DNA from: Myxacorys californica WJT36-NPBG1
GTDB lineage: Bacteria > Cyanobacteriota > Cyanobacteriia > Leptolyngbyales > Leptolyngbyaceae
Length of the DNA stretch: 64,000 nt
Direction of reading: 5' to 3'
Assembly: GCA_019359315.1 (NCBI GenBank)
Contig: JAHHHO010000001.1
Coordinates: forward strand, 1-64,000
Shown: positions 1 through 64,000 of the stretch, piece by piece
Position numbering within the stretch: position 1 is the stretch's first letter
Layout: the number at the start of each line of letters is the position of its first letter
The notes under the pieces: generated by a model
Seen by the model: only the letters and a program-made list of their open reading frames with translations
The model's database searches: none
Told to the model about the DNA's origin: nothing
Made by a program: the position numbers and the translations under genes

Positions 1-108
1 TTTCTATTTGGTGCATCTGACCCACAACCTGCAATGGCTTCTAAGCGACAGCATAACCAGTCTTTTAATCGTGAATTCACCGTCCTCACTAGCTTTCCAG
101 CTTCTTAG
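1..108 (+). CDS. possible 3' end of an unidentified gene
   Basis: Frame 1 is open from the window edge to a TAG at 106-108, encoding about 35 residues that I do not recognise. A hairpin with terminator character follows at 131-158, which would suit a gene end here. A second frame is also open to a TAA at 152-154, so the reading frame cannot be decided. It may simply be non-coding. Confidence 0.2.
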   Translation, partial: FLFGASDPQPAMASKRQHNQSFNREFTVLTSFPAS

Positions 109-130
109 TTTTGTCAGTCAAGCAGGCTGT

Positions 131-170
131 GGAGTTAGAGGGCCTTTCGCCTAACTCCTTCTCATTTCTG
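131..170 (+). terminator. hairpin followed by T-rich stretch
   Basis: GGAGTTAG at 131-138 pairs perfectly with CTAACTCC at 151-158, enclosing a 12-base loop. The T-rich TTCTCATTTCT follows. This looks like a rho-independent terminator for whatever gene lies left of the window. The T-run is interrupted, so efficiency is uncertain. Confidence 0.45.
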
Positions 171-838
171 CTGTAAGTCAGATCTGAGTAGAACTGCACT
201 TGACTAACAGAGAAAAATATTTTCAGAGAATATTGAAGAAGGGTTTGGTTTCTCCGTGGCTACAAGCCTGCACCGTTTTGAAAAGAGCATCTCTTCGTCA
301 TCTCCTACCCTTATGTTTGTCCTACTGCGCACTGATTGTTGTAGTTGCTTGGCCTACAAATCGTTATCTTTTCTAAAGCTTCTTCAATGGTTTTTGTATC
401 GTGGATGGCTTTTTACCCAACTTAACACTTGAAAATTTTCGTAAAGACCTCTCTATTCTCAATTATTTTGCGAAAACATGTTTTCGCGCTCGATCTTATC
501 TACTGATTTGATTGCCAACTCTAGAAGGCTCTTGTCAGTAATTTCACTCATACTATAGCCTCGCCTTGCCTTGCTGTTCCCATTTCAGCTACTTCGCCTG
601 CTCAGGGGAAACAACTAATTTGATTATTTGTCCCATAGTTATTTGTTCCGTAGAGGTACTGATTTTTAATTTGAAAGCATCATGATATTAATTTAGGCAA
701 CCAAACCGGAAAAGCTCGATCAAACAACAATATAAAGATTGATCTTCTTCGGGAATAACTGTAAACAACTTGCATAAAGTGGGCTACAGTTGGAATCAAA
801 TTTTTAAGGCGTTAATTCCCCCTTTGGCGTGACCTCAA
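171..838. other. intergenic region upstream of the sigma factor gene
   Basis: About 670 bases without a recognisable gene or RNA. It presumably holds the sigma gene promoter and a long leader. I see no convincing Shine-Dalgarno sequence directly before the ATG at 839, only CCCCC and GGCGTG nearby. No tRNA or mobile element was recognised. Confidence 0.4.
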
Positions 839-1831
839 ATGACAACTCAATCCCCTGCTAAATCTCTTCTAGTTGATCCTTTTGCTGCGGATACCGATGT
901 TGACCCGTCTGAACTAGAAGTGCTTGTTGACGATGAAGATCTTTCCCCCGAAGGGTTAGCGAAAGCGTTACGCGGCAAAGCAAGCGAGTACATGGGGCTA
1001 TCGGATGATTCCGTTGGAATGTTCTTACGGGAAATGGCTCGTTATCCGTTGTTGACCCAAGCTCAAGAGATCGAACTGGCACGAGAAATTGCAAAAGGTG
1101 GCATTCAGGGAGAACAAGCAAAACGAAGATTAGTGAGAGCAAACCTTCGGTTAGTTGTGTCGATCGCCAAGAAATATCTCAATCGCGGTGTGCCATTTTT
1201 GGACTTGATTCAAGAAGGCGCAATGGGATTGATGAGAGCGGCTGAAAAGTTTGATTATGAACGGGGCTACAAGTTCTCAACCTATGCTTATTGGTGGATT
1301 CGTCAGGGCATTACCCGCGCGATCGCATCTCAATCACGCACGGTGCGCCTACCAGTCCACATGGTAGAAAAACTAAATCAAGTGCGGAAGGTTCGTCAAG
1401 TGCTGTCACAGACGCTCGGACGCAAGCCTAACAAGGGCGAATTAGCCGCCGCTTTGGATATGGATGAAGACAAGCTAGAACAGGTTCTAGATGTCAGTCA
1501 GCGCACGTTGTCGCTTCACGCTTGGGTAGGGCGGGACGAAGATACAGAACTGATGCAACTCATTGAAGACGCAGACAATGTTGCACCGAATGACAACTTA
1601 GATCACAAATTGTTGTGCGATCGCTTGGGTTCGGTTTTAGAGCATTTGAGCGATCGAGAACGCGAAATTATTAAGCTAAGATTTGGCTTAACTGATGGTC
1701 AGCACTATACCTTAAGCGAAATCGGTCAAATTTATGATTTATCGCGTGAGCGTGTGCGTCAGATTCAAGCAAAAGCCATGCGCAAGCTGCGGCATCCTCG
1801 TCGTCAAGCGTTGCTGAAAGACTGGATGTAA
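839..1831 (+). CDS. group 2 sigma-70 family RNA polymerase sigma factor
   Basis: A 330-residue non-essential-type sigma factor that would direct RNA polymerase to alternative promoter sets. Region 1.2 begins near residue 50 with [17 protein letters not shown]. Region 2 carries [18 protein letters not shown] and DLIQEG, and the -10-recognition stretch [17 protein letters not shown]. Region 3 follows, and region 4 ends with the helix-turn-helix [20 protein letters not shown]. There is no long region 1.1, and the length is short compared with primary SigA, which places it among the cyanobacterial group 2 factors. Group 2 members usually respond to stress or nutrient shifts. Which of SigB, C, D or E it corresponds to cannot be settled by eye. 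[11 protein letters not shown] differs slightly from the usual DLIQEGNLGLM. Confidence 0.93.
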
Positions 1832-1900
1832 TTTCTTGGGATTCGTAATTTTGGAGCGTTTTTGAGATTGCGAATCATAAGTAGAGACACAGGATTGATT

Positions 1901-1950
1901 GTATCCCCTTTGTGCGAAGATCTCCGATCTCTTCAAGAGATCGGGGATAC
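1901..1950 (+). terminator. nested inverted repeats downstream of sigma factor gene
   Basis: CCGATCTC (1924-1931) pairs with GAGATCGG (1937-1944) around the loop TTCAA. GTATCCCC (1901-1908) can pair with GGGGATAC (1943-1950). The two pairings share GG at 1943-1944, so they are partly exclusive. It lies 70 bases after the sigma stop codon. No U-tract follows, so a transcript-stabilising or regulatory role is as possible as termination. Confidence 0.4.
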
Positions 1951-2091
1951 CGATGCGCAGTTTATCGGATTGACGTACTTCGTTTCAGCCTTTCGCTTCT
2001 ATCGATCGCATCTGAAATCCCCTACTTAGACTATTTCATTGGGCAACTAAATGTTGATAATTAGTAGTTAAGTATCGTCTTAAATTGGTGA

Positions 2092-2126
2092 AACCATTAG
2101 TTATCTCAGCAAAATAACTAATGGTT
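2092..2126. other. perfect 13-base inverted repeat
   Basis: AACCATTAGTTAT (2092-2104) is exactly complementary to ATAACTAATGGTT (2114-2126), with a 9-base loop. It is A/T-rich, lacks a T-run on either side and lies mid-way in a long intergenic space. Function unknown. Confidence 0.5.
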
Positions 2127-2477
2127 AGTCCGAAATGTTTGCATCAGCATCTGTCGGTATAAACTTGCTCAGGGTCTGCGGCTGATCAGCCATTAGTGCT
2201 TTGTATAACTCCACAAAATTGCGAAAGGTTTGTTGCTTTTAGCCCCCCTTGGGAACCTTGTCCGCTGCAAATGACTCAATTAAACTTGACTGGCTAAATG
2301 GTTTGTGTGTGAACAAACTGGACTTAATTTTCTAGGTTAAATTACGTACTCTTAGCTGTTGTTAACGGCTCTATACTTTGCCAACAGAATTAACGTAATC
2401 CCTTTGGTAGAGGACTTTAGCAGCATCAAGCTTTAGACTTTGTTACTAGATTCAGCAGTCCTGGTTATCTATGTCCC

Positions 2478-2882
2478 ATGTTGTCTTGTGAGCAAAAAGT
2501 GTTGCGTGTTTTAGTTGTCGATGATCATGAGCTAACTCGCTTCAGCCTGAAGCTGGCTCTTCAAAGCCAAACCGATATTGAACTCGTGGGTTTGGCAAGT
2601 AATGGTCGAGAAGCTGTAGAAATGGCGACTCGCTACTCACCCGACGTGATTATTCTAGATCTGCAAATGCCAGTATTGGATGGACTTAGCGCTTCGACAG
2701 AGATCAAGACCCTCTATCCTAATACTCGAATTCTTGCCTATTCATCTTTGGAGGACCCGCAAACGGAAGTGATGTTGCAGACGGCGAAAGTAGACGCTTT
2801 CTGTAAGAAGGATACAGCCATTAAAGAACTCATCGCGATGATAAATAAGCTTGGCAATCACGCTGATAAAAGTGAGGGCTAA
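2478..2882 (+). CDS. single-domain response regulator (receiver only)
   Basis: A 134-residue protein made of one CheY-like receiver domain. The acidic pair is in VLVVDDHELTR near residue 14. The phospho-acceptor Asp is in IILDLQMPVLDG near residue 61, and the conserved Lys is in FCKKDT near residue 109. The receiver sequence resembles NarL/FixJ regulators, but no DNA-binding helix-turn-helix follows; the protein ends at KSEG. It would act by protein-protein contact. An ATG seven bases upstream (2471) is in another frame. No adjacent histidine kinase is present. A strong terminator follows at 2904. Confidence 0.85.
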   Translation: MLSCEQKVLRVLVVDDHELTRFSLKLALQSQTDIELVGLASNGREAVEMATRYSPDVIILDLQMPVLDGLSASTEIKTLYPNTRILAYSSLEDPQTEVMLQTAKVDAFCKKDTAIKELIAMINKLGNHADKSEG

Positions 2883-2903
2883 TGAGAATTATCGGATTGC
2901 TAG

Positions 2904-2939
2904 AAAGCGCAAGGATCACACTGAATTCTTGCGCTTTTT
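2904..2939. terminator. rho-independent terminator, probably bidirectional
   Basis: AAAGCGCAAG (2904-2913) pairs perfectly with CTTGCGCTTT (2928-2937) and is followed by TTATTGATTTT. It sits between the stop of the response regulator and the stop of the convergent gene at 2938, so it probably serves both. Confidence 0.8.
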
Positions 2940-3372
2940 ATTGATTTTGCGGAGCAATAGAGAGCGTGTAGGGGTTCTGTCCCTGAACGCGATCGCCAAC
3001 AAAAATAGAGTAGCTTCCCTTTGTCCACCGTCCCGGAATCTCAATTTTGCCGTTAGAAAGCTTATCCGCTTGTAGACAAATGCTTTGTCCTTGAGATCCG
3101 GTAATGAGCAAGGTTGGCGCACCCGCTCCCTGCAAGCTGAAGCGGAGATTGCTGTCGGCCGTGACTTCAATACTGTGGTTTGGGGTTTGGGAAATATAGC
3201 CTGCACAGCCGCTATCTTTTTTGGAACCGCCAGACGTACCGCTTAAGGAAATCGATTGAGAATTGGGTGAAATCGAGACAGGTTGACTCGTTGCCAAACC
3301 GGATAGGGCGAATACGGTCGCGATCGCGGTTGGAATAATAGACCATCTTAAAGAAGTTTTCATACCTATCAC
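2938..3372 (-). CDS. small secreted protein of unknown function
   Basis: About 141-144 residues. A signal peptide is visible: a short basic start (MKTSLRW), then the hydrophobic segment TAIATVFALSGLA. The mature part is rich in Ser, Gly and Gln with beta-strand-like alternation. It ends GSYSIFVGDRVQGQNPYTLSIAPQ, reminiscent of small cyanobacterial periplasmic beta-sandwich (PPC-like) domains. The first start is a GTG at 3372; an ATG three codons in (3363) is an equally good candidate. Two Cys residues could form a disulfide. I infer a periplasmic location. Function is unknown. Confidence 0.65.
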   Translation of the reverse strand: MIGMKTSLRWSIIPTAIATVFALSGLATSQPVSISPNSQSISLSGTSGGSKKDSGCAGYISQTPNHSIEVTADSNLRFSLQGAGAPTLLITGSQGQSICLQADKLSNGKIEIPGRWTKGSYSIFVGDRVQGQNPYTLSIAPQNQ

Positions 3373-3483
3373 CGGGGGTAGCGTAAAGACACTTTCAGTA
3401 TGAACAGTTACCGAAGCGACCTATCGACGCGGTGGTTATCTTGTTCAAGTGGCACGCACCAAGAGAGGTAAGCGATATAGAGA

Positions 3484-5343
3484 CTAAGAAGTTTGATAAC
3501 GGTCGAGAAGTTCGCTCAAATAGTCGTACCCGTCTACTCCGATTTCTGCAATCAGTCGTGATCGTTGCTCTTTGAGGCTGTTCTGAAACTGTTCGCCTAA
3601 CTGCCCGCGCAAGATGCTGAGTAAACCCGCAGTTTGTCGCCACTCAGACGAGCCGAGTTGCTCTAGTCGATACATCGATACTGCGCCGCAGAGAATGGCA
3701 CTGTCGTAAGTTTTGAGCTGGTAAAAGGCTTCGGCAAAGGCAGCAAGGCTGACAGCATAAAGATAGGCATCTCCTGATGCTGAGGCGAGTTGCCGACCGT
3801 TTTCTAAATGAGGAATTGCCTTTTCTGGATTGTCTAATGTCACATAGGCACTGCCTAAACTGATGGAGCAGAGCGCTTTACTTTGCGCATCTCCCAGTCG
3901 GTCAGACAGATCCAACCCTTGTTCTAGATAAGTGATGGCGATTTCATAGCGATCGGCATCGGCCTCTAGCTGCTGAGCTTGAAACACTTCGCTATAGCCT
4001 AAATTAGCGAGTGCGTTGGCTTCTCCCATGCGATCGCCCGTTTGCCGACTTAGGACTAACGCTCGTTGAGCGTAGCTGATCGCTTCAGCGTAGTTTTTCT
4101 CGTTGACGTAGATTCGGCTGAGGTGATTTAAGTTCGCAATCTCGCACTTGCGATCGCCCGCTTCTTGAGCGATATCTTTTGCAGTGACGTGTAGTTCTCT
4201 GGCAGCATCTAAGGCTCCAACAACGCGCTGAGTCGAACCGAGTAAGGTCAAGATTCTAGCTTGTTCTTGAGTGCCCTCGGCGCGTTTGAGCGGTTCGCTG
4301 AGGTAATTCATCGCGTCGCGAAAGTAGTTCCCTGTGAACGATGCAAAGAAGGTTCCGTAGAGCGGAAAGTAATCGCGTTGGGCGAATACTCGCAGTCCTT
4401 GAATGGTCATGCGAAACGAAGCTTCTGCCAGGCGATCGCGGTTGATCGAATTGAGCAAGGTGGATTGTTGAAAGCCACTTGCAAGCTGCGACCAAAGAAT
4501 GCCAAAGGTCAGAAAGATCGAAACCGAAAGTTGGGTGCCAATTTTGGCACTGTACGCCTGATTTTCTGCCCAGTTGACCAAACCCCGTTGCAGCGTTTGC
4601 AGCGCGATCGCGGCTTCAATCCAATCGGCTAACGTAACATTGGACTGATGGGCAGCCCACGCGATCGCAGATTCTTCTTGATCCAACGCTTCAAACAAGG
4701 ATTTGAGTAAGGCTCCAATTTGCTGTTTTGACCATAGTTCCCACGGTTTGACGCCTGGAGCGCTGCTGCCAAAGCCCAGTTGCTGACCACCATACATCCA
4801 ACTGATTAGATGCGGCTGTAGCCCCGACCAAGACTTTAAGCCGCGACTGATGCCGTCCGAAATTTGAGCGAGTTCTTGCTGAGTATCCGCATCTGAAACC
4901 GGGTATTGACGCAGCGCGATCGCGAGTTGCTTCAGTTGATCCGCGTTGAGGCTTTCAGGACGATTGGGGTCGGTAACCTTGAGGACGGCAAGCAAGCGTT
5001 CTGACGGGTCAGTTTGCAGAATTTGATTGACGGATGCCGCGATCGCGCCGCGAGTCTGATTCTCGGTTTGCCAGCGTGCCCACTCGCCCTGAATTGTTTT
5101 GATTGCCCGCAAACTCCGGGTGGCTTTCGCTTGTTTCAGTTCGTCGCCTGATTTGGCATCTTGTTCCAGAGTGGTCGTGCGATCGCGGAGACTAGCTTCA
5201 AAACTTTCGCCGCTATCGGGTTCAATGTCCTGCACGAGCAGTTGATAGACCTGCTCTTTAGAGCGAATGTTGCCTTTGAGGGTTTGTTGAATGATCTGGT
5301 TAATCAGATCGTTATAGCGATCGCGCAGGGCTTGTTCAGGCAT
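3484..5343 (-). CDS. large TPR-repeat protein, function unknown
   Basis: A 619-residue protein. The N-terminal ~330 residues form a helical region without recognisable motifs, including one hydrophobic stretch (LSVSIFLTFGILWSQLA). The C-terminal half carries several tetratricopeptide repeats, for example around NLNHLSRIYVNEKNYAEAIS, ANALANLGYSEVFQA and SISLGSAYVTLDNPEKAI. Such proteins act as interaction scaffolds. The start is the ATG at 5343 followed by PEQALRDRYNDLI; no clear ribosome site precedes it. It stands alone, with no operon partner. Confidence 0.75.
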   Translation of the reverse strand: MPEQALRDRYNDLINQIIQQTLKGNIRSKEQVYQLLVQDIEPDSGESFEASLRDRTTTLEQDAKSGDELKQAKATRSLRAIKTIQGEWARWQTENQTRGAIAASVNQILQTDPSERLLAVLKVTDPNRPESLNADQLKQLAIALRQYPVSDADTQQELAQISDGISRGLKSWSGLQPHLISWMYGGQQLGFGSSAPGVKPWELWSKQQIGALLKSLFEALDQEESAIAWAAHQSNVTLADWIEAAIALQTLQRGLVNWAENQAYSAKIGTQLSVSIFLTFGILWSQLASGFQQSTLLNSINRDRLAEASFRMTIQGLRVFAQRDYFPLYGTFFASFTGNYFRDAMNYLSEPLKRAEGTQEQARILTLLGSTQRVVGALDAARELHVTAKDIAQEAGDRKCEIANLNHLSRIYVNEKNYAEAISYAQRALVLSRQTGDRMGEANALANLGYSEVFQAQQLEADADRYEIAITYLEQGLDLSDRLGDAQSKALCSISLGSAYVTLDNPEKAIPHLENGRQLASASGDAYLYAVSLAAFAEAFYQLKTYDSAILCGAVSMYRLEQLGSSEWRQTAGLLSILRGQLGEQFQNSLKEQRSRLIAEIGVDGYDYLSELLDRYQTS

Positions 5344-5805
5344 AGAGTTTCGTCTTTTAGAGTGAATGACCTTCTACTATTCTATAAAAGTCAAACTCTA
5401 TATAAAGTCAAACAAAGCGCTGGGAATGAAGGCTAGTTTGCCAGCTTGACAGACGCTAATTCTGGTTGAAACGGTTTTGGCAGAAGCATTACAAGCATTT
5501 TAACCGTAATTCAGTAGCCTTTCTTAAGGCTGTGTTATTTGCAACCTAGTAGTAAATTTAATGCTCTAAAATTATGTTTCAAACTGGTTTTCTCAATCTT
5601 TTCGCACAAGCCCTATCAATCTATTGCTGTTTTTAGATATTGTGAATTTACGATCTAAACATTACAAAGTTTGAGTATCATAAATACTAAGTTTTAGATA
5701 TTTTTGAGTGAATTGTAAAGCGCGGTTTGCTAAGCAAGTTTCCCTTCGGGTAGTCGCATTCAAAAGTCTAAACATGATGCTGATGGGTGAAAGAGGAGTT
5801 GAGCC
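5344..5805. other. A/T-rich divergent intergenic region
   Basis: About 460 bases between two divergent genes. A near-repeat of TATAAAGTCAAAC occurs at 5383-5396 (one extra A) and 5401-5413, just upstream of the TPR gene, where it could mark its promoter. TTTTAGATATT also occurs twice (about 5632 and 5693). No gene or RNA was recognised. Confidence 0.4.
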
Positions 5806-6345
5806 ATGAAACAGATTGAGTCGTCACACAAACCCGTTCTAATTAAAATACTCTTAGCGAATGTAGCCCTATTAGCCTCTGTGGGGCTAAGTGTTAGCAT
5901 CGGTCAGAAATCTGCTTCTGCCCAAGCTGCTTACGGCAGCTATATCGGGGTAGGTCCGGCGTTTGGCATTACCGAAGGGAATCAAGATGAGGACGATCGA
6001 AAAGTTGCTGGGGTTATTGCGGGTCGCTACAAATTTCTGAAAGCCCCAATTTCAGCGCGTGCCCAAGCGTTTGTTGGCAATGGAGTTACGCTAGTGCCCA
6101 CTGTTTCTTACGATTACCCACTCAACTGGCAGACTGATGTTTACTTGGGTGCTGGTGCCTCGATTCCGATTGGAGGCAACACAGTTTTAGGCAGCAAAAC
6201 AAGCTTTGCGATTCAGCCTGGAATTGACTATGCATTACCAAACAGCAATTTAGTTGTGTTTGGTAATGCTGTAATCTCGTTTGGGGGTTACAAGAATGGC
6301 GGAGCCGCAACGTCCTTGCAAGGCGGCGTAGGTCTACGGTTTTAA
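5806..6345 (+). CDS. small outer-membrane beta-barrel-like protein
   Basis: A 179-residue exported protein. A signal peptide runs to about residue 40 (ILLANVALLASVGLSVSIG, then SASAQA as a likely cleavage site). The mature chain alternates polar and aromatic or hydrophobic residues (SYIGVGPAFGIT, DVYLGAGASIPIG, VVFGNAVISFGGY). It ends GGVGLRF; a C-terminal Phe is the usual outer-membrane barrel assembly signal. A good ribosome site, AGAGGAG (5792-5798), precedes the ATG by seven bases. The size suggests an 8-strand barrel. Substrate or role is unknown. Confidence 0.75.
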   Translation: MKQIESSHKPVLIKILLANVALLASVGLSVSIGQKSASAQAAYGSYIGVGPAFGITEGNQDEDDRKVAGVIAGRYKFLKAPISARAQAFVGNGVTLVPTVSYDYPLNWQTDVYLGAGASIPIGGNTVLGSKTSFAIQPGIDYALPNSNLVVFGNAVISFGGYKNGGAATSLQGGVGLRF

Positions 6346-6352
6346 GTTGTGC

Positions 6353-6386
6353 GATCTCCGATTCTTTAAACAAGTCGGAGATCTTT
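6353..6386. terminator. terminator between convergent genes
   Basis: GATCTCCGA (6353-6361) pairs perfectly with TCGGAGATC (6375-6383), followed by TTT. It lies between the barrel gene stop (6345) and the convergent squalene-hopene cyclase stop (6393). Confidence 0.65.
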
Positions 6387-6392
6387 GCCCAA

Positions 6393-8417
6393 CTAGCCGC
6401 GATCGCTCGTCTCTAAAGACCGCGAATGGCGAGCCGCTGACGCGGATCGATACCGTCCTAAGGCAGTTAACGGGAAGTGTTGATAGTAAAGGTGATATCT
6501 CAGGTAGAAGTGACCAGGAAACCCGGTTCCGGTGAAACACTCTTCATTCCAACTGCCGTCGTCGCGCTGCGTCTTGATTAAGAATTCAATCCCGCGATCG
6601 ATGGTATCCCAAGCATAGTCCGCGATAGCATCTCCCGCCGAGAGCAATCCGCTCACCGCCCAAGCCGTCTGAGACGCGGTACTTTCTCCTTTGCCTTTAA
6701 GAGACTTGTTGTTGTAACTAGCGCAGGTTTCACCCCAGCCGCCATCCGAATTTTGGCACTGAACTAACCAATTCATTCCTCGTTTAATGATGTGCTGATG
6801 CGTCGTAGGAGCAACGAGCGCCAGAGCAGACAGAACGCCACTCGTGCCGTAGATGTAGTTGACGCCCCAACGCCCAAACCATGATCCATCGGGTTCTTGT
6901 TCACGCTCTAGGTAATCAAGGGCACGCTGAATTCGCTGAGGATTTAATGCCGCAATGAGGGTTGGATCAATCGACGACGTTTCTAATCGTCCGAGCATTT
7001 CTAATACTCGTGCTGTCACATCGGCTGTATTGGGATCGATCATGGCTTTGAGATCGCCATATGGGACTGAATTGATCCATTCTTGATCGTTATCGAGATC
7101 AAACGCTGCCCATCCTCCGGGCTTGCACTGCATGGTGCTAATCCAATCGACGGCACGTTTAATGGCTTGTGCCTTTGATCGCTCATTTGGCATTGCGATC
7201 GCGCTCAGTGCCATCACTACTACTGCCGTGTCATCCACATCTGGATAAAACCGATTGTCAAACTCAAACGCCCAGCCGCCGGGTTTTCCGTCAAGATTCT
7301 TGACTGTCCAATCCCCATAGTCAAGAATTTGCTGGTCTAAGAGCCACTGTCCAGCCTTGATCAGGTCAGGATGATCGTTAGCGGTGCCAGACTCAACGAG
7401 CGATCGCATCACTAGCGCTGTATCCCAAACCGGAGAGACACAGGCCTGCATTCGATAGGTATCGTCTGTTTCAATGGCAAAGTTGTCGATCGCCTTCAGT
7501 CCGCGTTCGACAATGGGATCAGATGGATCGTAACCAAGACAGCGCAACGCCAGCATCGAATTCAGCATCGCCGGAATAATGCCACCCCAGTCGCCTGTTG
7601 CTTCTTGCCGCTCTAAAATCCACTTTTCAGCCGCTTTTAGCCCTTCTTCACGAAACGGAACTAAGTTCCACTCTTCAGCGATCTTAAACGCCTTGTCTAA
7701 ACCGAGAAACACATCCGACCAGTCAGAGTTGCTCGGCAGTTCGTACTTGGTTTGAGATACACCTTCGACATAAAGTTCATCCAGGGTAATCGTTGGATTG
7801 GTAATGAAAATCGGCTTGCGATCGAACACAATCAACAACGGAACTGTACTGCCTCGCGCCCAACTCGACATTTCATAAATGCTGAAGGTATGACCTGAGA
7901 AAAACGGCTCTGAGCCAAACGGATTGGGCAGTTCGACCTTTAGCGACGGCAACAGCATAATCCACGGCGGAATCGACGGTAGCCCACGCCAGTCATAGCA
8001 GCCAATCAGCGCGAGGTGAAACTTCGTGAAGATGCGGGTTTGGGTGACGCCACCCCGAGAGAGGATGAATGCTTTTGCCTTCAGTAATGCCGGATCACTG
8101 GCAGGAATGCCTAACAATCGCATTGCCATGTAGGTCTCTACCGTGACGTTCAGATCGCCGCCATCCCCGTAGTAAAGTTCCCAACCGCCATGATCACGCT
8201 GCTGCGATCGCAGGTATTTCTCGGCTTTATGCAACGGACGAGTTTGATCTGTGCCCCAAATTTTGTGCAGCAGAATTGCCTCTGCTGTCATCGTCACGTT
8301 TGATTCGAGTTCTGCCCACCAATACCCTTCGGGTTTCTGAATTGATAATAAATAATTTTGACTAGCGCTAATAGCGCGCTCTAGAGGAGAGACGACCGTC
8401 CGATTCTCCAGTTGCAT
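6393..8417 (-). CDS. shc: squalene-hopene cyclase
   Basis: A 674-residue membrane-associated triterpene cyclase converting squalene to hopene/hopanol, the first committed step of hopanoid synthesis. The catalytic acid motif DxDD is present as PDVDDTAV in the middle of the chain. Many QW repeats are visible (for example GWELYYGDGG, GGWAFEFDN, GGWAAFD, GGWGETC, DGSWFGRWG, DGSWNEE). Length is typical of the family. The ATG at 8417 follows GGAG with seven bases of spacing. The last ~20 residues (SASAARHSRSLETSDRG) are an unconserved tail. No hopanoid-modifying genes flank it, as is common in cyanobacteria. Confidence 0.97.
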   Translation of the reverse strand: MQLENRTVVSPLERAISASQNYLLSIQKPEGYWWAELESNVTMTAEAILLHKIWGTDQTRPLHKAEKYLRSQQRDHGGWELYYGDGGDLNVTVETYMAMRLLGIPASDPALLKAKAFILSRGGVTQTRIFTKFHLALIGCYDWRGLPSIPPWIMLLPSLKVELPNPFGSEPFFSGHTFSIYEMSSWARGSTVPLLIVFDRKPIFITNPTITLDELYVEGVSQTKYELPSNSDWSDVFLGLDKAFKIAEEWNLVPFREEGLKAAEKWILERQEATGDWGGIIPAMLNSMLALRCLGYDPSDPIVERGLKAIDNFAIETDDTYRMQACVSPVWDTALVMRSLVESGTANDHPDLIKAGQWLLDQQILDYGDWTVKNLDGKPGGWAFEFDNRFYPDVDDTAVVVMALSAIAMPNERSKAQAIKRAVDWISTMQCKPGGWAAFDLDNDQEWINSVPYGDLKAMIDPNTADVTARVLEMLGRLETSSIDPTLIAALNPQRIQRALDYLEREQEPDGSWFGRWGVNYIYGTSGVLSALALVAPTTHQHIIKRGMNWLVQCQNSDGGWGETCASYNNKSLKGKGESTASQTAWAVSGLLSAGDAIADYAWDTIDRGIEFLIKTQRDDGSWNEECFTGTGFPGHFYLRYHLYYQHFPLTALGRYRSASAARHSRSLETSDRG

Positions 8418-8608
8418 ATTGCACTCCGTTCACTCAACACCTGAATTTAAAGACCGTACTTATTAGAAGTACTTACTCTAAAGACTGTAGCGAATTTTTT
8501 ACATCAGTTGATGCAATGGCGCTCAGTTCTTGCTATCCCGTAGACTTGCTACCCCGCAGAATGGGAAAATCGAGAATAAATTCGATAACCGCTTCTCCAA
8601 AGCAAATA

Positions 8609-8681
8609 TCGATCCATATAGCCTTGAATAGTTTTGTAATAGAGTTAAGTTTACTTGTTGCGATCGCTACAAAAGAAAAGC
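8609..8681. repeat. 73-base direct repeat, copy 1
   Basis: This segment matches 8752-8824 at about 63 of 73 positions without gaps. It contains the identical core AGTTTTGTAATAGAGTTAAG. The period between copies is 143 bases. Identity is highest in the centre. Origin is unknown; no terminal inverted repeats were seen. Confidence 0.7.
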
Positions 8682-8751
8682 ATGGATCAGCAGGTTAAAC
8701 AAGAGCAGCAATGAGTAGAGCAATTGGAAGAGTACTTACGATTGCAGGACG

Positions 8752-8824
8752 TCGATTTATGTAGCCCTAAATAGTTTTGTAATAGAGTTAAGTTTACCTG
8801 TTGCCATTGCTACCAAAGGAAAGC
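8752..8824. repeat. 73-base direct repeat, copy 2
   Basis: Second copy of the element at 8609-8681, about 86 percent identical by eye. It lies about 200 bases upstream of the receiver gene and could be part of its control region or a degenerate small repeat. Confidence 0.7.
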
Positions 8825-9030
8825 GCCGTCTGAGCCTTGTTTTTAAAATTAGAAAATTTTTAGTACGCAATCGTACTGTGATTTCTGCAGGGCAAAATTA
8901 CTGTTGGAGTATAGACTGTTATGTGGGCATTATATGGAAGTTTATCTCAGCTTTATTTGTTCATAAAAGATCTTGCGAACGTGAGTTGGATGCTTGGTAA
9001 TCTGCATTATCATATTTTTTCAGAACTACA

Positions 9031-9552
9031 ATGGCTAAGTTCTCTTCGCTACTCAAGGGTTTACAGATTTTAGTAGTTGATGCTCACGCTGACTCTAGAA
9101 GACTGTTGTCGATGTTCTTCGATTTGTATGACATCACGACGGTTGAGGCAGCCAGCGCAGAAGAAGCTCTGAATATCGTGAATCAAATGTCGCCCGACCT
9201 TCTGATTAGCGAAGTCCGCTTACCGGATGAAACTGGCTACTCGCTCGTGCAGAAGGTGAAAGAACGGTTTAGCACAGAGTCCAAGACACGTGGAGTTGCA
9301 TGTCATGCTGAGATTCCAGCGATCGCCCTTACTTGCCATGCAAGTAAGGGCGATCGTGAAGAGGCGATCGCCGCTGGCTTCTCTCGGCACGTTGCAAAGC
9401 CGTGTAATTTGGACGAACTTCTAGGAGTCATTATTGAGTTAACTCAACCTTACCATCGCGTTCCGTTAGGGTCTAGCGGAACCAGTTATGCCCTCTGCTG
9501 TGAAGGGTGTTCATCTCTTAAAACAGACTCTGGAGACACTCCCCATTTCTAA
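9031..9552 (+). CDS. degenerate response-regulator receiver protein (Glu at phospho-site)
   Basis: A 173-residue protein with one receiver domain (residues ~10-135) and a short Cys-containing tail. The fold markers are present: ILVVDAHADSRRLL at the first strand, IPAIALT before the fourth helix, and HVAKPCNLDELL with the conserved Lys. The phospho-acceptor position reads LLISEVRLPDETG, Glu in place of Asp, and the acidic pair is Asp-Ala. It probably cannot be phosphorylated normally; Glu might mimic the phosphorylated state. Its 3' end overlaps or abuts the Crp-family gene, suggesting joint expression. A 17-base perfect hairpin lies within the coding sequence at 9320-9356. Confidence 0.8.
   Translation: MAKFSSLLKGLQILVVDAHADSRRLLSMFFDLYDITTVEAASAEEALNIVNQMSPDLLISEVRLPDETGYSLVQKVKERFSTESKTRGVACHAEIPAIALTCHASKGDREEAIAAGFSRHVAKPCNLDELLGVIIELTQPYHRVPLGSSGTSYALCCEGCSSLKTDSGDTPHF
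9320..9356 (+). other. 17-base perfect inverted repeat inside a coding sequence
   Basis: CGATCGCCCTTACTTGC (9320-9336) and GCAAGTAAGGGCGATCG (9340-9356) are exactly complementary with a 3-base CAT loop. Each arm includes a HIP1 core. It encodes the conserved receiver stretch from Ala-Ile-Ala to Gly-Asp-Arg, so the hairpin is not an insertion. Confidence 0.85.
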
Positions 9553-10264
9553 AGCTTTTCTCGTGCCTGCTAAAAACCATCTGCTTAATCTATTCTCCAA
9601 AGAACTTTACGAAAACCTTAGTCCTTCTTTCAAAGAAGTCTTCTTTGAAACGGGAGTTGTGCTTCATTATCCGGGTGAGACAATTGAGCAGGTCTATTTT
9701 CCGCTTAATTGTCTAGTGTCAGTCACAATTGCGATGAACAACGGCGCGACTGCTGAAACGGCTTTGCTAGGGAAGCACGAAGTTGTGGGCATCAACGCCG
9801 TTCTCAGCAGAAGACCGGCAACGACCCAGACAACCTATATGATTCAGCAAGAAGGCAGTGCGCTTAAGATTGATGCTAAAGTTTTGCGCCAAGAGTTTAA
9901 CCAGAGTCAAGAACTGCGGGATGTTCTGCTGGACTACACTCAAGCTTTGATTGCTCAGGTTTCTCAAACCGCTGCTTGTAATAGTCTGCACCCGCTAGAG
10001 CAACGCTTTGCACGCTGGCTTTTAGAGGTACAAGTCCGCAGTGAATCGAACGACCTGAAAATAACGCAGGAATTTATTGCGCATATGTTAGGCGTGCGGC
10101 GAGCCGGAGTGACGCAAGCCGCTCAAAAGTTTAAAGAAAGAGGGCTGATTCGCTATGGGCGTGGACACATCCAGATCATCGATCAGCAGGGGCTAGAATC
10201 TTCTGCCTGCGAGTGTTTTAGCTGCCTTAGGAAGGAGTACAATCGCCTGCTGGGAGGAACGTAA
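9488..10264 (+). CDS. Crp/Fnr-family transcriptional regulator
   Basis: Up to 258 residues. An N-terminal cyclic-nucleotide-binding-type beta-roll covers residues ~25-150 (VLHYPGETIEQVYFPLNCLVSV, TALLGKHEVVGI). The C-terminal winged helix is ITQEFIAHMLGVRRAGVTQAAQKFKERGLIRYGRGHI. A Cys-rich end (SSACECFSCLRKEY) is shared by a Crp-like group common in cyanobacteria and alphaproteobacteria. The annotated ATG at 9488 overlaps the receiver gene by 65 bases. A GTG at 9562, ten bases after that gene's stop, matches the usual family N-terminus (VPAKNHLL) and may be the true start. The ligand is unknown; residues binding cAMP are not evident. Confidence 0.85.
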   Translation: MPSAVKGVHLLKQTLETLPISKAFLVPAKNHLLNLFSKELYENLSPSFKEVFFETGVVLHYPGETIEQVYFPLNCLVSVTIAMNNGATAETALLGKHEVVGINAVLSRRPATTQTTYMIQQEGSALKIDAKVLRQEFNQSQELRDVLLDYTQALIAQVSQTAACNSLHPLEQRFARWLLEVQVRSESNDLKITQEFIAHMLGVRRAGVTQAAQKFKERGLIRYGRGHIQIIDQQGLESSACECFSCLRKEYNRLLGGT

Positions 10265-10399
10265 GGTTTAGAGTTGTAGACCTGCTGCTCAGCCTTGATG
10301 CTGTGTTTTAAAGGGGCGATGCGATCGCCTAACCACCCATCCATAACACTACCGAAGGTAAGAACATCAGTGAGCGAGACTTTTAAGTTGTCAGCCTTT

Positions 10400-10789
10400 A
10401 TGAGCAAGAAAATACATCAGACCATTTTGCTAATCGAGTCCGATGATGAGACTCGCCCCTTATTGCAAGCTAACCTCCAGGGCTGGGGCTATCAAGTGAT
10501 TGCCACAGTGGATGAGAAGGACGCCATTGCGCATACCTCTCACGCTAATGGTCAGATTGACCTAATTCTGATTAATCAAGTCGGATTCACAATTGAAGAC
10601 TATATCAATGTAGGACGGCGTATTCAGCGATCGCTAAACTTGCTACCGACTCCAGTCGTCATTTTGGCAGAAGGTTTTAGCGAGGATCTGGAAGGCAGGA
10701 CAATTCAGGTTGGTAAGGATGAATATGTGATGTATATGGAAGTTGCAGAGCAATTGATTACTCTTCTGAGGGAGCTTCTTCCGCGTTAA
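10400..10789 (+). CDS. degenerate receiver-domain protein (Asn at phospho-site)
   Basis: About 129 residues from the ATG at 10400 (MSKKIHQTILLIESDDETR). An in-frame extension to 10295 has no receiver-like sequence and no better ribosome site. The receiver fold is visible: the acidic pair in IESDDETR, PTPVVILAEGF as a central strand, and GKDEYVMY near the conserved Lys. The phospho-acceptor position reads IDLILINQVGF, Asn instead of Asp, and the following MPxxDG motif is lost. It is probably a pseudo-receiver. It is the third gene in a rightward group with the Crp-family regulator. Confidence 0.7.
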   Translation: MSKKIHQTILLIESDDETRPLLQANLQGWGYQVIATVDEKDAIAHTSHANGQIDLILINQVGFTIEDYINVGRRIQRSLNLLPTPVVILAEGFSEDLEGRTIQVGKDEYVMYMEVAEQLITLLRELLPR

Positions 10790-10804
10790 CAGATATCGCA
10801 TGAG

Positions 10805-11917
10805 CTACCGTTGCTGCAATCCTCCGAACGATCGCACCGCTTCAGCAAACTGAGCATTGCGCTCCATCAAGCCCATGTGCCCAGCAGGACGCAGAACAAG
10901 CAGCTCTGCTTTGGGAATATCCTGACTGAGCCGACGATGAGCCGACAAGAGAGTAGCAATGTCAGACTGACCAACAATAACCAGCACCGGAACATCAATA
11001 CCCAATAGCGTTTGGGTCTCATCGAACTTCAACATTGCCAGCGTGCCTCTTGCCAGTACGCCGGGAGAAGCCATCAATCCTAAGCGTGTTGCAAAGTCAA
11101 GTTGTCCCCGGGTCTCCCGCCCAGTAAATCCAGATAGTTCTGTTGTCAGGTGCATTGAACCATTAAGGTAGCTCAGTCCACTGATTAGCCAAGCCAAGGG
11201 AGATAAGGCGATTGTTAGATACAGCAACGGTTCAATCAACGGTTTCTGCAACGCAGTGAGCATTCGGTTGAGAATTGCAGTCTTAAGCGGATTCGTGTAG
11301 GTTGTATCGGCCAAGATTAGCCCAGCCACTCGTCGTTCCAAATGCTCTGGAAACAGGCGGCAAAAGGTGAGCAAGATCATGCCACCCATACTATGACCCA
11401 ACAGAAGGGCAGGTTGATCTCCGGCTAAAGACAGCACCGCTTCGAGATCACGAGCATATTTCTCGATCGAATAGTCGCGATTTTTTGGTTTAGTAGATTT
11501 GCCTAATCCTGGGAGATCCCACACAATCAGGTGAAAATGATCTGCAAGTTGTTGCTTGGCGTAGTACCAGACGGTGCTGTTAGGTCCCCAGCCGTGGGTC
11601 AAAATCAGCGGTGGTGCATCCGGTGAGCCGTAAAACTCAACGTGAATTTCGCTGCCATCGGGACGTGAGATCCGTTGTGCCCTATGACTGCGCTGCATGT
11701 TGGGTTCATCCTGACCAAAGCGCCGCAGTAAAAGGGTGATGGGCAAAAAACCCACACACGACCAGATGACCAGTGCCCATCCCAAAATTAACCAAGCGCG
11801 GTCAAGCAAGTCTTGCTCGTACCACTCGTGAAGTATGTAGATGCCGCTACCCAGCAGGGCGATCGAAATCAGTCCTGCAATCCATCGAAATAGAAAATCA
11901 AGCGGCGTAAACACCAT
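10805..11917 (-). CDS. membrane-anchored alpha/beta hydrolase
   Basis: A 370-residue protein. Two hydrophobic segments near the N-terminus (residues ~10-27, IAGLISIALLGSGIYIL, and ~42-64, AWLILGWALVIWSCVGF) anchor it. The alpha/beta-hydrolase fold follows. The oxyanion motif is LILTHGWGPNST, the nucleophile elbow is LLLGHSMGGMIL with Ser near residue 176, the acid is in VLVIVGQSDIATL, and the final His is in RPAGHMGLME. The complete catalytic triad suggests an active esterase, lipase or haloperoxidase-type enzyme. The substrate is unknown. It is convergent with the pseudo-receiver gene, 15 bases away. Confidence 0.85.
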   Translation of the reverse strand: MVFTPLDFLFRWIAGLISIALLGSGIYILHEWYEQDLLDRAWLILGWALVIWSCVGFLPITLLLRRFGQDEPNMQRSHRAQRISRPDGSEIHVEFYGSPDAPPLILTHGWGPNSTVWYYAKQQLADHFHLIVWDLPGLGKSTKPKNRDYSIEKYARDLEAVLSLAGDQPALLLGHSMGGMILLTFCRLFPEHLERRVAGLILADTTYTNPLKTAILNRMLTALQKPLIEPLLYLTIALSPLAWLISGLSYLNGSMHLTTELSGFTGRETRGQLDFATRLGLMASPGVLARGTLAMLKFDETQTLLGIDVPVLVIVGQSDIATLLSAHRRLSQDIPKAELLVLRPAGHMGLMERNAQFAEAVRSFGGLQQR

Positions 11918-12099
11918 GTGTCAAAACCTTTAGAGAGGATAAATAGCCGGTTTTGACTATATACGTGAAACCGAGATATTCACAACATCCAAAGGTTGGA
12001 AATAGAGCAGTATTTTACTTGATATAGATTCCTTAAATTAGTTTGAGATCGCCGAAGTGTTCGAGCTATTGAGGGATCTGTTTAGTTGGTGTTAACGGT

Positions 12100-12501
12100 T
12101 TATTTCTTTTTCGTTGCGATCGCCATTTTCACACCATCAATTTTGCGGACTTGATCCATCACCGCAACAACTTGACCATGACCCACTTTCTCATCCGCAT
12201 GAATCACCACAACAGGTTGCTGATTTGCTTGCACTAGTGTTCTCACACCCGTTTCAAGTTGCTCTAATTGGATCGGTTTGCGATTTAGTGCAACTTGACC
12301 GTCAGGCTGAATACTCACCGCAATTCGGGTCTGCTGCTGGCTTTTTGCAGTTGCGGCTTGCGGAAGATTGAGCGGGAGTCCTTCCGATCGCGTCAGAAAC
12401 AACGTTGACATAATAAAGAATGTCAGAATCGAAAAGACCACATCGAGCATTGGAGTAACGTTTAACTCAAGGGGATAGTCTTGTTCTTCAGGCGCACGCA
12501 T
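12100..12501 (-). CDS. exbD: ExbD/TolR-family proton-channel subunit
   Basis: About 133 residues from the ATG at 12501 (MRAPEEQDYPLELN). A TTG at 12561 would add 20 residues unlike the family. One transmembrane helix carries the essential Asp: NVTPMLDVVFSILTFFIMST. The periplasmic domain ends with a typical ExbD motif, VVIHADEKVGHGQVVAVMDQVRKIDGVKMAIATK. With ExbB it forms the proton-driven motor that energises TonB in the inner membrane. It lies 79 bases behind exbB in the same direction, so the two are probably co-transcribed. Confidence 0.93.
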   Translation of the reverse strand: MRAPEEQDYPLELNVTPMLDVVFSILTFFIMSTLFLTRSEGLPLNLPQAATAKSQQQTRIAVSIQPDGQVALNRKPIQLEQLETGVRTLVQANQQPVVVIHADEKVGHGQVVAVMDQVRKIDGVKMAIATKKK

Positions 12502-12580
12502 AAAGGGTATAGGGTATGAGGTAGGGTTTGGACAATAGATGAGCAGAAACTGCTGGAGCAACTTTTATCAATAGCTAGGC

Positions 12581-13312
12581 TTAATAGCTAGACTGTCCGC
12601 CATTTGACGCGAGGTGACGGATTGCTGCGGATAGTTGATTGATCAAAGACTGATCGGCACTGCGATCCTCCACAGTCTGGTTTCGCCAATCGCAGCGCTT
12701 GCGGTATACAAGTTCCAGTTGCCCGCCGTACTCTTGAATCAATGCCATTTGTCGCTGATACAAGTTTCTAAAAATGCTGGCAAACAAGAGACATACCACC
12801 GCGACCACCATCCCCGCCGCTGTCGTAATCAGGGCTTCACTAATTCCCGCCGAAACGCCTGCGGTCGCCGTTCCACCAATGTCACCAATATTTAGCGAAC
12901 CAAAGGCAGTGATTAGTCCTGTGATTGTTCCGAGCAATCCGAGCAATGGCGCTAAGCCAACGAACATTTCGAGAATGCTACCAAATCGCTTCATCACTGG
13001 AATTTCTGCCTGTAGCTCACTTTCCATAGCAAGGCGAAACTCCTCAGGTGAGGGATTTTCTAAGGCGAAGGCAGCTGAGAAAATGCGTGCGATCGGTAAA
13101 TCAATATTGCGCTTGACTTTCTCTTCTACAAGTTCAGGCTGATGTCGGTATAACTCAACCAATTCTTTGGCAAAGCGGGGCTGCCGCTTGACAACTCTTG
13201 ACCAAAATCGAATTCGTTCAGCAATCAAAGCCGTGGCGATAACCAAAAAGCCAAAAAGAATGAGAACAACCAACTGCCCACTTAGGGGCATTTTTAACAA
13301 AGATTCTAGCAT
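12581..13312 (-). CDS. exbB: ExbB/MotA-TolQ-family proton-channel subunit
   Basis: About 243 residues from the ATG at 13312 (MLESLLKMPLSGQLVVLILFG), preceded by GGAG with good spacing. A GTG nine codons further upstream lacks a comparable site. Three membrane segments are visible: the N-terminal one, then the MotA/ExbB signature LEMFVGLAPLLGLLGTITGLITAF, and ISEALITTAAGMVVAVVCLLFASIF. It forms the pentameric channel that uses proton flow with ExbD to drive TonB. It is divergent from tonB across a 344-base region, which suggests shared iron-responsive control. Confidence 0.94.
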   Translation of the reverse strand: MLESLLKMPLSGQLVVLILFGFLVIATALIAERIRFWSRVVKRQPRFAKELVELYRHQPELVEEKVKRNIDLPIARIFSAAFALENPSPEEFRLAMESELQAEIPVMKRFGSILEMFVGLAPLLGLLGTITGLITAFGSLNIGDIGGTATAGVSAGISEALITTAAGMVVAVVCLLFASIFRNLYQRQMALIQEYGGQLELVYRKRCDWRNQTVEDRSADQSLINQLSAAIRHLASNGGQSSY

Positions 13313-13656
13313 GAGTTTGCTCCAGCAGCGATTTGGCACAACAGAAAAATGGAGGTAGCAAATAGGAGCATCACATAATGCAACTGCTTCTCAATATAGA
13401 CTCCTCAAGTGAGCGTAAATCTAGCGGTCATCCCTGTCAAGAGTTTACTCACAAATAACAAACATAAGTACGGGCTGAACAACACTCTTTTGCTCCCTAA
13501 AACTCAATCAGATCGGCCTTTTTAATCACTTATACAAAAATCTAAGCATCAAAATTTGAGCAACAGCTTGTGCAAAATGATCTATTGACAGGGATCATCG
13601 ACTGAACTAATCTGACAAGGAGGAAAATGTCAACTGCAACTATTTATCAATAGCTC
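13313..13656. promoter_or_regulatory. divergent exbB/tonB control region
   Basis: About 340 bases between divergent exbB and tonB, so promoters for both must lie here. I found no convincing Fur-like site; the best candidate, near 13390, matches only about 9 of 14 consensus positions. Near the tonB end there is a strong AAGGAGG at 13617-13623 followed by a tiny open frame. Confidence 0.45.
13627..13653 (+). CDS. possible eight-codon leader peptide before tonB
   Basis: ATG at 13627 opens an eight-residue frame (MSTATIYQ) ending at TAG 13651-13653, only three bases before the tonB ATG at 13657. A consensus Shine-Dalgarno (13617-13623) stands in front of this ATG, though with short three-base spacing, whereas tonB has none of its own. 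Translation of tonB may depend on termination-reinitiation. It could also be chance. Confidence 0.3.
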   Translation: MSTATIYQ

Positions 13657-15327
13657 ATGAGTTTCTCCAAAATCGCCTCTGAGCAGCGGGAGAAAGAGTC
13701 CGCCCTGCTAAAAAAATTCCTGTCACGCGGATTTCCGGGTGCGATCGCGCTGCACATTGTGCTACTCGCTCTCTTTGCGTTTGCGTGGCGTCCGTTGCCA
13801 GAAGTGGCTGAGGCGCAGGATGAGATTGAAATTATCGCTGACGATCAACCGATCGAGGAACCGCTGGATGCTCCGGTGGGTGAAGATGCAGGCGGCAGTG
13901 GAGGCGGCGACGAGCAGTTCTCCTTGTTTAATCCAAATCCTGCTCCGCCGCCTACTAGTGATTCTATTGAGGTTGCAGTTGCTCCAGTAGTCCCTCTTGA
14001 CCCGATTGAGACACCTCCACCCGTCGAAGAGCCGGAGGTCGTTGAAGAAACCCCTACTCCTACACCAACTCCCACTCCTACACCGACTCCCACTCCCACT
14101 CCAAGCCCTAGTCCGACTCCCACTCCCAGCCCTAGTCCAACTCCTAGCCCTTCACCAAGTCCATTTCCGACTTCAACGCCTTATCCTGATGCGCCGCCGA
14201 GTCCAAGTCCTTCACCGACTCCTCAAGCCGCGACCCCTTCACCAAGTCCTTCACCGACCTCAGTTGCAGCCGCTCCCGGTGCTCAAGGTACTGCCGATAA
14301 TCAGCAGAACCAGAATAGTACTGCTGGCAGTGCGAATCAGCCTGGAAATCAGAACGGCGCAGGTCAAAATGGAAATACTGCGAGCGGAACTAGCACAGGT
14401 AGTGGGAATGGCATTGGAAATGGTGTTGGAAACGGTACTGGAGACGGAATCGGTAATAGTGGCACCGGAAATGGTGTTGGAAACGGAAACGGTAGCGGTA
14501 CTGGAAATGGAACTGGAGCAGGGCAACAAGGTCGAAAACCGGATGCGCCCGAACCGCAATCTTCTCCTGTAGCAATTCGGCAAGCTCCGCCACGAGAGGA
14601 TTCCGATCCACCGCGATCGGGCAAGAAGAAGCCCAAATGTAAAGACAACTGTAGTTTAGATGAATATTTGGGGGCAGAAGGATCGGCTCGGTTTGATTTT
14701 GATGTTGATAAAGACGGCAAGCCAACAAACATTCGGTTGAGAACATCGAGCGGCAATGCAGAGGTCGATCGTAAAGCGCAAGAAGCGATCGAACGTCGTC
14801 GGTATGAAGCCTCGGAAAATGGCTATCAAGGACAGCGCATTCGCGTAACTTCAGAGATGGAAAACTCTGATTTCCAGCGCCAAAATGCTGAACGCCGTCG
14901 CACCGAAGAAGCGCAACGGGCAGAGCGGGATGCCCAACGGGCTGCACAGGAGCGCTTAGAGCAAGAGCGGCTTCAACGTGAGGCGCAGGAGAGCCGTCCA
15001 CCTGCCGCCGCTTCGCAACCAACTACACCCCCGGCATCGGCTCCGCCCGCAGAATCGACTACACCTCCATCTGTGGCACCGCCCGTCGAAGCGCCTCCTG
15101 TGGAGCCTCCTCCAGAAGCACCACCCGCCGAAGCGCCCCCTGTGGAAGCACCGCCCCCTGCGGAACCACCTGTGGAGCCTCCTCCAGAAGCACCGCCCGT
15201 CGAAGCACCTCCTGTGGAGCCTCCTCCAGAAGCACCACCCGCCGAAGCACCTCCTGTGGAAGCACCGCCCCCTGCGGAACCACCACCGGCAGAACCCCCT
15301 GTAGAAGCACCACCTACAGGTCAATAG
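13657..15327 (+). CDS. tonB: TonB energy transducer with internal TonB domain and long proline-rich tail
   Basis: A 556-residue inner-membrane protein that would carry ExbBD energy to outer-membrane receptors. A single N-terminal membrane anchor lies at residues ~28-44 ([16 protein letters not shown]). A periplasm-spanning linker follows: acidic and Pro-rich, then Thr-Pro and Ser-Pro repeats (residues ~130-205), then a Gly-Asn repeat (~225-290). The TonB C-terminal-type domain is recognisable at ~338-402 ([38 protein letters not shown]). Unusually, this domain is followed by ~150 more residues: a charged coiled coil ([20 protein letters not shown]) and a Pro-Glu-Ala repeat. TonB domains normally end the protein. 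The ATG has no ribosome site of its own. Confidence 0.88.
14050..14280 (+). repeat. simple-sequence repeats encoding Thr-Pro and Ser-Pro stretches
   Basis: Short tandem units of ACTCCC, ACTCCT, CCTAGT and CCTTCACC types encode a (TP)n then (SP)n linker in tonB. Such tracts vary in length by slippage. A rod-like Pro linker suits spanning the periplasm. Confidence 0.7.
15085..15285 (+). repeat. 114-base tandem duplication in the tonB tail
   Basis: A segment encoding about 29 residues that begins [14 protein letters not shown] starts at 15085 and again at 15199, exactly 114 bases (38 codons) later, with nearly identical nucleotide sequence. The unit is itself made of PPVEAPP-like sub-repeats. 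Confidence 0.85.
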
Positions 15328-15360
15328 GGCTGCATTCTAAATTAGCGAGCAGTTTCTTTT

Positions 15361-15388
15361 GAGTTGCGTTTAGCACTAAACGCAACTC
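15361..15388 (+). terminator. hairpin downstream of tonB
   Basis: GAGTTGCGTTTA (15361-15372) pairs perfectly with TAAACGCAACTC (15377-15388) around a GCAC loop, 33 bases after the tonB stop. The 12-base stem is strong but no T-run follows. Confidence 0.55.
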
Positions 15389-15755
15389 CAACATGGATTC
15401 ACTGACAATAGACTCATTGACAAGGGGATGATCCAAGGAAAACGCAAAAACTAGCGGCTCCTGTAACAATCTTGATGTCTAAATATTGATGTCTAAAATA
15501 TCTGGGCGATTAGCAGAAGCATGAACAAGTTTATCAATACAGATTTATCAGTATTCAGTGTCTCTATTCATTAATGCTTGTATTCGTCTTCGCATTGGCA
15601 TTTTATCTAACGTGACCGACATATCTAGGTAGCGATCGCTAAAGTGTTAGATCGGTTCAGAAAGCAGAAAATTGTTAAGTACAAGTTGAAACCCCAGTTT
15701 TGAGTTTCTGAGAACGTTCGATTTTGCTCGCTTCCGTGCAGCAAAATTTCGAGTG
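15389..15755. other. intergenic region between convergent tonB and fetB-like genes
   Basis: About 370 bases with no supported gene. TTGATGTCTAAA is repeated at about 15471 and 15486. No RNA or element was recognised. Confidence 0.4.
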
Positions 15756-16556
15756 TTATTTAACCTTGTTTAACCGTTCTAGACGAAGCTGATGTTCTCG
15801 GCTAAATAACACTTGAAACGTTAGCAATATAACGCCGATCGTTCCTAGCGCAGTGCCAGAGGCAATCATAAAGATGATGACAATCTGATAGCGGACAGCA
15901 TCGATCGGACTTGCTCCTGCTAAAATCTGCCCTGTCATCATTCCTGGTAAACTGACCAATCCCATCACCAGCATCGAATTAATGGTCGGAATCATCCCCG
16001 TCCGCAGCGCTTCTTGAATCCGCTTGTGGGCTGCCTCCCATCGGGTTGCGCCCAATGCCAAAAACGCTTCGATCTGATCCCGGCGGCTCGCCAAGTCTTC
16101 AGTAAAGCGATCGAGCGCCAGAGAAATGCCTGTGAGAGCATTTCCTAACACCATGCCCAGAAGGGGAATCACATACTGAGGGTCGTACCAAGGTTCGACA
16201 CGAATAATGCCACTCACTGCCAGCCCGGTCACCAGAAACGAGGAGGTTAGAATTGAGAAAAAGCTATTCCAGTAGATGCGTCTAAATCGTCTTCGAGTCC
16301 GATCGACCGCAGAGGCACCCGCCATGGCTGTCATTGCCAGCGCAACTAGCAAGACCCATAGCGGATTGCGGAGCGTGAAAACCCACTCTAGGACATATCC
16401 CACAAGCAAAAGTTGAACGATCATCCGCACTGAAGCGATCGCTAAACGACGCTCAAGCCCTAATTGGAGAACAACAGACAGAATCACGTTAATCAAAATC
16501 AACGCCGCTGCTAAAGCGAGTTGTCCGTTGTTGATCTGAATGTAGCTCTGCTCCAT
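15756..16556 (-). CDS. FetB/YbbM-family ABC transporter permease
   Basis: About 266 residues from the ATG at 16556 (MEQSYIQINNGQLALAAAL), which overlaps the stop of the upstream ATPase gene by one base (TGATG) and follows GGAGG. An in-frame extension to 16628 lies inside that gene. Several membrane segments are visible (LAAALILINVILSVVLQLGL, IVQLLLVGYVLEWVF, VLLVALAMTAMAGA, SFFSILTSSFLVTGLAVSGI, VIIFMIASGTALGTIGVILL). The family hallmark region is LGMVLGNALTGISLAL and LALGATRWEA. The E. coli FetAB relative is reported to export iron and aid oxidative-stress resistance. Here it ends the leftward siderophore-transport run. Confidence 0.8.
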   Translation of the reverse strand: MEQSYIQINNGQLALAAALILINVILSVVLQLGLERRLAIASVRMIVQLLLVGYVLEWVFTLRNPLWVLLVALAMTAMAGASAVDRTRRRFRRIYWNSFFSILTSSFLVTGLAVSGIIRVEPWYDPQYVIPLLGMVLGNALTGISLALDRFTEDLASRRDQIEAFLALGATRWEAAHKRIQEALRTGMIPTINSMLVMGLVSLPGMMTGQILAGASPIDAVRYQIVIIFMIASGTALGTIGVILLTFQVLFSREHQLRLERLNKVK

Positions 16557-17260
16557 CACCCTCCTCCATTCAAGGTAATTTGACGATCGGTGATCCGTTG
16601 AATCTGAGTCGGATCGTGACTCGTCCAAAGATAAGCTCTTTGTAAATTCTCAGCCCGCCAAGCTTGCACCAATGCTTCGAGTCGTCGAGCGGTCTCAATA
16701 TCCAGCGAAGCTGTTGGCTCATCGAGTAGAAGAATGCGCGGCGAAAGCTGTAAGGCTCGTAAAAAGGCAACAATTTGAGCTTCTCCGCCTGAAAGGACTG
16801 CGCTAGGGCGCTGCAAAAAATCTGCTGTCCGTCCTAAGAGCTTGAGATAATGCAAAATTTGGTTGCGATCGTAAGTGCGATCGCGATGAATCGCCAATCG
16901 ATACACCTGCTGAAGATTCTCTTCAACGGTTCCTTCTGTGAGTGCAGGGCGTTGGTGAAGATAAATCACCTGCGATCGATAGCGTGGCATAAACTGACGC
17001 TCCATCGGTTGCCCATCGAAGATAATGCGTCCTGCCTGAATTGGGTCAAGACCTGCTAGCGCCCGCAGTAATAGGCTTTTGCCAGCCCCTGAAGGCCCTA
17101 CAACAGCGATGCGATCGCCTTGGAAAGCATCAAAACTAATACCCTGCCAGATCCATTGTCCCTGCAATTGTCGGCTTAAGCTGACGGCTGAAAGGAGAGA
17201 GCCATGAGCAAGCCCCGCTTGAGTAGCTCTCTGTTTAATTGGCTCAGTTGTCACTGGCAT
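16556..17260 (-). CDS. FetA/YbbL-family ABC transporter ATP-binding protein
   Basis: About 234 residues. ATPase motifs are complete: Walker A VVGPSGAGKSLLLR, Q-loop IYLHQRP, signature VLSGGEAQIVA, Walker [14 protein letters not shown] and the switch His in LWTSHDP. Three starts are possible: TTG 17272, ATG 17260, or GTG 17254, the last with GGAG at ideal spacing. I list the ATG. It pairs with the downstream permease through a one-base overlap. It lies 44-60 bases after the MFS gene on the same strand, so it may belong to the siderophore operon. Confidence 0.83.
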   Translation of the reverse strand: MPVTTEPIKQRATQAGLAHGSLLSAVSLSRQLQGQWIWQGISFDAFQGDRIAVVGPSGAGKSLLLRALAGLDPIQAGRIIFDGQPMERQFMPRYRSQVIYLHQRPALTEGTVEENLQQVYRLAIHRDRTYDRNQILHYLKLLGRTADFLQRPSAVLSGGEAQIVAFLRALQLSPRILLLDEPTASLDIETARRLEALVQAWRAENLQRAYLWTSHDPTQIQRITDRQITLNGGG

Positions 17261-17316
17261 CTCCTTTGTCAAAACCCTATTTTGTCAACAACCCTATCGA
17301 TATTCAGTCTAGGTCG

Positions 17317-18624
17317 TCAGTTTCGTTTTGTTGAAGTTGCATCATGGTCGGGTAGAGTGCGTTCTACCTGACGCACGCTGGAGAACGCATATCCGCCTAA
17401 GCCGACTAGAATGAGTCCTAACGAGGTGATGATATACAGGAGAGCTACTCCTGCACCCTTTCCAGTGCCAACGATGCCACCCAAAATAGATGTTAGATCG
17501 TTGCTAGTCATCATTGCAGGCTCAAACACTCGATCGGCAAACGGTCCAGCAATCAGCAGCGCGATCGCAGAAACGAGTTGTAAAATCAGCGATCGAGCCG
17601 CGAGAACCCGTCCCTGGACATCGGGGTTCACCTTTGCTATCCAGATGGCTTGTTCAGAACTGGTAAGCAGCGGGAAATTCAGCGAAGAACAGAATTGAGC
17701 AGGGAACCAGACCGACGGCATCCGAGCCAGACCAAAAATCGTTTTGCTCAAGCCTGCCCCGATCATTCCTAAAAGCACACCGTGAATGCGACGTTTTGGG
17801 CCTCCCCAGACACTTAAAATCAATGCTCCAGTTACCCCACCCAACCCTGCTGCAGACGCGATCGTGCCGAGTATCCGGGCATCATTTCCGGTGCGTGCCA
17901 GAATTAGAGGGGCGTAGACGGCACCTCCTACATCATGAGCAAACCAAAATAGAGACATTAAGATAACCATCACTCGTAAGCCAGGACGCACAACAATGTA
18001 GCGAAAACCAAAAACAAGTTGATGCCAGATTGTGGTCGCCGTTTGGTGGTCTTTCTGGCTGAGTTCGAGTTGAGGAATCCGCATTGGCAGGACTGTTGCC
18101 AACGCAATGACGAAAGCGATCAGGTCAATGATGGCAATCCCTCCTAGCCCGATCGCGGCGTAGAGCCCACCCGCCAAAGCTGGCGCGAGAATAATTGCTC
18201 CATAATGAATCGAGGCATTGAGGCTGCTCGCACGTCCATACTGATGCTTAGGAACTAGCAGAGCGATCGAAGCGGAGTGAGCAAGCGTCTGAATTTCGAT
18301 AAAAATTCCTTCGATCGCGCCCAGTGCATAGATATGCCAAAGTTGTAACTGGTGAGTGAGAAACAGACACAGAATCGTCAGCGTCGAGAGCGCCGCCATA
18401 GTATCCCCGATCAGCAGCAGCCATTTGCGATTCCAACGGTCTATAATCAGGCCGGCAAAAAACATGACGAAGATGCTAGGCAGGGCGGAAAAGAATCCCA
18501 CTAGTGCCAGTGCGGTTGCTTGTCCTGTGAGTTCCCATGCCCAAATCTGAATCGCAAAACTGGTCATGCGGCTACCAAAGGTAGAAACAAGCTGACCTAG
18601 CCAGATGATAAGAAAAGTACGCAT
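17317..18624 (-). CDS. MFS transporter, candidate siderophore exporter
   Basis: A 435-residue major-facilitator protein with about 12 membrane helices. The first is FLIIWLGQLVSTFGSRMTSF; the loop 2-3 motif reads FFAGLIIDRWNRKWLLLIGD, typical of the MFS_3 / EntS-like exporter group. The C-terminus is hydrophilic (RQVERTLPDHDATSTKRN). It lies 13 bases after a siderophore-binding-protein gene and in the same direction, which suggests co-regulation with uptake. The EntS-type similarity and this position make export of the newly made siderophore the best guess. Export of another compound cannot be excluded. Confidence 0.8.
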   Translation of the reverse strand: MRTFLIIWLGQLVSTFGSRMTSFAIQIWAWELTGQATALALVGFFSALPSIFVMFFAGLIIDRWNRKWLLLIGDTMAALSTLTILCLFLTHQLQLWHIYALGAIEGIFIEIQTLAHSASIALLVPKHQYGRASSLNASIHYGAIILAPALAGGLYAAIGLGGIAIIDLIAFVIALATVLPMRIPQLELSQKDHQTATTIWHQLVFGFRYIVVRPGLRVMVILMSLFWFAHDVGGAVYAPLILARTGNDARILGTIASAAGLGGVTGALILSVWGGPKRRIHGVLLGMIGAGLSKTIFGLARMPSVWFPAQFCSSLNFPLLTSSEQAIWIAKVNPDVQGRVLAARSLILQLVSAIALLIAGPFADRVFEPAMMTSNDLTSILGGIVGTGKGAGVALLYIITSLGLILVGLGGYAFSSVRQVERTLPDHDATSTKRN

Positions 18625-18637
18625 GTTGGTGTAATGG

Positions 18638-19702
18638 CTAAGATTCAGTCTCTACCTTAGGCAGCAGTGCTTTAGCGGGCAGCAAAAGCTCTTGAACTTG
18701 CTTCAGAATCAGTTCAGCCGCGATCGGTCCTTCGATGCGGCTCCAAAGTTGGTAATCAACAAAGTGAACTCGTTTGGCTTGACTCGCAGGCAGCGACTGA
18801 AGAATGGGATTGTTTCTCCATTCTTTCTGAACTTGCTCTACGTTACTATTGCCACTTGCCATCACAATAATGGTGTCAGCATTGATTTGAGGCAAGGCTT
18901 CTAGAGAAATGTTAATTTCGCCAGAATTCGTCGGTCTCGGTATCACAAGCTGAAAACCAAGATCTTTGAGCAATCCACCTGCATATGTGGTATCGGTAAA
19001 GATTTCGATCTGATTTGTTGCTGAAACCGCTAGTAAAAGGAGCTTCGAGGTTTGGGTAATTGGTTTTAGTTTATCTCGAGCGATCGCCATTCGCTGCTGA
19101 TGCTGCTCGATCTCGCGTTGAGCTTGAGCCTCTCGATTCATCGCCTTGCCCAACTTCAAAAGGCCGTCTTGCCAACGCTCTTGGCTAGATGGCTCTAAGG
19201 GCAGAGTGGGCGCAATCTTTGCAAGCGGCAGATAGAGAGAGGGTTCGATCCGTCCTAAGATCAAATCAGGCTTTAGTTTCAGAATGGCTTCTAGAGAAGG
19301 AGTTTGCCATGTGCCAACATGAATTGGAGGTCGGGTGAGGCGATCGCCGAGATACTTAACCTGTACCGTTGGCTCTCCTGACTTTGGAGAACCGACTAAG
19401 GCGCGTTTGTCTTCTGCATAGCCTACGGGTTGTATTCCTAGCGTTAGGAGCAGATCTAGCGCATGGGGATCAAGCGCAACAACACGCTGAGCTTGTTCAC
19501 AGATTCTCGTGACTCCCGATCGGTGTTGGATACTTCGACAAGATGCCTCTGAGCCAACGGACGAGGTATCTACGCTTTTCCGAGAAGCCGGATTACCACA
19601 GCCTGCGATCGAGAAGAGTGTCAGAGTTGCGAGCAAGAGCAACTTGTTAGAAACTTGTGCATAAAGCCAGTCTTTCTTGATCCCCGGAGCCGTTGGTGCC
19701 AC
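18638..19702 (-). CDS. iron-siderophore ABC transporter substrate-binding lipoprotein
   Basis: A 354-residue FecB/FhuD/TroA-type periplasmic binding protein. The start is a GTG at 19702, preceded by GGAG with eight-base spacing. The signal segment LLLLATLTLFSIAGCG ends in a lipobox Cys, so it should be a membrane-tethered lipoprotein. The fold markers QRVVALDPHALDLLLTLGIQPVG, LEAILKLKPDLILG and INADTIIVMA follow. It would hand the ferric siderophore to the FecCD permeases. A second homologue lies 16 bases upstream in the same run; the two are clearly different in sequence. Confidence 0.9.
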   Translation of the reverse strand: MAPTAPGIKKDWLYAQVSNKLLLLATLTLFSIAGCGNPASRKSVDTSSVGSEASCRSIQHRSGVTRICEQAQRVVALDPHALDLLLTLGIQPVGYAEDKRALVGSPKSGEPTVQVKYLGDRLTRPPIHVGTWQTPSLEAILKLKPDLILGRIEPSLYLPLAKIAPTLPLEPSSQERWQDGLLKLGKAMNREAQAQREIEQHQQRMAIARDKLKPITQTSKLLLLAVSATNQIEIFTDTTYAGGLLKDLGFQLVIPRPTNSGEINISLEALPQINADTIIVMASGNSNVEQVQKEWRNNPILQSLPASQAKRVHFVDYQLWSRIEGPIAAELILKQVQELLLPAKALLPKVETES

Positions 19703-19718
19703 TACTTGTTCTCCACTG

Positions 19719-20654
19719 CTACTGCTTTTTCTGCTCGACTAAATGCTGAAAGAGATCATCCAACACGTGGTTTGCTCCGATCATCCCCCATCCGGCAACC
19801 CAAATATAATTATCTACTTCATACACTTTGTTTTCTTTAACAGGCTTCAACTGTGACCACAGTGGATGTTGCTTAAACTGCGTTAGGTTTGATTCGTTGT
19901 GATCTCCCAAGAGCAAGAAAATGGCATCCCCGTCCATTTGAGGAATTAGCTCTAAAGACATGCGTTCCCACAGTTTGTCTTTATTTTGAGCAGGAGGACG
20001 TGGCAAACCTACATCTTGCAAAATCAGTCCGCTAAAGGACTGTTTCATATAGATACGAACGTTATTTTGCCAGAAATTAACAACCGAGATTTGGGGTCGG
20101 CGATCGCCCATCGATTTCCTGAAAGTTTGCACTCGTTGTTCGTAGTTTTGCAACAGCTTTTCTGCTTCTGGAGTTTTACCCAACGCTTCCGCTTCTTTTT
20201 TCAGCCATGTTTTCCATAAACGGTTGTCGTCGGTTTGAACAAAAACCGTCGGCGCAATTCGAGATAGTTTGTCGTAAACCTCTTTGCCATCCCAAGTTGT
20301 CCCCAAAATCAGATCTGGCTTTAGCAGAAGGATTTTTTCCAGATTGGGTTGGCTATAAGTCCCGACATTCTCAATGCCTTGAGTTTGATTAGCGAGATAG
20401 TCGATGAACTTACCATTGTCGAGCGTGACTGCCCCAACTGGTTTGACTCCCAAAGCTAAAACATTATCAAGATTGCTCAGTACAACCACTCGTTTCGGAT
20501 TGGGCGGAACACAGGTTTGGCCCATACCATGTTCTACGGTTCGGCAGGATGTTGATGCAGCGGGGGCGCTAGGCTTATTGCTATTCGTCGAATTGCAGGC
20601 TGACAACAGCAGAACTGTGAGGGGAATGAGTAGCGATCGTTTGACTACATCCAT
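19719..20654 (-). CDS. iron-siderophore ABC transporter substrate-binding lipoprotein
   Basis: About 311 residues from the ATG at 20654 (MDVVKRSLLIPLTVLLLSAC). The lipobox Cys follows at once, so this start is preferred over a TTG at 20777. The longer frame would read through a G/C-rich repeat and place a 41-residue extension before the signal peptide. Binding-protein motifs are present: KRVVVLSNLDNVLALGVKPVG, LEKILLLKPDLILGTT, SGLILQDVGLPRP and DGDAIFLLLGD. It probably binds the ferric siderophore in the periplasm. It is third in the leftward run after the receptor and the sucrase/ferredoxin-like gene. Confidence 0.9.
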   Translation of the reverse strand: MDVVKRSLLIPLTVLLLSACNSTNSNKPSAPAASTSCRTVEHGMGQTCVPPNPKRVVVLSNLDNVLALGVKPVGAVTLDNGKFIDYLANQTQGIENVGTYSQPNLEKILLLKPDLILGTTWDGKEVYDKLSRIAPTVFVQTDDNRLWKTWLKKEAEALGKTPEAEKLLQNYEQRVQTFRKSMGDRRPQISVVNFWQNNVRIYMKQSFSGLILQDVGLPRPPAQNKDKLWERMSLELIPQMDGDAIFLLLGDHNESNLTQFKQHPLWSQLKPVKENKVYEVDNYIWVAGWGMIGANHVLDDLFQHLVEQKKQ

Positions 20655-20666
20655 AGCGACTGAAAT

Positions 20667-20698
20667 CCCCTCGCCCTTATTGAGGGGGGCAGGGGAGA
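20667..20698. repeat. G/C-rich hairpin repeat
   Basis: CCCCT plus GCCC (20667-20671 and 20673-20676) can pair with GGGC plus AGGGG (20687-20695). C-rich/G-rich hairpins of this type are scattered between genes in filamentous cyanobacteria. It sits between two co-directional genes and could trim or attenuate the operon transcript. Confidence 0.5.
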
Positions 20699-20773
20699 TC
20701 GAGTATTGTGGATTGGTTGACAGAGAGCCGCTTAACCACGATCGCAGAAGTGTTCGCATCCGATTTGATACCT

Positions 20774-21748
20774 TCAACGTATGTCTGAGTAAGAGAGCCT
20801 AACGAGATCTTCAGCGGTGTATTGAGACATGGTGTAAGTGTCTGTGCTGCCACAGCTACCCCGCAAATGCAAAGCTTTGCTGACATTCTCAACGACATCC
20901 GCTTGATAAGTTTCTAGGTTTTGATTGAGTGTTGCAAAGGTAATCTCAACTCGATTGCGGCTTTCGTCTTCATTGTGATCGATGACTCGACCCATCACTT
21001 GATAGTTAAACCAATTCCAGCCGTGTTTCAGGAGCAATTCTCGCTCTACAACTTGCGCTGCCCAAGGGAGAATGCCCCAGCCTCGGTAAACTTGGTTGAA
21101 GCATTGGATGTCGCCGCTTTGGGTCAGAATTGCCGTTAGCGATTCTTGGTCTAGCCTGCCGTAATATCTACCATCAGGAAACGCGATCGCAGTCGGCGCA
21201 AAGCGATGTCCGCCAATGTGACTGGCTTGCCAAATTCGCACTTCTGGATCGAGTGCCAAGCGAGCAACGGTCGCGATCGCTTGACGATAAAACGAGTGAC
21301 CATACTTCGCACAGCATTTATCATGGCTGCCATGCGTGCAAACGAGAATGTCTCTAGTTTGAGTTTCTACAGGTTCATGGCTCAAGCGATCGCTAAACAA
21401 GTAATCGGTTACAAGCGGTGCTACTGCTTCAAGGCTTGAAACCTGAAACTCTTGCTTGCTGTACCCTCGTGACAGCCCCTCTTGCTGACGAAAAATCAGT
21501 ACGCTGGTATGGTGCTCTTGCTTCGGTCGATCGCGGTAAATCAGCAAAGGTCTGATAGACCGTTTATCTTGCTTGAGTTCTTGAACCAGGGTTCGCAAAT
21601 TGGCTGGAATGCCTTTGGAAGCAAAGGCATTCGCTGACCACAGTGGAGGGCATTCTACAAGAATGTAGATTTGAGCAGCTACAGCAGAGCCGATCAGGTC
21701 TTCACCCGCCTCCTGGGACTCCTCGGTGCAAAAGAAACTGTCTACCAT
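20774..21748 (-). CDS. sucrase/ferredoxin-like (Apd1-type) iron-sulfur protein
   Basis: A 324-residue protein of the sucrase/ferredoxin-like family, related to yeast Apd1. A thioredoxin-like ferredoxin domain is indicated by ILVCTHGSHDKCCAKYG, with a Cys cluster near residues 136-145, and by IWQASHIGGHRFAP, where His residues would complete a [2Fe-2S] site. The name is historical; no sucrase activity is implied. It is soluble with no signal peptide. It lies between the TonB receptor (12-base gap) and a siderophore-binding protein gene. I infer a cytoplasmic role in reducing or releasing iron from the imported siderophore. That role is not proven for this family. Confidence 0.82.
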   Translation of the reverse strand: MVDSFFCTEESQEAGEDLIGSAVAAQIYILVECPPLWSANAFASKGIPANLRTLVQELKQDKRSIRPLLIYRDRPKQEHHTSVLIFRQQEGLSRGYSKQEFQVSSLEAVAPLVTDYLFSDRLSHEPVETQTRDILVCTHGSHDKCCAKYGHSFYRQAIATVARLALDPEVRIWQASHIGGHRFAPTAIAFPDGRYYGRLDQESLTAILTQSGDIQCFNQVYRGWGILPWAAQVVERELLLKHGWNWFNYQVMGRVIDHNEDESRNRVEITFATLNQNLETYQADVVENVSKALHLRGSCGSTDTYTMSQYTAEDLVRLSYSDIR

Positions 21749-21760
21749 TGGAGCACATCC

Positions 21761-24361
21761 CTAAAATTCAACCGAGAGAGAACCGACCACTGTAAAAGGC
21801 GAACCTGGATACACTAGGGTTCCCTGAGCTTCGTAGTATCGAGTGCCGAAGAGATTTTTGAAGTTGAGCGCAGCTCGGTAGTTATCTCGTCGATAAAAGA
21901 TGGTAGCATCGCCTCTCACAAATGAAGGCAACTCAATGCTGTTTGGCAATTCGGCTTCGCGATCGCCCACAAAGTAAAGACCTCCACCAAACCCTAGCCC
22001 TTTCAGGCTGCCGCTCTGAATTTCATAGGTTGTCCACAAACTCGCGCTGTGTTGAGGTGCGTTGACCAATCTGCTGCCTACAGCGAGGCTGCCAGCATCT
22101 CCTTCCACAAAGGCCTCGTTTTCACTCACAAAGGCCTCGTTGTACCCATACGAGGCAATCACATTCCAGCCAGGAGCGAGTCTTCCGACCACATCTAGCT
22201 CAACCCCTCGGCTTTTGATTTCACCCACCGCGATCGAGAAATCAATATCGTTGGGATCAGTCGTGGCAACGTTGGTTTTCGTAATGCTGTAAGCCGCTAG
22301 GGTTGCAGAGAGCCTGCCATCAAAGAGTTCGCCTTTAACCCCGATTTCATACTGTGTGCCTTTTTCAGGCTCTAGCAGATCTCCACTGCTCGTGGTAGCG
22401 AGAACATTCGGTTTAAACGATCGGCTAAAACTGGCATACAGCGAAACGGGTTCGATCGGTTGATAAACAAGACCAACGCGGGGAGAGAAGGCAGTGTAGT
22501 TACGGCTAGAAGTCGTATCTGTCAATCTATCTTCATTCTCAAAATCAATCAAATCGAGACGACCGCCAACGAGAAGTTTGAGATTGGGTGATAAGGCAAT
22601 TTGATCTTGTAAATAGATACCTAGCGTGTCGCTACGTCGATCATTATCAAATACAGTACCGAGATCAGTCGGAATCGGAGAACCGTAAACTGGATTGAAG
22701 ATGTTAATTGGAGTAAACTCGGTACGCCGCAACACAGCATCATAAGTATTTCGGCTCAATTCAAATCCTGCTAACAATTCATGCTTAACAGACCCGGTAT
22801 TGAAGTTACTAATCAGGTCTGTTTGTAGCCCGTAATCCTCAGCTTTCTCCTCAGAAACGGTGTATCTGCGTCGTAACGTTTCACGATCTTCGTTCAGCCG
22901 AAAATTGCGGGCTTGAGCATTGGAACGATCGGCATCAAAAATTTGCGCCGTAAATGCACTCCGCAACCGCAAGTTTGGATTGAACCGATGCTCTACAGTC
23001 AAGCTAGGTTTGTTACCCGTCAAGCGATAACGATCGCTAGGTTCTCCTAAAAAGCGGCCAATCGGCAGTCTAAAAATCTCGGGTACAGCAGGAAAGCCAC
23101 GATCGAAGGTGCGGTCTACATTGACGTATTCATACTCCAACGTCAAGTTCGTCGCCTCACCGAGCTTAAACGTCAAGACTGGAGCCGCAACAAACACTTC
23201 ACTGTTAACAAAATCGCGGAAACTTCCTGAGTTTTCGTAGGCAACATTTAAGCGATACAACACTGACTTATCTGGAGTCAGCGGACCCGAAAAATCAATC
23301 GATGGGCGGTAGAAGCTGTAGCTACCGATCGCCAACTCACCCGCGTAAAAGGGATTGCTCAACGGTTGTTTCGTAACGTAGTTCACCACGCCACCCGGCT
23401 CAAACTGTCCATACAGTACCGAAGCTGGACCTTTGAGCACTTCGATCCGCTCGATATTGGCGGGATCAGTAAATGTGAGAAATCCATCGTCTCTAAATCC
23501 GTTTCTCAGGTTGCTAGACGCCGCCAAACCGCGAATCGTGTAGTTATCAGTTGAGCCACCGTAACCTTGCAAGACCGTCACACCACTGACGTTGCGAACC
23601 GCTTCCCCAATCCGAGTGACTTGCTGATCCTGAATCACTTGCTGGGGCACAACTTGAATGGACTGAGGAATGTCTCGCAGGGGTGTATCTGTTCTGGTTG
23701 CAGTTGTGGCACGAGGAGCACGATATCCTGTTTCTCCATCGCCTGTGACAACAACCTCTTCCTCATCGGCAGATTCTTCCTCAGACGGATCTGATGCTCG
23801 ATCGGCAGGTGCAGATGGATTGGCCCGAGCGACCTCTTCCTCATCGGCAGATGACTCAGGTTGGTTAGACTGAGTTGGCGAGTTACCGTTTGTCTGAGCT
23901 GGGTTAGGGGTTGATTCAGAAGGGGGCAGGGGTGTTGTGGCAGCTGTCGCTGGGGCAGCAACACTTAGAACCAGTCTTGGCGTGTTCTCAACAACTTGGG
24001 CAGACGGCAGCCCGGCTTTGCCTGCGATCGTGACTCGCACCGTGTTCGCCCCCAAGGGCGTTACCGTGATACTAGAGATCGTGTCAGTTGGGTTATCTTG
24101 GCGAAACGTTTTGCCCTCCAGCAATTGCGCGTTAGCAATGTCTGTAATCAGCGTTTGACCATAGCGGGTTGTAAAGACTTGAAGTGGCCGGCTGCTTGTG
24201 CTCTCTAAAACTAGTTCAATCCCCTTAGATGTTGGCTTGACCTGCACAGCTGTGATTTGTGTAACCTCAGCCCAAGCTGGCTGAGCCATCAGGATCGATG
24301 CTAGACCTACAACGCCTAAACAAGTAACGCCTAAACAAGTAAATGACTGCGCTTTCAACAT
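21761..24361 (-). CDS. TonB-dependent siderophore receptor with N-terminal AMIN domain
   Basis: An 866-residue outer-membrane receptor. A signal peptide (LASILMAQPAWA) is followed by an AMIN domain (residues ~30-140; ITAVQVKPTSKGIELVLES), usual for cyanobacterial siderophore receptors and thought to contact the cell wall. A low-complexity acidic linker with two copies of SADEEEV follows. The plug domain starts with TPLRDIPQSIQVVPQQVI and includes VRNVSGVTVLQG and IERIEVLKGPASVLYGQFEPGGVVNYVTK. The rest is the 22-strand barrel, ending SLSVEF with a C-terminal Phe. It heads a leftward run with binding proteins and an exporter. It should bind the ferric form of the lipopeptide made by the neighbouring NRPS. 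Confidence 0.95.
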   Translation of the reverse strand: MLKAQSFTCLGVTCLGVVGLASILMAQPAWAEVTQITAVQVKPTSKGIELVLESTSSRPLQVFTTRYGQTLITDIANAQLLEGKTFRQDNPTDTISSITVTPLGANTVRVTIAGKAGLPSAQVVENTPRLVLSVAAPATAATTPLPPSESTPNPAQTNGNSPTQSNQPESSADEEEVARANPSAPADRASDPSEEESADEEEVVVTGDGETGYRAPRATTATRTDTPLRDIPQSIQVVPQQVIQDQQVTRIGEAVRNVSGVTVLQGYGGSTDNYTIRGLAASSNLRNGFRDDGFLTFTDPANIERIEVLKGPASVLYGQFEPGGVVNYVTKQPLSNPFYAGELAIGSYSFYRPSIDFSGPLTPDKSVLYRLNVAYENSGSFRDFVNSEVFVAAPVLTFKLGEATNLTLEYEYVNVDRTFDRGFPAVPEIFRLPIGRFLGEPSDRYRLTGNKPSLTVEHRFNPNLRLRSAFTAQIFDADRSNAQARNFRLNEDRETLRRRYTVSEEKAEDYGLQTDLISNFNTGSVKHELLAGFELSRNTYDAVLRRTEFTPINIFNPVYGSPIPTDLGTVFDNDRRSDTLGIYLQDQIALSPNLKLLVGGRLDLIDFENEDRLTDTTSSRNYTAFSPRVGLVYQPIEPVSLYASFSRSFKPNVLATTSSGDLLEPEKGTQYEIGVKGELFDGRLSATLAAYSITKTNVATTDPNDIDFSIAVGEIKSRGVELDVVGRLAPGWNVIASYGYNEAFVSENEAFVEGDAGSLAVGSRLVNAPQHSASLWTTYEIQSGSLKGLGFGGGLYFVGDREAELPNSIELPSFVRGDATIFYRRDNYRAALNFKNLFGTRYYEAQGTLVYPGSPFTVVGSLSVEF

Positions 24362-24916
24362 CTCTCCTCACACGAAAACATTGGAATGGGATAACAATTG
24401 AGCATAAAAATTGAGCATGACTAAACAGCCTCCACGGGACGAACGTTAGAGGCAAAGCCACAAGTTGCGCAAAGCTCAACTCCAAAGGAATCACAACTTT
24501 AAACGCGAAAGCTTTTTATTAGTTGCTTGAACAATTCTGCTAATTGGGTCAAGCAGATGACATAACTTATCATTAAGCAGTGAAGTGGTTCCTCTGTCAA
24601 CCGTGTTCTATTGAGGATGTTAACTTCTTGCTCCATCGATAAAACCAATCAGGTTTCGTGCTACTAGAGTCTTTGAGGATCTGATCTGCTAATTTTGCTT
24701 CGATCCACGTTCCAATCGCTAAACGATTTGCTGTGAACCTGGCTACTTGAAAGTTTGTTTCAACTCTACTTGCAATGTAGCAACTGACCGTTTAATCTTA
24801 TTGAGAAAACCTCTCAGCTTATTCAACCCGTGTTTAATTCTGTTGCCAGGCTTGCGCCCTTGGCTCGTAGTCACAATTATTTCTTGCAAACCCATTTCTT
24901 GCAAACCCGCTAGGAG
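24362..24916. promoter_or_regulatory. divergent control region between receptor and fecCD
   Basis: About 555 bases between the divergent receptor and permease operons. A Fur-like 7-1-7 site, TGACATAACTTATCA at 24558-24572, matches the consensus TGATAATnATTATCA at 10 of 14 positions. ATTGAGCAT occurs twice in the receptor leader (about 24398 and 24410). A perfect 15-base tandem repeat lies just before fecCD. No gene was recognised. Confidence 0.45.
24879..24908 (+). repeat. perfect 15-base tandem repeat
   Basis: ATTTCTTGCAAACCC occurs at 24879-24893 and directly again at 24894-24908, eight bases before the permease ATG. It could be an operator pair or a slippage duplication in the leader. Confidence 0.8.
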
Positions 24917-25978
24917 ATGAAGAGAGTGGTCAAACCATCCTCATTAATCAGAGAAAAGGCGCGATCTCCTCAGAAGGTTATAGGGAGATCGCAGGCTTTA
25001 CTCGTGGTAGGACTTGCGTTATGTTTGCTAGTTCTCTTCATCTGTTTGATGACGAGTATTACCTTTGGGGCAGCAGAGATTCACCCAAATACTGTCTTTG
25101 CTGCTTTGACAGCGTTTGATGGTTCGGCGGAGCATTTGATCATCCAAACGGTAAGAGTTCCACGATCGCTGATTGCGTTGATGGTCGGGGCAACGTCAGC
25201 AGTTGCTGGAACCATTCTGCAAGGACTCACTCGCAATCCTCTAGCTTCACCCGATGTTTTGGGCATCAACAGTGGTGCATCATTTGCAATGGTGGTAGTT
25301 TTATCTCTCCTGGGTAGTGTCTCTGCTCCGGTTTATGTCGGATGTGCCTTTCTCGGTGCAGGTCTAACCACGATCGCAGTCTATATGTTGGGATCTTTAG
25401 GTCGAAGCGGCATGACTCCGTTGAAGCTTGTGTTAGCGGGGTCTGCTCTAACTTATCTCCTCTCTTCACTCACGACAAGCATTCTGATTCTCGATCAAGA
25501 AACGCTGGATGAAATTCGTTTTTGGTTAGCGGGATCAGTGGCAGGACGAGATGTGAGCTTATTTTTGCAGGTGCTTCCTTGCATGGTTGTTGGTTTACTC
25601 ATGGCGTTTGCCATGGGTAAACCGTTAACAACGTTAGCGTTAGGTGAAGATGTCGCAACGGGGTTAGGACTGAAAACAGGGTGGGTAAAAGTGACCGCAA
25701 TAGTTGTAGTGGTGCTATTGGCAGGCAGTGCTGTCGCGATCGCAGGACCCATTTCGTTTATTGGGCTGATTGTTCCGCACGTTGCTCGGTTTTTGATCGG
25801 TACTGATTATCGTTGGCTGCTTCCCTATTCTGCCTGTCTCGGTGGCATTCTTTTACTGCTAGCAGATATTGGTGCTCGTTTAATCCTCAAACCTCAAGAG
25901 CTTCCGGTTGGGATTATGACCAGTCTTTTAGGGGCACCATTCTTTATTTATTTAGCGCGATCGCGGGTAAAACGATGA
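24917..25978 (+). CDS. FecCD-family iron-siderophore ABC permease, first subunit
   Basis: A 353-residue inner-membrane permease with about ten helices. Family motifs are visible: VRVPRSLIALMVGATSAVAG, LQGLTRNPLASPDVLGINSGA, and near the end ISFIGLIVPHVARFLIGTDYR and ELPVGIMTSLLGAPFFIYL. The start is the ATG at 24917. AGGAG directly abuts it, so a GTG at 24926 is an alternative. It should form a heterodimer with the next gene, which overlaps by four bases (ATGA), and accept ferric siderophore from the binding lipoproteins encoded on the opposite strand. Confidence 0.92.
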   Translation: MKRVVKPSSLIREKARSPQKVIGRSQALLVVGLALCLLVLFICLMTSITFGAAEIHPNTVFAALTAFDGSAEHLIIQTVRVPRSLIALMVGATSAVAGTILQGLTRNPLASPDVLGINSGASFAMVVVLSLLGSVSAPVYVGCAFLGAGLTTIAVYMLGSLGRSGMTPLKLVLAGSALTYLLSSLTTSILILDQETLDEIRFWLAGSVAGRDVSLFLQVLPCMVVGLLMAFAMGKPLTTLALGEDVATGLGLKTGWVKVTAIVVVVLLAGSAVAIAGPISFIGLIVPHVARFLIGTDYRWLLPYSACLGGILLLLADIGARLILKPQELPVGIMTSLLGAPFFIYLARSRVKR

Positions 25979-27012
25979 ATCATTGGATAACTGTTCGATC
26001 TCGGCAGATTTCGTTTCGCATTGATCGGCGTGTTCCCATTGTTTTAATCGTATTGGGACTCATTAGCTTCGCGATCGTGATTCTAAGTTTAGGACAAGGT
26101 GAATATCCCATTTCGCCTATTAATGTATTAAAGACATTATTAAAACTTGAGACAGACAACGCAGATTACGATTTTATTATTTACACGTTGCGGTTGCCTC
26201 GTGCATTGATTGCTTTTCTGGTTGGAGTTGGATTTGCAATTTCTGGAGCAATCTTACAAGGAATAACGCGCAATCCACTTGCAGCCCCAGATGTAATTGG
26301 CATTAATGGAGGCGCGAGCGTAGTTGCTGTTAGCCTAATCGTGTTGTTTCCATCTGCTCCAGGATTTGTGCTCCCGATTGCGGCATTTGCAGGAGCACTT
26401 GTGGCTGCAATTTTAATTTACCTACTTGCATGGAATGGAGGAAGTTCACCGATTCGCTTAATTTTAATCGGTATAGGCATCATGGCTTTAACCAATGCTG
26501 TTACTTCAGTTATGCTCACGTTTGGACAGATCAATAGCGTTAGCCAAGCGTGGATTTGGATAACGGGAAGCGTCTACGGACGCAGTTGGGAGCATCTCTT
26601 GCCGCTTTTGCCCTGGCTCATCGTCTTGATTCCATTGGCGCTGTTGCTGTCTCGCGATTTGAATGTTTTGCATTTAGGAGACGATGTTGCGCGGGGAGTA
26701 GGGAGCCGAGTCGAATGGCAGCGTATCGTATTGTTAATTACAAGTGTTGCACTAACGGGTGCTTCGGTAGCAACAGCAGGCACCGTTGGATTTGTTGGAC
26801 TGATGGCTCCTCATCTGGCTCGGCAATTAGTCGGAGCTGGTTATGAAGGATTATTGCCAACGGCTGCCCTTATGGGCGGCATGATCACGGTTCTAGCTGA
26901 TTTGCTTGGGCGGACGCTGTTCGCTCCAACTGAGCTACCCTGTGGTGTGATTACCGCAACGATCGGCGCACCCTACTTTCTTTATTTGCTATACCAAAAT
27001 CGTCATCAATGA
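25975..27012 (+). CDS. FecCD-family iron-siderophore ABC permease, second subunit
   Basis: A 345-residue permease starting at the ATG at 25975 ([14 protein letters not shown]), which overlaps the previous stop by four bases; a longer frame to 25813 lies within that gene. It has about ten membrane helices and the same motifs as its partner: [62 protein letters not shown] and [19 protein letters not shown]. It pairs with the upstream subunit to form the translocation channel. It is followed by the ATPase gene with another ATGA overlap. Confidence 0.92.
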
Positions 27013-27839
27013 ATGTAGAAAATTCTTTAGCAACCGCAGCAGCTCTCTCGCAGAGAATTGCGCTCACCACTCGTAAGCTCACTCTAGCCTACGATGGCAC
27101 GTCTATCATTTCAGACCTAGATCTGGCAATCCCTGCTGGAAAAATCACCGTTCTTGTTGGATCAAACGGGTGTGGTAAGTCTACGCTACTGCGCGGTTTA
27201 GCTCGGTTGCTTAAACCCCGTCATGGCACCGTTTACCTCGACAGTGCTTCTATCTTTAAGCTGTCTACCAAAGACGTTGCAAAACGGCTCGGTATTTTGC
27301 CCCAAGGACCCGTTGCTCCTGAAGGTTTGACGGTTCGAGAATTGGTAGCACAGGGACGCTATCCGCATCAAAACTGGCTGCAACAGTGGTCAAAAGAAGA
27401 TGAGTGGATGGTCGAGCAAGCCTTGTCGATTACTGACATGATTGAGCTAGCCGATCGCTCGCTTGATACTCTTTCTGGAGGTCAGCGCCAACGAGCTTGG
27501 ATCGCCATGTCACTGGCACAAAACACCGACATTCTCTTGCTCGATGAACCAACTACATTTCTTGATTTAGCGCATCAAATCGAAGTTCTAGATTTGCTCT
27601 ACGATTTGAATCAAACTCAAGGACGAACGATCGTAATGGTGCTGCACGACTTGAATCAAGCTTGTCGGTACGCCGATTGTTTGGTGGCGATCGCGCAAGG
27701 ACAGGTTGTAGCTCAGGGAGAACCTGCCCAGATCATGACGGAAGCGTTAGTGCGAGAGGTGTTTGGGCTAGAGAGCCGAATTATTCAAGATCCGGTTGTC
27801 GGAACACCACTCTGCATTCCTGTCGGTCGGCGTCGATAA
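27009..27839 (+). CDS. FecE-family iron-siderophore ABC ATPase
   Basis: A 276-residue cytoplasmic ATPase. Motifs: Walker [18 protein letters not shown]-loop [16 protein letters not shown], signature [19 protein letters not shown], Walker [14 protein letters not shown] and switch His [15 protein letters not shown]. It completes the importer with the two permeases, with which it overlaps by four bases. The first ~15 residues ([15 protein letters not shown]) precede the usual family start. The gene ends 12 bases from the convergent acylase gene, with no obvious terminator between them. Confidence 0.93.
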
Positions 27840-27851
27840 GTTGGCAATAGC

Positions 27852-29978
27852 TCAAAATACCTGACGGGACACTAGATGCGCTTCGATTTCTTGTCGCGAT
27901 CGCCAAACAGGACGTAACTGTTTTTGGATCGCGAATGGTAACTGATCGGTTTGATGAGGTGAATTAGGCTGAGTCGAGTTGCCATAGGTGTTAAGCACCT
28001 TAGCTTTCACTGGGTTAGAAAACTCCACGACTGCAATGAATGAGTCGCCACCAATGTTTGTAAATTGTCCATCTTCACCAGGTACAAACCAAAGATTACG
28101 AAAGATTCCCAAGGGATCTTCTGCACCATCTGCGGGCAAATTCTTCCCTGCGTGTTGAATCCGAAAGACTTTGCCCCATGGAAGATCGAGAGAACCGTAG
28201 TCTGCCTCGATCTTCTGAGCAACGGCTGTCAAGGCAGCGATCGCTGTTTCAGGATCAGCGATGCCATTGGGTGTGCTCAATGGTGAATCTGGATGCCAGG
28301 ATGTTGCAAAAAAGTTGGGCAAGTCAAGCTCTTGTACCCAAGCTGCAAACAGGACTGCGCCTCGGCTTTCTGGCTCTGTGTGCCGATCCCAATTGGCTAA
28401 TACTTCCGCCGATCGACGAGTTAATTCATCTTCCTGCTGTTGTGCTAGCAGAATCAGATCATCCAACAAACGATCTGCTAGCTCTGAACGAGTTGAATAT
28501 TTCAACTCCATGACATCCTCAAATGAAAGTTTGTCATTTTCTTGCAGCATACGGGCTGAGCGTTGCGCTCGAAAATTCATTGAGCCGTTCGGAGCGATAT
28601 ATGCTGGATAATTTGTGGGATGCAGTGGCGCAGGAAATGTGGTCGTCCAAGGCGGATCGTTCGCGTTTTGCAACCAACCGCTAGTGGGATCAACCACTTT
28701 AGGAAGATCGCGGTAGGGATGAGTTTTTGACCACAGTGTTGCGGAGGTATTGCCAGGAATCAACTCTTTCCAGGATTTGAAGTCTCCGTGAGAACGAATC
28801 GGAACTTGAGCGTTAAATAAATGCATAATGTGCCCAGCACGATCGGCATACAGCACCGTAAACATTGGAATTTGCAACCGTTTCAGCGCAGCCTCAAACC
28901 GAGATAGATTATTGGCGCGTGCCATCTTCCACCACTGCTCCAAGGCTCTCGGTTGATCTAGTCCAACGACTCGAATCGCGATCGCTCGACCATCTGGCTT
29001 ATGTATCACTGGACCATGAATCGAGTGTTGGACTGGAAAAGATTTCTCCTGAATGGTTCCATCGCTTTGTTTAATTTTCAGAGTTTGCTGCTTGGTTTTA
29101 AAGGCGCAAATTCTGTTATTCCAGCGATAGCCACCTTCGGCTAGTTCTAGTTCATAAGCAGTCCAACCAGTGTGAGTATTGACGGTGTGAGTCCAGCCCA
29201 AAGAATTGTTAAAGGCGATTTCCAAAACAGGTGTACCGACCAACGCGGCTCCGTAAGCATCAATTCCAGGAGCAGTTAGTTGAGCTTCGTACCAGAGAAA
29301 CAAGTCAGACCAGTATAAGTGTGGATTTGCGAGCAGCATAGCATTGCCACTTTTGGAATGAGATGGCGCGATCGCCCAGCCATTAGAACCAGGTACATGC
29401 TCGCTCGCGACTTCCTCTGTTTGCTGCTCGATGATTCCTGCAACTTTTTCAGGATTCACCACAAACGTGAAATTGAGCACCCGTTGAGTATGCGCTAGAA
29501 CATCGACTGCGGTGACTGGCAGCACGATTTTGACGGCATCCTCGATCGCTTCAGGATGCTGTTGAGCATAGGCGTTAATTCCATCAGCGAAAGCATCAAG
29601 ATAGCGACGAAATCTGGGAGTTTGCGCTGCATACCATCGCTGAGCGCGGGCTAGAACATCCATCGTTCGCGTCCACTGATCCGATTCTAAGTAGTCCTCT
29701 CCCCAATATTCTGCTGCTCGTCCTCTGGCTTGACCATAAAGACGCAGCAGCAAGTTGCCATGACTGTGCATCTGTGCCCAACCAAAGGCATGAAATAAAC
29801 CCTTTGAATTTTGCGCGTAGATGTGGGGAACGCCATAAGTATCCCACAGTAATTCGGTCTGCTCGATCGCATGTTTGTTGAGATCAGCGATCGGGACGAA
29901 TACAGAATCGAGTACAGCTAGGCAACTTGAGAGTAGGCGACTCCGAAGATGAGGCGGCTTAAATCGTATAAATGACAT
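27852..29978 (-). CDS. penicillin-acylase-family Ntn hydrolase (PvdQ/QuiP-like role possible)
   Basis: A 708-residue precursor of an N-terminal-nucleophile amidohydrolase. The alpha segment includes WDTYGVPHIYAQN and FGWAQMHSHGNLLL. The autocatalytic site is GSNGWAIAPSHSKSG, where Ser would become the N-terminal nucleophile of the beta chain. Downstream NPHLYW, NNSLGWTHTVN and YADRAGHIMHLF match the family. Substrates are acylated amides such as acyl-homoserine lactones, cyclic lipopeptides or the acylated pyoverdine precursor (PvdQ). A typical cleavable signal is not clear. Its place between the FecCDE operon and an acyl-initiated NRPS suggests it removes or exchanges the siderophore acyl chain, but this is inference. 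Confidence 0.9.
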   Translation of the reverse strand: MSFIRFKPPHLRSRLLSSCLAVLDSVFVPIADLNKHAIEQTELLWDTYGVPHIYAQNSKGLFHAFGWAQMHSHGNLLLRLYGQARGRAAEYWGEDYLESDQWTRTMDVLARAQRWYAAQTPRFRRYLDAFADGINAYAQQHPEAIEDAVKIVLPVTAVDVLAHTQRVLNFTFVVNPEKVAGIIEQQTEEVASEHVPGSNGWAIAPSHSKSGNAMLLANPHLYWSDLFLWYEAQLTAPGIDAYGAALVGTPVLEIAFNNSLGWTHTVNTHTGWTAYELELAEGGYRWNNRICAFKTKQQTLKIKQSDGTIQEKSFPVQHSIHGPVIHKPDGRAIAIRVVGLDQPRALEQWWKMARANNLSRFEAALKRLQIPMFTVLYADRAGHIMHLFNAQVPIRSHGDFKSWKELIPGNTSATLWSKTHPYRDLPKVVDPTSGWLQNANDPPWTTTFPAPLHPTNYPAYIAPNGSMNFRAQRSARMLQENDKLSFEDVMELKYSTRSELADRLLDDLILLAQQQEDELTRRSAEVLANWDRHTEPESRGAVLFAAWVQELDLPNFFATSWHPDSPLSTPNGIADPETAIAALTAVAQKIEADYGSLDLPWGKVFRIQHAGKNLPADGAEDPLGIFRNLWFVPGEDGQFTNIGGDSFIAVVEFSNPVKAKVLNTYGNSTQPNSPHQTDQLPFAIQKQLRPVWRSRQEIEAHLVSRQVF

Positions 29979-30398
29979 AAACGTAGCTCAAATGGTGAAC
30001 TCGAATGCTACACAAAACAGGAAAACTAATTTTTTGCAGAGCAATAACACGACAGATTTAAACCCCGTGAGTCATTGGCTTGGAACGAGTGCTAACTTGC
30101 TGCTGCTCGTGCGCATTACAACATGAATCTAGATAACAAATTTTTTGGCATTGATTCAATCAATGCCGAACTTAAATGAGAACTCCACTCATTATTAGGT
30201 GGGATAAATACTGTTATTGTCAAGCTTATCAAGATTGATATGTGTGAGTTGTTCTTGTTGAAGTTTTGCTGATCATCCTCGTCTAATGAGTCGGATGTTA
30301 TTGAAATTTCTGTCTACCGCTCTTAACCGATATGTCTTTGTGAGTAGAGCAACCTGAAATGCATTGCTCTGTTAGTTCAACTTAACCCATCTGTTTAT

Positions 30399-30413
30399 TG
30401 ATAACTATTCTCT
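30399..30413. promoter_or_regulatory. Fur-like box 1 before the NRPS operon
   Basis: TGATAACTATTCTCT matches the 7-1-7 Fur consensus TGATAATnATTATCA at 11 of 14 scored positions, including the whole first TGATAA. An iron-repressed promoter is expected for siderophore synthesis. Confidence 0.45.
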
Positions 30414-30453
30414 ATTAATTACCAGTAAATTTAGCAAATCTCTTAACTCTTGT

Positions 30454-30468
30454 TGAGAATAACTAGCA
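30454..30468. promoter_or_regulatory. Fur-like box 2 before the NRPS operon
   Basis: TGAGAATAACTAGCA matches the same consensus at 11 of 14 positions. It lies 55 bases from box 1 (start to start), roughly five helical turns, so both would face the same side of the DNA. Confidence 0.42.
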
Positions 30469-30700
30469 TCTGTTGTATTTTTGGTTAGTCACTACTTTTG
30501 CAGTGTCATCACAGTGCAACTCTGCTCTAATGCTGGTGAGCAATTATGTGGAGATTAGCAGCCAGTACAACTAGTTGACTGCATCGTTTAGCCATGAAGT
30601 TTAAGCAGAAACGCTTCAAAGCAGATGCCCTCATAGCAAGTAGGGCTAATCTTCTGATGTAGCAGCGCGCGATCGCTACTATATGCACGAGCAAACTGCT

Positions 30701-30722
30701 TCAAATTTGATATCAGATTTGA
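30701..30722. promoter_or_regulatory. 22-base near-perfect palindrome before the NRPS start
   Basis: The segment starting TCAAATTTGATATC is self-complementary at 20 of 22 positions and ends 70 bases before the ATG. It may be a dimeric regulator operator or, in the mRNA, a hairpin. Confidence 0.4.
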
Positions 30723-30792
30723 CAACTATTTCTTACCGATAGCCAGATTGGCTGCTTCTAAAGTTCTGGGTTCATCAAGCAGGAAGACTTTA

Positions 30793-33700
30793 ATGTTCGC
30801 CCCTCATCATCACTTTCTCAAACAACCTCTCGATCGCTGTACATTGGTTGACCTTGTGCGTCACAGAGCGATGCATCAGCCCGGGCAAACAGCGTATCGC
30901 TTTCTAGGTGATGGAGAAACCGAGTCTGCCAGCCTCACGTATCAAGAATTAGATCGGCGTAGTCGAGCTATTGCAGCGCAACTGCAAGCATTCAATTTGT
31001 GGGGCGAACGAGCTTTACTGCTCTATCCACCAGGATTAGATTACATTTCTGCTTTCTTTGGATGTTCGTATGCTGGCGTGATTGCGGTTCCAGCGTATCC
31101 TCCGCACAATCAGCGCAACACCCCTAGAATTCAGGCAGTTGTTGCAGACGCTAACGCCACGATCGCGCTAACGACCAGCACTATCCAAGACCGCACTCAG
31201 TCTCTACTTGCAGACAAAACAGAATTAGATAACATTCAATGGCTAGCAACCGATACTTTAGACGATCGCCTTGCTAAAGATTGGCAAACCCCCGCGATCG
31301 TGGCAGACAGTTTGGCGTTTCTGCAATACACCTCTGGATCAACAGGAACGCCGAAGGGAGTGATGTTGAGTCATGGCAATCTGTTGCACAATGCTGCCAT
31401 CACCTACCACTGCATGGAGCATTCTGACACGAGCCAGTTTGTTTCTTGGTTGCCGGTCTACCACGACATGGGATTAATTGGTGGAGTCTTACAGCCACTC
31501 TATGGTGGGTTTCCTTGTACGTTGATGTCGCCTGCTTCGTTTCTTCAGCGTCCTTATCGTTGGCTGCAAGCAATTTCCCGCTACGGGGGAACAACTAGCG
31601 GAGGTCCCAACTTCGCCTATGAGTTGTGCGTTGATAAGATTACACCCGAACAGCGGAAAACTCTCGATTTAAGCAGTTGGAGTGTGGCATTCAACGGGGC
31701 TGAGCCGATTCGTCAGTCTACGTTAGAACGGTTTGCAGCTACTTTTGCAGAATGTGGGTTTCGACCTGAAGCCTTCTATCCCTGCTATGGGTTAGCCGAA
31801 GCTAGCTTAATGGTGACAGGTAGCAGTAAAGCCGATCGACCAATTAGCAAACCCGTAGATGCAGCCGCATTAGAGCAAAACTACATTCAAAACCTTGCTG
31901 TAGATGCTGTAGCTGAAAGTCAGGTAGCCTCGTATGTGTTGGTCGGTAGTGGTCAGGCTGTTCCCGAACAGCAAATCGTGATTGCTCACCCTGAAAGCGG
32001 CGCTCGCTGCGCTGACAATGAGATTGGAGAGATTTGGGTATCAGGTCCGAGTGTCGGTCAAGGCTACTGGAATCGTCCTGATAAGACATTTAGCACGTTT
32101 CAAGCCTATCTATCCGATACCCACGAGGGTCCCTTTCTAAGAACTGGCGATTTAGGCTTTTTGCATCAAGGGGAGTTATTTGTTACCGGACGAGCTAAAG
32201 ATTTAATCATCATTCGCGGACGTAATCTTTATCCACAAGATCTTGAACTTACGGCAGAACAAAGTCATCCTGCGTTGAGGGCAGGTAGTAGTGCGGCGTT
32301 TGCCGTTGAAGTTGATGCCGAAGAACGATTGGTTGTGGTGCAAGAGGTCGAGTTTCGCCAAAAGCCAGATGTAGCAGACGTGACGGCAGCAATTCGTCAA
32401 GCGATCGCAGAAGCGTACGAGGTACAAGCCTACGGTGTTGTGCTGATCAAGCCAGGAACCATTCCGAAAACTTCGAGTGGTAAAATTCAGCGTCGGGCTT
32501 GTCGATCGGAGTTTCTTGCAGGCAAGTTACAAGTATTGGGAAGCAGCATTCTGGAAGCAACTGAGGTGGAGCGCGATGATCGTCGTCTCAGCCGTGAAGC
32601 TCTACTGGCAACGTCTTTAGAAGCCCGTCAAACCCAATTAGAAACGTATCTTCAGCACCAAGTTACCCGTATCTTAAAGGCGGCTTCTTCTCCTGATCCT
32701 CACCAACCGCTAGCTGCTTGGGGATTGGATTCTCTCAAGATTGTTGAACTTAAAAATCAAGTTGAGACAGATTTAGAAATTGAGATCGGGTTTACCTGTT
32801 TCTTTAGTGGTGCAAGCATTGCTCAATTCGCACAGCAGATTCTCGCGCAACTTGAAACTGCCTCACCAGTGTTGCCGTTAGAATCAATCTCGCGCGATCG
32901 CAACTTACCGCTATCCTTTGCACAGGAGCGACTGTGGTTTTTAGATCAGTTAGAACCGGGCAATCCCTTCTATAACCTGGCAGCAACAATTCGATTGGTA
33001 GGACATCTTGATATTGCAGCCCTCCACCAAAGCCTGAATGCACTGATTGAACGACACGAGATCTTACGCACCCGATTTGTCAGTGTGGATGGTCAGCCAA
33101 CACAGATCGTTTCGACGATGCGTGTTGATCTGCCCATCCTTGATTTGAGCAATGTTTCACCCACAGCACAAGAATCGGAAGTCCGGCGATTGTCTTTAGA
33201 GCAGGCACAATCGTCGTTTGATCTTCAGCAGGGTTCTTTGTTACGTGCTCAACTGGTGTCCTTGCGTGAGCATGAGCATGTTCTATTACTATGTGCTCAC
33301 CACATCATTTTTGATGGTTGGTCAACCAACATATTTCTCCAAGAACTTGCATCTTTTTACCAAACATTTCTCGCTCAAAAATCCTCACTCCTTCCCGCTT
33401 TACCGATTCAATATGCTGACTTTGCAACTTGGCAGCGTCAGTGGTTGCAGGGAGAGATTTTAGACGCTCAACTCACTTATTGGAAACGGCAGCTTGCAGG
33501 CAGTTTACCTGTTCTCAATCTGCCAACTGATTTTCCCCGTCTGCCGATGCAGACGTTCCACGGGGCGCGACGATCGTTTGTTCTATCTCAGCTATTGCAC
33601 CAAGCACTGCTCAAACTGAGTCAGCAGGAAGGCACAACATTGTTCATGACATTGTTAGCTGCATTCAAGACATTGCTGCATCGCTACACTGGGCAGGAAG

Positions 33701-36700
33701 ATATTTTAGTTGGAACACCGATCGCGAATCGGAATCGGGCTGAGCTAGAAGACCTAATTGGCTTCTTTGTGAACACGTTGGTACTGCGAACTGATCTGAC
33801 AAGCAATCCTTCTTTCCGGGAGTTGTTGAGCCGAGTTCGACACGTTGCATTAGAAGCCTACGCACATCAGGATCTGCCGTTTGAGAAGCTAGTAGAAGAA
33901 CTACAGCCAGAGCGCGATTTAAGCTATTCACCGTTATTCCAGGTTTCTTTTGTTCTGCAAACTGCTTTAACTCAAACTCTGTCACTACCCGATCTGACGC
34001 TGAGCTTGAACGAGGTCGATACAGAAGTTGCAAAATTTGATCTCACGTTGTTTGTAGAGGAAACGGCTGAGGGACTCATCGGCACGCTGGAATATAACAC
34101 TGATTTGTTCCAGACGAGTACGATCGATCGTTTCATCGAGCATTTTCAAACTTTACTAGAAGGCATTGTCGCGAATCCTAATCAACGGCTGTCTGATTTA
34201 CCCTTATTGTCTTCTACTGAACGGCACCAACTGTTAGTTGAGTGGAATCAAACTCAGACAGACTATCCTCATGATCAATGCATTCATCAGCAGTTTGAGG
34301 CACAGGTTGCACAAACACCTGATGCAATTGCGATCGTATTTGCAGAGCAGCAACTAACTTATCGAGAATTAAATCAACGGGCAAATCAGGTTGCTCATTA
34401 TCTGCAAAAGCTAGGTGTCAAGCCGGAAGTTCCAGTCGGGATTTGCGTCGATCGCTCTCCTGAAATGATCATTGGTCTACTCGGCATCCTCAAAGCTGGA
34501 GGAGCCTATGTGCCGCTTGATCCAAGCTATCCTCAAGCACGTTTGGCATTCATGCTGAGCGATACACAGGTGCCTGTTGTGCTGACGCGATCGCCGTTGT
34601 TAGAGCAATTACCTGAAATTCAAGCAACATTCCTCTGTTTGGATACAGATTGGGAAATCATTGCTCAAGAGACTAATCAAAATCCTGTGTCTTCAGCCAC
34701 GCCTGATAACTTGGCTTACCTGATGTACACATCCGGTTCTACTGGGCAACCCAAAGGAGTCAGCATTGTTCATCGGGGAGCCGTGCGGTTAGTTCAAAAC
34801 AACCATTACGCAAACTTAACTGCCGAAGAAGTGTTTCTTCAGCTAGCGCCGATCGCGTTTGATGCTTCGACGTTTGAGATTTGGGGCAGTTTGCTTAATG
34901 GAGCGCGGTTAGTGCTGATGCCTCCTGGCGTTCCTTCGCTGCGCGAGTTGGGGCAGGCAATTCGACAGCACCAGATTACAACTCTGTGGCTGACGGCAGG
35001 GCTATTTCACCAAATGGTCGATGAGCAGCTAGAGGACTTAAAACCACTACGGCAACTGTTAGCGGGGGGTGACGTTTTATCGGTTTCTCATGTGCAGAAG
35101 TTATTGCAAGCTTCACCAGAATTACGGCTGATTAATGGATATGGACCTACTGAAAATACGACATTCACCTGCTGCTACTCAATCGTAGACCCCGACCCAA
35201 TGGGAGCAACTGTGGCAATCGGACGTCCGATCTCCAATACGCAAGTTTATCTCCTGGATGATCAGTTACAGCCTGTCCCGATCGGGATTCCCGGAGAACT
35301 TTATATTGGTGGAGATGGACTAGCACGTGGTTATTTCAATCGTCCAGAGCTAACGGCTGAGCGATTTATTTCCAATCCGTTTCAGGGAGAACATGATAGC
35401 CCGACGCTATACAGAACTGGAGATTTGGCGCGTTATCGATCGGATGGCAACATTGAGTTTTTAGGTCGCCTAGATGACCAGGTAAAACTGCGAGGATTTC
35501 GCATTGAACTGGGTGAAATTGAGGCGGTACTCAGTCACCATCCAGCGGTACAAACGACCGTTGTAGTGGTTCGGAAGGACGAGCACGGCAAGCAGAATTT
35601 AGTCGCGTATGTGGTGCCACACCAGTCATTCGCACCTGCAACTGCCGATCTCCGTTCTTTCTTGCAGACAAAACTGCCGGAGTACATAATTCCATCGCAC
35701 TTTGTCTGTTTAGAAGCGTTGCCTCTCACTCCAAATGGCAAAGTAGACCGTCGTGCCCTACCTGCACCAGACACGCTAGAACGACAAACCGCTTTTGTTG
35801 CGCCTCGCACTGCTGTAGAGCAACAGTTAGCTGAAATTTGGGCAAACGTGTTGGGGCTGCAACACGTTGGAATTCAGAACAACTTCTTTGAGTTGGGAGG
35901 GCACTCGCTGCTGGCAACACAACTCATTGCCAGAATACGAGATGTGCTGCAAGTGGAACTGCCGTTACGCTGTTTATTCCAAACCCCGACGATCGCCAGC
36001 CTAGCAAATACCATTGCTCAAACAAAATTGCTGGAACCTCAACCCCTCAACAATCTACCCACGATCGCGCCTGATATCAGCCAACGCTACCAGCCCTTCC
36101 CCTTGAATGAAATGCAGCAAGCTTACTGGCTAGGCAGAACGAGCATTTTTGAAATGGGAAATGTCGCAATTCATGGTTACGTCGAGATTGAGAGCGACGA
36201 GCTAGACCTGGAACGGTTTAATCTGGCATGGCAGCGATTAGTAGAACGCCACGATATGCTGAGAGCGATCGTGCTACCAGATGGACACCAGCAAATTTTG
36301 CAGCAGGTGCCGACTTATCAAATTCCAGTGCTGGATTTGCGGGGACAAGAAACAGGGCAAGTAGAGTCACAACTACAAGCCATTCGAGAGGAACTCTCCC
36401 ATCAAGTATTACCACTCGATCGATTTCCCTTGTTTGATCTGCGGGCGTCTCGGCTAAGCGATCGTCGAATTCGGCTGCACATCAGCATGGATGCCATTTG
36501 TTTAGATGGCTGGAGCTATCAAATTCTGTTCCGGGATTTGATGCAGCTTTATCGAAATCCAGATGCCGCATTGATGCCCCTAGAACTTTCTTTTCGGGAT
36601 TATGTATTGGCAGTGCTGGATCTGCAAAACACTCCCATCTATCAACAATCTTTGCAGTATTGGCGCGATCGACTAGCAACGTTACCTCCTGCGCCAGAGC

Positions 36701-39369
36701 TACCGCTAGCCAAGGCTCCAAGTTCGCTCACGCAACCCCGCTTCAAGCGTTGGAGTGCTACTTTAGCTCCTGAACTTTGGCAACGGTTAAAGGCTCGCTC
36801 CAGGCGAGCTGGACTGTCTCCCACAGGCGTTCTGTTAGCGGTCTACGCCGAGGTTCTAACGACTTGGAGTAAGAGTCCACGCTTCACGCTCAACGTCCCG
36901 CGCTTCAATCGATTGCCGCTCCATCCGCAGGTGAATGACCTAATTGGTGAGTTTGCCTCGTTTACCCTGCTAGAGGTTGATCACACTCATCCCGCGTCCT
37001 TTGAGGTTCGCGCACAACGATTGCAGGCGCAACTTTGGCAAGATTTAGAGCATCCTTATGTTAGTGGTGTGCGCGTGTTGCGGGAACTAGCTCAAGCTCA
37101 CGGCAAGACTACAGGAATCCCCATGCCGATCGTGTTCACAACCTATCCACAGAACACCCCTGGAGAAACTAATTCCTCGATCGCTACTCTGATTCAAGAA
37201 CTGGGAGACATTGTTTATATCCTCGGACAAACTCCCCAAGTTTGGATTGATAGTCAGTTTAGTGAGGCAGAGGGCGCATTGTGTTTGAACTGGGATGCGG
37301 TCGAAGAACTCTTCCCAGTAGGTATGTTAGACGATATGTTTGCTGCCTATTGTAGGTTGCTGCAACGGCTTGCAACCGAAGAGACAACATGGCAGGAAAC
37401 TAACCAACAATTATTGCCTCCAGCTCAGCAAGCGCAGCAGAGTGCGTTTCGTGCCAACCAAGCTCCCGTTCCAGACAAGCTGTTGCAGACGCTGTTTGCC
37501 GAGCAAGTTGCCCAGCGTCCTCAACAGGTTGCTGTGATTACGTCCGATTGCACTCTCACTTACGAGGAATTGTTCCAGCGATCGAATCAGGTAGGACATC
37601 GGTTGCGCCAATTAGGAGTGCGTCCAAATCAGCTTGTGGCGATCGTGATGGATAAAGGCTGGGAGCAAATTTTAGCAGTGATGGGTATTCTCAATGCTGG
37701 ATCTGCTTATTTACCCATTGATCCAGAATTACCGCAAGAACGCCTTCACTACGTTTTAGAGAATGCTGAAGCTGAGATTGTGTTAACGCAATCGTGGTTA
37801 CGCGAACGATTACAACTACCACCAACAATTCAATCTATTTGCATTGATACTAATGAATTGATCAATGAACCAGTAATACCACTTGAACCTGTACAGCAAC
37901 TCGATGATCTCGCCTATGTAATTTACACCTCTGGCTCAACAGGATTGCCTAAGGGCGTGATGATCGCCCATCGAGGTGTCGTAAATGCGATCGCTCAGAC
38001 GAATCAGCATTTCCAAATTTGCAATCGCGATCGCGTCTTGGCGCTAACCGCGCTGTATCACGATATGTCGGTCTATGACATCTTCGGCACGTTAGCCGCA
38101 GGTGGAACCCTCGTGATCCCGGATGCAGCACTCCGGCGTGATCCGGCACATTGGTCAGAGTTAATGATGCGTGAACAGGTGACCCTCTGGAACTCGGTTC
38201 CTGCCATGATGGAGATGCTGTTAGAGTATGCTGCCGAACGTCCCGAAGTGCTTCCTGCAAGTTTGCGGTGGGCATTTTTAGGCGGCGACTGGATTTCTGT
38301 GACGTTGCCCGATCGTCTCAAAGCGTTGGTTCCAGAAGCGCAGGTCGTTAGTGTCGGAGGACCCACCGAGACTACTCTGTGGAACATCTGGTATGCGGTC
38401 GAAGTCGTTGATCCCAACTGGAAAAGTATCCCCTACGGCAAACCGATCGCGAATACCCAGTACTACATTTTGAACAAAGCCTTAGAAGATTGCCCCGTCT
38501 GGATTCCCGGTGAAATGTACTGTGCGGGGGTGGGTTTAGCACAAGGCTACTGGCGCAATCTAGACAAGACACAGGAGAGTTTTATCCAGCATCCGGTGAC
38601 GGGCGTACGCTTGTATCGCACCGGGGATTTAGGGCGCTATTTACCAGATGGCAACATCGAGTTTTTAGGCAGAGACGACTTCCGACTCAAGATTCGTGGA
38701 CAACGGATTGAGGCAGGAGAAATCGAAGCGGTTCTCAATCAACATCCAATGGTGCGATCAAGCGTCGTGATGGCAGTGGGTGAACAGCCTAACCGTCAGA
38801 GTCTAGCTGCATACGTTATTACAGCACCAGAAGCGACTCCCACTGTAGAAGAACTGCGTCAATTTCTGAGTCAGAAATTGCCAGAATATATGGTGCCTTC
38901 TGCATTCGTGATGTTGGATGCACTGCCCCTAACACCCAACGGCAAAGTCGATCGGCGATCGTTAGCCGCACTCCTCTTATCCAATCTCGATGTCATCGCA
39001 TCTCAAAGAAACTTTGTGGCTCCCCAGACTGCTTTAGAAAAGGTGCTAGCAGGAATTTGGGCAGACGTGTTGCAACTAGAGCAAGTTGGCGTTCACGACA
39101 ATTTCTTTCTTGATTTGGGCGGCAACTCTTTACTCGCAACCCAAGTGGTGTCAGCCGTGCGGGATACTCTACAAGTCAATCTAGGCTTGCGTTGCTTGTT
39201 TGACTCACCCACGATCGCAGAGCAAGCAGCGGATTTACTCAAAGATTCTGTTCAAGCAAAGCAAGTCGAGCAAACCGCTCAACTGTTGTTAACAATTTCC
39301 GAGCTTTCTGATCACGAAGTTGAGACTCTGCTCGAAGAAAAGCGATCGTACCTTCAAGTTGGTGTTTGA
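30793..39369 (+). CDS. NRPS loading and first two modules: FAAL-ACP-C-A-T-Cy-A-T
   Basis: A 2858-residue synthetase starting at the ATG at 30793, six bases after AGGAAG; a TTG at 30748 is less likely. The fatty acyl-AMP ligase (residues ~5-590; FLQYTSGSTGTPKGVMLSH, WLPVYHDMGLIGGVLQPLYG) loads the ACP (Ser647). The C domain has HHIIFDG at 836-842. A1 has the code DAFWLGGTF plus Lys, close to Val, and is followed by T (Ser1705). The next domain is a heterocyclisation domain: DAICLDGWS (1900-1908) fits DxxxxDxxS. A2 (about 2210-2720) reads DMYNFGVLW, nearest to Cys codes, with the HDMSVYDIFG typical of Cys/Ser/Thr domains after Cy. The last T is NFFLDLGGNSL (Ser2779). Expected product: acyl-Val-thiazoline. 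No PKS follows. Confidence 0.93.
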   Translation: MFAPHHHFLKQPLDRCTLVDLVRHRAMHQPGQTAYRFLGDGETESASLTYQELDRRSRAIAAQLQAFNLWGERALLLYPPGLDYISAFFGCSYAGVIAVPAYPPHNQRNTPRIQAVVADANATIALTTSTIQDRTQSLLADKTELDNIQWLATDTLDDRLAKDWQTPAIVADSLAFLQYTSGSTGTPKGVMLSHGNLLHNAAITYHCMEHSDTSQFVSWLPVYHDMGLIGGVLQPLYGGFPCTLMSPASFLQRPYRWLQAISRYGGTTSGGPNFAYELCVDKITPEQRKTLDLSSWSVAFNGAEPIRQSTLERFAATFAECGFRPEAFYPCYGLAEASLMVTGSSKADRPISKPVDAAALEQNYIQNLAVDAVAESQVASYVLVGSGQAVPEQQIVIAHPESGARCADNEIGEIWVSGPSVGQGYWNRPDKTFSTFQAYLSDTHEGPFLRTGDLGFLHQGELFVTGRAKDLIIIRGRNLYPQDLELTAEQSHPALRAGSSAAFAVEVDAEERLVVVQEVEFRQKPDVADVTAAIRQAIAEAYEVQAYGVVLIKPGTIPKTSSGKIQRRACRSEFLAGKLQVLGSSILEATEVERDDRRLSREALLATSLEARQTQLETYLQHQVTRILKAASSPDPHQPLAAWGLDSLKIVELKNQVETDLEIEIGFTCFFSGASIAQFAQQILAQLETASPVLPLESISRDRNLPLSFAQERLWFLDQLEPGNPFYNLAATIRLVGHLDIAALHQSLNALIERHEILRTRFVSVDGQPTQIVSTMRVDLPILDLSNVSPTAQESEVRRLSLEQAQSSFDLQQGSLLRAQLVSLREHEHVLLLCAHHIIFDGWSTNIFLQELASFYQTFLAQKSSLLPALPIQYADFATWQRQWLQGEILDAQLTYWKRQLAGSLPVLNLPTDFPRLPMQTFHGARRSFVLSQLLHQALLKLSQQEGTTLFMTLLAAFKTLLHRYTGQEDILVGTPIANRNRAELEDLIGFFVNTLVLRTDLTSNPSFRELLSRVRHVALEAYAHQDLPFEKLVEELQPERDLSYSPLFQVSFVLQTALTQTLSLPDLTLSLNEVDTEVAKFDLTLFVEETAEGLIGTLEYNTDLFQTSTIDRFIEHFQTLLEGIVANPNQRLSDLPLLSSTERHQLLVEWNQTQTDYPHDQCIHQQFEAQVAQTPDAIAIVFAEQQLTYRELNQRANQVAHYLQKLGVKPEVPVGICVDRSPEMIIGLLGILKAGGAYVPLDPSYPQARLAFMLSDTQVPVVLTRSPLLEQLPEIQATFLCLDTDWEIIAQETNQNPVSSATPDNLAYLMYTSGSTGQPKGVSIVHRGAVRLVQNNHYANLTAEEVFLQLAPIAFDASTFEIWGSLLNGARLVLMPPGVPSLRELGQAIRQHQITTLWLTAGLFHQMVDEQLEDLKPLRQLLAGGDVLSVSHVQKLLQASPELRLINGYGPTENTTFTCCYSIVDPDPMGATVAIGRPISNTQVYLLDDQLQPVPIGIPGELYIGGDGLARGYFNRPELTAERFISNPFQGEHDSPTLYRTGDLARYRSDGNIEFLGRLDDQVKLRGFRIELGEIEAVLSHHPAVQTTVVVVRKDEHGKQNLVAYVVPHQSFAPATADLRSFLQTKLPEYIIPSHFVCLEALPLTPNGKVDRRALPAPDTLERQTAFVAPRTAVEQQLAEIWANVLGLQHVGIQNNFFELGGHSLLATQLIARIRDVLQVELPLRCLFQTPTIASLANTIAQTKLLEPQPLNNLPTIAPDISQRYQPFPLNEMQQAYWLGRTSIFEMGNVAIHGYVEIESDELDLERFNLAWQRLVERHDMLRAIVLPDGHQQILQQVPTYQIPVLDLRGQETGQVESQLQAIREELSHQVLPLDRFPLFDLRASRLSDRRIRLHISMDAICLDGWSYQILFRDLMQLYRNPDAALMPLELSFRDYVLAVLDLQNTPIYQQSLQYWRDRLATLPPAPELPLAKAPSSLTQPRFKRWSATLAPELWQRLKARSRRAGLSPTGVLLAVYAEVLTTWSKSPRFTLNVPRFNRLPLHPQVNDLIGEFASFTLLEVDHTHPASFEVRAQRLQAQLWQDLEHPYVSGVRVLRELAQAHGKTTGIPMPIVFTTYPQNTPGETNSSIATLIQELGDIVYILGQTPQVWIDSQFSEAEGALCLNWDAVEELFPVGMLDDMFAAYCRLLQRLATEETTWQETNQQLLPPAQQAQQSAFRANQAPVPDKLLQTLFAEQVAQRPQQVAVITSDCTLTYEELFQRSNQVGHRLRQLGVRPNQLVAIVMDKGWEQILAVMGILNAGSAYLPIDPELPQERLHYVLENAEAEIVLTQSWLRERLQLPPTIQSICIDTNELINEPVIPLEPVQQLDDLAYVIYTSGSTGLPKGVMIAHRGVVNAIAQTNQHFQICNRDRVLALTALYHDMSVYDIFGTLAAGGTLVIPDAALRRDPAHWSELMMREQVTLWNSVPAMMEMLLEYAAERPEVLPASLRWAFLGGDWISVTLPDRLKALVPEAQVVSVGGPTETTLWNIWYAVEVVDPNWKSIPYGKPIANTQYYILNKALEDCPVWIPGEMYCAGVGLAQGYWRNLDKTQESFIQHPVTGVRLYRTGDLGRYLPDGNIEFLGRDDFRLKIRGQRIEAGEIEAVLNQHPMVRSSVVMAVGEQPNRQSLAAYVITAPEATPTVEELRQFLSQKLPEYMVPSAFVMLDALPLTPNGKVDRRSLAALLLSNLDVIASQRNFVAPQTALEKVLAGIWADVLQLEQVGVHDNFFLDLGGNSLLATQVVSAVRDTLQVNLGLRCLFDSPTIAEQAADLLKDSVQAKQVEQTAQLLLTISELSDHEVETLLEEKRSYLQVGV

Positions 39370-39381
39370 GGAGGGTAATCT

Positions 39382-42300
39382 ATGAGTTCCTTTAAACTTT
39401 CTGCTCAAAAGCGAGCGTTGCTAGAGGTGTTGCTGCGCGAACAAGGGATGACAGCCTCGTCACAAGGCATTCCTGTCCGACCTGCCAGTGATACGGCTCC
39501 GCTCTCCTTTGCTCAACAGCGTTTGTGGTTTTTAGATCAGTTTGAACCCGGAAAACCGTTCTACAATCTCCCAGCGGCGGTTCGCCTACAAGGACACCTG
39601 AATGTAGCTGTTCTGGAACAGAGTTTTAATGCTATTGTTGAGCGTCATGAAGCATTGCGAACCACATTTAAGCAGGTGGAAGGGCAACCTGTTCAGGTCA
39701 TAGCAAAAAGCTGGTCGGAGACAAATGCTCCTGCTAGTTCTGCTGTCTTCATAGTGTTAATCGATTTGCAAGAGTTGCCCGTAGCTACACGAGAAGTGGA
39801 GGTACAGCAATTCGCCCTCAAAGAAGCTCAGCAAGCGTTTGATCTAGAACATGGCCCGTTGCTGCGGACGACGATACTGCAACTGGATGCAACGGAGTAT
39901 GTACTACTCCTCACAATGCACCATATTGTTGCGGATGGTTGGTCGATCGGTGTGATGATCCGGGAATTAGCTGCGTTCTATCAAGCGTTCTCAACTGGAC
40001 AGACTCCTAACCTGCCTGACCTGCCTATTCAATATGCTGACTTTGCAGTTTGGCAGCAGAAACAGACAGACATGCTAGAAACGCAGCTTGCCTACTGGAA
40101 ACAGAAGCTTCAGAGTGCCCCTCCGCTTTTAGAACTTCCCGCCGATCGACTTCGCCCACCAGAGCAGACGTTTCACGGCGCAACTCAGTCTTTGTTGCTA
40201 CCCAAGTCATTAAGCGAAGCGCTAAAAGACCTCAGCCATCGAGAAAACGCAACGCTGTTCATGACGCTGTTGGCAGCATTCAAAATTTTGTTGTATCGCT
40301 ACACAAATCAAATCGATTTAGTAATCGGAACCACGATCGCGAACCGCAATCGGGCTGAAGTTGAAGGGTTAATTGGTATTTTCATCAATACGTTAATTTT
40401 ACGGACTGATCTTTCGGACAATCCTAGTTTTCGCACTTTGCTGGAACGAGTGCAACAGGTGACTTTAGAAGCATACGCTCATCAGGATTTGCCGTTTGAG
40501 AAACTGGTGGAAGAACTGCAACCCGATCGTAGCCTCAGCTATAATCCGCTGTTTCAAGTGATGTTCCAACTTCGCAATGCGCCAATGCCAGATTTGGAAC
40601 TACTGGGTGTAACCCTTAGCGTGCTACCAATTGAAACTCACACCACTCAATTTGATTTGAGCCTAGACGTGACAGAAGTGGCAGATGGGCTACAAGTGCT
40701 GATGGAATACAGTACAGATTTGTTCGATGACAGCACCATCACTCGAATGTTAGGGCATTTTCAAACCCTGCTGACTGGAATTGTGGCGAATGCGAATCAA
40801 TCTGTATCTAGTCTTCCATTACTAACAGCAGCAGAACACCAACAATTACTGGAATGGAATCAAACACAGATTGATTATTGCTTAGAGCAATGCGTTCATC
40901 AACAGTTTGAAGCGCAGGTAGAACGAACACCAGACGCGATTGCGGTTATCTTTCAAGACCAACAACTCACTTATCGAGAACTGAATCAGCGTGCCAATCA
41001 GCTTGCTCATTATCTACAAACATTGGGAGTGGGGGCAGATGATTTAGTAGGAATCTGTGTCGATCGCTCCCTCGACATGATCGTTGGCATTCTCGGCATT
41101 CTGAAAGCGGGAGGTGCCTACGTGCCTTTAGATCCGGCTTACCCTGCAAATCGTTTGGCATTTATGCTAACGGATGCTCAAGTTTCGGTGTTGTTAACTC
41201 AAAACCATCTGCACCATTGCCTTCCCGCTACGGATGCCACCGTGTTGTGTTTAGATACAGATTGGCAACGCATCGCTCAGGAGCCTCAAACCAATCCGGT
41301 TAGTTGTTCAACCCCAAACCAGTTGGTCTATGTCATCTACACATCAGGTTCAACAGGGCAGCCCAAGGGTGTGATGATCGAGCATCGATCGCTTGTCAAT
41401 TACACTCAAGCTGCGGTAGAAAATTGGCAATTGACGCGTAATGATCGCGTTGTGCAATTTGCCTCTTTCAGCTTCGATACGAGTGCTGAAGAAATCTTTC
41501 CCTGTCTGACTGGTGGCGCAACTCTAGTGTTACGAAGCAACGCTCTATCAGGGTGGATGGTTGAGTTTTTGCAAGCCTGTCAGGACTGGAATATCACCGT
41601 GTTAGATTTGCCAACTGCCTACTGGCATGAACTCACAACTAGTTTGGAGCGCGATCGCTTAGCGCTGCCGTCTTCTGTTCGTCTGGTGATCATTGGAGGC
41701 GAAAAAGCACAGATCGATCGCTTCGCGCTTTGGCAAAAGCATGTGAAGAGTTCTGTACGGCTTCTGAATACTTACGGTCCAACGGAAGCCACGATCGTCT
41801 CGACGCAGTGGGAGTTCACTGAGAATTCAACGCACTCAGCGTTACCGATCGGTTCAGCGATTCCTAATGCTCAGGCTTATGTGTTGGATCAGTTCTTGCA
41901 GCTTGTGCCCGTTGGGGTGCCGGGTGAATTGCACATTGGGGGCGTCGGTCTTGCGAGAGGCTATCGCAACCATCCAGATCTCACTCGTGAAAAGTTTATC
42001 GCCAACCCCTTTAGCTCTGATCCAGAAGCACGACTCTACAAAACAGGAGACTGGGTACGCTACCGCGCTGACGGTAATCTAGAGTACCTGGGACGCATTG
42101 ATGATCAAGTTAAAATTCGCGGATTTCGGATCGAACTGGGTGAGATTGAACTAGCGCTAAATAGCCACGCAAAGGTGCAGACTGCCGTGGTGCTGTTGCG
42201 AGAAGACATGCCTGGACAAAAGCGGCTGGTCGCGTACCTTGTACTAGAGCTAGAGCAAATTCTTGATCTCAGCGAACTCCGGCACTTTTTGAAAGAAAAA

Positions 42301-44103
42301 TTGCCGGAATACATGGTGCCTGCAATTTTTGTTGTGTTGGATACTCTGCCTCTGACTGCCAACGGCAAGATTGACTGTCGATCGCTCCCCCTTCCAGACC
42401 AAACTCGCCCCGAACTGCCCACCGCTTCCGCTCCCTCGACTCAGGCTGAACAGCAGCTTGTGAAAATTTGGTCAGAAGTGCTAGGACTTGAGCAAGTTGG
42501 CATTCATGAGAACTTCTTTGAATTGGGCGGAGATTCAATTCTTAGTATCCAAATCATTGCTAAAGCAAACCAGGTCGGGCTGAGAATCACTCCTAAGCAG
42601 CTTTTCCAGCATCAGACGATCGCGGAATTAGCAGCCGTTGTTCACGCAAATCAATCTACTCAAGCGGAACAAGGTGTAGTAACCGGACTAGTTCCTCTTA
42701 CTCCGATTCAACACTGGTTCTTTGAGCAAGACTTTGCAGAACCGCACCACTGGAATCAGGCAGTATTGCTAGAAGTGGGTGAAACGTTAGACTCTTCGTT
42801 GGTGGAACGGGTGATGCAACATTTACTGGTGCATCATGACGCTTTGCGTTTAAGATTTACCCGTGATGCGTCAGGGTGGCAGCAGCGCAATGTTGAGCCA
42901 GATGACGTTGTTCCTTTCAGCTATATCGATCTGTCAACGCTGCCGATCGACCAGCAACTCTGCACACTAGAAGCAACGGTGACAGAATTTCAGGCAAGTT
43001 TGAATCTCTCTGAAGGATCTTTGTTGCGAGTTGCACTTTTCAAGTTAGGCGAAAACCAACCGGATCGATTGTTGATTGTGGTTCATCATTTAGCAATTGA
43101 TAGCGTTTCATGGCGAATTTTGCTGGAAGATTTTGAAACCGCATACCAGCAGCTTTATCGAGGCGAGACCCTTCAACTTCCTGCAAAAACCACTTCATAC
43201 AAGCAATGGGCAGAACGGTTAAACCAGTATGCGCCATCAGTGGCAGCAGAACTCGATGATTGGTTGACCGCTCTGCAACGTCCGACTGCTCAACTCCCCG
43301 TCGATTATCCTGACGCAGCAAACACGATCGCCATGTCTCGTACCTTCGGGGTTGCCCTCAGCACCGCAGAAACTCAAGCGCTTCTACACGAAATTCCTAA
43401 AACCTACCGCACCCAAATCAATGAAGTATTGCTGACCGCTCTAGTGCAGGCAGTTGCGCCGTGGACAGGCTCACCCACTTTACTAATAGACTTAGAAGGA
43501 CACGGACGAGAAGAAATTTTTGCCGATGTTGATTTATCCCGCACGATCGGTTGGTTTACCACGCAGTTTCCGGTCTGTTTGCATTTAGAAGAAACAGCAA
43601 CTCTCGGTCAGGCGCTCAACGCTGTGAAAGAACAGCTTCGATCGCTCCCCAATCGCGGTATTGGTTACGGCATTCTGCGCTATCTCAGCGGCGATCGCCA
43701 GATTGTTGAACAACTGCAAGCTTTACCAACCGCAGATATCAGCTTCAACTATCTCGGTCAGTTTGACCAAGTTCTCCTGGAGGGAAGATTGTTTCGGTTA
43801 TCCCAAGCGTCTAGTGGCTTAGCCTTTAGCCCCAAAGGACATCGTAGCCATTTGCTTGAAATCAACGGTTTTGTTTCAGGTGAACAATTGCGCTTGAACT
43901 GGACGTATAGCGAAGCCTTACACCAACGTTCTACAGTCGAAGGCTTGGCACAGAGATTTATCGACGCTCTACGATCGCTGATTGCTCACAACCCATCTGA
44001 AGATGCGATCAACTATACTCCCTCTGATTTTTCAGATTTCCAGTGGAGTCAATGGAGCCAGACTGATTTGAACGATATTCTGACTGCAATTGGAGACGCT
44101 TGA
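39382..44103 (+). CDS. NRPS module C-A-T-E
   Basis: A 1573-residue synthetase with GGAGG before the ATG. An N-terminal docking-type helix (LSAQKRALLEVLLREQ) leads to a C domain with HHIVADG (180-186). The A domain has pocket residues D-T-E-D-I-G-T-I-V; acidic residues at the third and fourth positions suggest a basic side chain such as Lys, Orn or diaminobutyrate. The T domain reads FFELGGDSIL (Ser1052); GGDS is usual before epimerases. The epimerisation domain is complete, with VVHHLAIDSVSW (His1235, His1236), EGHGRE and NYLGQFD. The residue should therefore be incorporated as D. The gene ends one base before the next ATG. Confidence 0.92.
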   Translation: MSSFKLSAQKRALLEVLLREQGMTASSQGIPVRPASDTAPLSFAQQRLWFLDQFEPGKPFYNLPAAVRLQGHLNVAVLEQSFNAIVERHEALRTTFKQVEGQPVQVIAKSWSETNAPASSAVFIVLIDLQELPVATREVEVQQFALKEAQQAFDLEHGPLLRTTILQLDATEYVLLLTMHHIVADGWSIGVMIRELAAFYQAFSTGQTPNLPDLPIQYADFAVWQQKQTDMLETQLAYWKQKLQSAPPLLELPADRLRPPEQTFHGATQSLLLPKSLSEALKDLSHRENATLFMTLLAAFKILLYRYTNQIDLVIGTTIANRNRAEVEGLIGIFINTLILRTDLSDNPSFRTLLERVQQVTLEAYAHQDLPFEKLVEELQPDRSLSYNPLFQVMFQLRNAPMPDLELLGVTLSVLPIETHTTQFDLSLDVTEVADGLQVLMEYSTDLFDDSTITRMLGHFQTLLTGIVANANQSVSSLPLLTAAEHQQLLEWNQTQIDYCLEQCVHQQFEAQVERTPDAIAVIFQDQQLTYRELNQRANQLAHYLQTLGVGADDLVGICVDRSLDMIVGILGILKAGGAYVPLDPAYPANRLAFMLTDAQVSVLLTQNHLHHCLPATDATVLCLDTDWQRIAQEPQTNPVSCSTPNQLVYVIYTSGSTGQPKGVMIEHRSLVNYTQAAVENWQLTRNDRVVQFASFSFDTSAEEIFPCLTGGATLVLRSNALSGWMVEFLQACQDWNITVLDLPTAYWHELTTSLERDRLALPSSVRLVIIGGEKAQIDRFALWQKHVKSSVRLLNTYGPTEATIVSTQWEFTENSTHSALPIGSAIPNAQAYVLDQFLQLVPVGVPGELHIGGVGLARGYRNHPDLTREKFIANPFSSDPEARLYKTGDWVRYRADGNLEYLGRIDDQVKIRGFRIELGEIELALNSHAKVQTAVVLLREDMPGQKRLVAYLVLELEQILDLSELRHFLKEKLPEYMVPAIFVVLDTLPLTANGKIDCRSLPLPDQTRPELPTASAPSTQAEQQLVKIWSEVLGLEQVGIHENFFELGGDSILSIQIIAKANQVGLRITPKQLFQHQTIAELAAVVHANQSTQAEQGVVTGLVPLTPIQHWFFEQDFAEPHHWNQAVLLEVGETLDSSLVERVMQHLLVHHDALRLRFTRDASGWQQRNVEPDDVVPFSYIDLSTLPIDQQLCTLEATVTEFQASLNLSEGSLLRVALFKLGENQPDRLLIVVHHLAIDSVSWRILLEDFETAYQQLYRGETLQLPAKTTSYKQWAERLNQYAPSVAAELDDWLTALQRPTAQLPVDYPDAANTIAMSRTFGVALSTAETQALLHEIPKTYRTQINEVLLTALVQAVAPWTGSPTLLIDLEGHGREEIFADVDLSRTIGWFTTQFPVCLHLEETATLGQALNAVKEQLRSLPNRGIGYGILRYLSGDRQIVEQLQALPTADISFNYLGQFDQVLLEGRLFRLSQASSGLAFSPKGHRSHLLEINGFVSGEQLRLNWTYSEALHQRSTVEGLAQRFIDALRSLIAHNPSEDAINYTPSDFSDFQWSQWSQTDLNDILTAIGDA

Positions 44104-44104
44104 A

Positions 44105-47100
44105 ATGGGCAACCGCAATCTCGAAGACTTCTATCCACTTTCACCAACGCAACAAGGCATTCTCTTTCATACTCTGTGTGCACCTCGATCGGGGATGTAC
44201 TATGAGCAGTTAAGCTGTACGCTGAATGGCAAGCTAGATACAAAATTGTTCCAACAGGCATGGCAAGCTTTGTGCGATCGTCATCCGATCTTACGCACCG
44301 CTTTTGTCTGGGAAGGAATTAAGGAACCTGTGCAAGTCGTGCATCGACAGGTGAAACTACCTTGGCGAGAACTGGACTGGCAGGCATTTTCTCCTCGTGA
44401 GCAGCAAGAACAGTTAGAACACTTCCTCAAAACCGACCAAGAACAGGGATTTGACCTCACTCAAGCTCCCTTGATGCGATTTGCGCTGATTCGTCTAGAT
44501 CAGCAGAGTTACCGCTTTGTCTGGAGCCATCACCATATTTTGCTCGATGGTTGGTCTACTCCATTGCTGCTCAAGGAAGTCTTTGCAGATTACCAAGCCC
44601 TTTGCCAAGGGCAATCCTCATCCTTGCCTCGTCCCCGTCCCTACCGGGATTACATTGCTTGGATACAGCAGCAAGATTTATCCAAGGCTAGAGCATTCTG
44701 GCAGCAACGGCTTCAAGGCTTCTCAACACCGACGACGATCGAGCAAGTGCTTCTAAAGAAAGTTGCAACTGATCCAGATGCAGCCGATGCTCAAGTCAGC
44801 TACGACGAACAGCATATTCAGCTATTAACTGCTAAGACTAGGGCTCTCCAGTCGTTTGCTCGTCAGCACCAACTAACGCTAAATACTCTGGTGCAGGGAG
44901 CTTGGGCGCTACTCCTAAGCCGCTATAGTAGCGAGGATGATGTTGTGTTTGGTGCAGCGGTTTCTGGTCGTCCGCCCACCCTGGCAGGCTCTGAGGCAAT
45001 GGTTGGGCTATTCATCAACACTTTGCCTGTCCGAGTGCAGGTACAGGCAGCAGAGAATTTGTTGCCTTGGCTTCAACAACTCCAGGCGCAACAGGTCGAA
45101 GCACGTCAGTATGAGTACAGTCCCTTGGTAGAAGTGCAGGGCTGGAGTGATGTGCCGCGCGGCTTGCCTCTATTTGAAAGTGTGGTGGTGTTTGAGAACT
45201 ATCCGATCAATGCTGCTCTACAAACGCAAACGGATCTGGAAATTCGAGATATTCGTGCCTTTGAAAAAACAAATTATCCCCTAACGCTAATCGCATTTCC
45301 CGGTTCAGAATTGGGGCTGAAAGTTCTGTACGACAGTCAACGCTTTGCCTCAGCCGCGATCGCTCGTATGTTAGGGCATCTCCAGACTCTTCTCGAAGGA
45401 ATGATTTCTCATCCAAATCAATGCTTGTCTGGCTTGCCGATCTTAACCGAAGCAGAACAGCACCAGTTGGCGGAATGGAATAATACACAAGTTGAGTATC
45501 CCAATCAGTGTGTTCATCAACGATTTGAAGCACAGGTAGAACGTACACCTGATGCCGTTGCGTTAGTGTATGGCGATGAACAATTTACCTATCGAGAATT
45601 AAATCAACGCTCTAATCAACTGGCTCATTATTTACAAACTCTGGGAGTTACTTCAGAAGTTTTGGTGGGTGTTTGTTTAGAACGATCTCCAGAAATGGTC
45701 ATGGCGCTTTTAGGCATTCTCAAGGCTGGAGGAGCTTATGTACCTTTAGATCCAGCCTATCCACAAGAGCGTCTGTCATTCATGATGAACGATGCTCAAA
45801 TGGCTGTTTTGCTGACGCGATCATACTTAGCAGACACCCTACCTGAACATTCAGCAAAACTAGTGTGCCTTGATACAGACTGGGACAAAATTCGCCAAGC
45901 GAGCCAACAGAATCTCACTGAAAATATTACAGCAGATCAGTTGGCATACGTGCTATACACCTCCGGCTCAACCGGAACGCCCAAAGGAGCAATGGGGCTG
46001 CACCGAGGCACGGTAAATCGTTTGCACTGGAATCCCTATCCCTTCACATCGGATGACGTTTGTTGCCAAAAAACTTCTCTAAACTTTGTCGATTCTGTCT
46101 GGGAAATCTTCGCTCCTTTGCTGCACGGGCTTCGCTCTGTGATTTTGCCAGATTCAGCCGTAAAAGACCCGCTGCAATTTGTGCAAATGCTTGCTGAACA
46201 GCAGGTGACACGTCTAGTGTTGGTTCCCTCGCTGCTGCGCGTCTTGTTAGAAACGATTCCAGATCTACACGATCGCTTGCCTAAGTTAAAATATTGGGTC
46301 AGCAGTGGTGAAGCCTTGACGATCGAGCTTTGTCAGCGCTTTCGCCAGCAGGTGCCGCATTGTATCTTAATTAACTTATACGGCTCATCAGAGGTTGCTG
46401 CTGATGTGACTTGGCATGACACGAGTATTAATCACTTGTCTGATTTCATTCCCATTGGTCGAGCGATCGCGAATACTCAAATTTATATTCTCGATCGTCA
46501 TTTGCAACCTGTTCCTATTGGTGTACCTGGAGAGCTTCATATTGCTGGCGCAGGTCTAGCACGAGGATATTGGAACCGTCCAGAACTTACGGCTGAAAAA
46601 TTTATTTCTAACCCGTTCCAGATTCAGAAGGAGCAATCGAGGCTTTATAAAACGGGAGATTTGGGATGTTTCTTACCTGATGGAGAAATTAAATTCCTGG
46701 GACGATCGGATCATCAAGTAAAGCTGCGCGGAATTCGCATTGAGACGAGAGAGATCGAGTCTTGGATCGATCAGCATCCCTCGGTTCAGGAAAGCGTTGT
46801 GATTGCGTGGGAAGATTCTCCCGGCAATTCTCACTTGATTGCTTATGTAGTTCCCCGCCTAGAACAACAGCAATCAGTTGAGCCTCTTAACGACGTGTTG
46901 CGGAATTTCTTAAGCGAGAAGTTACCAGAGTACATGGTGCCGATCTCGTTTATTTTGCTGGAGGCACTGCCACTGACCCCCAACGGCAAAATTGATCGTC
47001 GTGCCTTGCCTGCTCCAGAAACGCACCAGCGGGCATCAACCAACTCGTTTGTGCCGCCACAAACCCCGATCGAAGTAGAACTGGCAAACATTTGGGCGAC

Positions 47101-47377
47101 CGTATTGGGGTTAGAGCAAGTAAGCATTGAAGATAACTTCTTCAACTTAGGAGGACATTCTCTTCTGGCGATGCAGCTTATATCCCGTGTGTGTAAACAG
47201 TTTGAGGTAGAGTTAAGTTTACCTGACTTCTTTGCTGCTGCTACCATTCGCGAATTGGCGGAAACGATCGAGGATGCCATTCTTGCTCAGTCCAATCCAG
47301 CCGATCTCGATCGACTGTTAGACCAACTAGAGGCAACGGATGAAACAGCAACAGCACAGAGCATTTTGACGTCATAA
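44105..47377 (+). CDS. NRPS module C-A-T, predicted beta-alanine specific
   Basis: About 1090 residues from the ATG at 44105; a TTG at 44090 lies inside the previous gene. The C domain opens with FYPLSPTQQGILFHTL and has HHILLDG at 143-149. The opening is the pattern of domains that accept a D-residue donor, fitting the epimerase upstream. The A-domain code reads V-D-W-V-V-S-L-A-D, nearly the known beta-Ala code VDWVISLAD, and A5 is YGSSEVAADVTW. The A8 motif deviates (GIRIETREIES). The T domain has Ser1019 (FFNLGGHSLLAM). The next gene is a decarboxylase that could make beta-alanine from aspartate. Confidence 0.92.
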   Translation: MGNRNLEDFYPLSPTQQGILFHTLCAPRSGMYYEQLSCTLNGKLDTKLFQQAWQALCDRHPILRTAFVWEGIKEPVQVVHRQVKLPWRELDWQAFSPREQQEQLEHFLKTDQEQGFDLTQAPLMRFALIRLDQQSYRFVWSHHHILLDGWSTPLLLKEVFADYQALCQGQSSSLPRPRPYRDYIAWIQQQDLSKARAFWQQRLQGFSTPTTIEQVLLKKVATDPDAADAQVSYDEQHIQLLTAKTRALQSFARQHQLTLNTLVQGAWALLLSRYSSEDDVVFGAAVSGRPPTLAGSEAMVGLFINTLPVRVQVQAAENLLPWLQQLQAQQVEARQYEYSPLVEVQGWSDVPRGLPLFESVVVFENYPINAALQTQTDLEIRDIRAFEKTNYPLTLIAFPGSELGLKVLYDSQRFASAAIARMLGHLQTLLEGMISHPNQCLSGLPILTEAEQHQLAEWNNTQVEYPNQCVHQRFEAQVERTPDAVALVYGDEQFTYRELNQRSNQLAHYLQTLGVTSEVLVGVCLERSPEMVMALLGILKAGGAYVPLDPAYPQERLSFMMNDAQMAVLLTRSYLADTLPEHSAKLVCLDTDWDKIRQASQQNLTENITADQLAYVLYTSGSTGTPKGAMGLHRGTVNRLHWNPYPFTSDDVCCQKTSLNFVDSVWEIFAPLLHGLRSVILPDSAVKDPLQFVQMLAEQQVTRLVLVPSLLRVLLETIPDLHDRLPKLKYWVSSGEALTIELCQRFRQQVPHCILINLYGSSEVAADVTWHDTSINHLSDFIPIGRAIANTQIYILDRHLQPVPIGVPGELHIAGAGLARGYWNRPELTAEKFISNPFQIQKEQSRLYKTGDLGCFLPDGEIKFLGRSDHQVKLRGIRIETREIESWIDQHPSVQESVVIAWEDSPGNSHLIAYVVPRLEQQQSVEPLNDVLRNFLSEKLPEYMVPISFILLEALPLTPNGKIDRRALPAPETHQRASTNSFVPPQTPIEVELANIWATVLGLEQVSIEDNFFNLGGHSLLAMQLISRVCKQFEVELSLPDFFAAATIRELAETIEDAILAQSNPADLDRLLDQLEATDETATAQSILTS

Positions 47378-47417
47378 TCCCAACTCTCAGCCCTTCCTAA
47401 ATCAAGGAGTATTTCGG

Positions 47418-49079
47418 GTGCAAAATCTGCGTGATGATATCCAATTCGCCGAACCCTCTAATCGCCTGATAGACGTAATGGCACTGTTTTCTCGTTCAGA
47501 AACCACTTTGTTAACTGAGCAAGAATTGGAAACTCGCGTTGACGCGATCGTTCAAGCGTTTGTCAATGCCAAAACCATCAGTACAGACATTGATTTAGCG
47601 ACGATCGCGGATCAGTTTACAGACAGTCAAATTCCACTGACTGCTTGTAACGTGGATCAGTATTTCAATGAACTAACCTCCAGCGTTATTTCCCACTCGA
47701 TTCATACTTCCTCACCACAATTTATTGGTCATATGACCACTGCTTTGCCTTACTTTGTGCGTCCTTTGGGGAAGCTCATGACGGCGATGAATCAGAATGT
47801 TGTCAAAGTGGAAACAGCTAAAACGTTCAGCTTCTATGAGCGTCAAGCTCTAGCAATGTTGCACCGATTAATTTACGGTTGTTCAGACGATTTCTACAGT
47901 CAACACATCCAAGCGAGTGAAAGTACGCTGGGCATTCTGACGACCGGGGGTACATTGGCAAACATCACGGCGCTGTGGTGCGCTCGGAATGTCGCGCTCA
48001 AGCCTCAAGCTGGTTTTGCGGGAGTGGAACAAGAGGGATTATTGGCTGCACTAGAGTTCTATGGCTACAAAGGCGCAGTGATCATTGGTTCTAGCTTGAT
48101 GCACTACTCGTTTGAGAAAGCAGCAGGACTGCTGGGAATTGGCGATCGTCATCTGCTCAAAATTCCGGTTGATCACAATCACCGCATGAATTTACAAGCG
48201 CTACGGAAAACGATTGCCGAGTGTCGCGATCGTAAGCAACTCATTTTGGCAATTGTTGGCATCGCAGGCAGCACGGAGTCTGGCAGTATTGATCCGTTGG
48301 CAGAAATAGCCGCGATCGCGCGGGAAGCCAAGGTTCACTTTCATGTGGATGCCGCTTGGGGCGGTCCGGTGCTATTTTCCGAACAACACGCTCATAAGCT
48401 AGCTGGTATTGAAGATGCCGATTCCGTCACGATTGACGGGCACAAGCAACTCTATTTGCCAATGGGAATTGGTATGGTGCTTTTGCGCAATCCTCACCTC
48501 GCTGCACTAATTGAAAAAAATGCTAGCTACACGGTTCGGAAAGACTCGATCGACTTGGGTAAGCGCTCGATCGAAGGCTCTCGTCCCGGCATGATTTTAT
48601 TTCTGCAAGCCGCTTTGAAGCTGATCGGTCAGCAGGGATATGCTGTACTGATCGATGCTGGAATTCAGAAGACGCAATATCTGGCAAATCAAATTCGTCA
48701 GCGCCCAGAATTTGAACTCTTGCTAGAACCCGAAATGAATCTGCTGCTGTACCGCTATATTCCAAAACCATTTCGGCAGAAGTTAACGACCAAAACACTG
48801 ACGGAAGTGGATCAGCGATCGATTAATGACTTTAACGAACTGCTGCAAAATGCTCAGCGTCAAGCGGGCAAAACCTTTATCTCCCGCACGACCTTATCTA
48901 CCAGTATCTACGGGCAACAACAAGCGATCGTGGCGCTACGAGCCGTGATTGTTAACCCCCTGAGTACGGAAGCAGACATTGATGCAGTTCTCGCCGATCA
49001 GCTCCAGACTGCTGCTCAATTACCTGTGGTTGTTCCCCCCGATCAGATGAGCTTGGAGGTTACTTGTGACTGCTACTAA
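47418..49079 (+). CDS. PLP-dependent group II decarboxylase, candidate aspartate 1-decarboxylase
   Basis: A 553-residue enzyme of the glutamate/aspartate/diaminobutyrate decarboxylase family. The start is GTG 47418 with AAGGAG nine bases before it. Motifs: the PLP-stacking region around TTGGTLANITALW, VHFHVDAAWGGP with the Asp that contacts the PLP nitrogen, and the Schiff-base Lys in VTIDGHKQLYLPMG. The C-terminal arginine-type substrate-binding region cannot be read reliably. Relatives include the aspartate decarboxylase PanP and 2,4-diaminobutyrate decarboxylase. Sitting directly after a beta-Ala-specific module, it most likely converts L-Asp to beta-alanine for that module. Production of a diamine is the main alternative. 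Confidence 0.88.
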   Translation: MQNLRDDIQFAEPSNRLIDVMALFSRSETTLLTEQELETRVDAIVQAFVNAKTISTDIDLATIADQFTDSQIPLTACNVDQYFNELTSSVISHSIHTSSPQFIGHMTTALPYFVRPLGKLMTAMNQNVVKVETAKTFSFYERQALAMLHRLIYGCSDDFYSQHIQASESTLGILTTGGTLANITALWCARNVALKPQAGFAGVEQEGLLAALEFYGYKGAVIIGSSLMHYSFEKAAGLLGIGDRHLLKIPVDHNHRMNLQALRKTIAECRDRKQLILAIVGIAGSTESGSIDPLAEIAAIAREAKVHFHVDAAWGGPVLFSEQHAHKLAGIEDADSVTIDGHKQLYLPMGIGMVLLRNPHLAALIEKNASYTVRKDSIDLGKRSIEGSRPGMILFLQAALKLIGQQGYAVLIDAGIQKTQYLANQIRQRPEFELLLEPEMNLLLYRYIPKPFRQKLTTKTLTEVDQRSINDFNELLQNAQRQAGKTFISRTTLSTSIYGQQQAIVALRAVIVNPLSTEADIDAVLADQLQTAAQLPVVVPPDQMSLEVTCDCY

Positions 49080-50625
49080 CCGTGCAGAGCGCCTTAAACA
49101 ACTTTCGCCACAAAAACGATTACTCCTGTTGCAAGCACTGCGACAACAGACCGCGAATGCTGAAACGACAACAACGATTTCGCGCCGCACTCCGTTCAGT
49201 CCTGCTCCGCTCTCGCTCGCTCAGCAACGCTTGTGGTTCCTCGCTCAGTTGGCTCCTGGCAATCCTTCTTACAACATTTCAGCAGCGGTGCGACTCCAGG
49301 GGCGCTTAGATGTAGCAGCTTTAGAACGTAGTTTCAATGAAGTAGTGCGACGGCATGAAGCACTACGCACTACTTTTGCAACCCTAAACGGTGAACCTGT
49401 ACAGGTTATTACTCCTACGCTTTCTTTCAAGCTCGCTGTTGTGAACTTGCAGAAACTACCGGAGCCGGATCGACAAGCAGAAGTAGAGCGATCGACGATT
49501 TCAGAAGCGCAATATCCTTTTGATCTAACGGCAGAACTACTCCTTCGGGTGACGTTGCTTCAACTGAGTGAAACCGAGTCTGTAGCACTACTGACGGTGC
49601 ATCACATTATCTCCGATGGCTGGTCGATCGCAGTCCTGGTGCAAGAAGTCGCAACGCTTTACCCAGCGTTTTGTGAGAACAAGTCATCTCCTCTTGCAGA
49701 CTTACCAATTCAATTTGCCGATTTCGCGGTTTGGCAACAACACTCTGATCAAATTGCAAAGTTAAAGAACCAGTTGCATTACTGGAAACAACAGTTGTCA
49801 GGTGCAGCATTGCTTCCCCCATTACCCACTGATCGCCCTCGATCTACCGCACCGACCTTTCGGGGAGCACAGCGATCGTTTCTGTTGCCTCTCGCTTTAA
49901 CTGACGCTCTAAAAGCGCTGAGTCAGCAAGCAGAAGCTACCTTGTTTATGACGCTTTTAACTGCATTTCAGTCCTTGCTGTACTGCTATACCCAGCAGAA
50001 CGATATTTTGGTAGGAACGCCGATCGCCAATCGTAATCTGCCTGAACTAGAGAACTTGATTGGCTGCTTTGTGAATACTCTAGTGCTAAGAACGCGACTT
50101 GATGCTGATTTCAGCTTTCGAGATGTGTTAGCGCGATCGTGTCAGGTTACTTTAGAAGCCTTTGCTCATGCTGATGTTCCGTTTGAGAAATTAGTGGAGG
50201 AATTGCAACCTCAGCGAAGTCTGAGCTACAATCCGCTATTTCAGGTTTGGTTTGCTTTGCACAACACGCCCTTGCCCAGCTTAGAGCTACCCGGACTTTC
50301 TATCAGTCCACTGGCGATCGAGAGCGGCACGACCCGACATGATTTGAGCCTACACCTGTGGGAAACGCCATCTGGATTGCAGGGAACATGGGAGTATAAA
50401 ACCGACTTATTTGATGCGGCGACCTGCGATCGATTGATCCAACATTTCACAGCTTTTCTGAACAAAATTGTCGCTGAACCTGATATCCAATTGAGTGAAT
50501 TAGCCGCGATGTTCGCCGAAGCCGAAAAACAGTATCGGCTTCAGTACGAACACGATATAAAAGCAGCAAACTTAAACAAACTCAAGTTCATGCGACGCAA
50601 AGCACAAAGTACATTGTCTGACTAA
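49066..50625 (+). CDS. stand-alone NRPS condensation domain
   Basis: A 519-residue protein holding one C domain only. GTG at 49066 overlaps the decarboxylase end by 14 bases and follows GGAGG. It opens with a docking helix (LKQLSPQKRLLLLQALRQQ) and FSPAPLSLAQQRLWFLAQLAPG. The catalytic HHIISDG is intact at 179-185, then DILVGTPIANRN and LSYNPLFQVWFAL. The short tail (NLNKLKFMRRKAQS) resembles the linker that joins a C domain to a hydroxylase in the fused protein at 54952. As the following synthetase starts with an inactive interface domain, this protein should form its peptide bond (beta-Ala to Asp). Confidence 0.9.
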   Translation: MTATNRAERLKQLSPQKRLLLLQALRQQTANAETTTTISRRTPFSPAPLSLAQQRLWFLAQLAPGNPSYNISAAVRLQGRLDVAALERSFNEVVRRHEALRTTFATLNGEPVQVITPTLSFKLAVVNLQKLPEPDRQAEVERSTISEAQYPFDLTAELLLRVTLLQLSETESVALLTVHHIISDGWSIAVLVQEVATLYPAFCENKSSPLADLPIQFADFAVWQQHSDQIAKLKNQLHYWKQQLSGAALLPPLPTDRPRSTAPTFRGAQRSFLLPLALTDALKALSQQAEATLFMTLLTAFQSLLYCYTQQNDILVGTPIANRNLPELENLIGCFVNTLVLRTRLDADFSFRDVLARSCQVTLEAFAHADVPFEKLVEELQPQRSLSYNPLFQVWFALHNTPLPSLELPGLSISPLAIESGTTRHDLSLHLWETPSGLQGTWEYKTDLFDAATCDRLIQHFTAFLNKIVAEPDIQLSELAAMFAEAEKQYRLQYEHDIKAANLNKLKFMRRKAQSTLSD

Positions 50626-50638
50626 TCGAGGACTAGCA

Positions 50639-51688
50639 ATGGCTATTTCAGAGTTTCAAAATTCCAACCTAAAAAAACTAGGGATGGCTAGCCGTAAAGC
50701 TGTTAGTCTCTCATCTGAAACATTAATCAAAACGAGTTATTTTCAATCAAAACATATGCTTCCTTTAATTGTTGAGCCAGCGATCGGAGGTCTAAATTTA
50801 ACAGCCTGGTCTCAGCAGCATCAAACTTGGATTGAAACTCGATTATTGCAGCATGGAGGCATTTTATTCCGAGGTTTTCAAGTTGCAGGAGCAACAGAAT
50901 TTGAGCAGTTTATACAAGCAAATTATGGAGAATTGCTGAACTACACTTTTCAATCAACTCCTCGCAGTCAAGTAAGCGGAAAGATTTATACCTCAACAGA
51001 ATATCCTGCGGATCAAGTCATTCCGTTACACAATGAGATGTCTTATACACGAACTTACCCGCTTAAAATTGCTTTCTGTTGTTTGCAAAAAGCAAATCAG
51101 GGCGGAGAAACAACGATCGCTGACAGCCGAAAAGTTTTTCAAAAAATCGATTCCACCATTCGGGAAACATTTATTCAAAAAAAGGTAATGTATGTGCGGA
51201 ATTATGGAGGCAATATTGATCTACCCTGGCAGACTGTTTTTAATACTCAGAACAAGTCTGAAGTAGAAAATTACTGCCGAAAAACAGGAATTGAGTTTGA
51301 GTGGAAAGCCAAGGATGGATTGAGAACACGACAAGTTTGTCAAGCGATCGCTCAACACCCTAAAACGTTAGAAACAGTGTGGTTTAATCAAGCTCATTTA
51401 TTCCATATTTCTAGTCTAGAACCTACCGTTCGCAATGAGCTTTTAGCCACCTTCAAACCAGAAGATTTGCCTCGTAATGTTTACTACGGTGATGGCTCTT
51501 CGATCGAAGATTCGGTTTTAGAAACAATTCGTCAGGTTTATCAGCAAGAAACCATCCTATTTCCTTGGCAAGAAGGAGATGTTCTTCTACTTGACAATTT
51601 ATTGTCTAGCCACGGGCGCACCCCTTTTTCAGGTTCACGCAAGGTCGTTGTGGGTATGGCTAAAGCATCTACACAGCAGGAGGTTTAG
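50639..51688 (+). CDS. stand-alone Fe(II)/2-oxoglutarate-dependent aspartyl beta-hydroxylase (TauD/SyrP-like)
   Basis: A 349-residue non-heme iron dioxygenase. GAGG precedes the ATG by seven bases. The iron ligands are the His-x-Glu of IPLHNEMSY (His131, Glu133) and the distal His of SSHGRTPFSGSRKVV (His325); Arg334 should bind 2-oxoglutarate. GGETTIADSRKVF is also typical. Members of this SyrP-like clade hydroxylate Asp (or His) held on an NRPS carrier domain. Here the partner is the next gene, an interface-A(Asp)-T protein. Product: beta-hydroxyaspartate, an alpha-hydroxycarboxylate iron ligand. Codon use is a little more A/T-rich than in the neighbours. Confidence 0.9.
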   Translation: MAISEFQNSNLKKLGMASRKAVSLSSETLIKTSYFQSKHMLPLIVEPAIGGLNLTAWSQQHQTWIETRLLQHGGILFRGFQVAGATEFEQFIQANYGELLNYTFQSTPRSQVSGKIYTSTEYPADQVIPLHNEMSYTRTYPLKIAFCCLQKANQGGETTIADSRKVFQKIDSTIRETFIQKKVMYVRNYGGNIDLPWQTVFNTQNKSEVENYCRKTGIEFEWKAKDGLRTRQVCQAIAQHPKTLETVWFNQAHLFHISSLEPTVRNELLATFKPEDLPRNVYYGDGSSIEDSVLETIRQVYQQETILFPWQEGDVLLLDNLLSSHGRTPFSGSRKVVVGMAKASTQQEV

Positions 51689-51694
51689 GTAGAA

Positions 51695-54600
51695 ATGAAA
51701 GATTTACAAACAGGAATTAGCGAAGGATTTCAACTTTCTCCCCAGCAAAAATGGGTATGGCGATCGCAGCAGCTTGATCCTACTTTTCCTTATCGAGTTC
51801 AAGGGTCGATTTTGATTGAGGGTCATCTCAATTTAGACCTTTTCAAGCAAGCTTTTCAATGTGTGGTCGATCGTCATGAAATTCTGCGTACTCGGTTTGT
51901 TTGTCTAATGGGAATGACAATCCCGCTGCAAATCATCCAAAATGCAAATCAATTTTCGATCGTTGAACACGATCTGAGCCATTTATCACCTTCCGAGCAA
52001 CTAATTCAGATTGAATCAAAATGGCATGAAATAGGCCAACAATCTTTCGATTTCGAGCAAGGACTAATTGGATTTTCATCTCTCATTACGTTGTCTTCAG
52101 CCCGACACATTTTGTTGATCAATCTATCTGCATTGAATGCGGACAGTTCAACATTGGTGAACTTATTACAAGGCGTCTGTGATACTTATTCAGAATGTTT
52201 AGAAGACAAATCAACGCGAGATCCATTGCAATATGCCGATATTGCCCAATGGCAAACTGAGTTATTAGAATCAGACGAGTCTCAGGCTGGAAAGGTATTC
52301 TGGCAGAAGCTAAAATTCAATACTTCAGACATTCCTAAATTGCCTTTAGAACAGAAAGAAGCTTCGCAACACAGTTTTAATCCTCAGTGTTTGAGTTTAG
52401 AAATCAGCAAGCCACTAGAGCAAAAAATCATCGCACTGTCGCAATCTGAGAATGTGCCAGTTTCAACGATTCTTCTAGCGTGTTGGAAAACACTCATTTG
52501 GAGGTTTAATCACCAATCTCATCTTGTGATTGGAATTGCCGTCAATGGAAGAAATTATGAAGAGCTAATAACAGCGTTTGGGCTGTTATCTAAGACAATT
52601 CCATTAGCAACTAATTTTGCGACTGAGCTAGAGTTTAGTCAGGTATTGCAGCAAGTTCATCAATCTGTTCAAGACGCTAAGCAGTGGCAGGAATATTTTG
52701 AGTGGAAAGACGTAATTCAAACCGAAGATGCTCAAGAAATAGAATTTCTTCCGATTAGTTTTGATTTTCAAGAATTACCTAAAAAACGTTGTCAGAATAA
52801 TTTGGCATTTTCCATTCAAAAACTGTGCAGCTATATCGATCGATTCAACCTAAAACTCTTCTGTACTCAACAAAATGATTCTCTAAACGTAGAGTTTCAC
52901 TATGATGCTAATGCATTCAACGAAACTGATATTCAGCGTTTATCAGAGCATTTCGCCTCTCTGCTAGAAAGCGCTGTTACTCATCCAAAAAACTCGATCG
53001 CTCAGTTAAATTTATTAAACGATCGTCACCGTCATCAACTGTTAGTTGAATTCAATCAAACTCAAGCTAATTTTGTACCTTACCAGTGTGTACATCAGCG
53101 ATTTGAAGCACAGGCAGAACAAACGCCTGATCAGATTGCTATTGTCTTTGAAGATCAACGGCTCACTTACCGTGAACTTAACTGCCGCGCTAATCAGCTT
53201 GCTCATTATTTGCAAAAGCTGGGCGTAAACTCAGAAGTTGTGGTTGGGATTTGCTGCGATCGCTCTCTCGATTCGATTGTTGCCCTACTCGGTATCCTCA
53301 AAGCTGGAGGTGCTTACTTACCTCTTGATCCCGCAATGCCAACAGAGCGTCGCACACGCGTGTTGCAAGACGCTAAAGCAACTGTGTTACTGACCCAACA
53401 ATCTTTGGTAAATCAATTTGGAAACTTCACACAGCCGATTGTTTGCCTAGATCGTGATTTCGACTTGATTACTCAGGAGAGTTCACAAAATTGTATTAGT
53501 CAAACCACAAGCGAAAATTTGGCTTACGTTATCTACACATCGGGTTCTACAGGTGCTCCTAAAGGCGTCGCGATCGAGCATCGACAACTGCTGAACTACT
53601 TAGACGGGATTCTGCACCAACTAGCGTTACCCAAAGGTGCCCATTTTGCGATGGTTTCTACTTTCGCTGCCGACTTGGGAAATACAGCTATCTTTCCGGC
53701 GCTGTGTACTGGAGGCTGTTTGCATATAATTTCTCAGCAACGATCGATTGATCCAGAAGTGCTAGCGCAGTATTGCTGCAATCATTCCATTGACTGTCTC
53801 AAAATTGTTCCCTCTCATTTGTCTGCACTGTTAAGTTGTACTTATCCAGAAGCAATTTTGCCGCGTCAACGCCTAATTTTAGGAGGCGAAGCGTTGAGTT
53901 GGGACTTGGTGAAAACAGTGCAGGAGTTGGCACCCGATTGCCGCATCTTTAACCATTACGGACCGACTGAAGCCACGATCGGGGTTCTGACCTATGAAGT
54001 AAAACTAGACCAACCTACCCATATTTCTAAAACTGTTCCTTTAGGTCGTCCCCTTGCCAACACCCAGATTTACATTCTGGATGCCGAGCTTCAACCTGTC
54101 CCTGTTGGTGCTGTGGGAGAGCTATACATCGGGGGTAACAGTCTAGCGCGAGGCTATCTTAACCAACCGAAACTGACGGCAGAAAAATTCATTCCTCATC
54201 CCTTCATGTCTGGTACAGAAGCGCGTCTCTATAGAACCGGAGATCTAGCCCGCTACTTACCCGATGGAAATATTGAATTCTTAGGGCGAATCGATCATCA
54301 GGTGAAGATTCGGGGATTCCGTATTGAACTTGGCGAAATTGAAGCCGTACTAAAGCAGCATTCGATCGTAAAAGAAGCAGTGGTTGCTGTCAAAGAAGAT
54401 ACGAGTGGTGAGTTGCGTTTGGTTGCCTATGTACTACCTCATGAGCAGGAGATGCTAGACAAATGCGAGTTGCATCGTTGGCTGAGTGAGAAACTGCCAG
54501 AGTATATGATGCCATCTGCATTTGTGATGCTGAAAACCTTGCCATTAACGGCGAATGGTAAGCTCGATCGCCAAGCACTGCCAGTCCCCGATTTTACTCA

Positions 54601-54955
54601 CACAACCTTAGAAAATTTTGTTGCTCCCCGCAATCCGATCGAGCAAACCTTAGCTGATATTTGGGCAGAAGTTCTCAAATTGGATCAAGTTGGTATTTAC
54701 GACAACTTTTTTGAGTTGGGTGGGCATTCACTACTGGCAACTCAAGTTGTTTCTAGACTGCGGCAAACCTTTCAAGTAGAGTTGCCTCTTCATCACTTAT
54801 TTGAGGCAACGACAATAGCTGATTTAGCAGTTGTAATTGTCCAAAAGCTAACAGAGCAAACAGATGAAACAATGCTAGCGCAAATGCTAGCAGAACTAGA
54901 AGAACTGTCAGAAGAAGACGCCCAAACTGTTTTGGTGCAAGGAGTGCAGTCATGA
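51695..54955 (+). CDS. NRPS interface-A-T module, predicted Asp specific
   Basis: A 1086-residue synthetase. The first ~450 residues have the condensation-domain fold, but the catalytic HHxxxDG is replaced by SALNADS (145-151): both His are lost. This matches the non-catalytic interface domains described for siderophore NRPSs that recruit a separate beta-hydroxylase. The A domain has the code D-L-T-K-I-G-H-I-G, nearly the classic Asp code DLTKVGHIG, with the unusual STFAADLGNTAIF at A4. The T domain is FFELGGHSLLAT (Ser1012), followed by a short acidic tail (ELEELSEEDAQTV). The lone C domain and hydroxylase just upstream supply bond formation and hydroxylation. The stop overlaps the next ATG (ATGA). 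Confidence 0.92.
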   Translation: MKDLQTGISEGFQLSPQQKWVWRSQQLDPTFPYRVQGSILIEGHLNLDLFKQAFQCVVDRHEILRTRFVCLMGMTIPLQIIQNANQFSIVEHDLSHLSPSEQLIQIESKWHEIGQQSFDFEQGLIGFSSLITLSSARHILLINLSALNADSSTLVNLLQGVCDTYSECLEDKSTRDPLQYADIAQWQTELLESDESQAGKVFWQKLKFNTSDIPKLPLEQKEASQHSFNPQCLSLEISKPLEQKIIALSQSENVPVSTILLACWKTLIWRFNHQSHLVIGIAVNGRNYEELITAFGLLSKTIPLATNFATELEFSQVLQQVHQSVQDAKQWQEYFEWKDVIQTEDAQEIEFLPISFDFQELPKKRCQNNLAFSIQKLCSYIDRFNLKLFCTQQNDSLNVEFHYDANAFNETDIQRLSEHFASLLESAVTHPKNSIAQLNLLNDRHRHQLLVEFNQTQANFVPYQCVHQRFEAQAEQTPDQIAIVFEDQRLTYRELNCRANQLAHYLQKLGVNSEVVVGICCDRSLDSIVALLGILKAGGAYLPLDPAMPTERRTRVLQDAKATVLLTQQSLVNQFGNFTQPIVCLDRDFDLITQESSQNCISQTTSENLAYVIYTSGSTGAPKGVAIEHRQLLNYLDGILHQLALPKGAHFAMVSTFAADLGNTAIFPALCTGGCLHIISQQRSIDPEVLAQYCCNHSIDCLKIVPSHLSALLSCTYPEAILPRQRLILGGEALSWDLVKTVQELAPDCRIFNHYGPTEATIGVLTYEVKLDQPTHISKTVPLGRPLANTQIYILDAELQPVPVGAVGELYIGGNSLARGYLNQPKLTAEKFIPHPFMSGTEARLYRTGDLARYLPDGNIEFLGRIDHQVKIRGFRIELGEIEAVLKQHSIVKEAVVAVKEDTSGELRLVAYVLPHEQEMLDKCELHRWLSEKLPEYMMPSAFVMLKTLPLTANGKLDRQALPVPDFTHTTLENFVAPRNPIEQTLADIWAEVLKLDQVGIYDNFFELGGHSLLATQVVSRLRQTFQVELPLHHLFEATTIADLAVVIVQKLTEQTDETMLAQMLAELEELSEEDAQTVLVQGVQS

Positions 54956-57900
54956 GTCAATTGAGTGGGCGTATTGCGGGGCTATCTCCGGCTAAACGAG
55001 AATTATTGCTGCAAAAGCTAAACCAGAAAAAAGATAATACAGGTGTTTCTATTCGTCCACTCAGCCGCGAAACCAACACCTTTCCGTTGTCGTTTGCTCA
55101 GCAGCGCTTGTGGTTTATCGATCAGCTCGATCCGGGCAATCCAACGTACCAAATTCCAGCGATCGTGCGACTGACAGGCAAGTTAGATGTTGCTGCATTA
55201 GAGCAAAGTTTCAATGCACTAGTGCAACGACACGAAATATTACGAACAACGTTTATTACGATCGATGGGCAACCCGTTCAAAATATTGCTCCAACACTAA
55301 AATTAACGATTCCAGTCACCGATTTACAATCGCACCCTGAACCTGAACAGGAAGTACAGCGATTGGCGATCGTCGAAGCGCAAACTTCCTTTGATTTGGC
55401 TCAAGCACCGCTGCTACGAGTTCAATTACTGCATCTGAACAGTTCTGCTTATGTCTTGCTGTTCACCCTACACCACATCATTTGCGATGGCTGGTCGATG
55501 GGAATTTTTCTGCAAGAATTGGCATCTTTGTATCAAGCGATCGTGACTAGAAAGCCTGCATCGTTGCCTGACTTGCCAATTCAGTATGCTGATTTTGCCG
55601 CTTGGCAGCAGCAGTGGCTACAAGGAGAGGTACTCGAAACACATCTTGACTACTGGAAACAGCAGCTTTCGGGAGAGCTTCCGATTCTGAACTTGCCGAC
55701 CGATCGACCTCGATCTGCTGTGCAAACTTATCGGGGTGGCGTGGTCAATTTTGTCTTGCCACAACCCCTGATTGCGGCTCTAACGCAACTCAGCCAGCAG
55801 CAAGGCGCAACCTTGTTTATGACGCTTCTCGCTGCTTTCAAAGTTCTACTTTATTGCTACACCGGGCAGGAAGACATTCTTGTAGGGTCTGCGATCGCTA
55901 ACCGCAACCGCGCCGAAACTGAGAGTCTGATTGGATTGTTCGCCAATACCCTAGTCCTGAGGTCAGATTTATCCCGCAATCCTACCTTTCGCGAATTGTT
56001 GCAACGAGTGCGGACAGCGACGCTAGGAGCTTATAACCATCAAGATCTTCCTTTCGAGAAGCTCGTCGAAACTCTGCAACCCGAGCGCGATCTGAGCCGC
56101 AATCCTTTATTTCAGGTGTTGTTTGCTCTGCGCAACATCCAGATGCCTACCTTGGAACTACCCGAACTGATGCTGAGCAGTCAGGACTTAGAGCGCACTA
56201 CGTCTCGGTTTGATCTGTCTCTGAATCTGTGGGAGTCACCCGAAGGTTTGAGCGGCGCATTTGAGTATAGCCAAGACTTGTTTGATGTCGGCACTGTGCC
56301 GCGAATGGTTGGGCATTTCCAAACTTTGCTAGAAGGAATTGTTGCTGACCCCGATCGCTCGATCGTAACCTTGCCTCTGCTAACCCAATCAGAACAGCAA
56401 CAATTGGTAGAGTGGAACCCGCCTTCAATTAAAAATCTACCGAAACACTGTCTGCATCACTTGTTTGAAGCACAAGCAGCAAAATCACCAGAGGCAATTG
56501 CCGTTGTCTATGAAAACCAACAACTCACCTACCGAGAACTGAATACACGTGCGAATCAACTTGCACGTCATTTGCAAAAGTTGGGTGTCGCTCCAGATGT
56601 TTTGGTGGGCATCTGTGTGGAAAGATCGCTCGAAATGCTGATCGGTCTGCTTGGCATTCTCAAGGCGGGTGGTGCTTATGTGCCTTTAGATCCGTCCTAT
56701 CCTCAAGCAAGACTGACATTTATGCTGGAAGACTCACATATTCCAGTTCTCGTGACCCAGCACAACTTGTTAGAGAAGCTTCAACCCCAGGCGGCGCAGG
56801 TGGTCTGTTTGGATACCGATTGGGAGACGATTGCGATCGCCTCACAGGAAAACCTGGATAGTGGCGTTACAGACAGACATCTGGCTTACACCATTTACAC
56901 ATCAGGCTCTACTGGCAAACCCAAAGGTGTGCAAATTGAACATCGGGCACTGACTAATTTCTTGCACTCCATGCGTCAGGAGCCAGGTTTAACCGCTGAT
57001 GATGTGCTGCTTGCCGTAACGACGATCTCCTTTGACATTGCGGCGCTGGAACTGTACCTTCCATTAATCGTTGGCGCTCGCGTGGTGTTAGTCAGCCGTG
57101 ACGTTGCCTCAAATGCAGCCCAACTTTCTAGAACTCTTCAGCAATCTAATGTCACTGTCATGCAGGCAACACCAGCAACTTGGCAACTGTTGTTAGCGGC
57201 AGGATGGCAGGGTGATCGACGATTGAAACTGCTCTGCGGCGGCGAAGCCCTACCTAGAGAATTGGCAAACCAACTGCTCAAGAGATGTCAGTCTCTCTGG
57301 AACATGTATGGACCAACGGAAACCACCATCTGGTCAGCCATTCATCCAGTAGAGCCTGGAGATGGTTCAGTGGTTGTGGGGCGAGCGATCGCCAACACCC
57401 AAATTTATATCTTGAACCAGCATTCCCATCGTGACAGAAACGTCTTTAACCCTGTCCCTGTTGGTGTGCCCGGAGAGGTTTACATCGGTGGGGAGGGTTT
57501 AGCACGTGGCTACTTAAATCGCCCAGACTTGACGGCTGAGCGCTTCATCTCTTTCCAAATTGACAACTCCAAATCAATTCGTCTCTACAGAGCAGGGGAT
57601 CTGGGTCGTTACCGATCTGATGGCACGATCGAGGTGATTGAACGAATTGATCATCAAGTCAAGATTCGAGGTTTCCGAATTGAGCTAGGTGAGATTGAGA
57701 CTGTATTGGAACAGCATCCAGAGATCAAACAAGCTGTTGTCATCGCACGAGAGGACAATCCGGGTAATCAGCGTCTCGTGGCTTATGTGGTTCCAACTTC
57801 AGTAGTTGAGTGCCAAGCGACACCTCTGATTCCAAATCTACGTTGCTTCCTAAAGGCGAAGTTGCCACATTATATGGTGCCTGCGGCGTTTGTGCTTCTA

Positions 57901-60672
57901 GACGTGCTTCCCCTTAACGCGAATGGCAAGCTCGATCGCCGCGCTCTGCCTGCACCCAATATTAGTTCTGATCTAGAAAGCAATTTCGTTGCTCCTCGCA
58001 CTGCTATTGAGGCAACAATCGCTGACATTTGGACAGAAGTGCTCAATCTCTCTCAACCTCCATCAGTTCAGGCTAACTTCTTTGAATTGGGCGGGCATTC
58101 TCTGTTAGCAACGCAAGTTGTTTCTCGCCTGCGAACGACCTTTCAAGTTGAGTTACCCCTTCGTCGTTTGTTTGAGGCACCAACGATCGCAGACTTAGCT
58201 ATCGCCATTTCTGATATTGCACAAAGCTCAGAAGCTCCGATTGAGCGAGTTTCACAGTCAGCAGATTTACCCCTTTCGTTTGCTCAAGAACGGCTGTGGT
58301 TCTTGGATCAACTCAAACCCGGCGATCCAGCGTATAACATTCCCGCAGCAGTCCGGCTACAGGGTGTTTTGAATGTAACCGCGCTGGAGCAAAGTCTCAA
58401 CACGATCGTGCAACGGCATGCCGTCCTGCGAACCAGCTTTGTAATACGAGGCGGACAACCCATTCAAGCGATCGCAGAAACAGTGTCGTTACCGTTGCCT
58501 ATCGTAGATTTGCAAAATCTGAAAGGGACTGAGCAAGAGCAGCGCATTCAACAATTAGCAATGCAAGAGGCTCAGACTTCGTTTGATCTCGCTCAAGCTC
58601 CCTTGCTGCGTGTCACCTTGCTCCAACTTGGTGAAACCGAATACGTCGTGTTGTTTACGATGCATCACATCATCTCCGATCGCTGGTCGATGGGGGTACT
58701 AATTCGAGAACTGACGACGCTGTACTCCGCCTATTGCACAGGTAAGTCGATCGTCCTGCCCGAACTGCCAATCCAGTATTCAGACTTTGCTGTTTGGCAG
58801 CGACAGCACTTACAAGGTGAAGTGTTAGACCAGCAGTTGAGCTACTGGCAACAGCAGTTAGGTGGTAAACTTCCGGTCTTACGGCTCCAGACTGAGCAAT
58901 CCTCTGGTCAATCAGCTTGTTCAACTGGTCAAAGCGAAACTCACTCGTTTGTTCTGTCTCCCACTGTTTCTGAAGCCCTAAATCGTTTGAGTCGTGAAAC
59001 AGGCGCGACTTTGTTCATGACGCTGCTGGCAGCCCTCAAAACCCTGCTTTACCGCTATACCGGGCAGGAAGATGTGGTGGTTGGAACCGATGTTGCCAAT
59101 CGCAATCGGGCTGAAACAGAAGCTTTGATTGGATTTTTCATCAATATTTTGGTCTTACGAACCAGTTTGCAGGGCAATCCCAGTTTTCGAGAGTTGTTAG
59201 ATCGGGTGCGAGAGGTCGCCTTGGGAGCCTATGCTCACCAAGATTTACCCTTCAGTAAAATCGTCGAGCATCTGCAACCAGAGCGTCACCTCAACCAAAC
59301 GCCTCTGTTTCAGGTGTTGTTTGTTCTACAAAATGCACCGATGCCTCCTTTGGAGTTACCAGGGCTGACCCTAACTCCGCTAGAAGCTGAGAATCATGCT
59401 TCCAAGTTTGATCTGGTGCTGTTTATGGTAGAAACCCCTGAGGGATTGGCTGGCACTTGGAAATACAATCGGGAGTTTTGCGATCAAGCCACTCTCACCC
59501 GGTTCTCCAAGCACTTTGAAACCCTTCTAGATAGCATTGTGACTCAACCCGACAGCCGCCTCAACACTTTAGAAATGCTGACTGAAACTGAAAAAATCGC
59601 AAAAATGGCTGAACAAAAACAACGGGAAGCATCAAATCGGCAAAAATTCAACTTTGTCAAGCCTAAAGCAGTGAGCCTACCGACAACCGAATTTGTCAAA
59701 ACTGAAGAGCTACAACCCGGACAATCTCTGCCGCTCCTCGTTCAACCCAATGTTGGAGAGCTTGATTTGGTGGACTGGGCAAAATCCAACCGAGCCTGGA
59801 TCGAAACTCAGTTATTCAAACACGGGGGACTACTGTTCCGAGGTTTCAACACTCACTGTGTGCAGGATTTTGAGAACTTTGCTCAAGCAATTTGTCCAGA
59901 ATTATTTGGCGAATATGGGGATCTTCCTCGCGAAGGTGTGGGTGGCAAAGTCTACAGTTCTACGCCATATCCAGCCGACAAAGCGATTCTGTTTCATAAC
60001 GAAAGCTCTCACATGCATCGTTATCCCCTCAAAATCTGGTTTTTCTGTGTTCAGCCAGCCCAGCAGGGCGGAGAAACCCCGATCGTCGATTGTCGTAAGC
60101 TCTACCAATTGCTCAATCCGAAGCTGAGAGAAAAATTTGCCCAACAACAACTGATGTATGTTCGCAACTACACTGATGGTCTAGATGTGAGTTGGCAAGA
60201 TTTCTTTCACACGAGCGATCGTGCTGTTGTTGAGCAATACTGTCATCAGCATGGCATTGAGTTTGAATGGACAGACCACGGTTTAAGAACTCGCGAGGTG
60301 CGGCAAGCTATTGCTCAACATCCTAAAACTGGGGACTGGGTATTCTTCAATCAAATCCAGTTGCACCACATTGCTTATCTCGATCGCTCGGTTCGCGATT
60401 CTCTTTTGGCTTTATTTGGAGAAGCCAATCTACCCCGCCATGTTTACTACGGCGATGCTACCCCAATTGAAGATTCAGTGATTGAAGAAATTAGTGCATT
60501 GTATCAACAAGCTACGATCGCATTTCCCTGGCAAGCAGGCGATGTGTTGATGCTAGACAACATGCTGACCGCCCACGGGCGCAACCCCTATGTAGGACCA
60601 CGCAAGATTGTCGTGGCAATGGGAGAACTCATCAGTAATCCATCGATCGCGTTATCCAAAACCGCAGTGTGA
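54952..60672 (+). CDS. NRPS C-A(Gly)-T-C fused to a C-terminal aspartyl beta-hydroxylase
   Basis: A 1906-residue protein. After a docking helix (GLSPAKRELLLQKLNQKK), the first C domain has HHIICDG (174-180). The A domain code D-I-L-Q-L-G-M-I-W matches Gly (DILQLGLIW). T has Ser1050. The second C domain carries HHIISDR (1238-1244): the His and Asp remain but the motif Gly is Arg. After a ~40-residue linker (about 1545-1585), a TauD/SyrP-like domain runs to the end. It has iron ligands HNE (His1682, Glu1684) and distal His1875 in TAHGRNPYVGPRK. No A domain follows the second C domain, so C2 and the hydroxylase must serve the next protein, whose own first domain is inactive. Confidence 0.93.
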   Translation: MSQLSGRIAGLSPAKRELLLQKLNQKKDNTGVSIRPLSRETNTFPLSFAQQRLWFIDQLDPGNPTYQIPAIVRLTGKLDVAALEQSFNALVQRHEILRTTFITIDGQPVQNIAPTLKLTIPVTDLQSHPEPEQEVQRLAIVEAQTSFDLAQAPLLRVQLLHLNSSAYVLLFTLHHIICDGWSMGIFLQELASLYQAIVTRKPASLPDLPIQYADFAAWQQQWLQGEVLETHLDYWKQQLSGELPILNLPTDRPRSAVQTYRGGVVNFVLPQPLIAALTQLSQQQGATLFMTLLAAFKVLLYCYTGQEDILVGSAIANRNRAETESLIGLFANTLVLRSDLSRNPTFRELLQRVRTATLGAYNHQDLPFEKLVETLQPERDLSRNPLFQVLFALRNIQMPTLELPELMLSSQDLERTTSRFDLSLNLWESPEGLSGAFEYSQDLFDVGTVPRMVGHFQTLLEGIVADPDRSIVTLPLLTQSEQQQLVEWNPPSIKNLPKHCLHHLFEAQAAKSPEAIAVVYENQQLTYRELNTRANQLARHLQKLGVAPDVLVGICVERSLEMLIGLLGILKAGGAYVPLDPSYPQARLTFMLEDSHIPVLVTQHNLLEKLQPQAAQVVCLDTDWETIAIASQENLDSGVTDRHLAYTIYTSGSTGKPKGVQIEHRALTNFLHSMRQEPGLTADDVLLAVTTISFDIAALELYLPLIVGARVVLVSRDVASNAAQLSRTLQQSNVTVMQATPATWQLLLAAGWQGDRRLKLLCGGEALPRELANQLLKRCQSLWNMYGPTETTIWSAIHPVEPGDGSVVVGRAIANTQIYILNQHSHRDRNVFNPVPVGVPGEVYIGGEGLARGYLNRPDLTAERFISFQIDNSKSIRLYRAGDLGRYRSDGTIEVIERIDHQVKIRGFRIELGEIETVLEQHPEIKQAVVIAREDNPGNQRLVAYVVPTSVVECQATPLIPNLRCFLKAKLPHYMVPAAFVLLDVLPLNANGKLDRRALPAPNISSDLESNFVAPRTAIEATIADIWTEVLNLSQPPSVQANFFELGGHSLLATQVVSRLRTTFQVELPLRRLFEAPTIADLAIAISDIAQSSEAPIERVSQSADLPLSFAQERLWFLDQLKPGDPAYNIPAAVRLQGVLNVTALEQSLNTIVQRHAVLRTSFVIRGGQPIQAIAETVSLPLPIVDLQNLKGTEQEQRIQQLAMQEAQTSFDLAQAPLLRVTLLQLGETEYVVLFTMHHIISDRWSMGVLIRELTTLYSAYCTGKSIVLPELPIQYSDFAVWQRQHLQGEVLDQQLSYWQQQLGGKLPVLRLQTEQSSGQSACSTGQSETHSFVLSPTVSEALNRLSRETGATLFMTLLAALKTLLYRYTGQEDVVVGTDVANRNRAETEALIGFFINILVLRTSLQGNPSFRELLDRVREVALGAYAHQDLPFSKIVEHLQPERHLNQTPLFQVLFVLQNAPMPPLELPGLTLTPLEAENHASKFDLVLFMVETPEGLAGTWKYNREFCDQATLTRFSKHFETLLDSIVTQPDSRLNTLEMLTETEKIAKMAEQKQREASNRQKFNFVKPKAVSLPTTEFVKTEELQPGQSLPLLVQPNVGELDLVDWAKSNRAWIETQLFKHGGLLFRGFNTHCVQDFENFAQAICPELFGEYGDLPREGVGGKVYSSTPYPADKAILFHNESSHMHRYPLKIWFFCVQPAQQGGETPIVDCRKLYQLLNPKLREKFAQQQLMYVRNYTDGLDVSWQDFFHTSDRAVVEQYCHQHGIEFEWTDHGLRTREVRQAIAQHPKTGDWVFFNQIQLHHIAYLDRSVRDSLLALFGEANLPRHVYYGDATPIEDSVIEEISALYQQATIAFPWQAGDVLMLDNMLTAHGRNPYVGPRKIVVAMGELISNPSIALSKTAV

Positions 60673-60686
60673 GAGAGGTTAAAATC

Positions 60687-63600
60687 ATGCAAGTTCAAGA
60701 AAGAGTGATCAACGGTTTTCACCTGTCTCCGCAGCAGAAAAGGCTTTGGGGATTGCAGCAAGATAACCCTACTTATCGAGTGCAGTGTGCCATTCGGCTA
60801 GAAGGGTTGCTTCAGATTGAGACGTTAAAGGCGGCGTTGGTGCAGGTCTGCGATCGTCATGAAATTCTTCGCACCACATTTCAACGTCCGGCAGGTATTA
60901 AAACACCGCTTCAGGTGATTGCAGAAACTAGCACATTTGACTGGCAACAAGTCGATTTGCAGGGCTACGACGCAGAGCAACAAACCCAGCAAATCGAGAC
61001 TTTGTTTCAACAAGAGCAACTTATCCCGTTCAATTGGCAACATTCGCTACTGCGTGGTTCGCTTCTTGTCTTATCTCAGCAGCAGCACATTTTGCTCCTG
61101 AGTCTACCGGCGCTTTGTGCTGACAGTTGGAGCATTCCACGACTAGTTGAAGCAGTGTGTCAGTCATACAAAGCATGTCTGCAAGGAACAGAACTACAGG
61201 ATGAGGTAGTGCAGTATGTTCAATTTGCTGAATGGCGAAATCAACTTTTAGAAGAGGACACAGAGGAGCAGACCTATTGGCAGAAGCATAAATTTTCCTC
61301 TTTAACGGCGTTGAGGCTGCCGTTTGAGAAAAAGTCGCGAACAAACTCGCCAAATTTTGTGATCGACTCTTTAGAGTGGCAGATTCAACCTGAAATTGTT
61401 GCTAAGATTTCAGCTCTTGCCAAATCAACGGATACTACACCTTCTAGTTTCTTGTTGGCATGTTGGCAAATTCTACTGTCGCGCTTTGTTGGACAGCCGG
61501 ACTTGACGATCGGTGTTGCTATGAATGGGCGCAAATATGAGGAGCTAGAAACGACGATCGGGCTACTAGCCCAATATCTGCCGCTCTCTTGTTCTTTAGA
61601 AAATCTTTCTTTTAAGGAACTGTTGCAACAAACTCATGCTTCTATCCAGGAAGTCGAGCAATGGCAGGAGTATTTTACCTGGGATAATTGGGCAGAAAGC
61701 GCTCAGCTAGGACAATTGTCCTTTGGGTTCGACTTTCAGCAGCAGACCACTCGATTTTCAGCAGGTGAGGTTTCCTTTAAGCTTGATAAACAGTTTGCTT
61801 ACACCGATTGCTTCAAACTCAAACTCTCCTGCATTCAACGCGAAGAAATGCTAATCGCTACCGCTGACTATGATGTGAACCTGTTTGATGCAGAAGATAT
61901 TCATCGTTTAATTGAGCATTTTCAAATACTAGCGGCTAGCGCGATCGCTGCTCCTGAAACATCCATTGATCGGCTAGAAATTCTCAGCGATTGTGCTCAT
62001 CATCAACTATTAGTTGAGTTCAACCAAACTCAGACTAATTTTCCCAAAGACCAATGCATTCACCAATTATTTGAGGCACAGGTAGAACGCACTCCTGATC
62101 AAGTTGCGTTAGTGTTTGAAGATCAGCAACTAACCTACGCAGAACTGAATGCTCGTGCCAATCAACTTGCCCACTACTTACAAACCTTAGGCATTCAGCC
62201 TGATGAATTAGTCGGCATTTATCTTGATCGCTCATTAGATACGATCATCAGTCTACTTGGCATTCTCAAAGCAGGAGCCGCCTATCTACCGCTAGATCCT
62301 GCTTTGCCGCTTGAAGCCTTAGCTAGCAGAGTGGAGGATGCTCGACCGATCGCGTTGCTAACACAAGAAAGATTGCTTGAGTCAGTTCAATCTGGTTTAG
62401 GCTCCACTCTCCAGATTATCTGCTTGGATCAAGACCAGAATAAGATTGCTCAACATAGCACCTCCAATCTTCCCAACACCGCTACTCCTGAAAATCTAAT
62501 TTATGTAATTTACACCTCAGGTTCTACGGGTCAGCCCAAGGGAGTTGCAGTTGAGCATCGGAATTTACTCAATTACCTCTACGGGATTCTGGGGCGGTTG
62601 TCTTTGTCGGCAGGTGCGCACTTTGCCACTGTCTCTACACTTGCGGCTGATTTAGGCAACACAGCTATCTTTCCAGCGCTGTGTACAGGAGGATGTTTGC
62701 ATGTGGTATCGAGCGATCGTATCTCTGACCCTCAAGCCTTGGCTGACTACTGTCATCGTCACCCAATTGACTGTCTCAAGATTGTTCCTTCTCATTTGCA
62801 AGCGCTGTTGATCTCTCCTCAGACAGCAGCAATTCTGCCCCGTCAATGTCTTGTTTTAGGAGGCGAAGCTGCCAGTTGGGAACTGATCAAAACCATTCAG
62901 AAATACGCACCTAACTGTCAAATCCTCAACCATTATGGACCGACTGAAGCAACCGTGGGAGTTCTGACTTATGCTGTCCCTCAAGGTCAGGATGAACCTG
63001 AGACTTCGATCGTTCCTCTAGGGCGAGCGATTGCCAACACTCAAATCTATCTCCTCGATTCACACCAGCAACCTGTCCCGATCGGTGTTAAGGGTGAACT
63101 ATACATTGGAGGAGACTCGCTCACGCGGGGATATCTCGATCGTCCTGACCTCACGCAAGAAAAGTTCATTTCCAATCCATTCAATCCTCAACCAGGAGCA
63201 CGTTTATATAAAACCGGAGACTTTGCTCGTTACCTCCCGGATGGAACGGTTGACTTCCTCGGTCGCACAGACAACCAAGTCAAGATCAGAGGTTATCGAA
63301 TTGAGCTAGAAGAAATTGAGGCAGTGTTGCAGCAATGTGTTGAAATCAAGCAAGTTGTGGTCACTCAATATCAGGATGCAACTTCAAACAAACGTTTGGT
63401 TGCTTACATCGTGTCTCAGCCAGGATGCTCTCCTAGCACAACAGAATTACGCCATTTCATGCAGCAGAAATTGCCAGAATACATGGTGCCTTCCGCCTTT
63501 GTGTTTCTGAAGTCTCTGCCCTTGACTCAGAACGGCAAAGTCGATCGTCAAGCCTTACCCGCACCCCAGCAAGAACAGAGCAGCTCAGCAACAACTTTTG

Positions 63601-64000
63601 TGGCTCCTCGAACACCAATTGAGGCAGTTCTGGCGGATATTTGGGCAGATCTGTTAAAAGTGAGTCGTATCGGCATTCACGACAGCTTTTTCGAGTTGGG
63701 TGGACATTCGCTATTAATGACCCAACTCTTAGTTCGAGTTCGAGAGACATTTCAAGTCGATCTCCCTCTGAGTCGTTTATTTGTCACGCCGACTGTAGCA
63801 GGACTAGCGAAGCAAATTGAGTATAGTCGTTTAGGAGAAAATGGAGATGCGATCGTTCCTAAGGTCGATCTGGTTGCAGAAGCGACGCTAGATCCTGCTA
63901 TTCGTCCAACGACTCCATTTACTTGGGCTACAACAAAACCCACTCGAATTTTCCTAACCGGAGCAACGGGTTTCTTAGGTGCCTTCTTGCTCTGCGAACT
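60687..64000 (+). CDS. NRPS interface-A(Asp)-T-reductase, cut by the window end
   Basis: The ATG at 60687, eight bases after GAGG, opens a frame that stays open to the window end (about 1104 codons seen). The first domain is condensation-like but has PALCADS (141-147) in place of HHxxxDG, the same loss as in the other interface module. The A domain code D-L-T-K-V-G-H-V-G indicates Asp. T has FFELGGHSLLMT (Ser1008). After the linker LDPAIRPTTP, the NAD(P)-binding motif FLTGATGFLGAFLL (near 1089-1102) begins a thioester-reductase domain. Reductive release as an aldehyde or alcohol is expected. A thioesterase cannot be ruled out further downstream. The hydroxylase for this module is the domain fused to the preceding protein. 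Confidence 0.9.
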   Translation, partial: MQVQERVINGFHLSPQQKRLWGLQQDNPTYRVQCAIRLEGLLQIETLKAALVQVCDRHEILRTTFQRPAGIKTPLQVIAETSTFDWQQVDLQGYDAEQQTQQIETLFQQEQLIPFNWQHSLLRGSLLVLSQQQHILLLSLPALCADSWSIPRLVEAVCQSYKACLQGTELQDEVVQYVQFAEWRNQLLEEDTEEQTYWQKHKFSSLTALRLPFEKKSRTNSPNFVIDSLEWQIQPEIVAKISALAKSTDTTPSSFLLACWQILLSRFVGQPDLTIGVAMNGRKYEELETTIGLLAQYLPLSCSLENLSFKELLQQTHASIQEVEQWQEYFTWDNWAESAQLGQLSFGFDFQQQTTRFSAGEVSFKLDKQFAYTDCFKLKLSCIQREEMLIATADYDVNLFDAEDIHRLIEHFQILAASAIAAPETSIDRLEILSDCAHHQLLVEFNQTQTNFPKDQCIHQLFEAQVERTPDQVALVFEDQQLTYAELNARANQLAHYLQTLGIQPDELVGIYLDRSLDTIISLLGILKAGAAYLPLDPALPLEALASRVEDARPIALLTQERLLESVQSGLGSTLQIICLDQDQNKIAQHSTSNLPNTATPENLIYVIYTSGSTGQPKGVAVEHRNLLNYLYGILGRLSLSAGAHFATVSTLAADLGNTAIFPALCTGGCLHVVSSDRISDPQALADYCHRHPIDCLKIVPSHLQALLISPQTAAILPRQCLVLGGEAASWELIKTIQKYAPNCQILNHYGPTEATVGVLTYAVPQGQDEPETSIVPLGRAIANTQIYLLDSHQQPVPIGVKGELYIGGDSLTRGYLDRPDLTQEKFISNPFNPQPGARLYKTGDFARYLPDGTVDFLGRTDNQVKIRGYRIELEEIEAVLQQCVEIKQVVVTQYQDATSNKRLVAYIVSQPGCSPSTTELRHFMQQKLPEYMVPSAFVFLKSLPLTQNGKVDRQALPAPQQEQSSSATTFVAPRTPIEAVLADIWADLLKVSRIGIHDSFFELGGHSLLMTQLLVRVRETFQVDLPLSRLFVTPTVAGLAKQIEYSRLGENGDAIVPKVDLVAEATLDPAIRPTTPFTWATTKPTRIFLTGATGFLGAFLLCE

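Follow-up and report, generated by a model that had tools for sequence, protein, structure and literature searches.

The 64,000-nucleotide stretch of cyanobacterial DNA analyzed in this study, hereafter the window, very probably carries a cyanochelin-type cluster with two beta-hydroxyaspartate units, each served by a hydroxylase that an interface domain would recruit, and these units represent two ancient lineages rather than recent duplicates. The first-pass annotation of this DNA had read them as a within-operon example of the fission or fusion of one tailoring unit. This story of a fusion in progress is replaced here by one in which two old Asp-hydroxylating lineages travel together in cyanobacterial siderophore clusters.

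Both units lie in a tightly packed operon on the + strand. ORF and Pfam calls agreed with the two-unit architecture proposed earlier, including its ORFs, coordinates and domain order, and the succession C, hydroxylase, interface-A(Asp)-T is the same in both units. The features are as follows:

49066..50625, + strand: unit 1 lone condensation (C) protein with an intact HHIISDG motif (PF00668, E=1e-106)
50639..51688, + strand: H1, the unit 1 stand-alone Fe(II)/2-oxoglutarate aspartate beta-hydroxylase with a TauD fold (PF02668, 6e-47)
51695..54955, + strand: unit 1 interface-A(Asp)-T protein (P0007, C-like/A/T; Pfam and A code)
51731..53044, + strand: interface domain I1, a condensation fold without HHxxxDG and with SALNADS in its place
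54952..60672, + strand: C-A(Gly)-T-C-hydroxylase protein (P0008, C-A-T-C-TauD; Pfam and A code)
58270..59595, + strand: C domain of unit 2 (HHIISDR), joined to the hydroxylase that follows it
59725..60627, + strand: H2, the unit 2 C-fused aspartate beta-hydroxylase domain (Pfam and tree)
60669..63998, + strand: unit 2 interface-A(Asp)-T-reductase (P0009, Pfam), cut by the window end
60720..62012, + strand: interface domain I2, with PALCADS in the HHxxxDG place

The start of the last gene had to be revised: it opens at GTG 60669, with a 4-bp overlap with its neighbor, and the position 60687 given previously is the first internal ATG. This gene extends beyond the window to a stop near contig position 65082 (L001:670-5082), and its C-terminal reductase, also beyond the window end, is of the thioester-reductase type (NAD_binding_4, E=4e-70). 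Alignment of the A domains gave the codes DLTKIGHIG after H1 and DLTKVGHVG after H2, both of which we take to be Asp-type, and DILQLGMIW between the two Asp modules, presumably Gly-type. No model specific for these hydroxylases or interface domains was found in NCBIfam.

I1 and I2 match the condensation family over their entire length (E of 6e-32 to a solved C-A protein), lack HHxxxDG and each adjoin an Asp A domain and a partner hydroxylase, as interface domains do. The motif that replaces HHxxxDG is itself conserved, as [PS]A...[AG]D. Among the 88 cyanobacterial units in which the domain following the hydroxylase was present (84 after dropping four entries that occurred twice), this domain was an HH-less C-like domain in 85, made up of 59 of the 62 in a first set and all 26 in a further set; three hydroxylases had no such domain after them. 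In the comparison set of 175 other C-like domains, all but 7 retain HHxxxDG. The layout of a hydroxylase followed by an HH-less domain is far beyond chance, and the idea that the two form a recurring functional pair is thereby upheld.

According to the mechanism that we propose, the A domain would load Asp onto T of the interface-A-T protein. The interface domain, occupying the usual position of a C domain, would recruit the hydroxylase encoded just upstream and bring it near T, where the hydroxylase would act on T-bound Asp. The C domain whose coding sequence precedes that of the hydroxylase would then join the growing chain to the hydroxylated residue. We infer this order of reactions, as we do the recruitment role, the latter because of the interface-domain literature: the concept, as far as it is cited in PMC12230676, covers HH-less C-like domains.

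Alternatively, the HH-less domains could be C domains that have degenerated or serve only structurally, maintaining the C-A platform and recruiting no hydroxylase. Their alignment across the full condensation fold would suit such a role, the contact between hydroxylase and interface domain is a deduction in our scheme, and a mirror-tree comparison in the stand-alone class gave a hydroxylase-interface correlation (0.35) no higher than that of C with hydroxylase or C with interface domain. However, a purely structural role accounts poorly for domains that stand beside hydroxylases in nearly all units and are rare elsewhere, for the conservation of the substitute motif, and for a published concept that, in the part cited, covers just such domains. 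We therefore consider it improbable and retain recruitment by the interface domain. The wider proposal that C, hydroxylase and interface domain form one working assembly is weakened: in the stand-alone class, C is of several types, and the partnership that is conserved there is that of hydroxylase and interface(-A).

Both hydroxylases have the TauD fold, the 2-His-1-carboxylate triad and the 2-oxoglutarate-binding Arg of siderophore Asp beta-hydroxylases; H131/E133/H325, assigned from the family as metal ligands, and R334, assigned likewise, are invariant and kept in H1 and H2. Their activity is predicted from sequence, and a His-type code occurs in some stand-alone units elsewhere, so one of the two might be inactive or act on another residue, leaving a single beta-hydroxyaspartate. 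This possibility, to which we assign somewhat less weight still than to a structural role, is opposed by the retained HxE...H ligands and Arg, by the Asp-type code in both following A domains, and by cyanochelin B, which is made with the same pair of classes and has two beta-hydroxyaspartates (PMC12628792). In the units surveyed, all 38 fused hydroxylases were followed by an Asp-type code, as were most of the stand-alone ones. Four units of other cyanobacteria (L065, L060, L056 and L064) have DSALIAEVW after a stand-alone hydroxylase, a code that, to our reading, resembles His codes; units of this type may make beta-hydroxyhistidine.

Phylogenetic analysis separated the two units at every domain examined. 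The hydroxylase tree was built by a careful search from 75 homologues. H2 fell within a fused-only clade of 29 rows (support 100/99), of which one is interrupted by a stop, and is 77% identical over the tree columns to fused hydroxylases of other cyanobacteria. H1 grouped with the stand-alone enzymes of three other genomes (G195, G099 and G201; 99/88 for the four together) and is 72% identical, likewise over the tree columns, to stand-alone hydroxylases of other cyanobacteria; the deep branching order of the stand-alone enzymes is poorly resolved. Forcing H1 and H2 together cost 195 log units (AU p 1.5e-12). The C and interface trees came from quick searches with SH-aLRT values only. In the interface tree, 27 rows of domains following fused hydroxylases formed one moderately supported clade (SH-aLRT 85) and another, likewise moderate, held 30 rows (94), 29 of which follow stand-alone enzymes. 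The C domains preceding fused hydroxylases formed a clade of 29 rows (97). Those preceding stand-alone hydroxylases were scattered over several C types, some within the post-E type, and C has therefore been exchanged in the stand-alone class.

The paired domains thus lie in distant clades, the opposite of the sister pairing for which the phylogenies had been suggested as a check, and the notion of fission or fusion within this operon has to be given up. A recent duplication inside the operon with subsequent splitting or fusion of one copy, suggested by the identical domain order, the like Asp-type codes and the 50% identity of H1 and H2, is scarcely credible and is rejected by the AU test on the hydroxylases and by the three trees, in which the hydroxylases, C domains and interface domains of the window each group with sequences from other genomes instead of with their counterparts in the operon, while the two-unit layout recurs in many families. 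The closest relatives of the window hydroxylases are in genomes of other families (G195, G099 and G201), and a genome of the same genus (G288) has a cyanochelin B-like cluster. These placements hint at horizontal exchange of the whole cluster or at differential loss.

One stand-alone and one C-fused unit were present in 19 of the 27 matching cyanobacterial genomes of the first sample, as well as in Leptolyngbya boryana plasmid pLBX and in AP017310. In a rooted tree of 97 rows with a proteobacterial outgroup (quick search), the fused clade was surrounded by stand-alone enzymes. As judged by this tree, the stand-alone form is the ancestral state and the main fused clade derives from one old C-hydroxylase fusion, whereas about three more isolated fusions outside it (L067, L095 and L100) appear to be independent, a number read from the tree. 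In the fused proteins, a linker of some 42 residues (124-139 nt in most cases) connects C to the hydroxylase. Pairwise distances among C, hydroxylase, interface and A domains correlated at 0.79-0.85 in fused units and at only 0.32-0.51 in stand-alone units, which indicates that fused units were inherited as a block and stand-alone units were shuffled. The fused hydroxylase, whose interface domain lies at the start of the following protein, had been taken for an intermediate architecture. It belongs instead to an old and widespread clade, and such a fusion is already published for cyanochelin B (PMC12628792, CcsFGH/CcsI; re-read in AP017310).

One possible fission was seen (L115), at a locus where the assembly is fragmented. 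A second candidate, in G332 (L059), in which C and hydroxylase as well as interface and A domains seem split, was rejected as a functional fission: in-frame TAA stops interrupt an otherwise continuous coding sequence, both within the fused hydroxylase and close to where an A domain begins (G332:C1:1109500-1129400; 15960-16120 and 18390-18470). This locus looks like a decaying siderophore cluster.

The comparative rule that emerges is C and hydroxylase followed by interface-A-T, in which the interface domain always begins a new gene. No fusion of hydroxylase and interface domain on one polypeptide was found in the 387 and 390 genomes searched, two samples that overlap; a scan of named genomes yielded only seven loci. 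A 2,327-aa ORF in G606 that had seemed to be such a fusion proved to be another C-hydroxylase fusion, and a 1,455-aa frame in G101 fits stop read-through between the hydroxylase and interface-A-T. The separation is notable because fusion of C with hydroxylase arose about four times. It is conceivable, though we think it rather doubtful, that the hydroxylase-interface contact of fused units also serves to dock consecutive synthetase proteins to each other. A single contact would then present one carrier domain to hydroxylase and C domain alike, and this would explain why hydroxylase and interface domain never share a polypeptide in 85 units from many families. AlphaFold2 modeling of the fused C-hydroxylase stretch from six sequences gave a poor model (mean pLDDT 49, pTM 0.40). 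With this rule, the recruitment role of the interface domain can be tested directly, and so can the stereochemistry of each class.

The remainder of the window is consistent with siderophore biosynthesis and comprises these features:

17317..29978: siderophore handling genes
27852-29978: penicillin-amidase-type acylase
30748..39369, + strand: fatty-acyl-AMP ligase-ACP-C-A-T-Cy-A-T lipoinitiation protein, the operon start
39382..44103, + strand: C-A-T-E module, code DTEDIGTIV (Lys-like)
44090..47377, + strand: C-A-T module, code VDWVVSLAD (beta-alanine-type)
47418..49079, + strand: PLP decarboxylase close to aspartate 1-decarboxylase PanP (TIGR03799)

The handling genes encode an MFS protein, two periplasmic binding proteins, a ferredoxin-like protein, a TonB-dependent receptor, two FecCD permeases, an ABC ATPase and the acylase. 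A TonB gene is also located upstream of the operon, where the MFS protein is an exporter. The acylase has a counterpart beside the L. boryana cluster (L034) and may shorten the acyl chain. In the lipoinitiation protein, one module has a Val-like code and the other is of the Cy type and probably loads Cys; the Lys-like, beta-alanine-type and Val-like calls are presumptive assignments from published codes. The decarboxylase scored 605.6 bits against TIGR03799, just under the cut-off of 606.1, and likely supplies beta-alanine. Its gene directly follows the module with the beta-alanine code, which suggests a dedicated in-cluster supply of this building block to the siderophore.

From the order of modules, the predicted product would be acyl-Val?-thiazoline-D-Lys?-beta-Ala-(beta-OH-Asp)-Gly-(beta-OH-Asp), freed by reduction. 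Because H2 shares a clade with the fused enzyme of cyanochelin B, L-threo configuration is expected at unit 2. No E domain follows unit 1, and the next C domain is an ordinary one, not of the post-E type. If the rule quoted in PMC12628792 holds, by which self-standing hydroxylases give 3R, the unit 1 residue would be the rarely seen L-erythro form; if it does not, L-threo would be expected there too. This is only a prediction, because H1 and the stand-alone enzyme of cyanochelin B are not clearly orthologous in the trees.

Clusters of the cyanochelin type combine FAAL or PKS lipoinitiation, NRPS modules, two Asp modules each with a TauD hydroxylase, and siderophore receptor and transport genes in the neighborhood. 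All of these are present in and around the operon, and the cluster, judged by its gene content, is a further example of this known lipopeptide siderophore biosynthesis. In the cyanochelin B cluster of Leptolyngbya sp. NIES-3755 (AP017310), as in the window, one Asp beta-hydroxylase is C-fused and the other stand-alone, the protein after each of them opens with an HH-less C-like domain-A-T (L080 and L033), and siderophore uptake genes lie nearby. That cluster differs in several respects: it has PKS genes, its stand-alone unit is followed by an E domain, and its fused unit comes first. In the window, the stand-alone unit comes first, Lys-like and beta-Ala modules are present, neither unit is followed by an E domain, and unit 2 carries a reductase. 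The cyanochelin B study already reports two hydroxylases, one fused to an NRPS and one self-standing, each lying ahead of its own Asp module; the word "interface" is absent from the text of that paper (PMC12628792). The generalization that an interface domain follows the fused hydroxylase is made here and goes beyond that paper. Two cyanobacterial hydroxylase clades, CyanoBH_Asp1 and CyanoBH_Asp2, have been defined from cyanochelin clusters (PMC12971057) and, compared by description only, are probably the two lineages seen here.

Plasmid pLBX of L. boryana (NZ_AP014640) has the same order of hydroxylase, I-A-T, C-A-T-C-H and I-A-T, with gene lengths nearly equal to those in the window and with an acylase and a TonB receptor likewise adjacent. 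However, the C domain of its unit 1 is part of the upstream synthetase, the stand-alone hydroxylase belongs to another subclade with the variant code DATKVGEVG, and the reductase profile is unmatched.

Reitz et al. reportedly distinguished, in 2019 in PNAS, IbetaH_Asp/interface-domain systems from TbetaH_Asp systems. As far as citing papers describe them, those systems share with the present units a hydroxylase acting on carrier-bound Asp and an HH-less condensation-like partner. In contrast to these classes, as so described, the cyanobacterial fused enzymes are joined to C yet have an interface domain at the start of the following protein. "Fused" and "interface-partnered" are therefore not alternatives here.
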